Assembly: GCF_029953285.1 (NCBI RefSeq)
Contig: NZ_JASAOI010000088.1
Location: 1 to 52,468, forward strand
DNA: 52,468 nt
Origin: Yinghuangia seranimata
GTDB lineage: Bacteria; Actinomycetota; Actinomycetes; Streptomycetales; Streptomycetaceae
Direction of reading: 5' to 3'
The translations under genes were made by a program, and so were the position numbers. Every line of letters starts with the position of its first letter. Within the stretch, counting starts at the first letter, position 1. The notes beneath the pieces were generated by a model. The model had not been told where the DNA came from and ran no database searches. It saw only the letters and a program-made list of their open reading frames with translations. Below, in pieces: positions 1-52,468 of this stretch.

Positions 1-146
1 CCCCCCCCCGGCCCGCTTCCCCCCTCGGCCTCGCTCGGAGCCTCCCCACCCCCGGTTCCGCTACGCGGCCACGCCGGTATCACGGACCCTCCGACGGTCC
101 GGTTCAACCGAACGGGGTGTGGATTCCCCGGGATTCGGCCGAGGGG
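1..146. other. No gene seen
   Basis: Downstream flank of the CYP154-like gene, cut by the window edge. It is GC-rich and begins with a run of nine C. No credible gene or clear hairpin was found. Confidence 0.5.
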
Positions 147-1376
147 TTACCTCAGGCGAACCGGCAGCGCCTTGTGGCCGTTCGAGATGAACGACTCCAT
201 GGGCTCCAGCTCGTCGGCCGGCACCGCGAGCGCCAGGTTTGGGAACCGGTCGAACAGCGCCGGCAGCGCGATCCGCGCCTCGAGCCGGGCCAGCGGCGCG
301 CCGAGGCAGAAGTGCACGCCGTGGCCGAACGCCAGGTGGTCCTTGGCCTCGCGCTTCAGGTCGAACGCGCCCGCGTCGGCGCCGTGCACGCCGGGGTCGC
401 GGCCCGCCGCGGCATACGCGATCAGGATCGGCTCGCCCTTCGCGATCACGAGGCCTTCGCCCAGGTCGATGTCCTCCACCGCGTAGCGCAACGGCAGGTT
501 CGCGACCGGCGCTTCGGCGCGCAGCGTCTCCTCGATGACGTCGTCCCACGTCACTTCGCCCGAGCGCACGAGCGCGAGCTGCTCGGGGTGGGTGAGCAGC
601 GCGTGGATCGCGTTGTCGAGCAGGTTGACGGTCGTCTCGTGACCGGCCGACAGCATGAGGATCAGCGTGTCGAGCAGCTCGGTCTCGCTCAGCGCCGAGT
701 CGTCACCCTCCTCGCGCGCCGCGATCAGGCCCGACGTCATGTCGTCGCCCGGGTTCACGCGCTTCTCCGCCACCAGCGCGGTGAGGACCTTGTACAGCTT
801 CAGCTGGCCCTCGGCGACCTCCTCGGCCGTCGCCGTCGTCCGGAAGATCGTGTCGACCGCCGTGTGCAGGTCGCCCTGCGCCTCGGCCGGCACCCCGAAC
901 AGCTCGCAGATCACGCTGATCGGCAGCGGATACGCGAACTCCGTGCGCAGGTCCGCCGCTTCCCCCGCCGGGGTGGCGGCGAGCCGGTCCAGCAGCCGCG
1001 CGGTGATCTCCTCGATGCGCGGCTGCAGCGCGGCGGTCCGGCGTGCCGTGAACGCCTTGGACACCAGCGTGCGCAGGCGCTTGTGGTCGCCTCCGTACGC
1101 CGTGAACATGTTCTTCACCGCGACCCAGATCTGGAGCGGCCAGTCCGCCGGAATCTCGCCGTTGATCCACGCCGGCCAGTGCTGCCGGGTGTCCTTGGAC
1201 ACGCGCGGGTCGGTCAGCAGCCGCTTGATCAGCGCCTGGCTGTTTACCGACCATGCCTCCACACCGCCAGGGAGTGCCACCAGCGTCGCCGGGCCTCGGG
1301 CGCGGAGTCGCTCGTTCTCACCGTGGATGTCGCGCCCCGCGGGGTCGAGGACGTAGGCGCCGGACTGTTCTGCCAC
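147..1376 (-). CDS. Cytochrome P450, CYP154-like (conservon-associated)
   Basis: A 409-aa soluble haem monooxygenase, last gene of the conservon operon. All P450 hallmarks are visible: I-helix AGHETT, K-helix ETLR (about residues 283-286), and the haem loop FGHGVHFCLG with the thiolate Cys at about residue 357. The N-terminus (VLDPAGRDIHGE) is typical of the CYP154-type P450s that end many Streptomyces conservons. I chose the GTG start at 1376 because GGAG lies 7 nt upstream and the N-terminus fits the family. This start lies inside the 3' end of the preceding P450 gene, so the two frames overlap by 133 nt. Substrate and redox partners cannot be read from the sequence. Confidence 0.9.
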   Translation of the reverse strand: MAEQSGAYVLDPAGRDIHGENERLRARGPATLVALPGGVEAWSVNSQALIKRLLTDPRVSKDTRQHWPAWINGEIPADWPLQIWVAVKNMFTAYGGDHKRLRTLVSKAFTARRTAALQPRIEEITARLLDRLAATPAGEAADLRTEFAYPLPISVICELFGVPAEAQGDLHTAVDTIFRTTATAEEVAEGQLKLYKVLTALVAEKRVNPGDDMTSGLIAAREEGDDSALSETELLDTLILMLSAGHETTVNLLDNAIHALLTHPEQLALVRSGEVTWDDVIEETLRAEAPVANLPLRYAVEDIDLGEGLVIAKGEPILIAYAAAGRDPGVHGADAGAFDLKREAKDHLAFGHGVHFCLGAPLARLEARIALPALFDRFPNLALAVPADELEPMESFISNGHKALPVRLR

Positions 1377-2716
1377 GGGCTTTCTCCAAGCTGTGGTTCG
1401 GGTGTGGCGGAAGGAGGAGCAGTCGTGGGAGCCGTCTGCGGAGCCCTGGGCGCCGGGCGGACGACAGTCAACGGCGGGTACACCACCGGAAGTTCGGCGA
1501 GCGCGCGGTGGAAGGGGCCGGGCCGCCAGCGCAACCTCTCGGCAGGCACGGCGAGTTCGATGTCCGGCAGGCGGTCGAGCAGCCGCTCGATCGCGACCGT
1601 CGCGATCAGCCGAGCCCCGTCCTTCGCCGGGCAGGTGTGCGGCCCCGCGCTCCACGCCAGGTGCGCGCGGTTCCCGGCCCGGTGGTCGGTGGTCAGCGCC
1701 GGATCGGTGTTGGCCGCCGCGAAGCTGACCACCACCGGCTCGCCCTCGCGCAGCCGTACGCCGTGCAGGTCCACGTCGCGCACCGGGAAGTGCACGCCGT
1801 AGTTCGCCATCGGCGGGTCGGACCACAGGACTTCGTCGAGCGCGTCCTCGATCGGCATGCTGCCGCCGGACAGGTCGCCCGCGAAGCGGTCGTCGGACAG
1901 CAGCAGCCGCAGGCTGTTCGAGATGAGGTTCTGCTGCGGCTCGGTGCCCGCGCCCATCAGCACCACCAGCTGGTGGACCATCTCCTCGTCCGTCAGATCC
2001 GCCGGATGCGCCATCAGCCACGACGTCACGTCCGCGCCCGGCTGGGCGCGCTTGAGCGCGACGAGTTCGACCATGCCCTCGAGCAGCAGCGCGTTGCTCT
2101 TCTCGGCGTCGACCACGTCGAAGATGCCGGACATGCCGCGCACCAGCTTCTCGGCGATGGCCGACGGACAGCCGAACATCTCCATGAAGACCAGCAGCGG
2201 CACCACCAGCGCGTACTCGCGGCGCAGGTCGGTCTTGCCGTCGGGGCCGAAACCGTCGATCAGCGTGTCCGCGGCGCGCCGCACGTACTCGCGCAGCTCG
2301 ATCGGGTCCACCCGGTCCAGGCTGTCGGAGATGGCGGAGCGGAATCGGGCGTGCTCCTCACCGTCCGTGAACAGCGCGTTCGGCCGGTAGCCCATCATCG
2401 GCATGACGGGGTGGGTCGGCGGGATTCGGCCGTCAAGGACGGCCTTCCAGCGGCGCGGGTCCTTCGAGAACGTCTCGGGGCTGCGCAGCAGTTGCAGGGC
2501 CGCCTCGTACGACACGACCAGCGACGCCTCGACGTCCTCGGCGACCAGCACCGGCGCGACCGGTCCGAGCGCGCGCAGTTCGGCGTACACGGCGGCCGGG
2601 TCGTCGGCGAACGCCGCGCCGTAGAGCGGGACTCCGGAGGGAGCGGGGCGGTCCTGGCCGGCGTGAGCGGGACAGCCCGGCGGCGGGACGGCGTCGAGCG
2701 AAGGCTCGGTGGACAA
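1244..2716 (-). CDS. Cytochrome P450, CYP157-like, lacking the ExxR motif
   Basis: A 490-aa P450-fold protein with a TTG start at 2716, 1 nt after the GTPase stop and preceded by AGGAGG. The haem loop is WSAGPHTCPAK (Cys at about residue 362), with Trp in place of the usual Phe and Ala two residues after the Cys. The K-helix reads EVLW (about 295-298) instead of ExxR. The I-helix reads GAGTEP and lacks the usual Thr. Loss of ExxR is a known trait of the CYP157 family, which is paired with CYP154 in conservons. The P450 domain ends near residue 418. A Pro/Ala/Ser-rich tail of about 70 aa follows and overlaps the next gene; this may be real or may mark a frameshift near the 3' end. Confidence 0.88.
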   Translation of the reverse strand: MSTEPSLDAVPPPGCPAHAGQDRPAPSGVPLYGAAFADDPAAVYAELRALGPVAPVLVAEDVEASLVVSYEAALQLLRSPETFSKDPRRWKAVLDGRIPPTHPVMPMMGYRPNALFTDGEEHARFRSAISDSLDRVDPIELREYVRRAADTLIDGFGPDGKTDLRREYALVVPLLVFMEMFGCPSAIAEKLVRGMSGIFDVVDAEKSNALLLEGMVELVALKRAQPGADVTSWLMAHPADLTDEEMVHQLVVLMGAGTEPQQNLISNSLRLLLSDDRFAGDLSGGSMPIEDALDEVLWSDPPMANYGVHFPVRDVDLHGVRLREGEPVVVSFAAANTDPALTTDHRAGNRAHLAWSAGPHTCPAKDGARLIATVAIERLLDRLPDIELAVPAERLRWRPGPFHRALAELPVVYPPLTVVRPAPRAPQTAPTTAPPSATPEPQLGESPWQNSPAPTSSTPRGATSTVRTSDSAPEARRRWWHSLAVWRHGR

Positions 2717-2717
2717 C

Positions 2718-3356
2718 TCAGGCCTCCTGGCGGGAACGGGTGAGCAGGTACTGCACGAGCGCGATCAACGCCTCGGTGGACGACCGCGGATCGCGCGCGT
2801 CGCACGTCACCAGCGGGGTCTCGGGCAGCAGGTCGAGCGCCTCGCGGATCTCTCCGTCCGAGTGGTACGGCGAGCCGGTGAACCGGTTCACCGCCACCGC
2901 GTACGGGAGCCCGTGCTCCTCCAACAGGCCCATCACCTCGAACGACTGGTCGAGCCTGCGGGTGTCGACGAGCACCAGCGCGCCCAGCGCACCGCGCGTC
3001 ATGTCCTGCCACAACCGGGTGAAGCGCTGCTGCCCGGGAGCGCCGAACAGGTAGAGCACGAGCTGGTCGTTGAGGGTCAGCCGGCCGAAGTCCATGGCGA
3101 CCGTGGTGGTGGTCTTGTCCGGCACACCGCTCAGGTCGTCGACGAGTGCGCCGGCCTGCGTCATCTTCTCCTCGGTGTGCAGCGGGCGGATCTCCGACAG
3201 CGTCCCGACGAACGTCGTCTTGCCAACCGCGAAAGGGCCCACCACGAGGAGCTTCACCGAGGTGCGGACGCTGGGCCGCAGGTACATCGCGGAGGGCGGG
3301 GCCCCCGCGGGGATGCGGGGCCTGTCGTCCGGCTCAGAGACGAGCACGGAGTCCAT
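2718..3356 (-). CDS. cvnD: Conservon GTP-binding protein (MglA-like, CvnD)
   Basis: A 212-aa small Ras-like GTPase. The Walker A/G1 motif GPFAVGKTT lies near residues 40-48, the G3 region reads FGAPGQQRF, and the G4 position reads VNRF rather than NKxD, as in conservon and MglA-like GTPases. The ATG at 3356 follows GGAGG with 7-nt spacing and overlaps the DUF742 gene by 23 nt; a longer upstream frame has no such site. It is the fourth gene of the conservon and probably switches nucleotide state in a membrane-associated complex with the kinase-like, Roadblock and DUF742 proteins. That role is family knowledge, not visible here. Confidence 0.93.
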   Translation of the reverse strand: MDSVLVSEPDDRPRIPAGAPPSAMYLRPSVRTSVKLLVVGPFAVGKTTFVGTLSEIRPLHTEEKMTQAGALVDDLSGVPDKTTTTVAMDFGRLTLNDQLVLYLFGAPGQQRFTRLWQDMTRGALGALVLVDTRRLDQSFEVMGLLEEHGLPYAVAVNRFTGSPYHSDGEIREALDLLPETPLVTCDARDPRSSTEALIALVQYLLTRSRQEA

Positions 3357-3825
3357 CGAGCACCTCCTGAAGCAGCTTGGCCTCGGGGAGCTCGGCCGCG
3401 GGTATGGGGGCACGGGTGAGGATGTGCCCGGAGTCGAGGAGATCGGCGAGCAGCACCTTCGTGACGCTCACCGGAAGCCCGAGGTACCCGGCGACCTCGG
3501 CGACCGACAGCGAACCGGGGCGGCACAGTTCGACCAGCCGGCGCTTCTCCGGGCTCAGCCCGTTCAGCGGGCGGTCGTGCGGTGCGATCACCAGGGTCAC
3601 CAGGTCGAACGTGTTGCGGCTCGGGTGCGCGCGGCCGTCGGTCACGACGTACGGACGCACCAAACCCTTGCCGCGGCCGCGGGAGTTGCCCGAGGAGCCG
3701 GCTGCGGGACCGCCGGTCCAGGCGCCCGTAGGACCGCCGCCTGCAACGCCGTTCGCAACGTTCGCGCCGTTCCCGCCGCGGGGCGTGCCGCCGACGGGGC
3801 CGGCCCCGGACGGCCGCCAGCTCAT
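3334..3825 (-). CDS. cvnC: DUF742 protein (CvnC)
   Basis: A 163-aa protein. Residues 1-50 are a Gly/Ala/Pro/Asn-rich disordered leader. The DUF742 core follows (LVRPYVVTDGR through SVAEVAGYLGLPVSVTKVLLADL and on to the end), with a winged-helix-like signature. It starts with ATG at 3825 in a 4-nt ATGA overlap with the Roadblock gene and overlaps the GTPase gene by 23 nt, so translation is probably coupled. It is the third conservon component. Its exact biochemical role is not established. Confidence 0.93.
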   Translation of the reverse strand: MSWRPSGAGPVGGTPRGGNGANVANGVAGGGPTGAWTGGPAAGSSGNSRGRGKGLVRPYVVTDGRAHPSRNTFDLVTLVIAPHDRPLNGLSPEKRRLVELCRPGSLSVAEVAGYLGLPVSVTKVLLADLLDSGHILTRAPIPAAELPEAKLLQEVLDGLRARL

Positions 3826-4235
3826 GCGAGGAGCCCCGTGCTCTGCCGCGGCGGCGTCGTCAGCTCCTTGCCGAGCCGGTCCACCAGCTTCTGCATCGCG
3901 TACGTCACGGCCTCCATGTCGACGTGCTCCGAGGCCGACACCGCCAGGTACGCGCCCGCGCCCGCCGCGACCAGGAACACGTAGCCGCCGTCGAACTCGA
4001 CCAGGGTCTGCCGCCAGCGGGTCTCCGTCGGCCCGGCGAACTCCGTGGTGCTGCGGCTGATCGACTGCAGACCGGACAGCGCGGCCGCCTGGCGGTCGGC
4101 GTCGTCGCGGCCGATGCCGCGCGAGTGCGCGCGCAGCATGCCGTCGGCGGACAGCAGGATCGCGTGCCGCGCCTCGGGGACCTTCAGGGCTTCGTCGAGC
4201 ATCCAGCCCAGTTCGTTCTCACCGTGGTCGTTCAT
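3822..4235 (-). CDS. cvnB: Roadblock/LC7 domain protein (CvnB)
   Basis: A 137-aa single-domain protein of the Roadblock/LC7 fold. The core reads GWMLDEALKVPEARHAILLSADG near the N-terminus, followed by the helix DRQAAALSGLQSISRS and the strand YVFLVAAGAGAYLAV. Proteins of this type in conservons dimerise and act with the CvnD-type GTPase, by analogy with MglB and MglA. It starts with ATG at 4235, overlapping the kinase-like gene by 4 nt, and its stop overlaps the DUF742 start by 4 nt. Length and position match the second gene of known conservons. Confidence 0.94.
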   Translation of the reverse strand: MNDHGENELGWMLDEALKVPEARHAILLSADGMLRAHSRGIGRDDADRQAAALSGLQSISRSTTEFAGPTETRWRQTLVEFDGGYVFLVAAGAGAYLAVSASEHVDMEAVTYAMQKLVDRLGKELTTPPRQSTGLLA

Positions 4236-5740
4236 GAGTGTGCGATCCCCTTGTCCTTGTCGTCCCCCGTGCTGTCCCCCCTGGCGTCTCCCGAAGAGCC
4301 GCCCGCCGCTTCCGCGGCGTTGCCGCGGACCGCCTCACGGCCCGAGCGCGTGCCGCGGGCGAACGCGCCCATGCGCGCGGCGGTTTCGTGGACGGAGCGG
4401 GTGGGCGCGTGGTCCTCGGCGTGCGCGCCTTCGTGTGCGGCGGCCTGCCGCGCCGAGCCGTGCGCCGCTGCCGGACCGGACGCGGACTCCGGCGCGGCCG
4501 GGCCCGGTTCGACGAGCACCGCGGCGGCCACGGCCGGATCCACCTCGCGCCGACGGCGCTTCGGCAGACCGGTCAGCGTGGCGCCGACGACCTCGGCCGC
4601 GGGGTGCGGGCCGCCGCCGAGGTGCGGGGCGGGCGTGGGCGGCGCGGACTGCGGTGCGGACTGCGGTGCGGACTGCGGTGCGGACTGCGGCGCGGCGGGC
4701 GGGGGCACCGCGGTGCGGACGTCCCGCGCCATGCCGGCGGTCTCGTCCGGGGCGAGGTGCGTCAGCAACGCGTTGGGCAGGAAGAGCACGGCACGGACTC
4801 CGCCGTACGGGGAACGCGTGTCGACCGAGGCCTGGAATCCGTACCGCTCCGCGAGCACGCCGATCACCGCGAAGCCGAACTGCGGCGGATCGCCCAGCCG
4901 GTTGATGTCGACCGAGTCCTGACCGGACAACAGGCGCGTGGCGTGCCGTACCTCCTGCTCGTTCATCCCGACGCCCGCGTCGTCGATGACGACGCACGCG
5001 CCGTTGTGCGCGGGCTGGATGTTGACCTCGACGGCCGTGTTCGGCTGCGAGTGCCGCGCGGCGTTGTCCAGCAGCTCCGCCACGGCGAGCACGACCGGCT
5101 CCACCGCGCGGCTGACCACCGCGATCTCGACCTGCGCGTGCACCTGGACGCGTCGGTAGTCCCGGATCCGGGACTTCGCGCCGCGCGCCACGTCCGTCAA
5201 CGACGACGCCGACCGCTGCCGCCCCGGCCACGACCCGCACAGCACTGCGATCGCCTGCGCACGGCGGCCGAACTGGGCGTTCGCGTGGTCGATCTCGAGC
5301 AGGTCGCGCAGCACGTCCGGGTGGTCGTGCCGGTCCTGCATGTCTGAGATCGACATCTGCTGCTCGTTCGCCAACCCCTGCAGCGCGCGCATCGCGCCCT
5401 TCAGCGCGGCCTTGGCCGACTGGTCGGCGCGGGCCTGTGCACGGGACATCGTCGCGGCGAACCTGCTCTCCAGCAGCTGCGCGCTCGCCGCGTACGAACT
5501 GCCCTCCAGCATCGGATCGGCCACCTCGGCGGGGGGCTTGCGGCCCGCCTCGTAGTGCGGCAGCCGCACCTCGACCAGCTCACGCAGCCCCGCGTCGCGC
5601 GCGTCCACGGCGGCTTCAAGCCACAGGATCCGGCTGCGGCGCGCCGAGTTCGACGCGTACAGCCGCACAGCAAGAGCGGTGATGAGGACGGTGACCGCGA
5701 CCAGGGCCCAGAAGGCGGCGGACGGAACGCTATCTGTCAT
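4232..5740 (-). CDS. cvnA: Sensor histidine-kinase-like ATPase (CvnA)
   Basis: A 502-aa first gene of the conservon. One transmembrane helix lies near residues 8-27. A helical region follows, then a GHKL ATPase domain with the N box ELLDNAARHS, G1 DDAGVGM and a G2-like GFAVIGVLAERYG. I see no classical H-box with a phospho-accepting His. The large extracytoplasmic sensor of many conservon kinases is absent. The C-terminal 150 residues are low complexity and include four tandem PQSA units encoded by a 12-bp DNA repeat. The ATG at 5740 follows GAGGAT. The operon promoter probably lies in the 5741-6305 gap. Confidence 0.92.
   Translation of the reverse strand: MTDSVPSAAFWALVAVTVLITALAVRLYASNSARRSRILWLEAAVDARDAGLRELVEVRLPHYEAGRKPPAEVADPMLEGSSYAASAQLLESRFAATMSRAQARADQSAKAALKGAMRALQGLANEQQMSISDMQDRHDHPDVLRDLLEIDHANAQFGRRAQAIAVLCGSWPGRQRSASSLTDVARGAKSRIRDYRRVQVHAQVEIAVVSRAVEPVVLAVAELLDNAARHSQPNTAVEVNIQPAHNGACVVIDDAGVGMNEQEVRHATRLLSGQDSVDINRLGDPPQFGFAVIGVLAERYGFQASVDTRSPYGGVRAVLFLPNALLTHLAPDETAGMARDVRTAVPPPAAPQSAPQSAPQSAPQSAPPTPAPHLGGGPHPAAEVVGATLTGLPKRRRREVDPAVAAAVLVEPGPAAPESASGPAAAHGSARQAAAHEGAHAEDHAPTRSVHETAARMGAFARGTRSGREAVRGNAAEAAGGSSGDARGDSTGDDKDKGIAHS
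4640..4692. repeat. 12-bp tandem repeat inside cvnA
   Basis: The unit GCGGACTGCGGT recurs about four times in tandem. Read on the minus strand it encodes the PQSA tetrapeptide array in the C-terminal tail of the conservon kinase-like protein. Being a multiple of three, copy-number change would keep the frame. Confidence 0.85.
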
Positions 5741-6305
5741 CGGATCCTCAAGTACGGCCAGATGCGGGGGCGATCAAAGCAGGCGGCCAACATCCTAATC
5801 AGACCAATGACGGCAAGTCAGGGGCCAGGAACACCCCATGAAGCACCGATTTATCGGCTCCCACAGCCGAGCCGCCGCGACCAGCCGACGGCACCGCGAC
5901 GTGCCTTCCCCACCGCCAACAACCACCCATCAGCCACCAGTTGATGCGCGTCCATCTGCAAGAACGCCGTCCCCCCGAACCCCACCCGATCCTCTGGAAA
6001 GCCATCCGCAAGGGATGTGCCGCGCCCCCATTCCTGGCCTGATTTCGACGGTGAGGGTGATTCCGGCTGTATATGCCACCTATCTCACCCGCTGTAACGC
6101 AGGCCACACGGAAAACACCCGTCACCCGCGCCGCCCACCCATACCCGAGCGCGCCTTGTCACCCGATTGCGCGAACCGGCCTGTGTGTACGCCATCGGCG
6201 AAGCGGGGAATCCGAGCCCTACGGCCGCGCGTTCGCGCGAAAGACCGACCCTCGTCGTCCGCAGAGGCGACCCGCAGACCACCCGCGACCCAGGGACTCC
6301 GCCAC
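5741..6305. other. Divergent intergenic region
   Basis: This 565-nt gap separates the conservon (minus strand) from the globin gene (plus strand) and should hold both promoters. The globin frame stays open upstream to 5838, but that stretch has neither recognisable protein nor a good ribosome binding site. No RNA gene or strong hairpin was found. Confidence 0.5.
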
Positions 6306-7067
6306 ATGATTGTCGAGTACATCCGCTACACCATCGCCGAACCCGACCGCCCCGACTTCGAAGCCGCCTACGGCCGCGCCGCCCTCGCCCTCCAGGCCGC
6401 CCCGCAGTGCGTCGACTACGAACTCGCCCGCTGCGAAGAGGAACCCGGCTCCTACATCCTCCGCATCCGCTGGACGTCCACCCCCGACCACCTCGAAGGC
6501 TTCCGCAAGGGCGAGCACTTCCCGCCCTTCTTCGCCGAGATCCGCCCGTACTTCCAGGCGATCCAGGAGATGCGCCACTACGAGGTCACCGACGTCGTCG
6601 GCACCGGCGGCTCCACCCCGACCCTCTACGAATGGGCCGGCGGCGCCGAAGCCTTCGACCGCCTCTTCACCCGCTTCTACGAACACGTCGCCGAAGACCC
6701 CGACCTCGCCCCGGTCTTCGCCGGCATGGACGCCCACCACGCCCAACACGTCGCCGCCTGGCTCGGCGAGGTCTTCGGCGGCCCCTCCCTCTACAGCTCC
6801 GACCACGGCGGCCACAAACACATGGCCTCCCGCCACCTCGGCCGCAACATCACCGACGCCCAACGCCGCCGCTGGATCAACCTCCTGATGGACACCGCCG
6901 ACGAAGTAGGCCTCCCCGCCGACCCCGAGTTCCGCGCCGTCTTCGCCTACTACCTCGAATGGGGCACCCGCATGGCCCTCATCTACTCCGGCCCCAACCC
7001 CCCGCCCCTCCCCGAAACCCCCATGCCAACCTGGCACTGGAACCAAACCCCGCCCTACCTCGGCTGA
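6306..7067 (+). CDS. ABM domain-group II truncated haemoglobin fusion
   Basis: A 253-aa cytosolic two-domain protein. Residues 1-95 form an antibiotic-biosynthesis-monooxygenase-like ferredoxin fold (VEYIRYTIAEPDRPDFEAAY, then a strand SYILRIRWTS). Residues 105-235 form a truncated globin: FYEHVAEDPDLAPVFAGMD, HVAAWLGEVFGGP, then GGHKHMASRHLG with the probable proximal His, and ITDAQRRRW. Group II globins bind O2 or NO. The ABM-globin fusion is a known actinomycete architecture, so it is notable but not new. The ATG at 6306 was chosen because the ABM domain begins there; only a weak AGGGA lies upstream. Confidence 0.9.
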   Translation: MIVEYIRYTIAEPDRPDFEAAYGRAALALQAAPQCVDYELARCEEEPGSYILRIRWTSTPDHLEGFRKGEHFPPFFAEIRPYFQAIQEMRHYEVTDVVGTGGSTPTLYEWAGGAEAFDRLFTRFYEHVAEDPDLAPVFAGMDAHHAQHVAAWLGEVFGGPSLYSSDHGGHKHMASRHLGRNITDAQRRRWINLLMDTADEVGLPADPEFRAVFAYYLEWGTRMALIYSGPNPPPLPETPMPTWHWNQTPPYLG

Positions 7068-7175
7068 TCCGACCGCCCAGGCGATCTACCTATAAGCGAC
7101 TGATGCCGCGCAGGCGGCCCGCGCATACGGTCCACTCAAGCGCCCCAGCGCACCGCCACGAGAGGACACCGCGCC

Positions 7176-7526
7176 ATGACCGCCTACGCGTTCGCCCACC
7201 TTCGGTCCGTCGACGTCAACGAGGAGATCGTCGAATACCTGAGGCGCATCGACGACACCCTCACCCCGTACGACGGCCGCTTCCTCATCCACAACCGCAC
7301 CCCCGAGGTCGTCGACGGCACCTTCGAAGGCGTCCTCGTCCTCATCGAGTTCCCCACCGTCGAAGCCGCCAAGGCCTGGTACAACTCCGACGCCTACCAG
7401 GCCATCCTCGCCTTCCGCACCAACAACTCCGACGGCGGCGCCTGCATAGTCGAAGGCCGCACCCCCGACTACCGCGCCGCCACCCTCGCCGACTTCATCA
7501 CCAACGCCCGAGACCCGATGTCCTGA
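7176..7526 (+). CDS. DUF1330 family protein
   Basis: A 116-aa protein with a dimeric ferredoxin-like fold (YDGRFLIHNRTPEVVDGTFEG, LIEFPTVEAAKAWYNSDAYQ), diagnostic of DUF1330, a relative of ABM and EthD proteins. The biochemical role is unknown. The ATG at 7176 follows AGAGGAC with good spacing. It lies 108 nt downstream of the ABM-globin gene on the same strand, so co-transcription is possible but not shown. It is the last chromosomal gene before the tRNA-Lys element. Confidence 0.85.
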   Translation: MTAYAFAHLRSVDVNEEIVEYLRRIDDTLTPYDGRFLIHNRTPEVVDGTFEGVLVLIEFPTVEAAKAWYNSDAYQAILAFRTNNSDGGACIVEGRTPDYRAATLADFITNARDPMS

Positions 7527-7596
7527 TCGGTCTCTCCAAGCTTCGGTCCGGACGGAGATGCCAGGACGCCGACTCACGACACTGGTCCGTGGTGGG

Positions 7597-7644
7597 AAAA
7601 CGAACAAGGCGGTCCGCTCCACGGTGCCGTGGATCGGACCGCCT
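7597..7644 (-). terminator. Rho-independent terminator at distal element end
   Basis: A long hairpin, 7607-7644, has outer arms AGGCGGTCCG and CGGACCGCCT and a continuing inner stem. Read on the minus strand it is followed by a T-rich tract. It lies just beyond the 42-bp tRNA-Lys fragment, so it is probably the original tRNA-Lys terminator, separated from the tRNA by insertion of the element. It may also end the convergent DUF1330 transcript. Confidence 0.7.
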
Positions 7645-7653
7645 CTCATCGAG

Positions 7654-7695
7654 TGCGCCGCCAGGGACTCGAACCCCGCAGCCGCTGATTAAGAG
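7654..7695 (-). repeat. Distal attachment site: tRNA-Lys 3' fragment
   Basis: These 42 bp match 20757-20798, the 3' part of the intact tRNA-Lys(CTT) gene, at 40 of 42 positions. They run from the anticodon loop to the discriminator base in the same orientation. The rest of the tRNA (acceptor 5' strand, D arm) is absent here. This is the pattern left when a tyrosine-integrase element inserts at the 3' end of a tRNA gene. The two mismatches fall in the variable loop region. Confidence 0.88.
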
Positions 7696-7813
7696 AGTCC
7701 TGGTCAAACGGTATTTACCGTGCGCTCAGTGGGCTTTGGAACGCCTCATGCCGCTATGTGCGACTCCCGCGCACGGGGCTGCATCGTACGTACACGCCGC
7801 AGTAGTGAACGAC

Positions 7814-7832
7814 CGCTCCCACCACGCTCCCA
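7814..7832. repeat. Subterminal 19-bp repeat, distal end (putative integrase arm site)
   Basis: The sequence CGCTCCCACCACGCTCCCA contains two CGCTCCCA units spaced 11 bp apart, start to start. It lies 119 bp inside the distal att repeat. The same 19 bp, with one change, lies at 20668-20686 inside the other end in the same orientation. Assignment as integrase arm-type sites is inferred from position. Confidence 0.55.
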
Positions 7833-7868
7833 GCGTTAGGTGGGATGGCCGCACCCCCGCCAGACGCT

Positions 7869-8393
7869 TCATTGATGAGTATCGAGCGTGAGGATCACGA
7901 CCCACCACGCAATGAAGAGCACTGACGATGCGGCGGTGGCGCCAACGGCACGGCGAACATGACCCAGTTTGGCGCGAGCCCTGCGGGAGATGAACTGTGC
8001 GTGCGACCACGCCTCACGGGTCTGGATCGTGCTGCCTGCCATGTCACCGCTCTGCTGGGCCATCCACGGGAACGCCAGGCGGGTCGGGCCGGACGGAGTG
8101 GTGTTGGGTAGCAGAGCGAGCGCGACTTCAATCAGTGCCGCTGACAACAGGATAAGGACGATGGTCAGCAGGACTGCCGGTGTTGGATTGCCGACTGCGG
8201 CGTAGTGCCACGTCGCACTGACTCGTGCTGACTGGCTGAGGAGGCCGGCCGCAAGCGTGCCCAGGATCGCCACCAAATGCGCGGCCTTGGTGTCGGCATT
8301 CTCGATCCAGCGGCTGAAGTCGTCGATGGCGTGGAGCGCTGCGGCGAGTTCGGGGTCTCTCCTGGGGGCGATGCGGTGTCGCCTTACGGCCAT
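7869..8393 (-). CDS. Pycsar-type transmembrane effector (DUF5706-like)
   Basis: A 174-aa membrane protein, last gene of the element's cyclase operon. Hydrophobic helices lie near residues 37-53, 73-95 and 150-170. It has the hallmarks of Pycsar transmembrane effectors: an N-terminal DTKA motif (34-37) leading into helix 1, LAFPWMA after helix 2, and the basic stretch QFISRRARAKLGHVRRAV before the last helix. In Pycsar systems such effectors respond to cCMP or cUMP made by a partner cyclase and compromise the membrane to abort phage infection. The ATG at 8393 follows GAGGA and overlaps the upstream stop by 10 nt, implying coupled translation. The family call is from motif recall and no search was run. 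Confidence 0.7.
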   Translation of the reverse strand: MAVRRHRIAPRRDPELAAALHAIDDFSRWIENADTKAAHLVAILGTLAAGLLSQSARVSATWHYAAVGNPTPAVLLTIVLILLSAALIEVALALLPNTTPSGPTRLAFPWMAQQSGDMAGSTIQTREAWSHAQFISRRARAKLGHVRRAVGATAASSVLFIAWWVVILTLDTHQ

Positions 8394-9283
8394 GGCTGTT
8401 CCTCGTCCAGCGGGTCGGTCGCTTTGCCGTTCTCGCCAAGGAAGCCGAGCTCGCGGAGCACGCTCTCCATGGACGTACCTGAATGCGCCATCGCCACAGC
8501 GACCCACTGGCGTACCCGTTGTCGGTCGAAGTCGCTCAGCTCGGTCATGAGTTTCGTGAATTTGAGGTCGACTTCCCGCATGGGGTCAGGTGGTGGCGGC
8601 GGGAGCCGTTGCGCGTAGTCGATGATGTCCTTGATGTCGTTCGGGCGTTGTTGGAGCCAGTAGGCCAGCAACGCTGTGGGGCCGTCTTGGACGAGGCGCT
8701 GGTAGTAGTCCAAACGCAGTCGTTCGAGCTGTTGACGCTCAAGCTCCACGTCCGAGGTCCAACGGACGTCGTCCAGCTCGGCCTTACGGATCTCGGGCAT
8801 CGCCGGATCGGTGACGTCGAGATGGATATGCCCATACCCGATGCCGACCGTGTCCAGGACTGCGGCTGGTTGCAGGAACGCGTTGCACTGCTCTTGCATC
8901 GCGATCGTCGATGGCCATGATCGGTCCGCAGCGTATGCGGTCAGCCGATGCTGGATGTCGCGGCGTAGGTAGGGGACGGCATCAAGCACACGCCGGTCGA
9001 CGACCACCTGCGGGTCGTCCACCCACCAGACCAGGCTGATGTCCACGGTTTGCCCGTGATGGCGTCCTGAAGTCCCCACCTGACACGTGAAGTTGGCGGT
9101 TCGCTCACCGAGGTGGACCCAGTAGGCGTCGCGTGCGATGCGCAAAGCAGCCAGCTGTCCTCGCTGGTCGGGAGTGCCGGTGACCGGTACCAATGCGTGT
9201 GTGCGGTGCAGGGACAAGCGGTGCTTGATGTAGGCGACGAGTCGGGAGCCGACCACTGGCGTGAGCAGTCCAGAGGGTGTCAC
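8384..9283 (-). CDS. Conserved protein of unknown function, possibly SPFH-like
   Basis: A 299-aa protein in the cyclase operon. The GTG start at 9283 overlaps the stop of the STAND-like gene by 4 nt (GTGA). I do not recognise it with confidence. The central part (VDISLVWWVDDPQVVV, then YLRRDIQHRL, then a GIGYGHIHLDV strand) has the rhythm of an SPFH/Band-7 domain: a strand with DP, a helix with paired Arg, then a Gly-Ile strand. A Glu/Leu/Arg-rich helical region follows (residues 175-230). Near 230-245 the phrase GPTALLAYWLQQRPND resembles segments I associate with other actinomycete regulatory proteins. No transmembrane helix is obvious. It may scaffold the effector at the membrane; this is inference only. 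Confidence 0.55.
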   Translation of the reverse strand: MTPSGLLTPVVGSRLVAYIKHRLSLHRTHALVPVTGTPDQRGQLAALRIARDAYWVHLGERTANFTCQVGTSGRHHGQTVDISLVWWVDDPQVVVDRRVLDAVPYLRRDIQHRLTAYAADRSWPSTIAMQEQCNAFLQPAAVLDTVGIGYGHIHLDVTDPAMPEIRKAELDDVRWTSDVELERQQLERLRLDYYQRLVQDGPTALLAYWLQQRPNDIKDIIDYAQRLPPPPPDPMREVDLKFTKLMTELSDFDRQRVRQWVAVAMAHSGTSMESVLRELGFLGENGKATDPLDEEQPWP

Positions 9284-11403
9284 CGTGTGCCTCCCGGCAT
9301 CGGCAGGGGGTCTTCAAAGGCGTCGATGGCAGGCTGTAGGACATCCACGTTCACGTTGCCGCCCTCGAATGCGAGCCGCATGACGTCGTACGCCAGTCGT
9401 TCGATGCCGGCGCGCCGATTGCCGGCGAACAGTTCGACCAGCATGTCTCGGATCAATTCGGCTTCGTCACACCGGTTGGGGTCGGCTGTCGCGTCGAGCC
9501 AGCCGGTCACCAGCTGGTGGACTGCGTTGTAGCCGCCGGGCTCAGCTGCCAGCGAGCGCAACAGCGTGATGGTCTCGCCCCTGCCGCCAGGGTCCCGCAG
9601 GAGGGCGATTACCTCTGCCGTGAGTGCCGGTCCACGGGCTTGTTGCTCAGCACCGAGGAGATGTGCGGTCAAGGGGCCAACGGTTGCGGACGCCGAGCCT
9701 TCGACAAGGGAAGGCTCGTTGAGTTGCTTAACGACATCCACGAGCTCGATGACTGAGCGGGACAGCCTCAGAATGCTCATGGCCGCTTCGGTCATCACGT
9801 CGGAGTCCGGGGTGTTCGCCAGCCGGAGAAGGCGCATCAAAGCGAGCTCGGGGAAGGCTTCCCCAAAGGGACCGCCGTATGCGCGCGCAGCGGTCCATCG
9901 CAGCTCGCGTGACGCTTGGGCACTGCTCCAACTGTTGAGCAGGTGACGGACCTGGGTTGCCGTGACGGGGTCCTCCGCCGCGATGCCGAGTGCGATCGCC
10001 GCCATCTCCTGTCGGTGCCGGTCCAGTCGTCCCCAACTGCGGATGGGACGCAGGGTGTTGAAACCGGAGCCTGCTCCAGCGAGGCGGCCGGCTGTGACAC
10101 CTGCGACCTTGTGCAGGTCGCGTCGGGCGGGAGTCGCGGCCAACCAGTCAAACAGCGGCTCTCTGAGCTCGGGGTACTCCAACCAGAAGTGGTCGAGCAC
10201 CGAGGTTCCCCAATGGAGTGTGCTGAAGCGCACCGCGTCGATCCGGTAGCTGAGCGACCTGTTGCTGACGATGGACGGCAGAGACTCGCATTCCGCGTTG
10301 ATGGCGTCGAGGCGACTGCTGCGCGAGACAGGCGCCCATGATGGCGAGGTGTCAGCCCCATCGTTGTGCGGCGGCGCCACCGATGTGCTGCTCAGCCGTC
10401 CACTCAGGGCCTCAGCGCGCTCATTGACCACTGAGTAGTCGTGGCCTTCGAAGACCGCGGCTGCCAGCATCATCGCCCAGTCATCGACACGGGGGTTCTT
10501 CGCGAACCAGTCTCGGACGGCGTCGCGCCCGTGCTTTCCCAGGGTGCCCAGCACACGCGACTTGTCGTACAGCCCACGTGCAACACCGACCAGGTCCGCC
10601 GCCAAGGATGCAGCATCGGCCGGCCGGCAGTCGGCAGCGATCTGGGTGATTCGCGCGTCGACGAGATCCTGGTGATCTTGTGCCCACCTGGGGCCGAGGC
10701 GATCTGTCAGGTACTCACGCACCACGCGGTCGCCGCTCGGCGCCGCACTCTCGAACAGATACGGCTGCCAGCTTCCCGGGAGCGCGCTCCGTCCGTCCGA
10801 CGTGGTGATGACCAGGTAGGCGCCTGACTTGACGAGGATGTCGGCGAGCGTCTGAATGTCGGCGGTCGTGCAACAGGCCAGCGAGTCGAGAGCAGTTGCC
10901 TCGAACAGGTAGCCCGCTTCGCGTTGCAGCTGGGCGGAGCGCAGCGACGTCAGGTCGGAGTCGGACGCGAGAGCGGTGACCTTCTCCACCTCCTGTTCGA
11001 TCAGCAGGTGCAGGGCAAGCGTCCGCCGGCCACTATGCGCTGCGCCGTCGACGACCAGCAGGTGGGCCCTCAACATCCGCAGCGCCTGCTGGTAGCCCGG
11101 TGATTCGACAAAGACACGAGTGATGAAGTCCAGTTCCTCGCGCCGGATGGTGCCCGCGCGGACCTGGCGAACCGGGCGGGCTGTGGTCGCGCCTGTGCTT
11201 GTGACGCCGCCGTTCAGGTTGTTGGCGAAGATGACGGTCCCGGCCGAAGCCACCCGAACGGCGGCGCCCATCCAGTCAATGCCGTACGTGGCGGCATCGT
11301 CCGCGAGATCGTCGTCCTCGATGTCCGTTATGTCGTCGGCGCTGCGCGGTGGCTGCGCGTTCTCCGGCTCGTCGTCGGGGGCCTCGAAGGATTCATCCAG
11401 CAT
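9280..11403 (-). CDS. Degenerate STAND-like P-loop protein
   Basis: A 707-aa protein. Residues 1-40 are very acidic. Residues 53-75 hold a Gly/Asn-rich strand pair (GTVIFANNLNGGVTSTG) that recalls the tail of the upstream cyclase-like protein. Residues 114-135 read LLVVDGAAHSGRRTLALHLL, a Walker-A-like loop with Arg where Lys is expected. Residues 196-203 (YLVITTSD) could be a sensor strand. The remaining 500 residues look all-helical, like a repeat scaffold. This layout resembles STAND/NACHT conflict-system proteins with a weakened NTPase. The frame is open upstream, but that part is shadow of the cyclase gene; I chose ATG at 11403, an 11-nt overlap, although its ribosome binding site is weak. 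Confidence 0.65.
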   Translation of the reverse strand: MLDESFEAPDDEPENAQPPRSADDITDIEDDDLADDAATYGIDWMGAAVRVASAGTVIFANNLNGGVTSTGATTARPVRQVRAGTIRREELDFITRVFVESPGYQQALRMLRAHLLVVDGAAHSGRRTLALHLLIEQEVEKVTALASDSDLTSLRSAQLQREAGYLFEATALDSLACCTTADIQTLADILVKSGAYLVITTSDGRSALPGSWQPYLFESAAPSGDRVVREYLTDRLGPRWAQDHQDLVDARITQIAADCRPADAASLAADLVGVARGLYDKSRVLGTLGKHGRDAVRDWFAKNPRVDDWAMMLAAAVFEGHDYSVVNERAEALSGRLSSTSVAPPHNDGADTSPSWAPVSRSSRLDAINAECESLPSIVSNRSLSYRIDAVRFSTLHWGTSVLDHFWLEYPELREPLFDWLAATPARRDLHKVAGVTAGRLAGAGSGFNTLRPIRSWGRLDRHRQEMAAIALGIAAEDPVTATQVRHLLNSWSSAQASRELRWTAARAYGGPFGEAFPELALMRLLRLANTPDSDVMTEAAMSILRLSRSVIELVDVVKQLNEPSLVEGSASATVGPLTAHLLGAEQQARGPALTAEVIALLRDPGGRGETITLLRSLAAEPGGYNAVHQLVTGWLDATADPNRCDEAELIRDMLVELFAGNRRAGIERLAYDVMRLAFEGGNVNVDVLQPAIDAFEDPLPMPGGTR

Positions 11404-12220
11404 CTTGAGCACCGCCGATCTGCTTGTCGCCGTACACGTTGTCCCCCTTGTGCCCGTGCACGATGTCGCTGTTGGTCGTGTGGCTGATTCCGCCGTTGAA
11501 CGTCTCAGCCACGACCGAGGGACCTGACACACTCCCGATGTGCACCTGCCCGGCGCGCGCCGGCGATGCCGGTGGCGGAGCAGCGGTCGCTGCACTCGCT
11601 TCCGGTGTCGCTGCGGAGGCCGCGGCGGGAGCCGTCGAGGACGGGTGCCAGTCGTTGGCCGGCACATGCACCCAGACCGTCAACGTGCCGTTCTTGATCG
11701 GGGTGTCCACGCGGTGGAACATGCTTTCCTCGACCGTCTCCGCGTAGCCCTGCCCCCGCACGACGGTCCGGAACACCTGATCGGAGACCAGGAGTGCGAC
11801 GCGTGATGCCGTCGCCCTGAGCGCCTCACGGCCGACCTCGGCGTCGGACATCCGACAGACCTCGATTTTGGCGGCACCCGAGCCCTCCGCAGGGTCGATC
11901 GGGCCGCAGTGCACCGCGGCCCGCAGCCGGAGTGACGGACCGTCGAACCTGAGCGCACGCTTGCGCAGTTCCCGGTTCAGGTAATGGACTGCGTCCACGA
12001 GCAGGTGCACGCGCTCGTCGGTCAGAGTGATGATCACTCCGTCGCCGGTGTCATCACAGCGCTCTACGTCGGCGTCCCAGTCCAGACCTACGTCACCGAG
12101 CGCGGTCCGCATCACGCTGCGGATGGCTTCGCGAACGGCCGGCATCCCGATGTCGCTGGTCTTCGAGAACTTCTCCGCGTCGACGGTGATCAGCGCGCGG
12201 TACGGCGGCATCTCAACCAC
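11393..12220 (-). CDS. Class III nucleotide-cyclase-like protein
   Basis: A 275-aa protein. Residues 7-185 resemble a class III cyclase: strand ALITVDAEKFS with the first metal Asp at 14, then DDTGDGVIIT with the second Asp at 60, LRAAVHCG at 99-106, and REALRATASR where the catalytic N-x-x-A-R helix normally lies. Both metal-binding Asp positions are kept, so activity is plausible, but the substrate (ATP, GTP, CTP or UTP) cannot be read. Residues 195-220 are Ala/Pro/Ser-rich. Residues 224-275 are a Gly/Asp/His-rich strand region (FNGGISHTTNSDIVHGHKGD). The GTG at 12220 follows AGGGGGA. Next to a Pycsar-type effector it is the likely signal maker. Confidence 0.68.
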   Translation of the reverse strand: MVEMPPYRALITVDAEKFSKTSDIGMPAVREAIRSVMRTALGDVGLDWDADVERCDDTGDGVIITLTDERVHLLVDAVHYLNRELRKRALRFDGPSLRLRAAVHCGPIDPAEGSGAAKIEVCRMSDAEVGREALRATASRVALLVSDQVFRTVVRGQGYAETVEESMFHRVDTPIKNGTLTVWVHVPANDWHPSSTAPAAASAATPEASAATAAPPPASPARAGQVHIGSVSGPSVVAETFNGGISHTTNSDIVHGHKGDNVYGDKQIGGAQDAG

Positions 12221-12298
12221 ACTTCCCCCTGCGTACTCGTAGAGTCACTGAATGCATGCATCAGGTTTCCGCAGGGACCGCTCAGGTGCAGCGTACTT

Positions 12299-12994
12299 TT
12301 ACCCACTCACGGAAGGATCCGTGAGTCCGTGAGAAGCGATGCGGCGCAGCAGGTCCGGCTCCGTGATCACGAACCTCCTGTCGCGCCCCGTCGCAAGCGC
12401 GCCCGCACTCCGCAAGCTCGCGACCGCCTTGACCGCGGACTCACGGGACGCAGCCACAGCCGCTGCCAACTCCGGGTAGGTCAAACGCATTTCCAGCCGG
12501 ATGCCCTCACGGGTCTGCACCCCACACTGATCGGCCAAGTGCAGCAGTCGCTCGGCGACGCGCTGCACCACAGTCTGGGCGCGATAGCGCAGCCGATGCG
12601 TGTCGGCCTGCCGCAGACGGCGGATCATGACCAGCAACAGCGCCACCGACACCCGAGGTTGCTGCTGCAGGTAGCTCAGGAAGCCTTCCGGTGACATGGC
12701 CCAGACCTCCACAGGTCCGATCGCGTACACCGTCGCCGAGTGCGTACCGCCATCCAAAACGGCCAGCTCGCCAAAGATCTCCCCAGGTTCGCGATACGCG
12801 AGCACTACGTCGTGGCCATCCTCCGATGAAGCAACCACCTTGACCCGCCCGGCCGTTAGCAACAGTCCGTGCTCGGCAGGATCCCCCTGTCGCATCAACA
12901 CTTGACCGTCGCCGTACCGGCGTTCGCGTCCCTGAACCTTCCACTCGTCGATCTCAGCCGCCGTCAGCCGTTCACCCGCATGAGGCTCAGCCAC
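12299..12994 (-). CDS. Crp/Fnr family regulator with cyclic-nucleotide-binding domain
   Basis: A 231-aa transcription factor. Residues 20-130 form the cyclic-nucleotide-binding domain (GQVLMRQGDPAEHGLLLTAG, GEIFGELAVLDGGTHSATV). A dimer helix follows, then a winged helix with the recognition region YPELAAAVAASRESAVKAV. The phosphate-binding cassette keeps GEL but has THS where cAMP binders usually have RS, so the Arg that contacts the cyclic phosphate is replaced by His. The GTG at 12994 follows GGGAGG with 5-nt spacing. It sits 78 nt upstream of the cyclase-like gene on the same strand and may head that operon, sensing its product or phage-related stress. Confidence 0.85.
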   Translation of the reverse strand: MAEPHAGERLTAAEIDEWKVQGRERRYGDGQVLMRQGDPAEHGLLLTAGRVKVVASSEDGHDVVLAYREPGEIFGELAVLDGGTHSATVYAIGPVEVWAMSPEGFLSYLQQQPRVSVALLLVMIRRLRQADTHRLRYRAQTVVQRVAERLLHLADQCGVQTREGIRLEMRLTYPELAAAVAASRESAVKAVASLRSAGALATGRDRRFVITEPDLLRRIASHGLTDPSVSG

Positions 12995-13644
12995 ACAGAC
13001 CTCCCTGTCCGGTTGGCTCCCCTTGCAGGATGCCACCGAACTGACGCCCAAATGCGGGTGATTGCGTGATCGCATGAGCCTGAGTGGACACCAAAGCGGC
13101 AGCCGTACGCGACTCATGCGAGCGCGGGGCCGTAGCTGGCTGGCACGCGTCTGCGGAAGCAGCTGTCAGTACATAGGCAGTCTGACCTTCCAGACAACAA
13201 CTCGCAGCTCTGACCTGCGAAGTCAGTCCCGCTGAGAATGAGTGCCCTGCACCCTGCAGACCCGACCCCATTCTGGCCCGTTCCGACGCGGCTCATCCCG
13301 ATCGGCATTTCCCCTGGCACTCAACGACCATCGGGTGCCGCCAGACCGACTCCCAAACGATGGCTCCCACCACGTCCCGGGTGATGCGTCGTGGCTAGCT
13401 TCCGGACGACGCGCGTTGCTCGCCGGGGGCTGGGGCGTGTTTCGCCGAGTCCTTGTGGCATCTGCAATGCTGCCGCACGACTGTCAGTCGTGCCGTGTGC
13501 ACGTCGGCAAGCTTGACCAACCATTTCAGCATGATTTTTGCGCCTTGATCACTCTGGGCAACGATCGCGCAGCAGAGCGTCTAACATCCCTCGGGGGCGT
13601 GGATCGCGTGGTCACTCGTCGGGTTTTGCAGGCACGATGGATGT
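12995..13644. other. Divergent intergenic region of the element
   Basis: A 650-nt gap between the Crp/Fnr gene (minus) and the HEPN-like gene (plus), less GC-rich than the chromosome. It should carry both promoters. The small inverted repeat TGCG-TGAT-CGCA at 13063-13074, about 70 nt upstream of the Crp/Fnr start, could be an operator but is short. No coding signal was found. Confidence 0.4.
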
Positions 13645-15114
13645 ATGCGTGGCTCGGTCGGAGCCCCCTCCGGGAGACTGCCAGTTAGCCAGCCGAAACG
13701 CCGCAACGCGGTTTGGCGGCTGTACGATGCGCCATTGCGCCGAGATTGGGCGTTCTGGATGATGCTCGCGTGGGGTGCTCTTGCCGCAGTCTCGATCGGA
13801 ACCAGCAAGAAGACACACGGCATCCCTGTGTGGTTGGACACTCTCCTTGCGGTGCTCTTCTTTATGGCCTTCTTCGGGGTCGTGCCAGCCTGGATTCGAC
13901 TGGTTCTCCGACGGCGACGCGACAGCAAGTCTGAGCCGTCGGGTGCTCGTGCTGAAACGGGTTCGAGTGTTGGTGAGGACTCGCGGGCTGTAGCGCCGAT
14001 GGCAGTGGCGCCGCGGGCGGCCCAAGCGGCGACAGGCGCTGTCCCTGGGTGGCCAACTGCCCCAGTCCAGTTGAAGAAGCGCAGGCCGACCAGGGCGAGC
14101 GGCGCGCAAGCAGATCGCCGATTGCCAGCCACGGAGACCAGCCGCGTCGATCCACTTAGGGCACACCAGGCTGAGGCTAACGCCGAGGGCTCGACCCGCC
14201 GAAATCTGGCGGCGGCCACGCCCCACCTGGGGCATACAGGTCCGGTGCCTGTTCTCTCTTGGGCGGTGCCGTCTGGCAAGCTCCCGCACCCAGTAGCTCG
14301 CGCGATACGACGCTTGCGGCAGGCCCACACGCCTGAAGCACAGTACGACGACTTGTTGGACGCCGCCGAGACTTTGGCCATTGTTGTTTCGTGCACGGTC
14401 GCTGCATTGGTACAAAATTGGAAACCTCAGCCAGCCGATCTCCCCCTCCGGGCGACCGCGCTTTCGGTCCTTAAGGGCAAGTACTGCACCACAGCAGGCG
14501 TAATGTTCGGTTCATGGACTTCGTGGTTGCGCCGCCAGGTGACTTCCCTTGCCTACGGTCGAGAAGAAATACTGCCGGGGCTATCGGCCGCCCTGGAGGA
14601 TGGGCCGGGAAACATCGGACTCATTGAATCACTTGACGCGCTTCGTGAGGAACGGAACTGCGCTGCGCACGGGGGGCGTCCGAAGAGCCGGCCGGAAGCT
14701 GCTCTGAGAGTGCAAGAGCAGCTACCGTACTTGGACGCAGCTCTGGCCAAGACTGCTTTCATGGGAAACCTGCCGTGGATCCTCATCGAATCGTGTACAT
14801 TGCGTCGGCGCGCTGAGGTATTCGACGTGACTGCACGCGGAGTCATGGGTGACCATCCCGACTACGAGATACTTTCGTACGAGTGGGGGGCGCCTGTGGT
14901 TAATGACTGCGTTTATGTAATGAGTCCGCAGGGTCCTGCAGAGATGTCTCCTTTGATTGCAAACCTGTTTTGCCCGCGGTGTCGTGAATTGGAACTCGCG
15001 TATCTCCAGCGCATCAACAAGGCGGACGGAATGGCTCTATTGAAGAGTTTCAACAGGGGGCATGTTCTCACCAGCCGTGAGCTTGCAGAGGAATTTATGG
15101 AGCTTTCCGACTGA
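13645..15114 (+). CDS. Membrane protein with HEPN-like C-terminal domain
   Basis: A 489-aa protein of unknown function inside the element. Two transmembrane helices lie near residues 35-52 and 64-85. A basic stretch (RRRR, about 89-92) and a disordered linker to about residue 205 follow. The soluble C-terminal part contains LREERNCAAHGG at 333-344, giving an R-x4-H motif (R337, H342) in a helical setting, as in HEPN RNase domains. A CPRC pair lies near the C-terminus. HEPN toxins are common in phage defence, so a membrane-tethered RNase is plausible but unproven. Base composition is lower in GC than the chromosome. The ATG at 13645 has no clear ribosome binding site; another start may be used. 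Confidence 0.6.
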   Translation: MRGSVGAPSGRLPVSQPKRRNAVWRLYDAPLRRDWAFWMMLAWGALAAVSIGTSKKTHGIPVWLDTLLAVLFFMAFFGVVPAWIRLVLRRRRDSKSEPSGARAETGSSVGEDSRAVAPMAVAPRAAQAATGAVPGWPTAPVQLKKRRPTRASGAQADRRLPATETSRVDPLRAHQAEANAEGSTRRNLAAATPHLGHTGPVPVLSWAVPSGKLPHPVARAIRRLRQAHTPEAQYDDLLDAAETLAIVVSCTVAALVQNWKPQPADLPLRATALSVLKGKYCTTAGVMFGSWTSWLRRQVTSLAYGREEILPGLSAALEDGPGNIGLIESLDALREERNCAAHGGRPKSRPEAALRVQEQLPYLDAALAKTAFMGNLPWILIESCTLRRRAEVFDVTARGVMGDHPDYEILSYEWGAPVVNDCVYVMSPQGPAEMSPLIANLFCPRCRELELAYLQRINKADGMALLKSFNRGHVLTSRELAEEFMELSD

Positions 15115-15266
15115 CTCGTTGAGACGCGGCTTTCCAACCCTTTGGTTGAAGCGCCCTACGGCGCGGGCCCCTAAGACTTGTCCCGTAAATGATCTCTGCT
15201 TGGTGTGGAGGAGGCCGGGGATCAACCCGTCTGATCCGCCTATCCGGCGAGGTTGCGGTTGGGGGG
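15115..15266. other. Gap before ISL3 remnant
   Basis: This stretch holds AAGACTTGTCCCGTAAATGA near 15172-15191, which resembles the outer end of other actinomycete insertion sequences and may be a second, older remnant. Nothing else is recognisable. Confidence 0.3.
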
Positions 15267-16538
15267 CTGTAAAACTAACGGCTCTCTCTCGCATTCGGTG
15301 GTGACGGCGTGAGGTCAGCCGCGGAGTACGCGGTGGCGGAGGAGGCTGAAGCCGGCGCGGCCGTGCATCTTGCGCATGATGCGGTTGGTCTTGGTGTTCA
15401 CGCCTTCCGGCGCCGCCGTTGTGGAGTCGGTCAGCCGGTCGATGTTGCCTGGCGTGGGTGTCAGCAACGCGGCGAAGGATCGGACCAGGCCGACGAGGGC
15501 GGTCATTTGCGGGCAGGCGGCGATGAGCGTGTCCAGCAGTTCGTGCTGCTGATTGGCGAGGCGACCGGGACGGGTCAACGGGTAGCGGGTGAGGCGGCGG
15601 GGTGAGAGCGCGGGCCGGTCCGCTTCGACGCGGCCCCGGGTGATGTAGCGGTAGAGCAGGCTCTGGCTTCCGGTGTAGCCGCGTTCCCTGATCTCGGCCA
15701 GGAGGTTCAGAACCGGGACGGCCGGGTCCTGTGCGCGACGTTCGTGCAGGTAGCCGCAGAACGGGTCGACCAGGGCAGGGTGGTGCGGTGCGCGACCGGA
15801 CGTTCGGGGACGCGTGCGTAGCGCTTGACGGTGTTCACTGCGAGGCCCCGTCGGCGGGCGCATTCGAGCAGGCCGACGCCTTGGCCGAGCAGGTCGTGGA
15901 TGTGCTGCCAGCGCTCACGGTTGGTGCGTGCGCGGCGGCCCGGCTTTGGCCCAGCATGCGGTGTGCGCGGTCACCTCCTTGGGGGACGGCGTCCACGCCC
16001 AACACCCGCGGCACGTGCCGGGACGGCAAGGGCAGCCGCAGCAGGATGCACAGCGCGGTGTGCCGGGAGCCCCCACGGCGAGGACCGAGAGCACTCGGCG
16101 ACTGGCCTGGCTGACCAACTCCCTTACCACCGCGCCGATATGGGCCGTCAATCGCGGCGTCCTCCTCTGATAGTGCTCCATCACCTTGGGCACTTGCTCT
16201 CGGACCGCCTGTCGCGGGCAGCCGCGGTTGTTGCAGACCACGCGGCGTACCCGCACGGGGACCGGCCGGGCGTCGACGGGCGCGTCCGCGAGCGTCCGCT
16301 CGCAGTGCGCGTGCACATGCTGTGACGGGAAGCCGCAATCCGGATAGCACACAGGCTGGTTCGGGTCCGGGCCCGCACCCTCAACTGCCCCTGATCGGCC
16401 GTCACGTTCCCGATGCACAGGGATGACAGCCCCGAAAGCACCGTGTCCACAAGGTCGTCGGCGCCACACTCAACTCATCGTTGCCTGGGTGCACGCTCCG
16501 TCACCTTTGAATGTGAGACAGAGCCGTTCGCTTTACAG
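15267..16538 (-). mobile_element. ISL3-family insertion sequence, decayed
   Basis: The limits are a 41-bp imperfect inverted repeat: 15267-15307 pairs with the reverse complement of 16498-16538 at 34 of 41 positions. Both ends start CTGTAAA and contain AACGGCTCT and end in GGTGACGG. The 1.27-kb interior carries a broken ISL3 transposase on the minus strand. The repeats extend outward beyond the GGCTC that usually starts an ISL3 end, so the true ends may differ by a few bases. No clear target duplication is seen. Confidence 0.8.
15315..16450 (-). pseudogene. ISL3 transposase, frameshifted and internally deleted
   Basis: Fragments of one transposase lie in different frames. The N-terminus begins at GTG 16450 (DTVLSGLSSLCIGNVTADQG). 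After a shift comes the zinc-finger-like part (CYPDCG, VVCNNRGCPRQAVREQVP, YQRRTPRLTAHIG). Another frame holds RHVPRVLGVDAVP, around the first Asp of the DDE site. The C-terminus (PALVDPFCGYLHERRAQDP through MHGRAGFSLLRHRVL) is again in frame near 15315-15800. The central DDE region is largely missing. Together the pieces are too short for an intact ISL3 transposase of about 400-550 aa. It is inactive. Confidence 0.85.
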
Positions 16539-16977
16539 GCCCTCGGGCGTCGCCGACCCCACTCCCGAACGTCGCCGACCCTCAGTCGGTCGTTTCTGCA
16601 GGTCAAGGCCCGATTTGCCGGTTGCGAAGTGGAGCCGACTGGTGGAGTCGTGTTCGTCCTCCCCGATCTGTGCAGCCCGCCCGGCAGCGGCCCCGCCCTG
16701 CGGTCGTTCCGCTGTGGCCGTCAATGTCATGCTCTGGTCGCATGTTCCCGTGCCCCCGGTGACGGTTGCGTACCTCGTCGGCTACGGCGTTGCTGTCGGC
16801 CTGCTTCTCGCTCACAGGGTTAGCCGTCCAGCCTCTTGATCGCCCTTCCTGATCCTGCCGGGGCATCAGTGCTTGTGAGGCGTGTGCGCCCTTTGAGGCT
16901 GGCGTCCCAAGCTGTTCATCAGAGACGGGCCGGCCGCGCCGACCTGTGGAGGGCGGCGCGGCCGAGGAGTGCTGGGG
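16539..16977. other. No gene seen
   Basis: The 439 nt between the ISL3 remnant and the winged-helix gene. Short open frames exist on both strands but none resembles a protein family or has a good start. It contains a short repeated phrase, GTCGCCGACCC, near 16549 and 16573. Confidence 0.4.
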
Positions 16978-17604
16978 TCACTGTGGCGCGGTGTAGCGGC
17001 GAGGCTTCTCGCTGGTCTGGACGGCGGTGCCGTCGATGGTGAGGTGGTCGAGGCAGTTGGCGACGGCGCCGGAGGACTTCGCGCCGATGGCGCGGGCGAT
17101 CTGGCCCACGGTGAAATGCTGTTCGGGGTGAGCGGCGAGGTGGGCGGCGACCAGGGCACGGAGTTCGCCGGGGAGGAGGCGCGTCGGCGTTGAGGCGGCG
17201 TTGGTTTCGCCGGACGCGTCCGTGTCGGGGTGGTCCGTGGCGGCTGGCGGGGTGGGTGGGGCGCTATCGCCGCCGGAGGCTTCTGCTGGCTCGGGGGACG
17301 CATCGGGCTGTGGGGCGACCCTGGCAGGTTCAACGGGCTCTGCCAGCTGGATGACGTCGGGGAGTAGGTGCCAGAGGTGGGGGTTCTGGCGGGCGCCGTG
17401 GTGGCCGGGGCTGTCGTCTCGGCGAGCGAGGCCGGACTTCTCAAGGTCGGCGAGTGCCTGGGCGACGGTGGAGCGCGCCAAGGCGGTGGCTTTGGAGATT
17501 TGAACGACGGTGCTGCCGGGGTGGCTGCGCAGGTTGTCGTGGACGATCAGCGCGGCCGGTTGCAGTGGGATGGGGGTGGCGGGCTCTGGGGGCGGTTGCT
17601 GCAT
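16978..17604 (-). CDS. Two-winged-helix DNA-binding protein
   Basis: A 208-aa protein. An N-terminal winged helix spans residues 20-65 (STVVQISKATALARSTVAQALADLEKSGLARR) and an acidic Pro/Ala-rich linker follows. A second winged helix at about 148-205 (HFTVGQIARAIGAKSSGAVANCLDHLT) ends in a wing (EKPRRYTAPQ). The first domain is MarR-like. Proteins like this often lie beside integrases in actinomycete elements and may control integration or act as a replication or excision accessory; this is inference. The ATG at 17604 starts the recognisable domain. It is transcribed away from the integrase. Confidence 0.65.
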   Translation of the reverse strand: MQQPPPEPATPIPLQPAALIVHDNLRSHPGSTVVQISKATALARSTVAQALADLEKSGLARRDDSPGHHGARQNPHLWHLLPDVIQLAEPVEPARVAPQPDASPEPAEASGGDSAPPTPPAATDHPDTDASGETNAASTPTRLLPGELRALVAAHLAAHPEQHFTVGQIARAIGAKSSGAVANCLDHLTIDGTAVQTSEKPRRYTAPQ

Positions 17605-17966
17605 GGTGGCCTCGATTCGCGTCGGTGGTGCCCTGCCCCGGCGTGGATGCCGGATCTGGTCGACCAGCGACGCTCTGTCGGGTTCCCTTCGTCAAGTCGT
17701 GTGATTCGGCGAACTCCCTTGCTGGCACGGATTAGTGGGTCGGAATACGTGGCGGACGATAGCCATGCGCGGTGTCGCATGGGGGCTGGATTTCCTCCGT
17801 TAAGGGTGACGGCGAACGAGGAGCGCCGCGCGCGGGGGTCTTCTCGTGGGCGACTTGACCGTCTGTCGGGGCGGAGCGTCGATCGTCGTGCCCGGTCCAG
17901 CTGACCGTGAACGTCGTTGCATCGGCTGCCGGGGTCTTGGCGGTCGAGTGCGATGGGAGTTCCCCG
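17605..17966. other. Divergent region between winged-helix gene and integrase
   Basis: A 362-nt gap that should carry promoters for both genes. No RNA gene or strong inverted repeat was recognised. Confidence 0.4.
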
Positions 17967-19629
17967 GTGAGTGGATCGGTGTTCAAGCGGTGCGGGTGCG
18001 CGGTGCCTGTGTTGGATGCGGAAGGTGCTCCGGTACTGGATGGGCAGGGGCGTCCCAAGCGGCGTCAGCTCGGGGCGTCCTGTCCGAAGTTGAAGCGGGC
18101 GAACGGGACGTGGAACCCGGGGCACGGGACGTGGTGGTTCCTGCTGGACGTGCCGCATACGAAGTCCGCGGCTGGTGGCCAGGGTTCGGTGCGGCGCGAT
18201 CACATCCGGCAGGCCGGGCACCGCAACGAGACGGCGGCGCGGGATGCCATGGCGCACGTTCGGCTGCTGTTGGCTTTGGCGGATGGCGCGGATCGTCCCG
18301 ATGAGGTGCGGGCGCAGATCGCCAATCTGGTGCGGGCGGCGATCCGGGCCAAGCAGCCGCTCCCTGAGATCGATGACCTGAAGCGGCGGCTGCGGTCTTC
18401 GCGTCCGGTGGACCGGGTGGTGACGGTGGGGGGAGTGGCTGTGCGAATGGCTGCGGGGGAAGCGGGACATCCGGCCGGCGACGCTGCGGTGCTATGAGTC
18501 GCACCTGCGGCTGTATCTGTTGCCGCACCTGGGGCACATCCGGTTGGACCGGCTGCGTGTCGCGCACCTCCAAATCGCGTTCGCGGCGATGGAGGACGAG
18601 GCCGAGGAGATCGCGGCGAACAACGAAGCACGGCGGGTGTTGCGGGAGGCAGCAAGTAACGCGTGGTATCGGCACGACCATGTCGCGGTCCGTGCCGCGC
18701 GGGCGCAGCTGCGAGCACTGCCGCCGCATCGGATGCCGACGGGAGTTGCTGCGCGGCACAGGATCCGGGCGACGTTGCGTTCGGCGTTGTCGGATGCGGC
18801 GGCGCAGGAGCTGGTGACGATCAACGTCGCGAAGCTGCTGAAGTTGCCGTCGCCGGGCAAGGCCCGGCCGCTGGTGTGGACGGACGAGCGGGAGGCCGCG
18901 TGGCGGAAGTCGGGGGAGCGGCCGTCGTCGGTGATGGTGTGGACGGCCCGGCAGACTGCGATGTTCCTGGACCGTGCGACCCGGCATCGGGAGTTGTTCG
19001 CGATGTTTCACCTGGTCGCGGTGACGGGGCTGCGGCGTGGAGAGGTGTGCGGCTTGCGCTGGGCCAACCTGGACTTCCACGAGGCCACAGGCACGCTCCA
19101 TGTGGGGGAGCAGATCGTGCAGATCGGGTGGGACACGCAGTTCGGAAAGCCCAAGTCCGATGCGGGGGAGCGCACGATCGCGTTGTCGGCGGAGACGGTG
19201 GAGGTGTTGCGGCAGCACCGGCAGCGGGAGAGTGCGCGTCGGGCGAAGTATGGCGAGGGGTGGATCGACTCCGGGTTGGTGTTCACTGGGGCGGATGGCG
19301 GGCCGCTGCACCCAGCCCGGGTGAGTGATCTGTTCCAACAGCTCGGGCGGGAGGCGGGGTTGCCGCCGATCCGGCTGCACGACCTGCGGCATGGCGCGGC
19401 GACGCATGCGCTGACCGCGGGGGTCGACGTGAAGGTGGTGCAGGACATGCTGGGCCACTCGTCGTCCGTGATCACACGTGACACGTACACCTCGGTCGCC
19501 ATCGAAGCGAAGCAAGCTGCTGCAGACGCTATTACCGCGCTACTGCGCGCTGCCGCGCCAGCCAAGGTGAAGGCGAACCGGGAGAACGGCGGCAATGCAG
19601 GCAGTAGTCAAGACGGCGCGTGTGCATGA
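17967..19629 (+). pseudogene. Tyrosine integrase with +1 frameshift
   Basis: A tyrosine recombinase for integration into tRNA-Lys. The GTG at 17967 follows GGGAG and begins SGSVFKRCGC, a common N-terminus of actinomycete integrases. The frame changes within a run of six G at 18428-18433; with five G the protein would read through (VTVGEWLCEWL) for about 554 aa. The core-binding part reads IRPATLRCYESHLRLYL. Catalytic motifs are all present after the shift: TGLRRGEV, GKPKSDAGERTI, HDLRHGAATH, LGHSSSVITRDTY. It points toward the tRNA. It could be a true mutation, a sequencing error in the homopolymer, or translational slippage. Confidence 0.9.
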
Positions 19630-19878
19630 TCAGGTGAAGGCTGCCCGTTTAACGCGCAGTGAGTAGATACCGGTGGAGACGGTGCCGGATGCCAGGCCGA
19701 TGGCGGCGACGTGGTGAACGAAGGGCGCCGGCGCATGAAAGGCCGGGCGCTAGGGTGGCGGGCCGTGGGGCCCTGTGCAGCGGCGGTGCACTCAGGGCCG
19801 GGCCGCAGGGCGACCACGGAGTGTCGGAGCGCAGCCAAGTAGTTCCGATTTCGTCGTCCGGGCTGTACGCATTGATCC
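19630..19878. other. Gap downstream of integrase
   Basis: The 249 nt between the integrase stop and the next gene. No feature was recognised. Confidence 0.4.
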
Positions 19879-20382
19879 ATGGCCCAAGTCCGCCCGTACT
19901 TGAAGCTCTGGGTGCCCGATGCCCTTCACGACGAGCGCCACAGATCCGCAGTGGCGCTGGCGCGATTCGCGCTGAGCGACCCTGACCTGCTGGAGCAGCA
20001 TCGGAATGAGCTGCTGAAGCAGGCGATTTGGTACAAGACGCAAGGAGCGGCCAAGTACGGCTGCCGGTACAGATCCGCTGGCGTCCTCGGTCTGGAAAAA
20101 GAGGCGCCCATCAAGCAGTGGTGGAAGCACCTGCGTCATGAACACGTCCTGACGAGGGCCTCATTGGTGCAGGAGCTTCGTGATTCCCCGGACCGAGTAT
20201 CCGAGATCCTCGAGCGGGCTCTCGCGTGCGTCGTGACTCCAGCCGAGCACGAGGTGTTGAGCCCATTCGACGTGTTGCATGGGTGGGAGCGCTACAAGGC
20301 GGCACGCATTGATGTCCACGACATGAAAACGGGTGATCTGGTCCTCTATGACGGTCAGTTCGTCAACGGCGGTCCGACGTAG
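19879..20382 (+). CDS. Hypothetical protein
   Basis: A 167-aa protein I do not recognise. It is soluble, mixed alpha/beta and fairly charged, with aromatic segments (YLKLWVPDALHDERHRSA, AIWYKTQGAAKYGCRYRS, KQWWKHLRHEHVL) and no transmembrane helix or clear motif. It lies between the integrase and the tRNA attachment site, on the integrase strand. Codon use is less G/C-biased than in the chromosomal flanks, consistent with being element cargo. The ATG at 19879 has no strong ribosome binding site. Confidence 0.5.
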   Translation: MAQVRPYLKLWVPDALHDERHRSAVALARFALSDPDLLEQHRNELLKQAIWYKTQGAAKYGCRYRSAGVLGLEKEAPIKQWWKHLRHEHVLTRASLVQELRDSPDRVSEILERALACVVTPAEHEVLSPFDVLHGWERYKAARIDVHDMKTGDLVLYDGQFVNGGPT

Positions 20383-20667
20383 TCCTTGCGGCCTGATGGT
20401 CCCGCGAATGGTAGGCGATGAGCGCGCAGCCGGGCGATGCCGACGGGGCGGTGCCGGGTGCCGGTGCGCGGCCCGCAGCGGCGGCGACGTGGGGCGTGTC
20501 GGGGGCGACGTCGCGTTAGTGGGTGGGGGCTGGGGTGATGGGCCCAGGGGCGGTAGTCCGGGCGCCGTCGGGGCAGGGGTGCCCATACGGGGTGGCGGCT
20601 GGCGGAGGACGCCGGTGGGTACGGCAGGGATGGAGAGAGTTGGGTGAGGACTCGAGGGATTGCGGGG

Positions 20668-20686
20668 CGCTCACACCACGCTCCCA
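20668..20686. repeat. Subterminal 19-bp repeat, tRNA-proximal end
   Basis: CGCTCACACCACGCTCCCA differs at one position from 7814-7832 and has the same orientation and the same internal 11-bp spacing of two CGCTCMCA units. It lies 71 bp inside the tRNA-proximal att repeat. This is the expected place for integrase arm-type binding sites. Confidence 0.55.
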
Positions 20687-20693
20687 CCACAAC

Positions 20694-20739
20694 GTCAAAA
20701 ACAACCTGGGCGTTCTCGATGGATCGAGAACGCCCAGGT
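20694..20739 (-). terminator. tRNA-Lys terminator
   Basis: A perfect 17-bp inverted repeat, arms at 20704-20720 and 20723-20739 with a very short loop. Read on the minus strand it is followed by TTGTTTTTGAC. It lies 18 nt past the tRNA-Lys 3' end but inside the element, so the element supplies its own replacement terminator for the tRNA it occupies. Confidence 0.88.
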
Positions 20740-20756
20740 CGTGTACCGCTTGCTTG

Positions 20757-20830
20757 TGCGCCGCCAGGGACTCGAACCCCGGACCCGCTGATTAAGAGTC
20801 AGCTGCTCTAACCAACTGAGCTAGCGGCGC
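20757..20830 (-). tRNA. tRNA-Lys(CTT)
   Basis: A complete cloverleaf on the minus strand. The acceptor strand GCGCCGC pairs with GCGGCGC, followed by discriminator A. The D arm is GCTC...GAGC, the anticodon stem is GCTGA/TCAGC with loop CTCTTAA (anticodon CTT), and the T arm is CGGGG-TTCGAGT-CCCTG. The CCA end is not encoded. Bases 20757-20798 double as the attachment core of the integrated element. Confidence 0.97.
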
Positions 20831-21161
20831 TTGCTGCGATGGGTAGACAGTAGCAGGAGAGGTGGGGTGATCAAAAATCGGTGGTTTGGGGGTGGGGAGG
20901 GGCGGGGTGGGGGTGGTGCGGGGGCGGGATTGGTGGGTGGGGTTGTGAGGGTGGCGTGGGGGTGGTGGGCAAGGGCGCGTGGAGGTCGCAGGGAGGACGT
21001 GGGAGAGGACTTGGGGAGGACTGCTGCTTCAAGACATCCGTCAAGTCGGCACCGCGTGTAGCTCACGACGGGTACCGTCAGGATCACGGCCCGCCACGCT
21101 GTGCTGCGTTGTAGTTTGACGGTCCGGATCCGTGGGCCGCGCATCTCTGGGGAGGACGCCG
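20831..21161. other. tRNA upstream region with G-rich tract
   Basis: 331 nt between the tRNA-Lys gene and the HTH/TPR gene. The plus strand is strongly G-rich at 20888-20975, with runs of four and five G separated by single bases at 20888-20913, a classic G-quadruplex pattern. No protein gene was recognised. Confidence 0.7.
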
Positions 21162-23102
21162 ATGGCCATACGGCAGGGTGGCGGGTCCTCGGTGTCGGGG
21201 AACGTGCGGTTGAAGGCGCTGCGCCATGCCCGGGGCTGGGTGTCGCAGCAGCAGCTCGCCGACGCGTTCGAGAAGAAGGCGCTGGAGTGCGGGCTGCGGC
21301 TCGCCGTGAGTGTGCGGCAGGTGCGGCGGTGGGAGAGCGCTGATCCGCCGTGGCCGACGCCGGACTACCAGAAGGTTCTGCAGGAGCTTTTCGGCCGGCC
21401 GCTGGCCGAGCTCGGGTTCACGCCGCCGTGGCAGGCCGAGCTGGAGGCGACCGGTGATGTGGTCGAGGACGGCGGGCTCGGGCCGCCGGGGGGGTCAGGG
21501 GTAGGGGGCCTGGGCGGGAACGGCCTCGGTCCCGGTGGCAACGGCTTCGGGCCTGCCGGTGGCGGCCTCAGCGGCACGGGCAACGGCCTCGGTGGCACGG
21601 GCAACGGTCTCAGCGGTACGGCCAACGGCGCGGGCCCCGGGTTACCCGGGCCGCGTGGGTATCCGCCTCCGCCGCACCAGGCCGGGGGCAGCCCCCTGGG
21701 TGGTGCCGCCGATACGCCGCGGTTCCGGCCTGGGGAGCGGTTCTCGCGGGCCGGGCGGGCGTCGGCGGGGATGGGCGAGGGGCCGGAGGGTCCCTACCGG
21801 GTCGTGCCGCGGTCGATGGGGCCGCCGGGGCCCGGTGGCGGCGGGTCTCCGGGGCGTGGGGCCGGTGGGCGGCCGGGCGGTGACAGCCCGATGGCGCTCG
21901 CGGCGGGCCTCATGCCGGAGCCCGCGCACACGGTCGAACCCAGGTTCGAGAACGGCGGCCACCCGAACCGCGCGGCCGAATCCGGCCTGATCGTGCCGGG
22001 CCGCGGGAACCCCGGTCCGCCCGGCGGGCTGGGCGTCGAGCGCCTGCGTACCGGGACGCCCGCGCTGATCCGCGCCGTGGAGCGGGTCGAGCGCATGACC
22101 CCCGCGGACCCGGTCGTGAACGTGCCGGGCCCGGGCCGCACGGGCCGCCTCGGCTCGCCGATAGCGGACCAGTACGCACGACTGACCGCTTCGTACCGTC
22201 AGATGTACTGGGTGGCCCCCGCCCCCGTGGCGTACGCCCCGGTGGTGAGCCACGTCCACATGGGCATGCAGTTGCTGGACGCCCCCGGCCCCGGCCGTCC
22301 GCGCCGGGTGCTTGCGGCGTCGCTGTCCGAAACGGCCATGCTCGCGGGCCGCATCGCGTTCTTCGACATGGGCCGCGCCGACCGGGCCTCGAGCTACTAC
22401 CAGTTGGCCGACCACGCCGCGCACGAGGCGGAGGAACCCCTGCTGCGCATCGCGGTGTTCGCGCACCAGGCGTTGATGCCGGCGTTCGCGCGCCGGCAGG
22501 GCGAGGCCCGTGCGCTGATCGCCCGCGCGAACAACCCGACGGCGCTGGCGAACGCGAACGCCCCTGCGCTGATGCGTTCGTGGCTGTTCGCGGTCAACGC
22601 CGAGATCGAGTCGCTCGTCGGCGACAAGGATCTGGCACTGCACTACATCGACCGGGCCGAGGACCTGCTCTGCCACCCCGACGACAACGAAGTCCCCATC
22701 TGGCTCGACTTCTTCGACTCCTCACGGCTCTGGGGCTTCCGCGGCGGCGCGGAGTTGGCGGCGAAGCGGTACGACGCGGCGCGGGACGCGTTGACGGACG
22801 CGCTGGGTGACCTGCCGGTGACGTCCGCGAAGCAGCAGGCCATCACGTGTGCGGACCTGGCCCGTGTGGCGGCGGCCAGCGGTGACGTGGACGAGGCCAG
22901 CGGCATGCTCTCCCGCGCCCTCGAGGCGCTGACCCGCCAGTGGTACTCGCTCGCGATGGACCGGATCCGCGAAGTCCGGGGCGAACTGGAGCCGTTCAAA
23001 CACGTGAAGTGCATCCGCAGGCTGGACGAGGAACTGCTTTCGTGGGAGCCGATCGAGGGCACCGGCGTCGACACGGGCGACGAGCGGCGCGGCCTCACCT
23101 GA
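21162..23102 (+). CDS. HTH regulator with long linker and TPR-like C-terminal domain
   Basis: A 646-aa protein. Residues 12-80 form an XRE-like HTH (NVRLKALRHARGWVSQQQLADAF, VRQVRRWES). Residues 105-310 are a low-complexity Gly/Asn/Pro linker with repeated GNGL units. Residues 330-640 form an all-helical TPR-like domain (YRQMYWVAPAPVAYAPVVSH, LSETAMLAGRIAFFDMGRADRA) as in NsdA-like actinomycete regulators, whose ligands are mostly unknown. The ATG at 21162 follows GGGGAGG at ideal spacing. The gene at 29730-30825 encodes a diverged copy of the same helical domain. Confidence 0.85.
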   Translation: MAIRQGGGSSVSGNVRLKALRHARGWVSQQQLADAFEKKALECGLRLAVSVRQVRRWESADPPWPTPDYQKVLQELFGRPLAELGFTPPWQAELEATGDVVEDGGLGPPGGSGVGGLGGNGLGPGGNGFGPAGGGLSGTGNGLGGTGNGLSGTANGAGPGLPGPRGYPPPPHQAGGSPLGGAADTPRFRPGERFSRAGRASAGMGEGPEGPYRVVPRSMGPPGPGGGGSPGRGAGGRPGGDSPMALAAGLMPEPAHTVEPRFENGGHPNRAAESGLIVPGRGNPGPPGGLGVERLRTGTPALIRAVERVERMTPADPVVNVPGPGRTGRLGSPIADQYARLTASYRQMYWVAPAPVAYAPVVSHVHMGMQLLDAPGPGRPRRVLAASLSETAMLAGRIAFFDMGRADRASSYYQLADHAAHEAEEPLLRIAVFAHQALMPAFARRQGEARALIARANNPTALANANAPALMRSWLFAVNAEIESLVGDKDLALHYIDRAEDLLCHPDDNEVPIWLDFFDSSRLWGFRGGAELAAKRYDAARDALTDALGDLPVTSAKQQAITCADLARVAAASGDVDEASGMLSRALEALTRQWYSLAMDRIREVRGELEPFKHVKCIRRLDEELLSWEPIEGTGVDTGDERRGLT

Positions 23103-23196
23103 GCCGTGCCGGCGGCGTCGGACCCGGGTCGCCGGGCGGCTCGGACGCACCGCGGCACGCGCGGGGCCACCCCAATGGACGGTCGCTGTCATAAGG

Positions 23197-24588
23197 ATGG
23201 GTCACACTGTGGCGGAACCGCTTCCACCCTTACGACGGTACGGAGCCGCACACCACGTCATGCGCACCACCGACTCTCGACTCGAACTGCTGCGCGGTTC
23301 GTTGCCGACGCGCAACCACAACGCGCGCACGGTCGCCGCGCTCGCCGCGAACCCCGGCTGCGCGCGGCGCGGGGTCATGGACGCCGCGGGGATAGACAAG
23401 ACCGCGCTCGCCGCCCGCCTGGGCCATCCCATGCAGTACGGCCAGTCGCCGTTCGCGATCGTGCGCGGGCACGCGTTCGAGGCGCAGGTGAAGGCGGACG
23501 AGGGCGCTGAGCTGCGCAGACTGCTCGCGGAGGTGCTGGGCGGCGCCGCCCAGGACGTCGTCGAGGGGGAGTACACCGAGCTGGGCGGCGACCCGGCCGA
23601 CGAAGCTGCCCCGGCCGACGAAACCGACCCGGCCGACCCCGCCGGCCCGATCGACGAGCAGGCCCCCCACAACGAGCCCGCCCCCGACCAGGCACCCGCC
23701 TCCACGCCCGCCAAGCGCCCCGGCCGCGAGGAGCGCGTCGCCCTCACCCGCTCCGCGCTCCGGCGCGCGCTCGACACCGCGCGCCCCGAGCTGTGCGCGA
23801 TCCTCGACCACCCGCTGCTGCCCCTGGACGTCGCCGGCACCCGGGCCTACCTGGAGCCCGACGCCATGGCCTGCGTGATCGCCGGCCGCCTGCACATCGT
23901 CGAGATCAAGTCGTTCTCGGTGATCGACGGCAACGCCGACCCCAGCAAGCTGGCCTCGGCGAGCCGTCAGGCCGCCGTGTACGTGCTGGCCCTGCAGCGC
24001 ATGGCGGTCGAGCTGGGCCACCGGGCGGACATGGTGTCCACCGACATCGTGCTGGTGTGTGCGAAGGACTTCTCGAACCAGCCGATCGCGGCGCTCCTGG
24101 ACATCCGCCGGGAGCTCGCCGTGACCCGGCGCCGGCTCGCGCGCCTGGCGCGCGTCGAGGAGCTGCTCGAGCCCCTGCCGACCGGACTGACGTTCGACCT
24201 GGAGACCGACCCGGACGCCGACCCGGCGGTCGCCGCCGCGGCCCTCGGCGGCGCGGTCGGCTCGGTCCCGGCGGCGTACGTCCCCGGCTGCCTGTCGGCG
24301 TGCGAGCTGGCGTACTTCTGCCGCGCCGAGGCCCGCACCTGCGACACCGGGCACGGCTCCGGCGGCCTGGTCGGCACCCTCGGCACCGGTATCCGGGGCC
24401 AGCTCGGCGGGATAGACGACATCGGGCGCGCGCTGGACCTCGCCGACGGGAAGTGCGCGCCGGCGCGCGGCGAGGAGGAGATCGCGCACCTGCTCCGGCG
24501 CGCGGAGGCGCTCCGGCGCGAAGTCCTCGGCGCCCCGCGCACCGGCGCGCCCGCAGGCGCAGGACCGCGCACGGGGGCGGCCTCGTGA
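23197..24588 (+). CDS. PD-(D/E)XK nuclease with Cys cluster (RecB/Cas4-like)
   Basis: A 463-aa protein. RGHAFEAQV (90-98) matches the N-terminal His motif of RecB-family nucleases. The metal site is D222 in LEPDA, then E236-I-K238 in HIVEIKSF, then the downstream QAAVYVLAL helix. Cysteines at 365, 369, 375 and 382 after the core, and C55 before it, recall the Fe-S cluster that clamps Cas4, AddB and Dna2 nucleases. Residues 130-175 are an Asp/Pro/Ala linker. It is the first gene of a three-gene module with an SF1 helicase. The start is uncertain: ATG 23197, GTG 23209 and ATG 23260 are in frame. The next gene overlaps by 4 nt (GTGA). Confidence 0.75.
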   Translation: MGHTVAEPLPPLRRYGAAHHVMRTTDSRLELLRGSLPTRNHNARTVAALAANPGCARRGVMDAAGIDKTALAARLGHPMQYGQSPFAIVRGHAFEAQVKADEGAELRRLLAEVLGGAAQDVVEGEYTELGGDPADEAAPADETDPADPAGPIDEQAPHNEPAPDQAPASTPAKRPGREERVALTRSALRRALDTARPELCAILDHPLLPLDVAGTRAYLEPDAMACVIAGRLHIVEIKSFSVIDGNADPSKLASASRQAAVYVLALQRMAVELGHRADMVSTDIVLVCAKDFSNQPIAALLDIRRELAVTRRRLARLARVEELLEPLPTGLTFDLETDPDADPAVAAAALGGAVGSVPAAYVPGCLSACELAYFCRAEARTCDTGHGSGGLVGTLGTGIRGQLGGIDDIGRALDLADGKCAPARGEEEIAHLLRRAEALRREVLGAPRTGAPAGAGPRTGAAS

Positions 24589-26192
24589 GCGCGGTCTCGG
24601 CGCTCGGCCGCCTGCGCGCCGCCGCCACCGGCTACGCACAACCCGCCGCCACCGTGCGGCACCGGCACCTGTCCGACCGTCCCATGGTGTTCGTCCCGTA
24701 CGCGATGTCCGGCGAGGCCTTCGCCCCGCTCGCCGCGCTGGTCGGCGACGACCCCGCGGCCCCGCACCTGCTCGTCGTGCCGCAGCCGCGCGACCGCGAC
24801 CGCCGGTTCACGCACGTCACCGAGCTCGCCGCGGTGCTGGTGCCGTACCTGACCGAGTACTTCGACAAGACCGAGACCGTCGAACGCCGCAACGACGACC
24901 CGTACGAACGCGCGCTCGACGCACCGCAGCTGATCGTGCCGTCGCCGGCCGGCGTCGAGTACGTCGGCCTCCTCGGCCGGTCGACGCGCTTCCGCCGCCC
25001 CGACGGCGACTACCCGGTGCACCCGGACGTCCCCCTGCTCGGCCGCTGGTCCACCTACCTGGCCGAACGCGCCCGCACGCCCGGCTCGTCCGTGCTGCTC
25101 GCCGTGACCGACCTGCTGACGCAGGCGTGGGCGACCGGCCAGAGCGACCTCGAGAACGGCGAACTGGCCGCGCTGCTCGGCTGGATCGACCCCGCGCCGG
25201 GCCGCTCTGGTGCGGAGGCGGCGCGCGACGCGGAGGGCGCGCCCCCGGCGGGGCCGACGACGGACCCGGAGTTCGACGCCCGCCTCAATCCGCTGATCGC
25301 CGGGTTCGACGCCGCGCAGCGCACCGGCAATCCGCGCGACGCCGCCCGCGCCGAAGAACGCATCCGCGACACGCTGGGCGCCGAGCTCATGCCGACGTGG
25401 GAACGGGTGTGGCGCGGCCTCGAACTGCTGCGCGAACTACCCGCCGGGGCCTCGGTGGCCGGCCGGTGGGAGACCGACCGCATGTCGTACAGCCTGTTCG
25501 CCCACGACCTGGCGAGCCCCGACTCGCGCCCGCAGCCGCGGATCCCGGGCGCGGTCGCCGCCGCGCAGCAGCTCGTGCGGCGTGAACAGGCGCAGGCGCG
25601 GCTGGAGATGGAACAACTGCGCGACGACCCGCTGCTGATGGCCGAGGCGCGGCTGCTCGGCCAGGCCTTCCGCGGCGAGGTGGTCGACGTGGAGGCGGAC
25701 CGGATGGTGACGGAGCCGGGCAAGAAGCAGGCCCGCCCGCGCCCGCTGCTGGTCGTCCACACGTCCGACGAACCGCTGCTGTCCCTCGACGCCGAACTCG
25801 AGTGCGTCGAACGCCCCAAGGCGAAGGCCAAGTTGCTGGCCGTCACGGACGGACCGGACGGCATGCGCGAGGTGACCTTCGAACTGACGGGCGGCATGGG
25901 CCGCGGCAAGAACCCCGACGAGGGCAGCGTGCCCGAAGAGGGCGAGGTGCTGTGCTGGACGCTCGCCGCGTCCGGCTTCCGCGGCGGCCCGAAGTGGCCC
26001 GCGCCGGAAGAGACTCCGTGGACCCACGGAGGCCCGCCCGAGTCGTCGACGCCCGACGCGGACGCCCACGAGCCGGAGGACGAGATCCCGACCGTCCCGT
26101 CCCAGCCCGCTCCTCCACCGCAACCACCGGTGCTGCCCCAGCGCGAGCCCGACGAGGAAGAACTCGCCGCCGCGGCGGAGCCGTGGGGGTGA
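24585..26192 (+). CDS. Unknown protein of nuclease-helicase module
   Basis: A 535-aa protein that I do not recognise. The GTG at 24585 overlaps the nuclease stop by 4 nt, implying coupled expression; the same frame stays open upstream only as a shadow of the nuclease gene. Residues 1-330 are mixed alpha/beta (HLSDRPMVFVPYAMSGEAFAPL, PHLLVVPQPRDRDRRF). A coiled helical stretch (AQQLVRREQAQARLEMEQL) lies near residues 325-345. A beta-rich region (PLLVVHTSDEPLLSLDAELE, MREVTFELTGGM) follows, then a Pro/Glu-rich tail. The beta-rich part could be an OB or barrel insert like those of Dna2/Upf1 helicases, but this is speculation. Confidence 0.65.
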   Translation: MSAVSALGRLRAAATGYAQPAATVRHRHLSDRPMVFVPYAMSGEAFAPLAALVGDDPAAPHLLVVPQPRDRDRRFTHVTELAAVLVPYLTEYFDKTETVERRNDDPYERALDAPQLIVPSPAGVEYVGLLGRSTRFRRPDGDYPVHPDVPLLGRWSTYLAERARTPGSSVLLAVTDLLTQAWATGQSDLENGELAALLGWIDPAPGRSGAEAARDAEGAPPAGPTTDPEFDARLNPLIAGFDAAQRTGNPRDAARAEERIRDTLGAELMPTWERVWRGLELLRELPAGASVAGRWETDRMSYSLFAHDLASPDSRPQPRIPGAVAAAQQLVRREQAQARLEMEQLRDDPLLMAEARLLGQAFRGEVVDVEADRMVTEPGKKQARPRPLLVVHTSDEPLLSLDAELECVERPKAKAKLLAVTDGPDGMREVTFELTGGMGRGKNPDEGSVPEEGEVLCWTLAASGFRGGPKWPAPEETPWTHGGPPESSTPDADAHEPEDEIPTVPSQPAPPPQPPVLPQREPDEEELAAAAEPWG

Positions 26193-26616
26193 CGGGCATG
26201 CGGGTCGCCGCAGAGCGGCGGTCGCCGACAACCGTCACGAGACGGGCAGGCTGCGCACCGGCACTTCCGGGTCGTGTCGGCGCCGCACAACGACGGCGCT
26301 CTGCGAGCAACACGAACGCGGCGTCACCGGTGTCGAGCCGACGACCGGTGCTTGTGCGGCGAACAGCAGCCGCGCTCCTGGTGCGCGGGGCCGCCCAGTG
26401 CACCGGGAGCGGCCGCTCGGCCGAGCCTCGCCCCGCTGTCGGCTCGACGGCCTCGGGGTGTCCGCACCTCTTCGGCTCGACGGCGTCGCCGCGCGCCTAC
26501 GCTGTCGGCTCCGCCCCGTGTCGGCTCAGCCGGGGCGAGGTTGTTCCGCCGCCGGACCCCCGGGTCCACCACCTCCTTCGCACCCGCCGTCCACCACAGC
26601 CTTCCTGGACCACCGC
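26193..26616. other. Gap inside the nuclease-helicase module
   Basis: 424 nt between the unknown protein and the helicase. It is GC-rich, with short ACCGGTG and CGGCTCG repeats. The helicase frame stays open upstream here but resembles no protein. A separate helicase promoter may lie in it. Confidence 0.4.
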
Positions 26617-27951
26617 ATGGAACTGACCCGTCCTTCGTCCCCCGGTCAGGACGCCGCGCACGTGACCGCGGCGGTGCTCGCCGACCTCGCGTCCGGGCGG
26701 CACCGCGGGGTTGTCGTCGACTCGCCTCCCGGGGCCGGGAAGTCGACGCTCGTCGTGCGTGCCGCGGCGGAGATCGCCGGGCGGGGGGACCGGCTCATGA
26801 TCGTCGCGCAGACGAACAACCAGGTCGACGACCTCCTCCTGCGCCTCGTCGAGGAGCATCCGGGCCTGGTGCTGGGCCGGTTGTCGGCGAGCGACTACCG
26901 GCCGGGGGAGGAACTCGCGGCCACACCCGTGCAGATCGCGGGCAAGGCCGGCGACCTGGACGCCTGCGAGATCGTCGTGTCGACCGCCGCGAAGTGGGCG
27001 CTCGTCGAGGACCGGCGCTGGGCGTGGGCCATCGTCGACGAGGCGTACCAGATGCGTTCGGACGCGCTGCTGCTGGTCGCGCGGCTGTTCGACCGCGCGC
27101 TGTTCGTCGGCGACCCCGGCCAGCTCGACCCGTTCGCGACGGTCGACGCCGCGCAGTGGCACGGCCTCACGTACGACCCGTCGCAGAGCGCCGTCGCCGT
27201 GCTGCGCCGCCACAACCCGGACCTGCCGGTGCACCGCCTGCCCGTCTCGTGGCGGCTGCCGGCGACCGCCGCGCCGCTGGTGTCGGAGGCGTTCTACCCG
27301 TTCACGCCGTTCCGTTCCGGCACCGGATTCGCGGACCGGGAGCTGGAGTTCGAGCGCGGTCGGCACGGCGACCCGTACGACCGCGTCGTGGACGTCGCGG
27401 CGGGCTCGGGCTGGGGTCTGCTCGAACTCCCGTCCGCTTTCACGCTGCCCTCCGACGAGGAGACGATCCGCACCGTCGCGACACTGGCGGCGCGCGTCCT
27501 GGCGCGGCGCGGCACAGCGCGTTCGGAGCGGGGCGAAAGCCCGTTGGACGCCTCGCGCATCGCCGTCGGCGTCAGCCACCGCGAGCAACGCTCACGCCTG
27601 GAGGCCGCGTTGCTGCGGATGGAGGGCGAGGTGCCGGGCGCCCGGGAGATCGTGGTGGACACCGCGAACCGGCTGCAGGGACGGGAGTTCGACGTCACCG
27701 TGTTCCTGCACCCGCTGTCGGGCCGCCGCGACGCGACCGCGTTCCACCTGGAGACCGGGCGGCTGTGCGTCCTGGCGTCGCGGCACCGGCACGCCTGCCT
27801 GGTGGTCGCGCGGGCCGGCATTCCCGAGTTGTTGGACGCGCATCCGTCCGCGGAACCGGTGCACCTGGGGCTGCCGGTGTCGTTTCCGGACGGCTGGGAG
27901 GCCAATCAGGCGGTGCTGGCGACCCTCGCCGACAATCGGGTGCGGGTCTGA
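26617..27951 (+). CDS. SF1 helicase, Dna2/Upf1-like
   Basis: A 444-aa P-loop helicase. Motifs in order: Q-like SPGQ (8-11), Walker A PPGAGKST (37-44), Ia AQTNNQVDDLL (64-74), Walker B DEAYQM (141-146, the DEAxQ form of Upf1/Dna2-like SF1B), III VGDPGQLDPF (164-173), IV-V HREQRSRLEAAL and DTANRLQGREFDVTVF, VI SRHRHACLV. It is shorter than most SF1B enzymes and has no extra domains. It follows a RecB/Cas4-like nuclease with a Cys cluster, the same pair of activities as in Dna2. A role in DNA end processing or defence is likely. The ATG at 26617 has no clear ribosome binding site. Confidence 0.85.
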   Translation: MELTRPSSPGQDAAHVTAAVLADLASGRHRGVVVDSPPGAGKSTLVVRAAAEIAGRGDRLMIVAQTNNQVDDLLLRLVEEHPGLVLGRLSASDYRPGEELAATPVQIAGKAGDLDACEIVVSTAAKWALVEDRRWAWAIVDEAYQMRSDALLLVARLFDRALFVGDPGQLDPFATVDAAQWHGLTYDPSQSAVAVLRRHNPDLPVHRLPVSWRLPATAAPLVSEAFYPFTPFRSGTGFADRELEFERGRHGDPYDRVVDVAAGSGWGLLELPSAFTLPSDEETIRTVATLAARVLARRGTARSERGESPLDASRIAVGVSHREQRSRLEAALLRMEGEVPGAREIVVDTANRLQGREFDVTVFLHPLSGRRDATAFHLETGRLCVLASRHRHACLVVARAGIPELLDAHPSAEPVHLGLPVSFPDGWEANQAVLATLADNRVRV

Positions 27952-27999
27952 GCCGTGCGACCCGGCCGGGTGGACCGGCCGGAACCACGAACGCCCTTA

Positions 28000-28335
28000 C
28001 TATTCACCGCGCTTGGCGAGCAGCCGCATGCCGTACTCGATCATCTTGACCGCGTACGCCTCGCTCCACCCGGTGCGCGCCGCGATCTGCGCCGGCTCCA
28101 GCCGGTCGAACCGCCGCCGGTCGGCCAGCCGCGCGACCGCGATGGCCTGGTAGTCGACCGCCTTGTCCGCCGCGGCGCGGAAGGCCTCGGCGAGCTGCGT
28201 CGAGCGCGCGAGCATCTCCTGGGGGTCGTCGAGGTCGTCGAGGTCGAAGAACCGCTCGTCCTCACGGTCGAACACCGAGGGTTCGAACAGCAGCCGCGCC
28301 GGTCGGATTCGCGGCTTGGACGGCTCTGACGGCAT
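28000..28335 (-). CDS. Small conserved actinomycete protein with HTH-like end
   Basis: A 111-aa protein, rich in acidic residues in the middle (DREDERFFDLDDLDDPQEM) and helical after that. The C-terminal segment LEPAQIAARTGWSEAYAVKMIEYGMRLL looks like a sigma-4 or HTH-type helix pair. I know of no function. The ATG at 28335 follows GGAGGAGAG; an upstream in-frame start has no such site. It is convergent with the helicase gene, 48 nt apart. Confidence 0.7.
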   Translation of the reverse strand: MPSEPSKPRIRPARLLFEPSVFDREDERFFDLDDLDDPQEMLARSTQLAEAFRAAADKAVDYQAIAVARLADRRRFDRLEPAQIAARTGWSEAYAVKMIEYGMRLLAKRGE

Positions 28336-28951
28336 GGCTCTCTCCTCCGGACAACGCATCTGCCCCCCGTGATGACGTTGTGGGCATGCCCAAAGTCGCG
28401 GAGGCTACGCACGACTTCGGCGACGAACCGCGATCATGCCCGTCGCGGGCGGCGGACAGCGGGCCCGGCTCGCCACGTGAAGCCGTACGAAGAGGATACG
28501 AACCGGATGTTCCGGGCGCCCCGCCCGCCTCGATCCGTGCGTCTCCGGTTCCCGTTCCGCCGGCGGCCTGGCCGGGCGGCGGATCCACTGGGGGGTGGGC
28601 CCGGCACAGGGGTGCCGTGCGGAGCGGGGGCGTGGCGGCGCCGGGAGACGACGCGCGCCGACACCGAACTCCCGGACATGTGTACGGGGTTCCGGGCGGT
28701 GCCGGCGCGCGACGGGCGGTGCGGCGCGGGGCGCCGCGGAGTGCGGGTGGTACGGGCGGAACGGGCGGAACGGGCGGAACGGATGGTGCGGGCGGTGCGA
28801 TGCCTGGCCGCGCGGGTGACCGCGCTGCCGGGCGGTGGGGAAGAGCAGTACCGGCCGAGGCGAGTCGGACAAGGGGGAGCCGCTCAGTCAGGAACCCCGG
28901 CCGGTACGTCTGTGGGGTGCGGGCCGCCGTGGCCCGCGTCGGCCGCGACGG
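28336..28951. other. No gene seen; short tandem repeats
   Basis: 616 nt of very GC-rich DNA. Open frames exist on both strands but none looks like a protein. Around 28753-28790 a 10-bp unit (GGCGGAACGG) repeats about four times, followed by looser copies. Confidence 0.5.
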
Positions 28952-29395
28952 TCAGGAGACCATCGGCCGGGAGTCGGCGAGCGTGCGCGCCGCCTCCGCT
29001 ATGGCCGCGCGCACGTGGTGCAGCGCGGTGAGTCTGCCCTCGGGGCTCGGCGGTACGAGCCACACGAGCGGGCCGTCGTCGCAGTCCGCGGGCGGCACCG
29101 TGATCCAGGCGCCGCGGCCGTGGTGGCGCGGGCCGACCGCGCGCTGCCGGACGGCGGGCGCGGCGGCCGCGGGCGGTACGAGGAAGCCGATGCGGCGGTA
29201 GCGCCGGTCGGAGATGACCGGTCCGACCGCGACGCGGTGCGCGTACAGCGCGCCGAGCGCCTCGAATCCGAGCCGGTCCTCGACCTCGATGACGTCGAAC
29301 GTCTCGCCGGCCGCGACAAGCCGGGGCGCGTGCGGATTGCGGATCATGTCCTGCGGCACCACGGCCGTCCTGTTCCGGTTGACGTCGGCGTTCAA
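28952..29395 (-). CDS. Short PrimPol-like (bifunctional primase/polymerase N-terminal) protein
   Basis: A 147-aa protein resembling the bifunctional DNA primase/polymerase N-terminal domains common in Streptomyces: GETFDVIEVEDRLGFEALGAL, GPVISDRRYRRIGFLVPP, RGAWITVPPAD, PLVWLVPP. The acidic catalytic signature of active prim-pols is not visible, so this short form is probably not a working primase. I chose the TTG at 29395, preceded by AGAGGACG; ATG 29347 is an alternative. An adjacent TPR-regulator gene diverges upstream. Confidence 0.55.
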   Translation of the reverse strand: MNADVNRNRTAVVPQDMIRNPHAPRLVAAGETFDVIEVEDRLGFEALGALYAHRVAVGPVISDRRYRRIGFLVPPAAAAPAVRQRAVGPRHHGRGAWITVPPADCDDGPLVWLVPPSPEGRLTALHHVRAAIAEAARTLADSRPMVS

Positions 29396-29729
29396 CGGAG
29401 GCGTCCTCTCTGGTCGGTGCGTGAGCCGTGGGTCGAGGGGGTCTGTCCGGTCCGCGGCCTGACGATGTGTCAGGACGTCTGGCCTTTGTCTGGGGTGTAG
29501 TTCGCGTCCTCGGCCGGTCCTCCCGCCGTCCTGCCACAACGATGCAATCAGGTCGGCACGGTGTGTGACGAGGTCGTCGATGGGGACTCCTGGAGGACGC
29601 GTGGAGGACTCTTCGCCCGGAACAGGCCACACCGGATAGCGGGGGCCGCATCGGACGTCCAGGATCGTGAACCAGCATCCCTCCCACCGCGGTCCGAGCC
29701 GGCGACACCGGCTCCGGCGCGGCCCGGGC
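29396..29729. other. Divergent intergenic region
   Basis: 334 nt between the PrimPol-like gene and the broken TPR gene. It contains the repeated phrase TGGAGGAC near 29588 and 29602. No gene was found; promoters for both flanking genes are expected. Confidence 0.4.
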
Positions 29730-30825
29730 ATGCCCATGAACACGACGCGCCTGGAGGACCCGGTGCAACGACGCAGCTTCCTGGCCGGCGCGGCCGGGGG
29801 GGGGGCGGGGGGGGCCCCCCGCCCCCCCCCCCCCCCGCCCGGGGCCGGGGGCGGGGGGCGGGGTCGCCGCGGGGCCCGGGCCGGCCCGCGCTTCGGCGCG
29901 CACGGGCGGCGCCGATCCCGTGGTGTACGCACGCACGACGGCACGCTTCCGCGAGCAGTACTGGACCCAAGAACCCGCGCGGCTGCTGCCGAAAGTCGCG
30001 CGTCACGTCCGCACCGGCACCGGGTTGCTGGCCCGGCGCCCCGACGTCCTGGTGGCCGCCTCGGTCGCCGAGTCGGCGCTGCTGGTCTCCCGCATCGCCT
30101 TCTTCGACCTGCAGTTGGGTGCCGAGCGGGTCGAGCCCTGGCAGGACCTGGCGCTGGCCGCCGCCGACACCGCGGGCGACGGAGCGCTCGGCGCCGCGGT
30201 GCTCGGGCACATGTCCTTCGCCCCGGCCTGGTCCGGGCGCGGCGGCGAGGCGCGCGGCAGACTGGCCGCCGCCCGCGACCGGGCGGCGCGCGGCGACGCC
30301 GGGCCGGTGATCCACGCGTGGCTGGACGCCGTCGCGTCCGAGGCCGAGGTCAGGCTCGGCAATCCGGGTGGCGCGTTCCCGCTCCTCGACCGCGCCGCCG
30401 ACGCGCTGCACCCGGCGCACGCGGTGTCCGGATCGTGGTCCGCGCCGGGGCCGCCGGCCTGGCTCGACTGGTTCTCCGGGCCGCGCCTGGACGGCTTCCG
30501 CGGCGCCGCCGAACTGGCCGCGGGCCGCACCGACCACGCCAAGGCCACCCTGCACCGCACGCTGGCCGGACTGTCCCCGGACGCCGACAAGCAGCGCGCG
30601 GTCACCCTCGCCGACCTCGCCGCGGCGGCCGCCGCGGGCCGCGAGCCGGAGGACGCCTGCGCGCTGCTGCACCGCGTCCTCGACCTGGTCGAGCGCCAGG
30701 GTTACGCGACCGCGGTCGACCGGGTCCGCACGGTGCGCGCCGCGCTCGCGCCGTGGTCGCGGGAACGGTTCGTCCGCGACGTGGACGACCGCCTCGCGGC
30801 CGTCGCGGGCCCGACCGCGTCATAG
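29730..30825 (+). pseudogene. TPR regulator-like gene, frame broken in G/C tract
   Basis: The N-terminus (ATG 29730; EDPVQRRSFLAGAAG) looks like the RRxFL segment found in NsdA-type TPR regulators or like a Tat signal. The rest, from about 29920 (YARTTARFREQYWTQEPARLLP, then LAASVAESALLVSRIAFFDLQ), is in another frame and is a 300-aa helical domain related to that of the 21162-23102 protein. Between them, 29797-29870 is an extreme run of G then C. Either an indel in that tract broke the gene or the sequence is wrong there. An intact gene of about 360 aa is the simplest reconstruction. Confidence 0.7.
29797..29870. repeat. Extreme G/C homopolymer tract
   Basis: Runs of nine G, seven G, six C and fifteen C follow each other with almost no other bases, and the two halves could fold into a hairpin. 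It coincides with the frame break in the TPR gene. A collapsed or error-prone assembly segment is more likely than a real structure. Confidence 0.75.
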
Positions 30826-30903
30826 CCGGCACGTCGTCATCCGAAGTCGTCATCCGAAGTCGTCACCCGAAGGCGCCGGCGCACCAGGCGGTCGGCCCCG
30901 AAC

Positions 30904-30947
30904 CCTGAGCCGGGCTGGTGTCCCCCGAGCACCCAGCCCGGCTCAGG
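30904..30947. terminator. Bidirectional terminator
   Basis: Perfect 15-bp inverted repeat, arms CCTGAGCCGGGCTGG (30904-30918) and CCAGCCCGGCTCAGG (30933-30947), with a 14-nt loop, between the convergent TPR gene and HAD gene. There is no strong T-run, as is common in actinomycetes. Confidence 0.8.
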
Positions 30948-31004
30948 TCTGTCCGCTATAGGTGCGCCTCCCGGCTGCGAGGTGCCGCGAGGTGCCGCGA
31001 CCGG

Positions 31005-31676
31005 CTACGAGGCCCGCGCCGCGCCCTCGTTCCACCGCGCGATCTCGCCCGGCAGCTCCTCCAGCGACGTGAGCAGGACGTCCGCCACCTCGCGCAGCTC
31101 CGGGTCGGCGGCGACCAGCGTGCCCCACGGCCCGCGCTGGATGTGCGCGGTGCGCAGGCCCGCGTGGAAGGCCGGGCGTACGTCGTTGTCGAGCCGGTCG
31201 CCGACGTAGAGGATCTCGTCGGCGGGGAACGGGGTGTCGGCGATCAGCCGGGTGAAGAACGCCGGGTCGGGCTTCGTCACGCCCCAGTCGTCGGACGTGG
31301 CGATCATGTCGACGCCCAGGTCGAGGCGGCGCAGTATCGATCCGGCGTTCACCGTCTGATTGCCGGCCACGCCGATCCACAGGCCGAGCCCGGCGAGCGC
31401 CTTGAGGCACGGGCGGACGTCCTCATAGAGGTCGTCCTCGCCGAACCACTCGGGCTTCCCGGCCGCCGTGCGGGCGGCGCGTTCGGCGTCCAGGTCGAAG
31501 CCGGGTCGAAACCGCTGGAACGTCTCCCGGTAGTCGAGGCCCTGCGCGAGCACCATGCCGAACACCGCGGAGAACGTATGCCTGGGCACCTCGAGCCAGT
31601 CGGCCCAGGTCCCGTACTCACGGCTCTCGTCGACCAGGGTCTCGCCCACGTCGAACACCACCGCGTTGATCCTCAT
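31005..31676 (-). CDS. HAD family hydrolase
   Basis: A 223-aa HAD-superfamily phosphatase or dehalogenase-like enzyme. Motif I is FDVGETLVD, with the nucleophile Asp and Gly at the usual acid/base position. Motif II is GVAGNQT, with Asn in place of the common Ser/Thr. Motif III is the Lys in VTKPDPAFF and motif IV is YVGDRLDNDV. The cap lies between motifs I and II (residues 20-90). The ATG at 31676 follows GGAG. The frame is open far upstream, but that part is non-coding. The substrate is unknown. It diverges from the phosphotransferase gene. Confidence 0.85.
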   Translation of the reverse strand: MRINAVVFDVGETLVDESREYGTWADWLEVPRHTFSAVFGMVLAQGLDYRETFQRFRPGFDLDAERAARTAAGKPEWFGEDDLYEDVRPCLKALAGLGLWIGVAGNQTVNAGSILRRLDLGVDMIATSDDWGVTKPDPAFFTRLIADTPFPADEILYVGDRLDNDVRPAFHAGLRTAHIQRGPWGTLVAADPELREVADVLLTSLEELPGEIARWNEGAARAS

Positions 31677-31993
31677 AGCAAGCGCTCCGCTCCCGTTGTC
31701 GGTCCCGGGCGGACGCGGCCGGGCGACCCGGGTGGCGCGGGACCACCCAGAAGGTATCGCGGTACGGCATGCCGATACCGGGTCAACCTCAGGTCCGATC
31801 GGTGGTCCTGTGGCTGACGGGTGAGGGCGTACGCCCGCGCGTGGCGGGCGCACGAGCCCGCGCACGCCATTGATGACACGTGTCGCGCATGATAGAACCG
31901 GTTTCACTTTTGGGGCTCGTTCCCGGGCCCTCGCGGACCCCCGGGCCCCTGGCACCCGTCGCAATCAACGCGGCACGGATACCGGAGGTTGTC

Positions 31994-33169
31994 GTGGCCG
32001 ACTCCGACGCACCCGCCCGCCCGCAGGTCAGCACGCGTGACCTGGCCGAGGTGCACGACCAGCTCGTCGCCTGGCTGGCGAGCCGGCTGCCCGAGGGCGC
32101 CGACCCGCAGGTCTCGGAGCTCAGCATCCCGTCGACAAACGGCATGTCCAGCGAGACGCTGCTGTTCGACGCCTCCTGGACCGAGGACGGCGCCACCCGC
32201 ACCGAGCGCTGCGTCGTGCGCATGCGCCCCGCGCTCGACGCCAAGCCGGTCTTCCCGACGTACGACCTCGACAAGCAGTACCGCGTGATGAGCCTGGTCG
32301 CCGAGCGCTGCGGCGTGCCGGTGCCCAAGCTGCTGTGGAACGAGCCGGAGGAGGCGCCGCTCGGCGCGCCGTTCTTCGTCATGCGCCGCGCGGACGGCTC
32401 CGCCCCGCCGGACGTCATGCCGTACACGATCGACAGCTGGCTGCTGAAGGCCGACGCGGCCGACCGCCGCCGTCTCCAGGAGGCGTCCGTCGCGGTCGTC
32501 GCGGACATCCACCAGATCGACGTCACCGCCGACGAGATGGCCTTCCTGCAGCTCGAGCAGCCCGGCGACTCCGCGCTGCGCCGGCACCTCAACGACCTCA
32601 AGGCGTTCTACGAGTGGGGCATCGAGGGCCGCCGCGTCCCGCTGCTCGACCGCGCCTTCCAGTGGCTCGAGGACAACTTCCCCGAGGAGCGCGGCGAGGA
32701 CGTCATCAGCTGGGGCGACGCCCGCATCGGCAACATCCTCTACGTCGACTTCGCCCCCACCGCGGTGCTCGACTGGGAGATGGCCGCCGTCGGCCCGCGC
32801 GAACTCGACCTCGCCTGGATGGTCTTCATACACGACTTCTTCCAGGACATCGCGACCCGCTACGGCGGCCTGCCCGGCATCCCCGACCTGCTGCGCCGCG
32901 AGGACGTCTACCGCCAGTACACCGAGCTGACCGGCTACCAGCCGCGCGACACGAACTACTTCGAGGTGTACGCGGCCGTCCGGCACGGCGTCGTGATGGC
33001 CCGCATCGCGCACCGCCAGGAGCACTTCGGCGAGCGCGTCATGCCGGAGAACCTGGACGAGACCGTCCTGCACCGCGGCCTCATCGAGCAGATGCTCGAG
33101 GGGACGTACTGGGACAACCTGCCCGCCGCGCCGGGCGCCCCCGCCGATCCGGCCGAGGCCGGCGCGTGA
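31994..33169 (+). CDS. Aminoglycoside-phosphotransferase-fold protein
   Basis: A 391-aa kinase-fold protein of the type related to the N-terminal part of ACAD10/11. The catalytic loop reads ISWGDARIGNIL, so Asp and Asn are kept but Trp replaces the usual His, and the metal site is VLDWEMA. The GTG at 31994 follows GGAGG. The downstream gene overlaps by 4 nt. In this family the substrates are often hydroxyacyl-CoA or lipid-derived rather than antibiotics. Nearby genes for enoyl-CoA hydratase and acyl-CoA synthetase make a lipid or steroid catabolic role plausible but unproven. Confidence 0.8.
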   Translation: MADSDAPARPQVSTRDLAEVHDQLVAWLASRLPEGADPQVSELSIPSTNGMSSETLLFDASWTEDGATRTERCVVRMRPALDAKPVFPTYDLDKQYRVMSLVAERCGVPVPKLLWNEPEEAPLGAPFFVMRRADGSAPPDVMPYTIDSWLLKADAADRRRLQEASVAVVADIHQIDVTADEMAFLQLEQPGDSALRRHLNDLKAFYEWGIEGRRVPLLDRAFQWLEDNFPEERGEDVISWGDARIGNILYVDFAPTAVLDWEMAAVGPRELDLAWMVFIHDFFQDIATRYGGLPGIPDLLRREDVYRQYTELTGYQPRDTNYFEVYAAVRHGVVMARIAHRQEHFGERVMPENLDETVLHRGLIEQMLEGTYWDNLPAAPGAPADPAEAGA

Positions 33170-34320
33170 ACCCCATCGGCCAACTGATCGCGGCGGACGA
33201 GGGCTTCTGCCACCAGGTCACCGAGACGTTCGGCTCGGTCGGCACCACCGACCCGTCGTGGACCGAGAAGGTCTGCGCGATGGCCGCCGCGCGCGACGGC
33301 AGCCTGCAGCTGGGCTTCGGGCTCGGCAAGTACACCAACCGCAACGTGATGGACGGCTACGCGGGCGTCTCGCGCGGCGTCGAGCAGCTGACCGTCCGCG
33401 CGTCCCGCAGGCTCGCCCCCGAGCCGGCGCTCACCGAGATCGGCCCCGTCAAGTACGAGGTGCTCGAGCCGCTCAAGGTCGTCCGCTTCGTGCTGGAGCC
33501 GAACGACGCGCAGCCGATCGCCTTCGACTGGACCTTCGAGGCCGCCGTGCCGCCGGTCTGCGAGGAGCGCACCCACAACCGGCGCGCCTACCGGGTGACC
33601 GCCGACCTGGTGCGCTACCACCAGACCGGGGTCGCGCACGGCTGGGTCGAGGTCGACGGCGAGCGCACCGAGATCACGCCCGACACGTGGGTGTCGACGC
33701 GCGACCACTCGTGGGGCACCCGCTACGACGTGGGCACGCCCGTGTCCGACCTCGAGCCGGTCGGCATGCCGCCCGGCGGGTCGTTCCGCATGATCTGGTC
33801 GCCGGTGCTCATGGAGCGCCCTGACGGCAGCCGGTACGCGCTGTTCCTGCACTACCAGATCACCACCGCGCCCGGGTTCTCCCAGAAGCGCGTCACCGGC
33901 GGCGTCGAGCACCCGGACGGCCGCGTCGAGGACTGGTCCGACCTGGTGCCCGAGCTCGCGTTCGACCCGGTCAACCGGCGGCTGCTCGGCGGCAAGCTGC
34001 ACGCGACGATGGCCGACGGGTCGGCGCGCCCGCTGCAGGTCGAGGTGGTCTCCGACACCGGGTTCCACCTCGGCGCGGGGCTGTACTTCGGGTTCGACGG
34101 GCACCACCACGGCGAGTGGCGCGGCGCGCTGCACGTCGAGGGCGAACGCATCGAGGACTGCTCGACGCCCGAGCAGGCGCGCCGGCTGCACCAGATCCGC
34201 GACACCGTGATCAGGGTCACCGACCCGGTCGGTGGCGGCGTCGGATGGGGCAACTGCCAGCCGATCATCACCGGCGCGGACGAGGCGCTGGGGCTGACCG
34301 CCGACTCGTCGTTCATGTAG
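33166..34320 (+). CDS. CrtC/AttH-like lipocalin-fold protein (DUF7064-type)
   Basis: A 384-aa soluble protein without a signal peptide. It is beta-rich with many Trp/His/Gly motifs (HGWVEVDGERTEI, WVSTRDHSWGTRYDVG, YALFLHYQITTAPGF, GLYFGFDGHHHGEWRG), typical of the two-barrel fold of hydroxyneurosporene-synthase- and AttH-like proteins. The GTG at 33166 overlaps the phosphotransferase stop by 4 nt, so the two are co-translated. Pairing of this family with an APH-fold gene recurs in actinomycetes. The reaction is unknown; lipid or terpenoid modification is the usual guess. Confidence 0.65.
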   Translation: MNPIGQLIAADEGFCHQVTETFGSVGTTDPSWTEKVCAMAAARDGSLQLGFGLGKYTNRNVMDGYAGVSRGVEQLTVRASRRLAPEPALTEIGPVKYEVLEPLKVVRFVLEPNDAQPIAFDWTFEAAVPPVCEERTHNRRAYRVTADLVRYHQTGVAHGWVEVDGERTEITPDTWVSTRDHSWGTRYDVGTPVSDLEPVGMPPGGSFRMIWSPVLMERPDGSRYALFLHYQITTAPGFSQKRVTGGVEHPDGRVEDWSDLVPELAFDPVNRRLLGGKLHATMADGSARPLQVEVVSDTGFHLGAGLYFGFDGHHHGEWRGALHVEGERIEDCSTPEQARRLHQIRDTVIRVTDPVGGGVGWGNCQPIITGADEALGLTADSSFM

Positions 34321-34665
34321 TCCACGCCGCCACCACCCGCGGCGACCTGCGCCTTCGGCACGGGAGGACGAGGGTGGCGCGGACCCCGCGGCCGCGCCGC
34401 CCCCAAACATCACCCGGTACGGGCCCGCGGGCCCGGTGGCGCCGACCCCAGTCGGCCGCGGGTGCCGCGGCCCCCGCGCCCGCGCGCCCCGAATCGATCA
34501 CCGGTTCGGTCCGCGCGGCCGCGTTCGCGCGTACGCACCCCGGAAGTTCACCCTCACGGGTGATGGTGTGTGATCGGCGACATCCGCCGGACACGCCCCC
34601 CACAGATGTCGGTAACATGAACCACCGGGGCGATGCGCCGGTAGTTCCGCTGCCGGAGGTGCGTC
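34321..34665. other. Region upstream of the RSH gene
   Basis: 345 nt without a gene. A 16-bp perfect palindrome, CGGGCCCGCGGGCCCG, lies at 34420-34435 and may be part of a terminator for the upstream pair. The promoter of the (p)ppGpp gene should lie in the last 150 nt. Confidence 0.5.
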
Positions 34666-36948
34666 ATGACGATCGGGGGGATCGACCCGCCCGTAGGAGC
34701 GGGCGCGCGTGATGTGACGCCCCGTCCGCTCGATGCGCGCCCCGACAAGCGCGGCGACGCCCAGGCGGCCGGTCCCGAACGAGCGAGCCGCGCGGCCCGC
34801 CGTCCCGTGCAGCGCCTCAGCCTCGCGGCCGCGACCTTCCTCATCGGCGGCAACCGGCGGCGCAGCCCCGAGGCCCTCGAAACCCTGATCCCGCTCGTCC
34901 AGGTGCACCGCGCGCACCACCCGAAGGCCGATCTCGCCCTGCTGCAAAGGGCGTTCGTGGTCGCCGAGGCGTCGCACCGCGGGCAGATGCGCAAGAGCGG
35001 CGAGGCGTACATCACGCACCCGCTGGCCGTCGCCACCATCCTCGCCGAGCTCGGCGCCGACACCACGACCCTGGTCGCCGCCCTCCTGCACGACACCGTC
35101 GAGGACACCGAGCTCACGCTGGAGACCGTCCGCGAGTCGTTCGGCGACGACGTCGCGCACCTCGTCGACGGCGTCACCAAGCTCGAGAAGGTCGACTTCA
35201 ACAACCGGCAGGAAGCCGAAGCCGAGACGATGCGCAAGATCCTCGTGGCCACCGGCCGCGACCTGCGCGTCACCGTCATCAAGCTCGCCGACCGGCTGCA
35301 CAACATGCGGACCATCCGGCACATGCGCCGGGCCAGCCAGATCCGCATCGCCGAGGTCACCCGCGACGTCTTCATCCCGCTCGCCGAGCGCCTCGGCATC
35401 CACGTGCTCAAGACCGAGCTCGAGGACATCGTCTTCGCGACCCTGAAACCCGACGAGCACACCACCATCGTGCGCGTGCTCGCCGACCAGGCCGCCGAGC
35501 GCGACGAGGCGGCCGCGGCGCTGGCCGGCGCGGTCCGCCGCGCGCTGCGCGACGCGGGCATCGACGCGCAGGTGACCCCGCGGCCCCGGCACCACGTGTC
35601 GGCGCGCCGCGTCCAGGTCCGCCGCGAGGACGCCCCGCTCGGGCCCTTCGACCTGGCCCGGCTGATGGTCGTCGTCGAGGCCGACACCGACTGCTACGGC
35701 GCGCTCGGCGTCCTGCACACGTGCTGGACCCCGATCGCGGGCGAGTTCAAGGACTTCATCGCCACCCCGAAGTTCAACCTCTACCAGTCGCTGCACACCG
35801 CGATCACGCTCGCGGGCGGCGAGGTCGTCGAGGTCCTCATCCGCACCCGCCGCATGCACCGGCTCGCCGAGTACGGCGTCGTCGCGCACACGGCCGCCGC
35901 GGCCCGCGAGGACACCGCGGACGGCGCCGAAGGGCGCGGCCAACTCGAGTGGCTGCACCGGCTTTTGACGTGGCAGGGCGGCATCCCGGACGCGACCGCG
36001 TTCTGGTCGCAGCTCACGGCGGACCTGTCAGCGGACCGCGAGCTGCACGTGTTCACCCAGGGCGGGCGGCCGCTGACCCTGCCGGCCGGGTCGACGTGCG
36101 TCGACGCGGCGTACGCGATCGGCGAGCAGACCGGTCACCGCTGTATCGGCGCCCAGGTCAACGGCCGTCTCGTAGCACTCTCCTCGGTGCTCGCCGACGG
36201 CGAGACGGTCTCCATCATCACGGCCCCGCCTTCCGGCGCGGGCCCTTCTCGTGAATGGCTCGGTTTCGTGCGCAGCGCGCTGGCGCGCGTCGCCATCGAG
36301 AGCTGGTTCGCCGAGCATCCGGAGTCGGGCGACTCGGCCGTCGTCGCCGCGGCGGCCGTGCACGAGGCCTCGGCCGAGGCGTCGCTCGGCAACCTCGCGG
36401 CGGCCGGCGAGGCGGCGGGCGCCGTCGCGGCCGTGACCGACCTGGAGCCCGACGCGGGGGAGAACCTCGTCTCGGTGCCGGGCTCACCCGGTGCGCCGGT
36501 ACGCCTGGCGCGTTGCTGCACCCCGGTACCGCCGGACGAGCTGGCCGGGTTCGTCATCCGCGGCGGCACCGTCGCCGTGCACCAGCGCGAGTGCGCCAAC
36601 GTGCAGCAGATGATCCGCGCGGGCCGCGACATCGTCGCGGCGGCGTGGCTGCCGCACCAGGCCGAGCGCGGCTACCGGGTCACGGTGCAGCTGGAGGCCC
36701 TCGACCGGCCGCGGCTGCTGGCCGACGTCACGGCGGCCATCGACGCGGCGGGGGCGGACATCACCTCGGCGTCGATCGCCCCGCCGCAGCAGATGCGGGT
36801 GCGGCAGACGTACACGATCCGGCTCGCGGACCTGGCGAGCCTGCCGCGGCTGCTGAAGGCGCTGCGGCGGGTGCAGGGCGTGTACGACGTGTACCGGGCC
36901 CGGCCGCGGATCCACCCGCGCGTGGCGGAGTCGCCGGGCGAGGTGTGA
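34666..36948 (+). CDS. rshA: RelA/SpoT homologue, RshA-like
   Basis: A 760-aa long-form RSH protein of (p)ppGpp metabolism. The HD hydrolase domain is intact (YITHPLAVATIL, LLHDTVEDT, KLADRLHNMRT). The synthetase domain is recognisable (DCYGALGVLHTCWTPI, FKDFIATPKFNLYQSLHT), but the substrate loop that usually reads S-I-Y-R-K-M reads SARRVQ here and the following DLVG reads DLAR. TGS (LHVFTQGGRPLTLPAG) and a C-terminal ACT domain follow. The N-terminal 50 aa are variable. The ATG at 34666 follows GGAGG. The divergence suggests a secondary, mainly hydrolytic enzyme such as RshA rather than the main relA; the symbol is a best guess. Confidence 0.85.
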   Translation: MTIGGIDPPVGAGARDVTPRPLDARPDKRGDAQAAGPERASRAARRPVQRLSLAAATFLIGGNRRRSPEALETLIPLVQVHRAHHPKADLALLQRAFVVAEASHRGQMRKSGEAYITHPLAVATILAELGADTTTLVAALLHDTVEDTELTLETVRESFGDDVAHLVDGVTKLEKVDFNNRQEAEAETMRKILVATGRDLRVTVIKLADRLHNMRTIRHMRRASQIRIAEVTRDVFIPLAERLGIHVLKTELEDIVFATLKPDEHTTIVRVLADQAAERDEAAAALAGAVRRALRDAGIDAQVTPRPRHHVSARRVQVRREDAPLGPFDLARLMVVVEADTDCYGALGVLHTCWTPIAGEFKDFIATPKFNLYQSLHTAITLAGGEVVEVLIRTRRMHRLAEYGVVAHTAAAAREDTADGAEGRGQLEWLHRLLTWQGGIPDATAFWSQLTADLSADRELHVFTQGGRPLTLPAGSTCVDAAYAIGEQTGHRCIGAQVNGRLVALSSVLADGETVSIITAPPSGAGPSREWLGFVRSALARVAIESWFAEHPESGDSAVVAAAAVHEASAEASLGNLAAAGEAAGAVAAVTDLEPDAGENLVSVPGSPGAPVRLARCCTPVPPDELAGFVIRGGTVAVHQRECANVQQMIRAGRDIVAAAWLPHQAERGYRVTVQLEALDRPRLLADVTAAIDAAGADITSASIAPPQQMRVRQTYTIRLADLASLPRLLKALRRVQGVYDVYRARPRIHPRVAESPGEV

Positions 36949-36988
36949 GGGGCGGTCGTCGACCGGGCGGTCCTCGACCGCCTGCGCG

Positions 36989-37474
36989 TCAGCCGGCGTG
37001 GACGGGTGGCTCCGACTCGGCGGCGGTCCCGCGCAACTGGTCGTTGAACCGCGCGAGCTGAGCGGCGAGCACGTCCAGTTCCCCGGCCGGCCAGGAGGAG
37101 AAACGGTCCTCCAGAACCGCGATGGTGCGCCGGCGGGCGTCGGCGAGCCGCTCGCGCCCCGCGTCGGTCAGCGTGATCAGGTGCGAGCGGCGGTTGGCCG
37201 GATCCGTCGTCCGGGTGATCGCGCCGGCCTCCTCGAGCGCGGTCAGCTGCCGGCTGACCGTGGTCTTGTCCAGGCTGAGCGTGCAGGACAGCTCCTTGCC
37301 GGTGGACGTGCCGCTCTCCTCCAGATACGCCAGCAGGTGGAACTCGGCCTGCGTGATCCCCGCCGCCTGCAACGGCGGCGCCATCAGCCCGCGCAACAGC
37401 CGCGTCGCCGCCCCGACCTCGCGCACCACGCGCCGCCCCGCACTCTGCGCCTGCTCGTCCACTCGCCCTGCCAC
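36989..37474 (-). CDS. MarR family transcriptional regulator
   Basis: A 161-aa winged-helix repressor-type protein: helices ATRLLRGLMAPPLQAAGITQAEFHLLAYL, recognition helix LSLDKTTVSRQLTALEEAGAI, and wing RTTDPANRRSHLITLTDAGRE with the conserved D-x-R-x-x-x-x-x-L-T. The GTG at 37474 follows GAGGGA; the frame is open upstream without protein character. It ends 41 nt from the convergent RSH gene and lies 98 nt downstream of the enoyl-CoA hydratase gene on the same strand, which it might regulate. Confidence 0.88.
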   Translation of the reverse strand: MAGRVDEQAQSAGRRVVREVGAATRLLRGLMAPPLQAAGITQAEFHLLAYLEESGTSTGKELSCTLSLDKTTVSRQLTALEEAGAITRTTDPANRRSHLITLTDAGRERLADARRRTIAVLEDRFSSWPAGELDVLAAQLARFNDQLRGTAAESEPPVHAG

Positions 37475-37572
37475 GTATCCCTCGCCACCGACGACCTGTA
37501 GCGGACAAGCCTGCCGCACAACAGTTGCACAACGCAACTGCCTAACCCGATCGGCCCCGGGAGGCCCGCGTT

Positions 37573-38439
37573 CTACTCGGTCGGCCAGCTCCCCAGGTGC
37601 GGCGGCAGATCCGCGCTCACGCGCAGGCCGAACCGCGGCGGGCGCTTCTCCAGGAACGCCAGGACGCCCTCGCGGGCGTCGTCGGACTGGCCGGCCCAGT
37701 GCAGGGCACGGGACTCGAGGCGGTGCGCCGTCCACGGGTCCGGCTCGGACTGCATGCCCCACAGCAGCGCGCGCGTCACGGCGACCGCCACGGCCGGGGT
37801 GCGCTCGGCGATGGCGTGGGCCAGCTCGTAGGCCCGGTCGAGCAGCGCGTCGGCGGGGACGACCTCGCGGACCAGGCGGGACTCCAGGGCCTCCGCGGCG
37901 TCGAACACCCGGCCCGTGAAGCACCATTCGAGGGCGCGGTCGATGCCGACGATCTTCGGGAGGAACCACGTCGAGCAGCCGTCGGGCGTGATACCGCGCC
38001 GCGCGAAGACGAACCCGAAACGGGCCTCCTCGGCGCACAGCCGGATGTCCATCGGGAGGGTCATCGTCGCGCCGACGCCCACCGCCGGGCCGTTGACCGC
38101 CGCGATCAGCGGCTTCGTCGAGCGGAACAGCCGCATGACCAGCTTGCCGCCGTCGTCACGGAAGTCCGCGGGAGCGTGCTCCGGTTCACCCAGCGCCTCG
38201 GCGTGCGCGCGCGGGTCGAACGTCGCCGCGCCGTGCTCCAGGTCGGCGCCCGCGCAGTAGGCCCGCCCGCTGCCGGTGAACACCACGACCCGCACGTCGT
38301 CGTCCGCGTCCGCCCGGTCGAGCGCGTCGCTGATCTCCTCGCGCATCCGGAACGTGTACGCGTTCATGCGCTCCGGCCGGTCGAGCCGGACCGTCAGGAT
38401 CCCGTCCTTGGCCTCGACGGCGATCTGCTCGTACTGCAT
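37573..38439 (-). CDS. Enoyl-CoA hydratase/isomerase family protein
   Basis: A 288-aa crotonase-fold enzyme. The oxyanion-hole segments YCAGADL (60-66) and GPAVGVGATM (about 117-126) are present. The catalytic region reads FVFARRGITPDGCSTWFLPKIVG, with Asp where one catalytic Glu often sits, a pattern of the actinobacterial EchA-type subgroup. The exact acyl-CoA is unknown. The ATG at 38439 follows GGAGGA. It diverges from an acyl-CoA synthetase gene 268 nt away, so the two probably serve one fatty-acid or xenobiotic degradation route. Confidence 0.88.
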   Translation of the reverse strand: MQYEQIAVEAKDGILTVRLDRPERMNAYTFRMREEISDALDRADADDDVRVVVFTGSGRAYCAGADLEHGAATFDPRAHAEALGEPEHAPADFRDDGGKLVMRLFRSTKPLIAAVNGPAVGVGATMTLPMDIRLCAEEARFGFVFARRGITPDGCSTWFLPKIVGIDRALEWCFTGRVFDAAEALESRLVREVVPADALLDRAYELAHAIAERTPAVAVAVTRALLWGMQSEPDPWTAHRLESRALHWAGQSDDAREGVLAFLEKRPPRFGLRVSADLPPHLGSWPTE

Positions 38440-38707
38440 CCGGCGGCTCCTCCGTGTAGCGGCGCGCGACCCGGCGCGCCACGATCAACCTGACGAACGC
38501 TCGCTCAACACCCTGCCCTGTCCCACCGCTTCACACCAGCCCCGCCCCGGCATCCGTGGCGAAACGCCCGGTTGCGCAACCCCTTTCTGGTGCGCGTTGT
38601 CCCGCATTACTGTGGTCCCGCTCCGCCCACGGGTATCCGCACCGCGAACGCGACGTGACCACGATGCGAGCGCGGGACGTCGTACGGCCAGGAGGTGCAG
38701 GCAGCGC

Positions 38708-40453
38708 ATGCTCGATCGCACACAGGCACTCGACGCGTTGACGGGGCCTGGCTCCGTGTACGCGATCGCTCCGACCCATCGTCACGACGGCGTCCCGTGG
38801 CGGGAGTTCCCGGCCGCCCCGGCGACCTTGCGCACCGTGTTCGAGGCCACCGCCGCGTTCGGCGCCTCGGACGCGCTCGTCCACGAGGACGGCCGCATCA
38901 GCTACGACGAACAGCTGCGCCTGGTAGGCCATTTCGCGCGACATCTCAGCGACGGACTCGGCGTGCGGCACGGGGACCGGGTCGCGATCGCGATGCGCAA
39001 CCACCCCGAGTGGTCCCTCGCGTTCTGGGCCGCGCAGGTGATCGGCGCGGTCGCGGTACCGCTCAACGCGTGGTGGACGGCCGACGAACTGCGGTACGCC
39101 CTGGAGGACTCCGGCGCCGCGGTGCTGATCGCGGACGGCGAGCGGGCCGACCGGCTCGCGGCCCACGCCGCGGAGTACGGCGGCGAACTGGTTCCCGGCA
39201 ACGTCCGTGCCGTCCTGGTCGCGCACCGCGAAGGCCCCTTGCCGGACGAGGTGTTCGACCTGTCGGCGGCGCTCGTCGCATGGGCGGGGCCGTGCCCGCT
39301 GCCGCCCGGCGGCCCCGAGCCCGACGACGACGCCACGATCCTCTACACGTCCGGCACCACCGGCCGCCCCAAAGGCGCGGTCGGCACGCACCGCAACCAC
39401 ACGACCAACATCCACACGATGCAGCTGCTCCAGTCGGTGCAGCTCGCGCGCGCGGGCGTGCCGCCGGAGCTGCTCACGGGCGGACTGCCGCACTTCCTGG
39501 CCTCCATGCCCGACCTGCCACGTCAAAGCGCCCTGCAGACCTACCCGTTCTTCCACATCGCGGGCATCGTCGGCCTGTACATCGCGGCCGCGCAGGGCGC
39601 CAAACTGTCGCTGATGCGCCGCTGGGACACCGAGCGCGCGCTGCAGATCATCGAGACCGAGCGGGTCACGAACGCGTCGATGGTGCCGACGCTGCTGCGC
39701 CGCCTGCTGGAGTCGCCGCTGCGCGCCAAGTACGACCTGTCGTCGCTGCTCAGCCTGGGAGCCGGCGGCGCGCCGGTGCCGCCCGACCTGGTCGGCGAGG
39801 TGGGGCGCATGTCGGGCCGCGCGGTGTCGCCGCTCAACGGCTACGGCATGACCGAGACGACGTGCGTCGTGGTCGCGAACTCGGGCGAGGAGTACTACGC
39901 GAACCCGGACAGCGTCGGCCGGCCCGTGCCGGTCGTGGACGTGGCGGTCGTCGACCCGGCGACCGGCCGCCAGGTCGCGGCGGGGGAGACGGGCGAGATC
40001 CGGTTCCGCGGCCCGCATGTGGTGCGCGGCTACTGGAACCGGCCCGAGGAGTCCGAAGAGTGCTTCCCGGACGGCTGGTTCCGCACCGGCGACCTCGGGC
40101 ACGTCGACGCGGACGGGTTCGTGTACGTCGTCGACCGGCTGAAGGACGTCATCATCCGCGGCGGCGAGAACGTCTACTCGGCCGAGGTGGAGGCCGTGCT
40201 GTTCGAGCACCCCGCGGTCGCGGACGTCGCGGTCGTCGGCGTGCCGCACCGCGAACTCGGCGAGGAGGTCGCGGCGGTCGTCGAGACGCACCCGGGGGCC
40301 GTCGTGACCGCGGCGGAGCTGCGCGGGCACGTGGCGCGGCGGCTCGCGGCGTTCAAGGTGCCCACGACGGTGCGGTTCAGCGACCGGCCGCTGCCGAGGA
40401 ACGCGGTGGGCAAGGTGCTCAAGCGCGAACTGCGGGACATGCTGAGCCTGTGA
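38708..40453 (+). CDS. Acyl-CoA synthetase (AMP-dependent ligase)
   Basis: A 581-aa ANL-superfamily enzyme that activates a carboxylic acid as acyl-AMP and then acyl-CoA. Motifs: P-loop YTSGTTGRPKGA (A3), YGMTETT (A5), GYWNRPEE and DGWFRTGDLG (A7), VYVVDRLKDVIIRGGENVYSAEVE (A8), and the C-terminal Lys in RNAVGKVLKREL (A10). All catalytic residues are present. The ATG at 38708 was chosen because homology begins there; AGGAGG lies 12 nt upstream, rather far. It ends with a hairpin shared with the convergent kinase gene. Confidence 0.9.
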   Translation: MLDRTQALDALTGPGSVYAIAPTHRHDGVPWREFPAAPATLRTVFEATAAFGASDALVHEDGRISYDEQLRLVGHFARHLSDGLGVRHGDRVAIAMRNHPEWSLAFWAAQVIGAVAVPLNAWWTADELRYALEDSGAAVLIADGERADRLAAHAAEYGGELVPGNVRAVLVAHREGPLPDEVFDLSAALVAWAGPCPLPPGGPEPDDDATILYTSGTTGRPKGAVGTHRNHTTNIHTMQLLQSVQLARAGVPPELLTGGLPHFLASMPDLPRQSALQTYPFFHIAGIVGLYIAAAQGAKLSLMRRWDTERALQIIETERVTNASMVPTLLRRLLESPLRAKYDLSSLLSLGAGGAPVPPDLVGEVGRMSGRAVSPLNGYGMTETTCVVVANSGEEYYANPDSVGRPVPVVDVAVVDPATGRQVAAGETGEIRFRGPHVVRGYWNRPEESEECFPDGWFRTGDLGHVDADGFVYVVDRLKDVIIRGGENVYSAEVEAVLFEHPAVADVAVVGVPHRELGEEVAAVVETHPGAVVTAAELRGHVARRLAAFKVPTTVRFSDRPLPRNAVGKVLKRELRDMLSL

Positions 40454-40456
40454 CGG

Positions 40457-40502
40457 GCCGGTCGGACGTCCGCGCCTCTCAGGCGTGCCGTGTCCGACCG
40501 GC
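40457..40502. terminator. Bidirectional nested hairpin
   Basis: Outer arms GCCGGTCGGAC (40457-40467) and GTCCGACCGGC (40492-40502) enclose a smaller hairpin, CGCCT-ctc-AGGCG. It lies between the convergent acyl-CoA synthetase and kinase genes. Confidence 0.75.
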
Positions 40503-40507
40503 TCCGC

Positions 40508-41992
40508 TCAGCACGTCGGCTGCGTCGGCGTCATCCGGTTCTCCCAGTACGTCAGGTCGTCCCGGGCCACGGCCACCCGCCGGTGGTCAGACCCGAGGGC
40601 CTCGGTCATCTCCGGGATGAGGTCGCGCAGCAGCCGCACCGCCTCGTCCGCGTCCCCCGACCGCCCGGTGTAGAGCGCGAGTTCGCGCCGCACCTTGAAA
40701 GTCTCCGGGTCACCGGGCCCGTGCACCTGCGTGTAGTCGGGCAGCAGGTCGCGCAACAGCCGTGCGGCATCCGCATGTTGCTGTGACTTGTTGGTCCAGT
40801 ACGCCAGGCTGCGCCGCACTCCCAGCGTGTCCGGGTGCTCGGCCCCGCACACCCGCCCGTAGTCCGAGACGAGTTGCCGCAGCACCCGCACCGCGGTCTG
40901 CGCGTCCCCGTTCATCCCCAGGTAGTACGCGAGGTCGTCGCGCACGCTGAGGGTCCTCGGGTGGTCGTGCCCGAACACCTCGATGTGCTCGCGCAGCAGC
41001 TCCCGCAGGCGGGTCACCGCGTCGGAGGGGGCCAGTTCGCCGATCTCCTCCATGCGGCGCGCGAGTTCCTCGGCGCGTTCCGGGAAGGACGGGACAGAGG
41101 GCGGCGGCGGGTCGGGGAGCGCGGCGAGCCGGCGGCGCAGTTCGGCGGCGTCCTGCGGCCGGTCGGCGGGGTCCTTCGCGAGCAGCGCGAGGATCAGGTC
41201 GTACATCTCGGGCGGCAGGTCGGGCCGCGTCTGCTCGGGTGACTCGGGTGCCACGTGGACGTGCCGGAACAGCAGGCTCGGCACGTCGCCGAAGCCGAAC
41301 GGCGGCAGCCCGGTGAGTAGTTCGTACAGCAGACAGCCCGCCGAGTACAGGTCGGAGCGCGGGTCCAGGATCGCCCCGCTGGCCTGCTCGGGCGACATGT
41401 ACGCCGCGGTACCCAGAACCGCGCCGGGGCGGGTCACCGTCGACCCGGCCGTGACCGTCTTCATGAACCGGGCGATGCCGAAGTCGAGGACCTTCAGCAC
41501 GCCCTTGTCGGTCGCCATGATGTTCGCCGGCTTGATGTCGCGGTGCAGCACGCCCGCGTCGTGCGCGACCTCCAGCGCGTCGCACAGCTGGCGCGCCCAG
41601 TCCAGTACCCGGCCGAGCGGCAGCGGCGCCTCGTCGGCCACGACCTTGGCCAGCGAACGGCCGGGCACCAGCTCCATCGTCACGTACACGGCCTCGCGCG
41701 CGGTGCCGTCCGGCGCGGGCGGGGTGTGCGGGTCGTCGGGCAGCGCGGGCTGGAGCAGCCCCGTGCCGAAGTCGTGGACGGTGACGATGTGCGGGCTGGA
41801 CAGCGTCCCGGCGGTGCGGGCCTCGCGCGCGAACCGGTCGGCGGCGCCCGGCACGCCGTACACGTCGCGCAGCAGCTTCACCGCGACCGCCCGGTGCATG
41901 TGGGTGTCCTGCGCGCGCCACACGACGGCCATCCCGCCCGAGCCGAGCTCCTCGATCAGCCGGTACCGGCCGGCAAGCCACCACTCAGCCAC
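40508..41992 (-). CDS. Ser/Thr protein kinase with TPR-like C-terminus
   Basis: A 494-aa soluble Hanks-type kinase: Gly loop LGSGGMAVVW, catalytic Lys in VAVKLL, HRDIKPANI, DFGIARF, and the SPE equivalent in YMSPEQASG. The kinase domain covers residues 5-275. The C-terminal 180 residues are helical with repeated units of the form HPRTLSVRDDLAYYLG and HPDTLGVRRSLAYWT, typical of TPR-10 repeats. There is no transmembrane helix or PASTA domain, so it is cytosolic. The GTG at 41992 lies 10 nt after GGAGG; GTG 42001 is in frame but too close to that site. Partners are unknown. Confidence 0.88.
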   Translation of the reverse strand: MAEWWLAGRYRLIEELGSGGMAVVWRAQDTHMHRAVAVKLLRDVYGVPGAADRFAREARTAGTLSSPHIVTVHDFGTGLLQPALPDDPHTPPAPDGTAREAVYVTMELVPGRSLAKVVADEAPLPLGRVLDWARQLCDALEVAHDAGVLHRDIKPANIMATDKGVLKVLDFGIARFMKTVTAGSTVTRPGAVLGTAAYMSPEQASGAILDPRSDLYSAGCLLYELLTGLPPFGFGDVPSLLFRHVHVAPESPEQTRPDLPPEMYDLILALLAKDPADRPQDAAELRRRLAALPDPPPPSVPSFPERAEELARRMEEIGELAPSDAVTRLRELLREHIEVFGHDHPRTLSVRDDLAYYLGMNGDAQTAVRVLRQLVSDYGRVCGAEHPDTLGVRRSLAYWTNKSQQHADAARLLRDLLPDYTQVHGPGDPETFKVRRELALYTGRSGDADEAVRLLRDLIPEMTEALGSDHRRVAVARDDLTYWENRMTPTQPTC

Positions 41993-42282
41993 TTGCCGCA
42001 CGCCTCCCCGTCACTCCGCGTCCGGTCCGGCCGCGCACCGAGATTGTCCCGCAGCGGAGCCGCCGCCGGGAGAACGGTTGGCCCACCCGCCGCCCCCGAT
42101 GTGGCCGAGAGCATATGCGCTGCCGCCGACTTTCCCGCGATTGCGCGCGGTATGCACGGCTCAGCGCAATAGTCGGATAGATCCGTGATCGTCACGGGAT
42201 ACAGTGAGCCCGGCCGTGATCGTTTCGCCACGCCCGTGCGGCCCGGGCGACGACGGGGGACGCATCTACGGAGGCACATCCG

Positions 42283-44334
42283 GTGGCTGCACCGCCAACG
42301 GCCGACACCCACTGGTTTGTGAGCGCGCTCCGGTCCCGCCCGGGCCCGGTGCCGTGGCCGGCCGCCACCCGCGCCGCCGTCGCCCTCGCGGGGCCGCTCG
42401 CCGTCGGCGTCGCCACCGACCACGTCTCCTACGGCGTCCTGGTCGCGCTCGGCGCGCTCAACGGCGTCATGGAGGACCGCTACGCCTCCTACCGGCTGCG
42501 CCTGGTCCGCATGATCCCGCCGCAACTCGCGGGCGCCGTGGGCATCGTGGTCGGCGCGCAGGCGGCCGGGCGCGGTTGGACGACCGTGGCCGTGCTCGTC
42601 GCCGTCGCGCTGCTGTCGGGCGTGATCAGCCCGATCGGCGCGATCGCGTCGTCGTGCGGTCTGATGCTGCTGCTGTTGACCGTGGTCGGCACCGGTGTGC
42701 CGTTGCCCGAACCGTGGTGGCTGCCGCCGGTCCTGCTGCTGTCCGGCGGGCTGCTCGTGGTCGCGCTGGCACTGCTCGCCTGGCCGCTGCGGCGCGGCGC
42801 ACCCGAGCGCCAGGCCGTCGCGGAGGTCTACTACGCGGCGGCGGAACGGCTGCGGGCGGCGGGCGGCAAGCGGGCGTCCGAGCTCCACCCGGCCGCGCTG
42901 CACGCCTCCGCGCTGCGTACCTCGCGGGACATCAGCGCGGCCATCGACACCGCGTACGACCTGCTGGTCCGGCACCGGGCCGGCTCGCCCGGCCGCGACC
43001 CCGCCATCCAGCACCTGATGACGCAGCTCAACGCGGTCAACCCGATCCTGGAGGCGAGCGCCGCGCTCGCCCACGAACCGCCCGTCGACCCGGTGTTCGC
43101 CGACGCCATCACCAGGCTGGGCGACGCCGTGGCGGCAGGCCGCGAGGTCGTCGCCGAACCCGGCTTCGAGCCGCGCACCCCCGCCGAGGAGGCCCTGCGC
43201 TCGGCACTGCGGTACGCGGCCGGCCGCCTCGCCCCGCCGCCCGCGGGCGAGACCGGCGTGTTCGCGCGCGACCCCGACGGCCTCGGCCTGCCGCAGCTCG
43301 CCTGGGGGCCGCGTGCCGGGCTGCGGCACATCGGCACCGTGCTGACCGGCTCCACGGCGTGGCTGTACGGCCTGCGGCTCGCGCTGTGCGTCGGCATCGC
43401 GTCGGTGCTCGTGCAGGTCGCCGAACTACCGCGCTCCTACTGGGTCGCGCTGACCATCACGTTCGTCCTCAAGCCGGACTTCGGGTCGGTGTTCGTGCGC
43501 GGCGTGCTGCGCGCGCTCGGCACACTCGCCGGGGTGCTGGTCGCCGCCGTGCTGCTGACCGTCGTGCCGCGCGGCTGGGCGGACGTCGCCGTGGTCGCCG
43601 TCCTCGCGTTCCTCGTGCCGATCGCGACCGCGCGCAGCTACGGCATGCAGACCGCCGCGATCACGCCGCTCATGCTGCTGTTCACCGACCAGCTCGGACA
43701 CCAGGGTGTCGCGGGGCTGGTGCCGGCGCGCGTGGTCGACACGCTGCTCGGCTGCGCGATCGTGCTGGTGTTCGGCTATCTGCTGTGGCCGGACGGGCGG
43801 CGCACCCGGCTGCGGCGGCTGGTCGCCGAGACGGTCGAGGCGGACGCCGCGTATCTGCGGCTGGTGCTCGCCGAGGGTCCGGGCGGCAAGGCCTCGCGGT
43901 CGCGGGCCCGGCGGCGCGCGTACAACACCCTCACCAAGTCGCGTACCGCGTTCCAGCAGGCGCTCGCCGAACCGCCGCCCACCTCCCGGCGCGCGGCGGC
44001 GTTCTGGCCGGTGCTGGTGTCGGTCGAACGGCTTACCGACTCGATCGTGGCCGCTTCGGCGTACCTGGACGGCGGGGCCGAACCGCTGGACCAGGCCTCG
44101 GTCGACCGCTACGCGGACCGGATCGCCGCGCTTGCCGGGGGCATCCGGACCGGCAGCCGTGTCGACGACCGGCCGGGCGGCGAGGGCCAGGGCGAGGGCG
44201 ACTCATCGGGCGCCGAGGCGGCCTCGGCCGGCGACGCGGATCCGCCGCTCATGCGCGCCGTGGCGATGGAAATCCACACCGCGTGCGGGCTGTTCGACCA
44301 GGCCCTGGAGGTGTTGGCGCGGCGCCCACGCTGA
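42283..44334 (+). CDS. FUSC family membrane protein
   Basis: A 683-aa integral membrane protein of the fusaric-acid/aromatic-acid exporter-like (YccC/FUSC) family. It has two clusters of transmembrane helices, about residues 30-165 (GPLAVGVATDHVSYGVLVALGAL, LLLSGGLLVVALALLAWPL) and 360-500 (GLRLALCVGIASVLVQVA, SYWVALTITFVLKPDFG, LVPARVVDTLLGCAIVLVFGYLLWP). The motif YWVALTITFVLKPDFGS is characteristic. Cytoplasmic helical regions follow each cluster. The GTG at 42283 follows GGAGG at 8 nt. The substrate is unknown. Confidence 0.88.
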   Translation: MAAPPTADTHWFVSALRSRPGPVPWPAATRAAVALAGPLAVGVATDHVSYGVLVALGALNGVMEDRYASYRLRLVRMIPPQLAGAVGIVVGAQAAGRGWTTVAVLVAVALLSGVISPIGAIASSCGLMLLLLTVVGTGVPLPEPWWLPPVLLLSGGLLVVALALLAWPLRRGAPERQAVAEVYYAAAERLRAAGGKRASELHPAALHASALRTSRDISAAIDTAYDLLVRHRAGSPGRDPAIQHLMTQLNAVNPILEASAALAHEPPVDPVFADAITRLGDAVAAGREVVAEPGFEPRTPAEEALRSALRYAAGRLAPPPAGETGVFARDPDGLGLPQLAWGPRAGLRHIGTVLTGSTAWLYGLRLALCVGIASVLVQVAELPRSYWVALTITFVLKPDFGSVFVRGVLRALGTLAGVLVAAVLLTVVPRGWADVAVVAVLAFLVPIATARSYGMQTAAITPLMLLFTDQLGHQGVAGLVPARVVDTLLGCAIVLVFGYLLWPDGRRTRLRRLVAETVEADAAYLRLVLAEGPGGKASRSRARRRAYNTLTKSRTAFQQALAEPPPTSRRAAAFWPVLVSVERLTDSIVAASAYLDGGAEPLDQASVDRYADRIAALAGGIRTGSRVDDRPGGEGQGEGDSSGAEAASAGDADPPLMRAVAMEIHTACGLFDQALEVLARRPR

Positions 44335-44357
44335 GCGGGGAGCGGGGAGCGGCGCCG

Positions 44358-45254
44358 TCAGGTCGTGTGCACGTACGACGTCATCGAGAACGCGACCGGC
44401 AGCGTCCCCGCGTTGATCAGCGCCGCCAGCTCCTTGGCGGACTTCTCGGTGAACCCCCCGGTCACCACCGCCTCACCACCCGGGATCGGTGCGTGCACCG
44501 CCGGCGCGCTGAGCACCACGCCGCGCGAGACGATCGCGATCCGCGCGGTGGGCTCCTGGCGTTCGGCCAGCCGCGCCGTCAGGTCGGCGAAGCGTTTGGT
44601 GCCCGCGTCGGTGAACGCGACCCTGATCTGCCAGCCCCCGACGCCCTGGTCGGAGAAGTCGGCGGCGGCGGAACGCACGTCCCGGCCGTCGAGCGCGACC
44701 GGTGCGAGCACGAACTTCTCGTTGTCGTCCTTGTCGCAGGCCAGCAGCACGGACGTCGGCGACTCGGCACTCGGCGTGCTCGCGCTGCCGCAGTCCAGCG
44801 CGTCGAACGCCTGCGCCGAATCCGGCGGGACGCTGCCGTCGCGCGGCGCGTTGGCGGCGATCCCCGCCGACGCGACCACGGGACGGAACGCGATCGTGCC
44901 GCTGCGGCCCAACTGCGCCACCCGGTCCTCGGCACCCTGGCCCAGGCCGCGCACCGACAGCCGTACGGACACGGCGGTATCCGTCGGCTTGGCGTACGTC
45001 ACGCGCAGGCCGAGCGCCTCGGCGCGCTTGCGGATGGTGTCCGCCGCGGTCTGCAACGCGGCCTTCGACAGCGGGGTTTCCGGGGTCAGCACGACGTCGG
45101 CGAGGTCCTGGCCCACGGGCGTCGCCACGTCGGCGTCGCCGGTGCCCTTGTGGTCCGCGCTGGAACAGCCGGCGGCGGCGGGCACGCAGGCCAGCACCGC
45201 GGCGAGGAGCAGTGCGGGGCGAACGGCGAGGCGGCGTCGTGGAACGTGGCGCAT
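44358..45254 (-). CDS. Lipoprotein with stand-alone SecD P1-like head domain
   Basis: A 298-aa predicted lipoprotein with an N-terminal basic stretch, hydrophobic core and lipobox AAAGC (Cys at about 29). The rest resembles the first periplasmic region of SecD: helix LSKAALQTAADTIRKRAEALGL, the strand AFRPVV, then FTDAGTKRFADLTARLA, IAIVSRGVVLSAPAVHAPIPGG and VTGGFTEKSAKELAALINAGTLPV. None of the SecD transmembrane helices is present. Translocation function is therefore unlikely alone; it may modulate secretion or be repurposed. It is transcribed away from the Nudix fusion gene. Confidence 0.8.
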   Translation of the reverse strand: MRHVPRRRLAVRPALLLAAVLACVPAAAGCSSADHKGTGDADVATPVGQDLADVVLTPETPLSKAALQTAADTIRKRAEALGLRVTYAKPTDTAVSVRLSVRGLGQGAEDRVAQLGRSGTIAFRPVVASAGIAANAPRDGSVPPDSAQAFDALDCGSASTPSAESPTSVLLACDKDDNEKFVLAPVALDGRDVRSAAADFSDQGVGGWQIRVAFTDAGTKRFADLTARLAERQEPTARIAIVSRGVVLSAPAVHAPIPGGEAVVTGGFTEKSAKELAALINAGTLPVAFSMTSYVHTT

Positions 45255-45415
45255 CCGGCCAGCCTGCCATCGTGTGGGTGGACCTGTCCCGGAAACGGAC
45301 TGCTGGTGTGACGCGGCCCACCGGCCCCGGGCCGGCCGGCCACTGTGGTCGGGAGGGGGCGTGGTGTGCCGCCCGGTAGCGTCGGGGCGTCCGCCCGCGC
45401 CGCCCGGAGGTCCCG

Positions 45416-46618
45416 TTGCCCGCTTCCGTCACCGTCGTCTACGCGAACGAGGAACCGCCGTCGGCCTGGCACGCCTCGGTGTTCCTCGCCGGGCCGACGC
45501 CGCGCAGCGCCGACGTGGCGTCGTGGCGGCCCGGCGTCCTCGAGCTGATCCGGCGTCACTGGGCGGGCCCGGGGCCGCTGGTGGTGTTCGTCCCGGAGCC
45601 GCGCGACGGCACCGCGTGGGCCGACTACGACGACCAACGGCGTTGGGAACTGCGGTGGCTGGCCGTCGCCGACCAGGTGCTGTTCTGGGTGCCGCGCGAC
45701 CTGGTGACCCTGCCGGGGCTGACCACCAACGACGAGTGGGGCTGGCTGAAGGACAGCGGCCGCGCGGTGTTCGGCTCGCCGCCCGACGCCGCGAAGGTCC
45801 GCTACCAGCGCGAATATGCCGCCGACGCGGCTGTTCCGCTGGCGGACGGCCAGGAGGACGCGGTACACGTCGTGCTCGACCGCGTCGGTGCAGGCGCGCC
45901 GCGGACGGCGGGGGAGCGGGACGTACCGCTGAACGTGTGGACCACGCCGGCGTTCCGGCAGTGGTACTCCGCGCAGACCAAGGCCGGGAACACGCTCGTC
46001 GGTGCGCGCGTGGTGTGGACGCTGCGGCCCGGCCCCGAACACCCCGTCGTCTACTGGGCGGTGCGGGTGGCGGTCGCGATCGCGGCCGAGGACGGACGCG
46101 TCAAGGACAACGAAGTCGTCATCGGCCGGCCGGACATCAGCACGGTCGTGCTCCACCGGAGGCCGCCGGGCACGCCGCTGCGGGCGACCGAACTGGTGCT
46201 GGTGCGGGAGTTCCGCGCGCCGGGTGCCTCCGCCGACGGGTACGTCCACGAACTGCCCGGCGGCTCCAGCGCGGCTGACGACGCGTCGGACCCGGCCGGG
46301 GTCGCGGTGGACGAGCTGCGCGAGGAGACCGGGCTCGCCGTCGACCCGGCGCGGCTGCGGCCCTACCGGGCGCGTCAGGTCGCGGCGACGGTGTCGGCGC
46401 ACCGCGCGCACGTGTTCGCCGCCGAGGCGACGGCGGAGGAGCTGGAGCGACTGCGCGCGGCACGCGGGCCGTACGGCGCGGGCGGCTCGGAGCGCACGTA
46501 CGTCGAGGTCGTCACGTACGGCGAACTGCTCGACGACGAGAACGCGGACTGGGCGACCATCGGAATGGTCGCCCAGGTCCTCGCGGATGCGTATGTGGAT
46601 GCCGCCGTGGAGCGGTGA
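45416..46618 (+). CDS. Nucleoside 2-deoxyribosyltransferase-like/Nudix fusion
   Basis: A 400-aa protein with two domains. Residues 1-120 resemble the nucleoside 2-deoxyribosyltransferase-like family (SVFLAGPTPR, LVVFVPEPRDG, DYDDQRRWELRWLAVADQVLFWVPRDL). Residues 215-400 look like a Nudix hydrolase: ELVLVREFRAPG, HELPGGSS, then AVDELREETGLAVDP. The usual upstream Glu of the Nudix box is unclear, but REETGL is intact. The TTG at 45416 follows GGAGG at 5 nt. The combination suggests nucleotide salvage or clean-up of a modified nucleotide. The substrate is unknown. Confidence 0.75.
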   Translation: MPASVTVVYANEEPPSAWHASVFLAGPTPRSADVASWRPGVLELIRRHWAGPGPLVVFVPEPRDGTAWADYDDQRRWELRWLAVADQVLFWVPRDLVTLPGLTTNDEWGWLKDSGRAVFGSPPDAAKVRYQREYAADAAVPLADGQEDAVHVVLDRVGAGAPRTAGERDVPLNVWTTPAFRQWYSAQTKAGNTLVGARVVWTLRPGPEHPVVYWAVRVAVAIAAEDGRVKDNEVVIGRPDISTVVLHRRPPGTPLRATELVLVREFRAPGASADGYVHELPGGSSAADDASDPAGVAVDELREETGLAVDPARLRPYRARQVAATVSAHRAHVFAAEATAEELERLRAARGPYGAGGSERTYVEVVTYGELLDDENADWATIGMVAQVLADAYVDAAVER

Positions 46619-46673
46619 TGCTGTGATGCGCTGTTGCGGTAGCGCGGTGCTGCGGTGTGGTGCGTCGGTGCTG

Positions 46674-46883
46674 TCAGTAGGGCAGGCCGAAGCGGTGCGC
46701 GGCGGTGCAGGGAGCGTGGCGCTCCACCATGTAGGTCTCGCCGTCGAACACCGTGAGCCGGCCACCCATACGGTCGCCGCCCGCGGGGACGTCGACCAGG
46801 GTGCGCGGGTGCAGCGTGGCCAGGTACGGCTCGTTGCACAGGCGGCACAGCGCGGGAACGGTGCGGTGGGTCGTCTTCTTCAT
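46674..46883 (-). CDS. Small Cys-containing protein
   Basis: A 69-aa protein starting with ATG 46883, 11 nt after GGAGG. CRLC (13-16) and a later Cys near residue 59, with several His, could bind zinc. I do not recognise a family. The frame is open further upstream to 47006, but that part has no protein character. It shares its upstream region with the divergent small gene at 47074. Confidence 0.55.
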   Translation of the reverse strand: MKKTTHRTVPALCRLCNEPYLATLHPRTLVDVPAGGDRMGGRLTVFDGETYMVERHAPCTAAHRFGLPY

Positions 46884-47073
46884 GGCGGTGCCCCCTCCGG
46901 GTAGCTCGATCCGGGGCGCGGAGGCACCGGAATCGCGTCCGATGTTCCGCCCCGTCCAGGTCTCGTTAACCTGTCGTTCACCTTGAAGTCGAGAGCTATA
47001 TTCCACGGCGCCGGGCCGGATGTCAACTGAGTTGGCCTACGTGCTTGGCCGGACCATGTGGCATCCTGACGGC

Positions 47074-47307
47074 GTGGAGCACGAAACTGCCGCCGAACAA
47101 CTGAGCAAGGCGGCCAAGGCGTACCGGCGTACCGAGAAGGCGCACGAGGAGGCCCGGCAGGCCCTCAAGCAGGCGGCCGTGGAGGCGTTGGACGCGGGAG
47201 TGAAGCAGTCGGAAGTGGTCAAGACCACCGGCTGGACCCGCGAGTACCTGCGGAGACTCCGGAAGGGCGGCGACGGGGACGCGCCGGCGAAGCCGAAGAA
47301 GTCCTGA
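47074..47307 (+). CDS. Small helical protein with HTH-like end
   Basis: A 77-aa protein. Residues 1-40 form a charged helix (AAEQLSKAAKAYRRTEKAHEEARQAL) and the end (VKQSEVVKTTGWTREYLRRLRKGG) looks like a helix-turn-helix. Similar small proteins are common in actinomycetes. I prefer the GTG at 47074 because the helical family begins there; ATG 47056 and ATG 47020 are also in frame. No clear ribosome binding site precedes any of them, so a leaderless transcript is possible. The 3' end overlaps the convergent VanZ gene by 89 nt. Confidence 0.6.
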   Translation: MEHETAAEQLSKAAKAYRRTEKAHEEARQALKQAAVEALDAGVKQSEVVKTTGWTREYLRRLRKGGDGDAPAKPKKS

Positions 47308-47818
47308 GCCGCCAGGCGAGCGCACCCACTCCGGCGCCCGCCGCGTTCACCAAGACGTCGTCGACCGACGACACCCTGCCGATGTCGAGCACGTACTGCG
47401 CGGTCTCGAGCAGTGTCGACGCCGCCGCGCCGACGAGTGTCATGCGGATCACACCGCCGGCCAGCCGTGGCGCGCGCATCGGCAGGAAGAAGCCGAGCGG
47501 CACGAACAGCACCACGTTCGCGCCGATCTGCGTGACGACCGTGGCCGGATCACTGGCGAGCACGGCCGCGAGGTCGCGCAGCGGGACCAGGTTCACGGCG
47601 CGCTCGCCGGACGTGGGGGTCAGCACCATCCACAGCCACGGCAGCGTGCCGACGAGCATCGCCACCTCGGCGACGGTGTGCCGCAACGCGACCGGTCGTG
47701 GGACGCCGCGGCGCAGCCGCAGCCGGAACAACACCACCGCGGCCACGCACAGCAGCGGGACGCCGACCAACGCCCAGCCGGTCAACACCCCGCCCCACAG
47801 CTCCCACACACGACGCAT
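47219..47818 (-). CDS. VanZ family membrane protein
   Basis: A 199-aa membrane protein. Helices lie near residues 8-31, 46-66, 95-112 and 121-140. The signature NLVPLRDL, then GANVVLFVPLGFFLPMRAP and the ETAQYVLDIGRVSSVDDVLVNAAGAGVGAL stretch are diagnostic of VanZ-like proteins. VanZ gives low-level teicoplanin resistance in enterococci, but most chromosomal homologues have no known role. The last 25 residues are a basic tail overlapping the convergent small gene by 89 nt; an earlier stop may have been lost. Confidence 0.88.
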   Translation of the reverse strand: MRRVWELWGGVLTGWALVGVPLLCVAAVVLFRLRLRRGVPRPVALRHTVAEVAMLVGTLPWLWMVLTPTSGERAVNLVPLRDLAAVLASDPATVVTQIGANVVLFVPLGFFLPMRAPRLAGGVIRMTLVGAAASTLLETAQYVLDIGRVSSVDDVLVNAAGAGVGALAWRLRTSSASPARPRRRPSGVSAGTRGSSRWS

Positions 47819-47938
47819 ACGGCGACCCTAGGAGGCCTGCCAGGACTGCGTCTGCGCGGCTGTGCCGGTTGTGGGGGAACTATGTGCGCGGGACGTGAAG
47901 GCGCGTGGGATCTGCGGCGTATGGCGCCGACGCTCGCG

Positions 47939-48874
47939 CTACTTGCGCGGGATCGCGTCGATGATCTGCCGCGCACCCTGGTCGAGCAGCGTGTGGGCGG
48001 CGGCCTCACCGAGCCATTCCGGCATGTGCATCAGGCCGTTCTCGAACGCCTCGATCACCACATCGCCCGACAGGCTGAAGACGGCGGCGTGCAGCGCCAG
48101 TCCGTCCTCCTTCGGCACGCAGTGCCCCGCGATCGGGCTGTTGCAGTGCCCGCGCAGCGTGGTCAGCAGCGCGCGCTCTGCGGTCGCGCACGCCCGCGTC
48201 ATCGCGTGGTCCAGGCCGGCGACCGCCTCGACCGTCTCGGCGTCCCCGCTGCGGCACTGCACCACCAGCACGCCCGCGCCGATCGCCGGGATCATCGCGG
48301 TCGTCGGCAGCACTTCGCTGATGCGATCCGCCATCCCGATCCGGGTCAGACCCGCGACCGCCAGCAGCAGCGCGTCGCACTCGCCCGCATCCAGCTTCGC
48401 CAGCCGCGAGTTGGCGTTGCCGCGCATCGGAACCACCGTCAGATCCCGGCGCAGCGCCAGCAGTTGCGCGGCGCGCCGGACCGAGCTCGTGCCTACGCGG
48501 GCGCCGGACGGCAGATCGGTCAGCTTCGCACCCGTCGCCGTCACCACCGCGTCGTGCGCGTCGTCGCGCGGCAGGTACGCGGTGAGCTCCAGACCCTCCG
48601 GCACCGGCTCGTCGCCCGGGACGTCCTTCAGACAGTGCACCACCACGTCGACCTCGTCGGCCAACTGCGCCCGGTCGATCTCCTTGACGAACGAGCCCTT
48701 GCCGCCCAGCGCCGCCAGATCGCCCGTCCACCGGTCGCCCGACGTCGTGAACGGCACGATCTCGACCTCGCGCACCAGCCATTCGGCGCGCAACAGGCCG
48801 GCCACGTGCTCGGCCTGGGCCATCGCCATGGGGGAGGAACGCGTACCGATCCGCAGAGCACCAGAGCCGACCAT
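47939..48874 (-). CDS. hemC: Hydroxymethylbilane synthase (porphobilinogen deaminase)
   Basis: A 311-aa enzyme that joins four porphobilinogens into hydroxymethylbilane in haem/corrin synthesis. Motifs: LRIGTRSSPMAMAQA at the N-terminus, KEIDRAQLADEVDVVVHCLKDVP with the catalytic Asp region, GTSSVRRAAQL, RGNANSRLAKLD, and LRGHCNSPIAGHC with the Cys expected to carry the dipyrromethane cofactor. HCLKD replaces the common HSLKD, and NANSR the usual NxxTR. The ATG at 48874 starts the homology. It stands alone, without hemD or other haem genes, so it may be a secondary copy. Confidence 0.92.
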   Translation of the reverse strand: MVGSGALRIGTRSSPMAMAQAEHVAGLLRAEWLVREVEIVPFTTSGDRWTGDLAALGGKGSFVKEIDRAQLADEVDVVVHCLKDVPGDEPVPEGLELTAYLPRDDAHDAVVTATGAKLTDLPSGARVGTSSVRRAAQLLALRRDLTVVPMRGNANSRLAKLDAGECDALLLAVAGLTRIGMADRISEVLPTTAMIPAIGAGVLVVQCRSGDAETVEAVAGLDHAMTRACATAERALLTTLRGHCNSPIAGHCVPKEDGLALHAAVFSLSGDVVIEAFENGLMHMPEWLGEAAAHTLLDQGARQIIDAIPRK

Positions 48875-49010
48875 GCGCACAGGGTAGGCGGCCGCGGCAG
48901 ACCGCCCGTGCGGATCGCGCCGACCGGGCGTCCGCAATCACCCGAAAGGGTGACGGCAGGCCGCTGCGGAGCACGTGCCCGGCGCTTCCGAGCCCCGTTT
49001 CCAGGTCCAC

Positions 49011-49058
49011 ATCTGAGTCCCCATCTGAGTCCCCGATCTGAGTCCCCGATCTGAGTAC
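49011..49058. repeat. Four tandem ATCTGAGTCCCC repeats
   Basis: Copies of ATCTGAGTCCCC start at 49011, 49023 and 49036, with a shortened fourth (ATCTGAGTAC) at 49049, spaced 12-13 bp apart. They lie 40 bp upstream of the Arg/Trp-rich membrane protein gene and may be binding sites in its promoter. Confidence 0.8.
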
Positions 49059-49097
49059 CGGAACGCTGTCGGCCGCTTTGTGCTCTGACATACCGTC

Positions 49098-49868
49098 ATG
49101 CCGTTCGTGGGGAGCGACAGGGGTGGGGAGATGGCGGGAACAGGTGCAGGGGGCGGCGCGGGGGGCGTCGGGCAGTGGATCGCGCGAGCTGTGGCGATCG
49201 TCGTCCTGGTGCCGGTGCGGCTGCTGTGGGAAGGACTCAAGTTGCTGGGGCGGGTGACCCTCGCCGTCCTGGTCTTCACGTGGGAAAGGCTGCTCTTCCC
49301 CACGCTGCGGTTCGTGCGGAACTGGATCATCAGGCCCGCGTGGAAGTTCCTCAGGGACTACGTGTGGGGCTGGTTCATCCAGACGCTGCTCTGGGGCATC
49401 ATCCTGACGCCCGTCCTGGCGTTCGTCCTCGACTGGATCCTGAAGCCGGTGCGCCGTGCGGTCGAGGAGTTCCTCTGGAGGCGCGTGCTCGTGCCGATGG
49501 GGCGCTGGCTGTGGCGCTGGGTCCTGCGGCCGGTCACGAGGGCGGTCGTCGGCCTCGTCGCCTTCGTGGTCAGGTGGTTCGTCGTCTGGCCGCTCGTGCA
49601 GCTGTGGCGCTGGGTGCTGCGTCCGCTGTGGCGCGCCTTCCGCGCGGCGATCGTCTTCGGATGGCGGGTCGCCACGGTGGTCGTGGGCGTGCTGGTCGTC
49701 ATCCCGTGCCGGGCGGTCTACCGCGCGGTGTTGCGGCCCGCGGGGCGGGCGGTCGCGTGGGTCTTCGAGCGGGTGGTCGTGCCGCCGCTGCGCTGGACGT
49801 ACGAGCGCGTCCTGCGTCCCATGAACCGGTTCGTGTCGGACGTCATGGGAGCCGTCTTCGGACGCTGA
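49098..49868 (+). CDS. Arg/Trp-rich membrane protein beside TerD
   Basis: A 256-aa protein with several hydrophobic helices (IARAVAIVVLVPVRLLW, LAVLVFTW, TLLWGIILTPVLAFVLDWIL, VVGLVAFVVRWFVVWPL, VATVVVGVLVVIPC) separated by amphipathic segments. A phrase of the form VLRPxxR recurs at least four times (VLRPVTR, VLRPLWR, VLRPAGR, VLRPMNR), each preceded by aromatic and Arg residues, so the protein looks built from about 35-aa repeats. The function is unknown. It lies 92 nt upstream of a double-TerD gene on the same strand. ATG 49131 is an alternative start. Confidence 0.7.
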   Translation: MPFVGSDRGGEMAGTGAGGGAGGVGQWIARAVAIVVLVPVRLLWEGLKLLGRVTLAVLVFTWERLLFPTLRFVRNWIIRPAWKFLRDYVWGWFIQTLLWGIILTPVLAFVLDWILKPVRRAVEEFLWRRVLVPMGRWLWRWVLRPVTRAVVGLVAFVVRWFVVWPLVQLWRWVLRPLWRAFRAAIVFGWRVATVVVGVLVVIPCRAVYRAVLRPAGRAVAWVFERVVVPPLRWTYERVLRPMNRFVSDVMGAVFGR

Positions 49869-49960
49869 GGCCCGGTGCCGACGGTCGCGCGTGGGTACTG
49901 TTCTGGGGACTGCCGTGGGGGCGGCCGGGGGAGGCGCCCCGCAAGGAGGTGCGTTCACCT

Positions 49961-51211
49961 ATGCCCGTGCAGCTCGCCAAGGGCGGCAACCACCCGCTGG
50001 GGGCGGCGTCCGTCGTCGTCGAGGTGGCGGCGTCCGTACCCGTGGACGTGTCGGCGATCCTGGTCGACGCGCGCGGCGGCGTCCGCTCCGACGCCGACTT
50101 CGTCTTCTACAACCAGCCGACGGGGCCCGGCGTCCGCCATCAGGCGGGCGCCGCAGGGACGCCGGCGGCGGTGTACGTCGACACCGCGGGCGTTCCCGCC
50201 GACATCGCCAAGGTCGTCGTCGCGTTGAGCCTGGACGGCACGGGTGCCGCCACCTTCGGCGCGGCCGGAGCCCTCGGCACGGTCGTCCGCGACGCGGCCT
50301 CCGGCGTCGAACTCGTCGCCTTCACGCCTACCGGACTCGCGCGCGAGACCGCCCTGTTGCTGCTCGAGATCTACCGGCGCGGCACGGAATGGAAGGTCCG
50401 CGCGATCGGACAGGGGTACGCGAACGGACTCGCAGGCATCGCCACGGACTTCGGGGTCCAGGTGGACGAACCGGCGCCGCCCGCCCCGGTAGCGCAGCCG
50501 GTGTACGTGCCCCCGCCGCCGGTGCCGCAGCCGACGCCGCAGGCGTGGCAGCCGCCGGCCGTACCGCAGCAAACTGCCGTGCCCACGCCGCCTCCGCCTC
50601 CGCCCCCGGCGCCTGGCGGGGTCAACCTCGACAAGGGGCGCGTGACCCTCGCCAAGAACCAGTCCGTGTCGCTGGTCAAGACCGGCGCCCCGCCCCTCAC
50701 CCGCGTGCGCATGGCCCTCGGCTGGGACCCCGCGAAGCGCGGCATGAGCATCGATCTCGACGCCTCCTGCATCGCCTTCGACGGATACGGCGGCAAGGTC
50801 GCCACCGTCTGGTTCGGGCAACTCCACGGCCTGGACCGGGCGATCGTGCACTCCGGTGACAACCTGACCGGCGAGGGCGACGGCGACGACGAGGTCATCA
50901 CCGTCCACCTCGACCGGATCCCTCCGCAGGTCACGGCACTCGTCTTCACCGTGAACTCGTTCCTCGGGCAGAAGTTCAACCGGATCGCCCGCGCGTACTG
51001 CCGCCTCGTCGACGACGGCACGCAGGCCGAACTCGTGCGCTACGAACTGACGGACGGCGAACCGCGTACCGCGGTCCTGATGTGCATGCTGACCCGCGAG
51101 GGCGCCACGTGGCGCATGACGGCCCTGGGCGAGTTCACCAACGGCCGCACCGTCCGCAAGCTCGTCAACCCGGCGCGGGACGCCGTGCAGCGGCTCACGA
51201 GGCCTTACTGA
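49961..51211 (+). CDS. Double TerD-domain stress protein
   Basis: A 416-aa cytosolic protein with two TerD-like domains. The first (residues 5-170: VQLAKGGNHPLGAASVVVEVA, DFVFYNQPTGPG) is diverged. A Pro-rich hinge (about 175-220) follows. The second (225-400) is canonical: DLDASCIAFDG, HSGDNLTGEGDGDDEVITVHLDRIP, VFTVNSFLGQKFNRI. Its Asp-rich loops match the Ca2+ sites of TerD. TerD proteins belong to tellurite and general stress systems and influence differentiation in Streptomyces. The ATG at 49961 is preceded by AAGGAGG at 11-12 nt. Confidence 0.9.
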   Translation: MPVQLAKGGNHPLGAASVVVEVAASVPVDVSAILVDARGGVRSDADFVFYNQPTGPGVRHQAGAAGTPAAVYVDTAGVPADIAKVVVALSLDGTGAATFGAAGALGTVVRDAASGVELVAFTPTGLARETALLLLEIYRRGTEWKVRAIGQGYANGLAGIATDFGVQVDEPAPPAPVAQPVYVPPPPVPQPTPQAWQPPAVPQQTAVPTPPPPPPPAPGGVNLDKGRVTLAKNQSVSLVKTGAPPLTRVRMALGWDPAKRGMSIDLDASCIAFDGYGGKVATVWFGQLHGLDRAIVHSGDNLTGEGDGDDEVITVHLDRIPPQVTALVFTVNSFLGQKFNRIARAYCRLVDDGTQAELVRYELTDGEPRTAVLMCMLTREGATWRMTALGEFTNGRTVRKLVNPARDAVQRLTRPY

Positions 51212-51236
51212 CGGCGTCCTAACCTCATAAATAAAT

Positions 51237-51292
51237 TTGACCAGTTAGGCAGTGCGATCTAACGTCTACTCAGGAAGTGAGACGTTAGATCG
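51237..51292 (+). promoter_or_regulatory. Promoter overlapped by 13-bp inverted repeat operator
   Basis: Candidate -35 TTGACC (51237-51242) and -10 TAACGT (51260-51265) are separated by 17 bp. A perfect inverted repeat has arms CGATCTAACGTCT (51255-51267) and AGACGTTAGATCG (51280-51292), with a 12-nt spacer. The -10 box lies in the left arm, so a dimeric repressor bound here would block the promoter. The region is unusually AT-rich for this genome. Confidence 0.7.
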
Positions 51293-51307
51293 AACGGGAG
51301 CATCGCC

Positions 51308-52192
51308 ATGACCACGCACGCCACCCCCGCCGTCGTCCGTCACCACACCGTCGAGATCGACGGGCAGAAGGTCTTCTACCGCGAGGCCGGCGACCCGGCG
51401 AACCCCACGCTCGTGCTGCTACACGGATTCCCGTCCAGCTCGTCGATGTTCCGCAACCTCATGCGAGATCTCGGCGACGAGTACCACCTGGTGGCGCCGG
51501 ACCACGTCGGCTTCGGGCAGTCGGCGATGCCGGCCGTCGACGCCTTCCCGTACAGCTTCGACAAGCTCACCGAGGTCACCCTCGCGCTCCTCGACACGCT
51601 CGGCCTCGACCGGTTCGCGCTCTACATCCAGGACTACGGCGCGCCGATCGGCCTGCGCATAGCCGCCGCGCACCCCGAGCGCGTGACCGCGATCGTCAGC
51701 CAGAGCGGCAACGCCTACCTGGAGGGCTTCACGCCGTTCTGGGACATCCTGTTCGCGCACGCCAAGGACCGCGAGACGCACGAGCCCGAAGTGCGCAAGC
51801 TGTTCGAGCCCGAGGCCACCCACTGGCAGTACACGCACGGCGTCCCGGCCGACCGCCTCGACCGCGTCGCCCCCGACACCTGGACCCTCGACCAGGCGTA
51901 CCTCGACCGCCCCGGCAATCGCGAGATCCAGCTCCAGCTGTTCTGGGACTACCAGTTCAACCTCGACGGATACCCGGCGTTCCAGGAGTACTTCCGCACC
52001 CACCAGCCGCCGGTCCTGCTGGCGTGGGGCGAACACGACGAGATCTTCGGGCCCGACGGCGCCCGCGCCTACCTCCGCGACCTCCCCGACGCCGAGCTCC
52101 ACCTCCTCGACGCGGGCCACTTCGCCCTCGAATCGCACGGCCCCGAAATCGCCGCCCTCATCCGCGACTTCCTCACCCGCCAGCTGTCCTGA
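51308..52192 (+). CDS. Alpha/beta hydrolase, epoxide-hydrolase-like
   Basis: A 294-aa alpha/beta-hydrolase. The oxyanion motif is LLHGFPSSS. The nucleophile elbow YIQDYGAPIG carries Asp rather than Ser, as in epoxide hydrolases and haloalkane dehalogenases. The acid is probably Asp in WGEHDEIFG, and the base His lies in LDAGHFALE. A cap domain occupies about residues 130-220. The ATG at 51308 follows GGGAG. It sits directly behind a promoter with an overlapping 13-bp inverted repeat, so it is probably under a specific repressor. The substrate is unknown. Confidence 0.88.
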   Translation: MTTHATPAVVRHHTVEIDGQKVFYREAGDPANPTLVLLHGFPSSSSMFRNLMRDLGDEYHLVAPDHVGFGQSAMPAVDAFPYSFDKLTEVTLALLDTLGLDRFALYIQDYGAPIGLRIAAAHPERVTAIVSQSGNAYLEGFTPFWDILFAHAKDRETHEPEVRKLFEPEATHWQYTHGVPADRLDRVAPDTWTLDQAYLDRPGNREIQLQLFWDYQFNLDGYPAFQEYFRTHQPPVLLAWGEHDEIFGPDGARAYLRDLPDAELHLLDAGHFALESHGPEIAALIRDFLTRQLS

Positions 52193-52468
52193 CCAACGCC
52201 TGTCCACGCGCTCCGCAGGCCAACATCCGCTCTCCTGCGAAAGCCGCTGAGCCGAATCGGCGGACAACGCCAACGCGCTGCGGCGCGGCCCAGGGCCGCG
52301 CCGAAAAGGCACCCGCCGATTACGTAGCCCGACGAGCGTTCCGCGCCGGGAGGGCGGGGTTGTTGGCTCGTTCCGAAGCAGCGCTTACGCGACGAGTCCT
52401 GGGCTCGCGCGCCAGGTGCTCGCCTCCCTAGCGACCGCACACCGGAGTTGCGCGGCGCGGCCGGCCGC
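52193..52468. other. No gene seen
   Basis: 276 nt after the hydrolase to the window edge. No gene, RNA or clear terminator was recognised. Confidence 0.4.

Follow-up and report, generated by a model that had tools for sequence, protein, structure and literature searches.

What is the function of a bacterial operon in which a nucleotide cyclase-like protein is encoded together with a P-loop protein, a putative membrane effector and a Crp/Fnr-type regulator, and what might switch its cyclase on? Pycsar, the pyrimidine cyclase system, consists of PycC and either PycTM or PycTIR, and its hallmark is the formation of cCMP or cUMP on infection together with protection from phage. To our knowledge, the triggering of the cyclases in Pycsar-type systems is largely open. 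The operon was found in a 52,468-nt stretch of DNA from the soil bacterium Yinghuangia seranimata (the window, i.e. the whole stretch analysed), and an earlier note on this DNA had described it as an expanded Pycsar-like defence candidate of five genes on one strand. The five open frames, all on the minus strand, were found exactly where the note had placed them. The overlaps of 4-11 nt claimed for the last four genes were also confirmed by the coordinates: 11 nt between cyclase and NTPase (11393-11403), 4 nt between NTPase and SPFH (9280-9283) and 10 nt between SPFH and TM (8384-8393). A gap of 78 nt separates the Crp and cyclase genes. The features of the operon and of the element that carries it are as follows.

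7653..7695, no strand assigned: copy of the tRNA-Lys 3' end as a direct repeat, marking the element's left end (41/43 identities, 43 bp)
7869..8393, minus strand: PycTM-family protein with two TM segments, predicted to be a membrane effector (PADLOC match and Pfam matches of relatives)
8384..9283, minus strand: SPFH/Band-7-like protein, divergent (weak profile support)
9280..11403, minus strand: P-loop protein of 707 aa, STAND-like and with HEAT-like repeats towards its C-terminus (family matches, alignment)
11194..11244, minus strand: N-terminal motif of the NTPase, AGTVIFANNLNGGVTST, residues 54-70, counterpart of the motif in the cyclase (tail-head alignment)
11393..12220, minus strand: 275-aa protein resembling class III nucleotide cyclases (family profile, metal Asp residues)
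11477..11527, minus strand: C-terminal motif of the cyclase, SGPSVVAETFNGGISHT, residues 232-248 (tail-head alignment; weak when taken alone, shuffle p 0.04)
12299..12994, minus strand: Crp/Fnr-type regulator with cNMP-binding domain (Pfam matches)
18520..19629, plus strand: tyrosine recombinase of the Phage_integrase family, belonging to the element (E 3.6e-26)
20756..20830, minus strand: tRNA-Lys (CTT) at the element's right end, with the repeat copy at 20756-20798 (tRNA call and repeat match)

The five-gene set is a conserved system. In a held-out set of 80 loci selected by the SPFH-like gene alone, all five families were present at 59; the genes lay on one strand at 57 of these complete loci and in the order CRP-cyclase-NTPase-SPFH-TM at 55. 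Since the same five families recurred at 59/80 loci chosen by a single gene, coincidental neighbourhood was ruled out. The earlier note had proposed a search for conserved five-gene neighbourhoods, and at most homologous loci the genes do adjoin. Among the first 41 loci, the NTPase was present with no cyclase found at six and the cyclase without the NTPase at four. A vWA-like gene, recognized by eye, was seen downstream only in one subgroup without the TM gene; no MoxR gene was seen around the cluster. Embleya scabrispora L224, the sole named locus from the genome-contig scan, was used in two structure alignments only.

The claimed assignment to class III cyclases was upheld at the family level. 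The family profile matched class III cyclases in the PDB (3mr7, E 4e-10; Ma1120, E 1.8e-7), and both metal Asp residues as well as the Arg of the NxxxR motif were kept in 112/112 aligned cyclases. The window protein taken alone had no match in Pfam, PADLOC or the PDB, and its only match in NCBIfam had an E value of 0.68. Its metal Asp codons are located at 12179-12181 and 12041-12043. In the NxxxR motif, Ile (11864-11866) takes the position of the usual catalytic Asn, a residue present there in 3 of the 112 cyclases, and the Arg is at 11852-11854. The structure predicted from two sequences was of too low quality for use (mean pLDDT 53.7), with an order of strands and helices compatible with a class III core. 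None of 29 cyclases matched the PADLOC PycC models, nor did the window cyclase; membership in Pycsar proper is not supported. The PycC model match that does appear in the window operon belongs to the cNMP domain of the Crp protein.

The other four products were assigned with varying success. The Crp/Fnr identity of the regulator, including its cNMP-binding domain, is certain from the domain matches (cNMP_binding, E 1.2e-21; HTH_Crp_2, E 2.2e-11). Its phosphate-binding cassette (GEL...THSA) lies at 12728-12775; the phosphate-binding Glu is kept in 95/102 and the Arg in 97/102 relatives, whereas the window protein has His in the position of this Arg, a departure found in 5/102. As the window's cyclase carries Ile for Asn and its Crp protein His for Arg, the system in this copy may work poorly or differently. 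The window TM protein matched the PADLOC PycTM model (E 2.7e-9) and alone stayed under the Pfam PycTM cut-off (11.2 vs 27.2 bits); Pfam PycTM was matched by 17 of 18 relatives, in agreement with the suggested Pycsar-effector (DUF5706) affiliation. The STAND-like nature of the P-loop protein was borne out in part: nSTAND3 was found in 5/26 and HEAT_2 in 3/26 members of the family by Pfam, but the P-loop is degenerate, with Arg replacing the Walker A Lys in 91/117 NTPases and no clear Walker B acid. The Walker A-like sequence GAAHSGRRT of the window NTPase is encoded at 11020-11046. The SPFH/Band-7 identity of the fourth protein is weakly supported. One of 19 members (L098) passed Band_7 in Pfam (24.1 vs cut-off 23.6 bits), but hhalign against Band-7 gave a probability of 12.8% (E 0.0022, compared with 0.35-0.88 for four controls) and the family profile had no match in the PDB. 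The window protein alone had no Band_7 match in Pfam, and its structure prediction from two sequences was likewise of too low quality for use (mean pLDDT 44.7).

A short Gly/Val-rich motif is common to the C-terminal tail of the cyclase and the N-terminus of the NTPase and is matched locus by locus. This match goes beyond what the earlier note had observed, and we think that it is the most informative feature of the operon. The mean cognate tail-head score was 59.4 vs 35.8 for permuted pairs at 30 loci and 76.6 vs 44.0 (sd 1.9) at 72 held-out loci, with z 21.6 over all 102 loci. No comparable match was generated by six other tail comparisons (z -1.3 to 2.1) or by the cyclase core and the NTPase head (z 1.8), and in nine genomes the cognate pairing exceeded cross-pairing in 13/13 same-genome comparisons. 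The six other tail comparisons, the one with the cyclase core and the same-genome results make shared composition an unlikely cause. Relatedness alone does not account for the match either: permutation within clusters at similarity 0.7 reduced the effect, yet the permuted mean of 73.2 (maximum 76.5) was still below the cognate 76.6. The cognate partner was row-best in 18/72 and column-best in 14/72 held-out loci, because related loci have motifs in common; it beat the partner of the nearest relative in 47/72. In the window, the pair scored 36, coming 11th in its row and third in its column among 30 (shuffle p 0.04), the pairs of L074 and L083 gave p 0.19 each, and the shuffle test fell short of p 0.05 at 27/102 loci. 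At low-scoring loci, the best local alignment was often a Pro/Ala linker instead of the motif.

These results bear on a rival explanation, a plain two-component Pycsar made up of the cyclase and PycTM with unrelated intervening genes. Those two proteins are indeed Pycsar ingredients, but besides the absence of PycC matches described above, cyclase, NTPase and SPFH occurred together at 77/80 held-out loci (which were picked by SPFH) vs 60/80 for TM, a gene that may drop out where little downstream sequence was fetched. Moreover, the motif links the cyclase with the NTPase and not with the TM protein. We consider this explanation very improbable. The earlier interpretation is supported for the cyclase class, the TM family and the gene neighbourhood, partially for STAND and weakly for SPFH, and not for Pycsar proper. 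Neither of the outcomes that the earlier note had named as refuting it occurred.

The matched tags on a sensor-like NTPase and a cyclase suggest how the NTPase might switch the cyclase on. We propose, with a probability of roughly 0.55, that the operon encodes a sensor-controlled cyclic-nucleotide conflict system in which an NTPase-triggered cyclase signalosome acts on a membrane effector and the Crp regulator. The NTPase repeats would sense a cue of invasion or stress and the NTPase would then oligomerize, so that its N-terminal motifs could cluster or template the cyclase tails by homotypic contacts that are rich in beta structure and perhaps amyloid-like. Once clustered, the cyclase would pair up and produce a cyclic mononucleotide, which would activate the two-TM protein, damaging the membrane near the SPFH scaffold, and also the Crp protein, tuning transcription. 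As the motif pairs differ among loci, even within one genome, each cyclase would answer mainly to its own NTPase.

The physical nature of the contact is a separate matter. An amyloid signalosome of the NLR type, in which the prion-like head of the receptor seeds the cyclase tail and ordered clustering yields the second messenger for the membrane effector and Crp, is proposed here tentatively, at somewhat under even odds. It is also quite possible, if short of an even chance, that the cyclase is recruited by an ordinary folded hetero-complex of tail and head, e.g. a small beta-roll or beta-zipper, and that neither amyloid nor templating is involved. With a median matched core of 24.5 residues over the held-out loci, the motif is short, and it is also varied; amyloid and fold are indistinguishable from sequence alone. 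On the other hand, both partners bear the same motif and not complementary ones, as homotypic stacking would predict, and the composition is Gly/Val/Asn-rich and Pro-poor: at 48 loci, Gly, Val, Ile, Asn and Phe were enriched in the cores relative to the remaining tail, and Pro, Ala, Glu and Lys were depleted.

The same wiring might also serve a streptomycete stress or developmental switch. The main task of the NTPase-controlled cyclase would then be to set Crp-dependent transcription, and the membrane protein would take part in signalling and not kill. A Crp-type regulator is indeed present within the cluster at 70/80 held-out loci, and occurrences of the system are concentrated in the family and order to which the window belongs (6/296 across the phylum, own genome included). 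However, its presence is patchy (SPFH marker in 150/396 relatives), the window's genome has three copies with different motifs, and the membrane protein belongs to the Pycsar effector family. In the window it also lies on a mobile element: the 41/43 repeat of tRNA-Lys, the Phage_integrase gene and the lower G+C (0.661 vs 0.710 and 0.733 in the window flanks) place the operon inside a tRNA-Lys element, as the earlier note had claimed, and the cyclase was found in 11 plasmid records. We regard such a switch as unlikely. In two annotated plasmids that carry the cluster, the cyclase, NTPase and SPFH genes are labelled 'hypothetical protein'. The cyclase was found neither in viral contigs (close-relative patterns) nor in phage records (tblastn). 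Around the starts of the Crp and cyclase genes, inverted repeats were limited to short pairs of no clear meaning.

For the proposed conflict system, what the sequence suggests is a sensor distinct from the cyclase, together with a sensor-cyclase coupling code that is readable, swappable and testable in laboratory strains. If true, homotypic NLR signalosomes and cyclic-nucleotide defence, so far separate themes, would be joined in one gene cluster, and prion-like templating would be linked with bacterial cyclic-nucleotide immunity through many insulated motif specificities, several of which would coexist in a single genome. In the open-licence literature, we recognized neither a description of this gene set nor a cyclase with a paired amyloid-type motif, which does not establish their absence from print. 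Pfam includes EAD models; no Pfam family was found in 29 cyclases including their tails, and EAD was not among the six Pfam families in 26 NTPases, several of whose rows begin inside the head.

Like Pycsar, the operon combines a class III cyclase (by profile) with a PycTM-family membrane protein. Unlike Pycsar, its cyclase is outside the PADLOC PycC models, and it further encodes a STAND-like NTPase sharing the cyclase motif, an SPFH-like protein and a Crp regulator. According to two papers, NLR-associated bacterial amyloid signalling (BASS) pairs are encoded in actinobacteria by adjoining genes, with a motif placed C-terminally in the partner and N-terminally in the NTPase, and their motif families vary from locus to locus (PMC7889193; PMC9815663). 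The partner domains named there are Bell, CHAT and TIR, and the word 'cyclase' is absent from PMC7889193. The actinobacterial operon family resembles these pairs in having the same motif at the cyclase C-terminus and the adjoining NTPase N-terminus (p 0.04 for the window pair) and in motif families that differ among loci, a likeness of sequence layout alone; its partner is a class III cyclase and not Bell, CHAT or TIR. In actinobacterial ternary conflict systems, cNMP cyclase domains are coupled to STAND modules via the same EAD adaptor on both, cyclase and Band-7 domains co-occur, and CRP-like regulators are near some (PMC7159879; PMC8195603). Similarly, the operon would couple its cyclase to a STAND-like NTPase by the same adaptor-type element on both, and it encodes a putative SPFH/Band-7-like protein and a CRP-type regulator next to the cyclase. 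In contrast to the EAD systems, its adaptor would be a short Gly-rich motif instead of a folded EAD, and its predicted output is PycTM.

The five reading frames described in the earlier note were all found where it had placed them. Its tRNA-Lys element was borne out by a repeat of the tRNA 3' end, a Phage_integrase gene and a contrast in G+C content (0.661 in the element vs. 0.710 and 0.733 in the window flanks).

12299-12994, minus strand: Crp/Fnr protein (Crp)
11393-12220, minus strand: cyclase
9280-11403, minus strand: NTPase
8384-9283, minus strand: SPFH-like protein
7869-8393, minus strand: transmembrane (TM) protein
20756-20830: tRNA-Lys
7653-7695: recurrence of the tRNA-Lys 3' end, 41/43 bases identical
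18520-19629: Phage_integrase gene, within the element

The operon sits close to one end of the integrated element. Its last four genes overlap by 11, 4 and 10 nt, and a gap of 78 nt separates crp from the cyclase gene. The element also encodes a 489-residue protein without a Pfam match (13645-15114). The window also encodes, at 6306-7067, a fusion protein with an ABM monooxygenase domain and a bacterial-like globin part. Judged by eye, the left flank (147-5740) resembles what we take to be a streptomycete conservon, presumably with two P450 genes and genes for a small GTPase, a roadblock-type protein and a sensor-kinase-like protein.

Among the single proteins of the window only Crp gave a strong Pfam match, and the other labels therefore needed family evidence. 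The window cyclase alone had no significant match in Pfam, NCBIfam, PADLOC or PDB (phmmer), and none of the 29 cyclase family members matched Pfam. The class III cyclase assignment was supported by the family profile, which matched PDB class III cyclases (3mr7, E 4e-10; 5d0g, E 7.3e-8; Ma1120, E 1.8e-7); uridylate cyclase 8jsz gave only E 0.82. In all 112 cyclases both Asp residues of what we take to be the metal site, the Arg of the presumed NxxxR motif, R100, G59, G106 and G115 are invariant. The NxxxR Asn position holds Asn in 75, Asp in 29 and Ile in 3, the window among the last. Three positions ahead of GD, 53 members carry Glu, 30 carry Ala and 8 carry Lys, the residue that presumably chooses adenine; if these assumed site roles are right, plain adenylate cyclase activity is unlikely for most members.

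The proposed STAND-like sensor has partial support from nSTAND3 matches in 5/26 members of the NTPase family (HEAT_2 in 3/26), but the Walker A Lys is replaced by Arg in 91 of 117 NTPases and kept in 15. The best PDB matches of this family include designed alpha-repeat proteins. For the protein at 8384-9283, its family of 112 proteins was compared by hhalign with 25 Band_7 domains from actinobacteria; this gave E 0.0022 with the strands in register (0.025 with the smaller alignment A2; 0.35-0.88 for four unrelated control families), but the probability was only 12.8%, and Band_7 was matched in 1/19 members, locus L098, barely above the cut-off (E 0.01). The L111 protein matches Band_7 weakly in the same region. 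We call the protein SPFH-like, not SPFH. The phosphate-binding residues of Crp are Glu in 95/102 and Arg in 97/102 rows, a few of which may be unrelated neighbouring Crp genes. Structure models were poor.

In the genomes of 100 relatives, the cyclase was matched in 51, the NTPase in 27 and the SPFH-like protein in 12, and in 11 of these 12 the NTPase match adjoins it. Discovery profiles were built from the window proteins over 40 retrieved loci and the window. Both cyclase and NTPase frames are present in 31 of these 41 loci; no cyclase was found beside the NTPase in six (L076, L085, L086, L099, L100, L101) and no NTPase beside the cyclase in four (L103, L106, L107, L110). The SPFH profile matches 150/396 relatives, and 80 extra loci, held out and chosen solely by such a match, were scored with the discovery profiles. 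All five families occur in 59 of them. TM alone is missing in 11 and Crp alone in 1; cyclase, NTPase and SPFH only were found in 6, NTPase and SPFH only in 2 (both short contig-end stretches) and SPFH alone in 1. Some of the absent TM genes are perhaps cut off, since only about 1.5 kb downstream of the SPFH-like gene was covered. Among the complete loci the genes share one strand in 57/59 and the order Crp-cyclase-NTPase-SPFH-TM in 55/59, with TM upstream of the cyclase in 4; the held-out set depends partly on the first, with some shared genomes and nearly all from one order. Phylum-wide the SPFH marker is rare (6/296 genomes, the window's own counted).

The named examples are plasmid-borne. 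On Streptomyces coelicoflavus NZ_CP107978.1 the profiles match TM, Crp, cyclase, NTPase and, weakly, SPFH-like (E 2.4e-7) genes. On NZ_CP108260.1 of Streptomyces sp. NBC_00055 a TM gene annotated 'Pycsar system effector family protein' adjoins a Crp/Fnr gene and a cyclase annotated 'hypothetical protein'; by annotation, an IS701-family transposase seems to split the gene after the cyclase there (L257, 6756-10259). Locus L087 (G044:C1:1221000-1239000) has a tail-less cyclase frame and an NTPase frame beginning about 2 kb off, and is perhaps a degraded or rearranged copy. The window genome holds two further copies, L074 (G000:C25:110000-124000) and L202 (G000:C60:173-8077), in which Crp, cyclase, NTPase and SPFH were detected with motif pairs differing from that of the window; no TM gene was found in either, and L202 stops 162 bases past SPFH.

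Side-by-side comparison of cyclase C-termini (tails) and NTPase N-termini (heads) revealed paired motifs that vary together across loci:

L079 (homologous locus): RGNINSGTVHGGQSVTN / HGNINTGAVHGGQRVEN
L093 (homologous locus): LFLGPTSFGGHAAGRDV / VFAGPVSFGGHAAGRDV
window: SGPSVVAETFNGGISHT / AGTVIFANNLNGGVTST

The final 70 cyclase residues were locally aligned with the head in cognate (same-locus) and permuted pairs.

Cognate vs. permuted tail-head scores
30 loci: 59.4 vs. 35.8 (sd 1.9, maximum 45.6 in 20000); ungapped 51.3 vs. 32.4; cognate row-best 10/30, column-best 15/30
72 held-out loci: 76.6 vs. 44.0 (sd 1.9, maximum 53.1 in 20000); ungapped 71.0 vs. 40.2; row-best 18/72, column-best 14/72, top five in 36/72 each direction

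The gap persisted when the 72 pairs were permuted only within clusters of related cyclases (3000 permutations per level): permuted scores were 61.8 (sd 1.4, maximum 67.0) at similarity 0.5, 67.0 (maximum 72.2) at 0.6 and 73.2 (maximum 76.5) at 0.7. The cognate head beat the nearest relative's partner in 47/72 cases and lost in 25/72. Over 102 loci the tail-head z score was 21.6, and no comparable match (z -1.3 to 2.1, N 74 to 102) was seen for the tail with the NTPase body, NTPase C-terminus, Crp, two SPFH regions or TM, or for the cyclase core with the head. Within manually grouped genomes with at least two usable pairs in hand, cognate exceeded cross-pairing in 13/13 comparisons (9 genomes). 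After tail shuffling, 75 of the 102 loci reached p 0.05 and 65 reached 0.01; the window gave 0.04, and L074 and L083 failed (0.19 each). The window copy has this weaker motif pair together with two altered residues (cyclase Asn to Ile, Crp Arg to His). Relative to the remaining tail, the motif core (48 loci with core score at least 60) is enriched in Gly, Val, Ile, Asn and Phe and depleted in Pro, Ala, Glu and Lys. At L104, at L112 and on the plasmid of S. coelicoflavus (L261), the match spans a longer charged stretch that is not Gly-rich (e.g. RIDRRSR / ILETRKR), and a second kind of tail-head coupling may exist.

Assignment of the TM protein to the PycTM family was supported by PF18967 in 17/18 family members and by the PADLOC PycTM match of the window protein (E 2.7e-9), which itself fell under the Pfam cut-off; Asp34, Lys36, Pro96 and Lys142 are kept in 79/79. 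Loci L108, L109, L113, L217, L218, L221 and L222 are without PycTM and have a vWA-like protein (by eye, starting MYVLADESGSM) after SPFH, and in the remaining loci without TM different membrane proteins occupy that position. Such systems may be able to exchange their output gene.

The observations made here cover gene content, protein families, residue conservation, the pairing of motifs and mobility; beyond these, we propose a working scheme in which the NTPase would act as sensor, the cyclase would be switched on by clustering and make a cyclic nucleotide, membrane damage would ensue and Crp would give feedback; the role of the system would be defence. In NLR-associated amyloid signalling, as described in excerpts of PMC7889193 and PMC9815663, a motif at the partner's C-terminus recurs at the N-terminus of the neighbouring NTPase, the same layout as in our cyclase tails and NTPase heads. 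The partners named in these excerpts are Bell, CHAT and TIR, whereas here the partner is a cyclase, a word absent from PMC7889193. In actinobacterial conflict systems, according to parts of PMC7159879 and PMC8195603, cyclases are linked to STAND modules via shared folded adaptors and also occur with Band-7 domains; for this reason we claim no categorical novelty for the system, which is best described as combining Pycsar-type output with NLR-type input.
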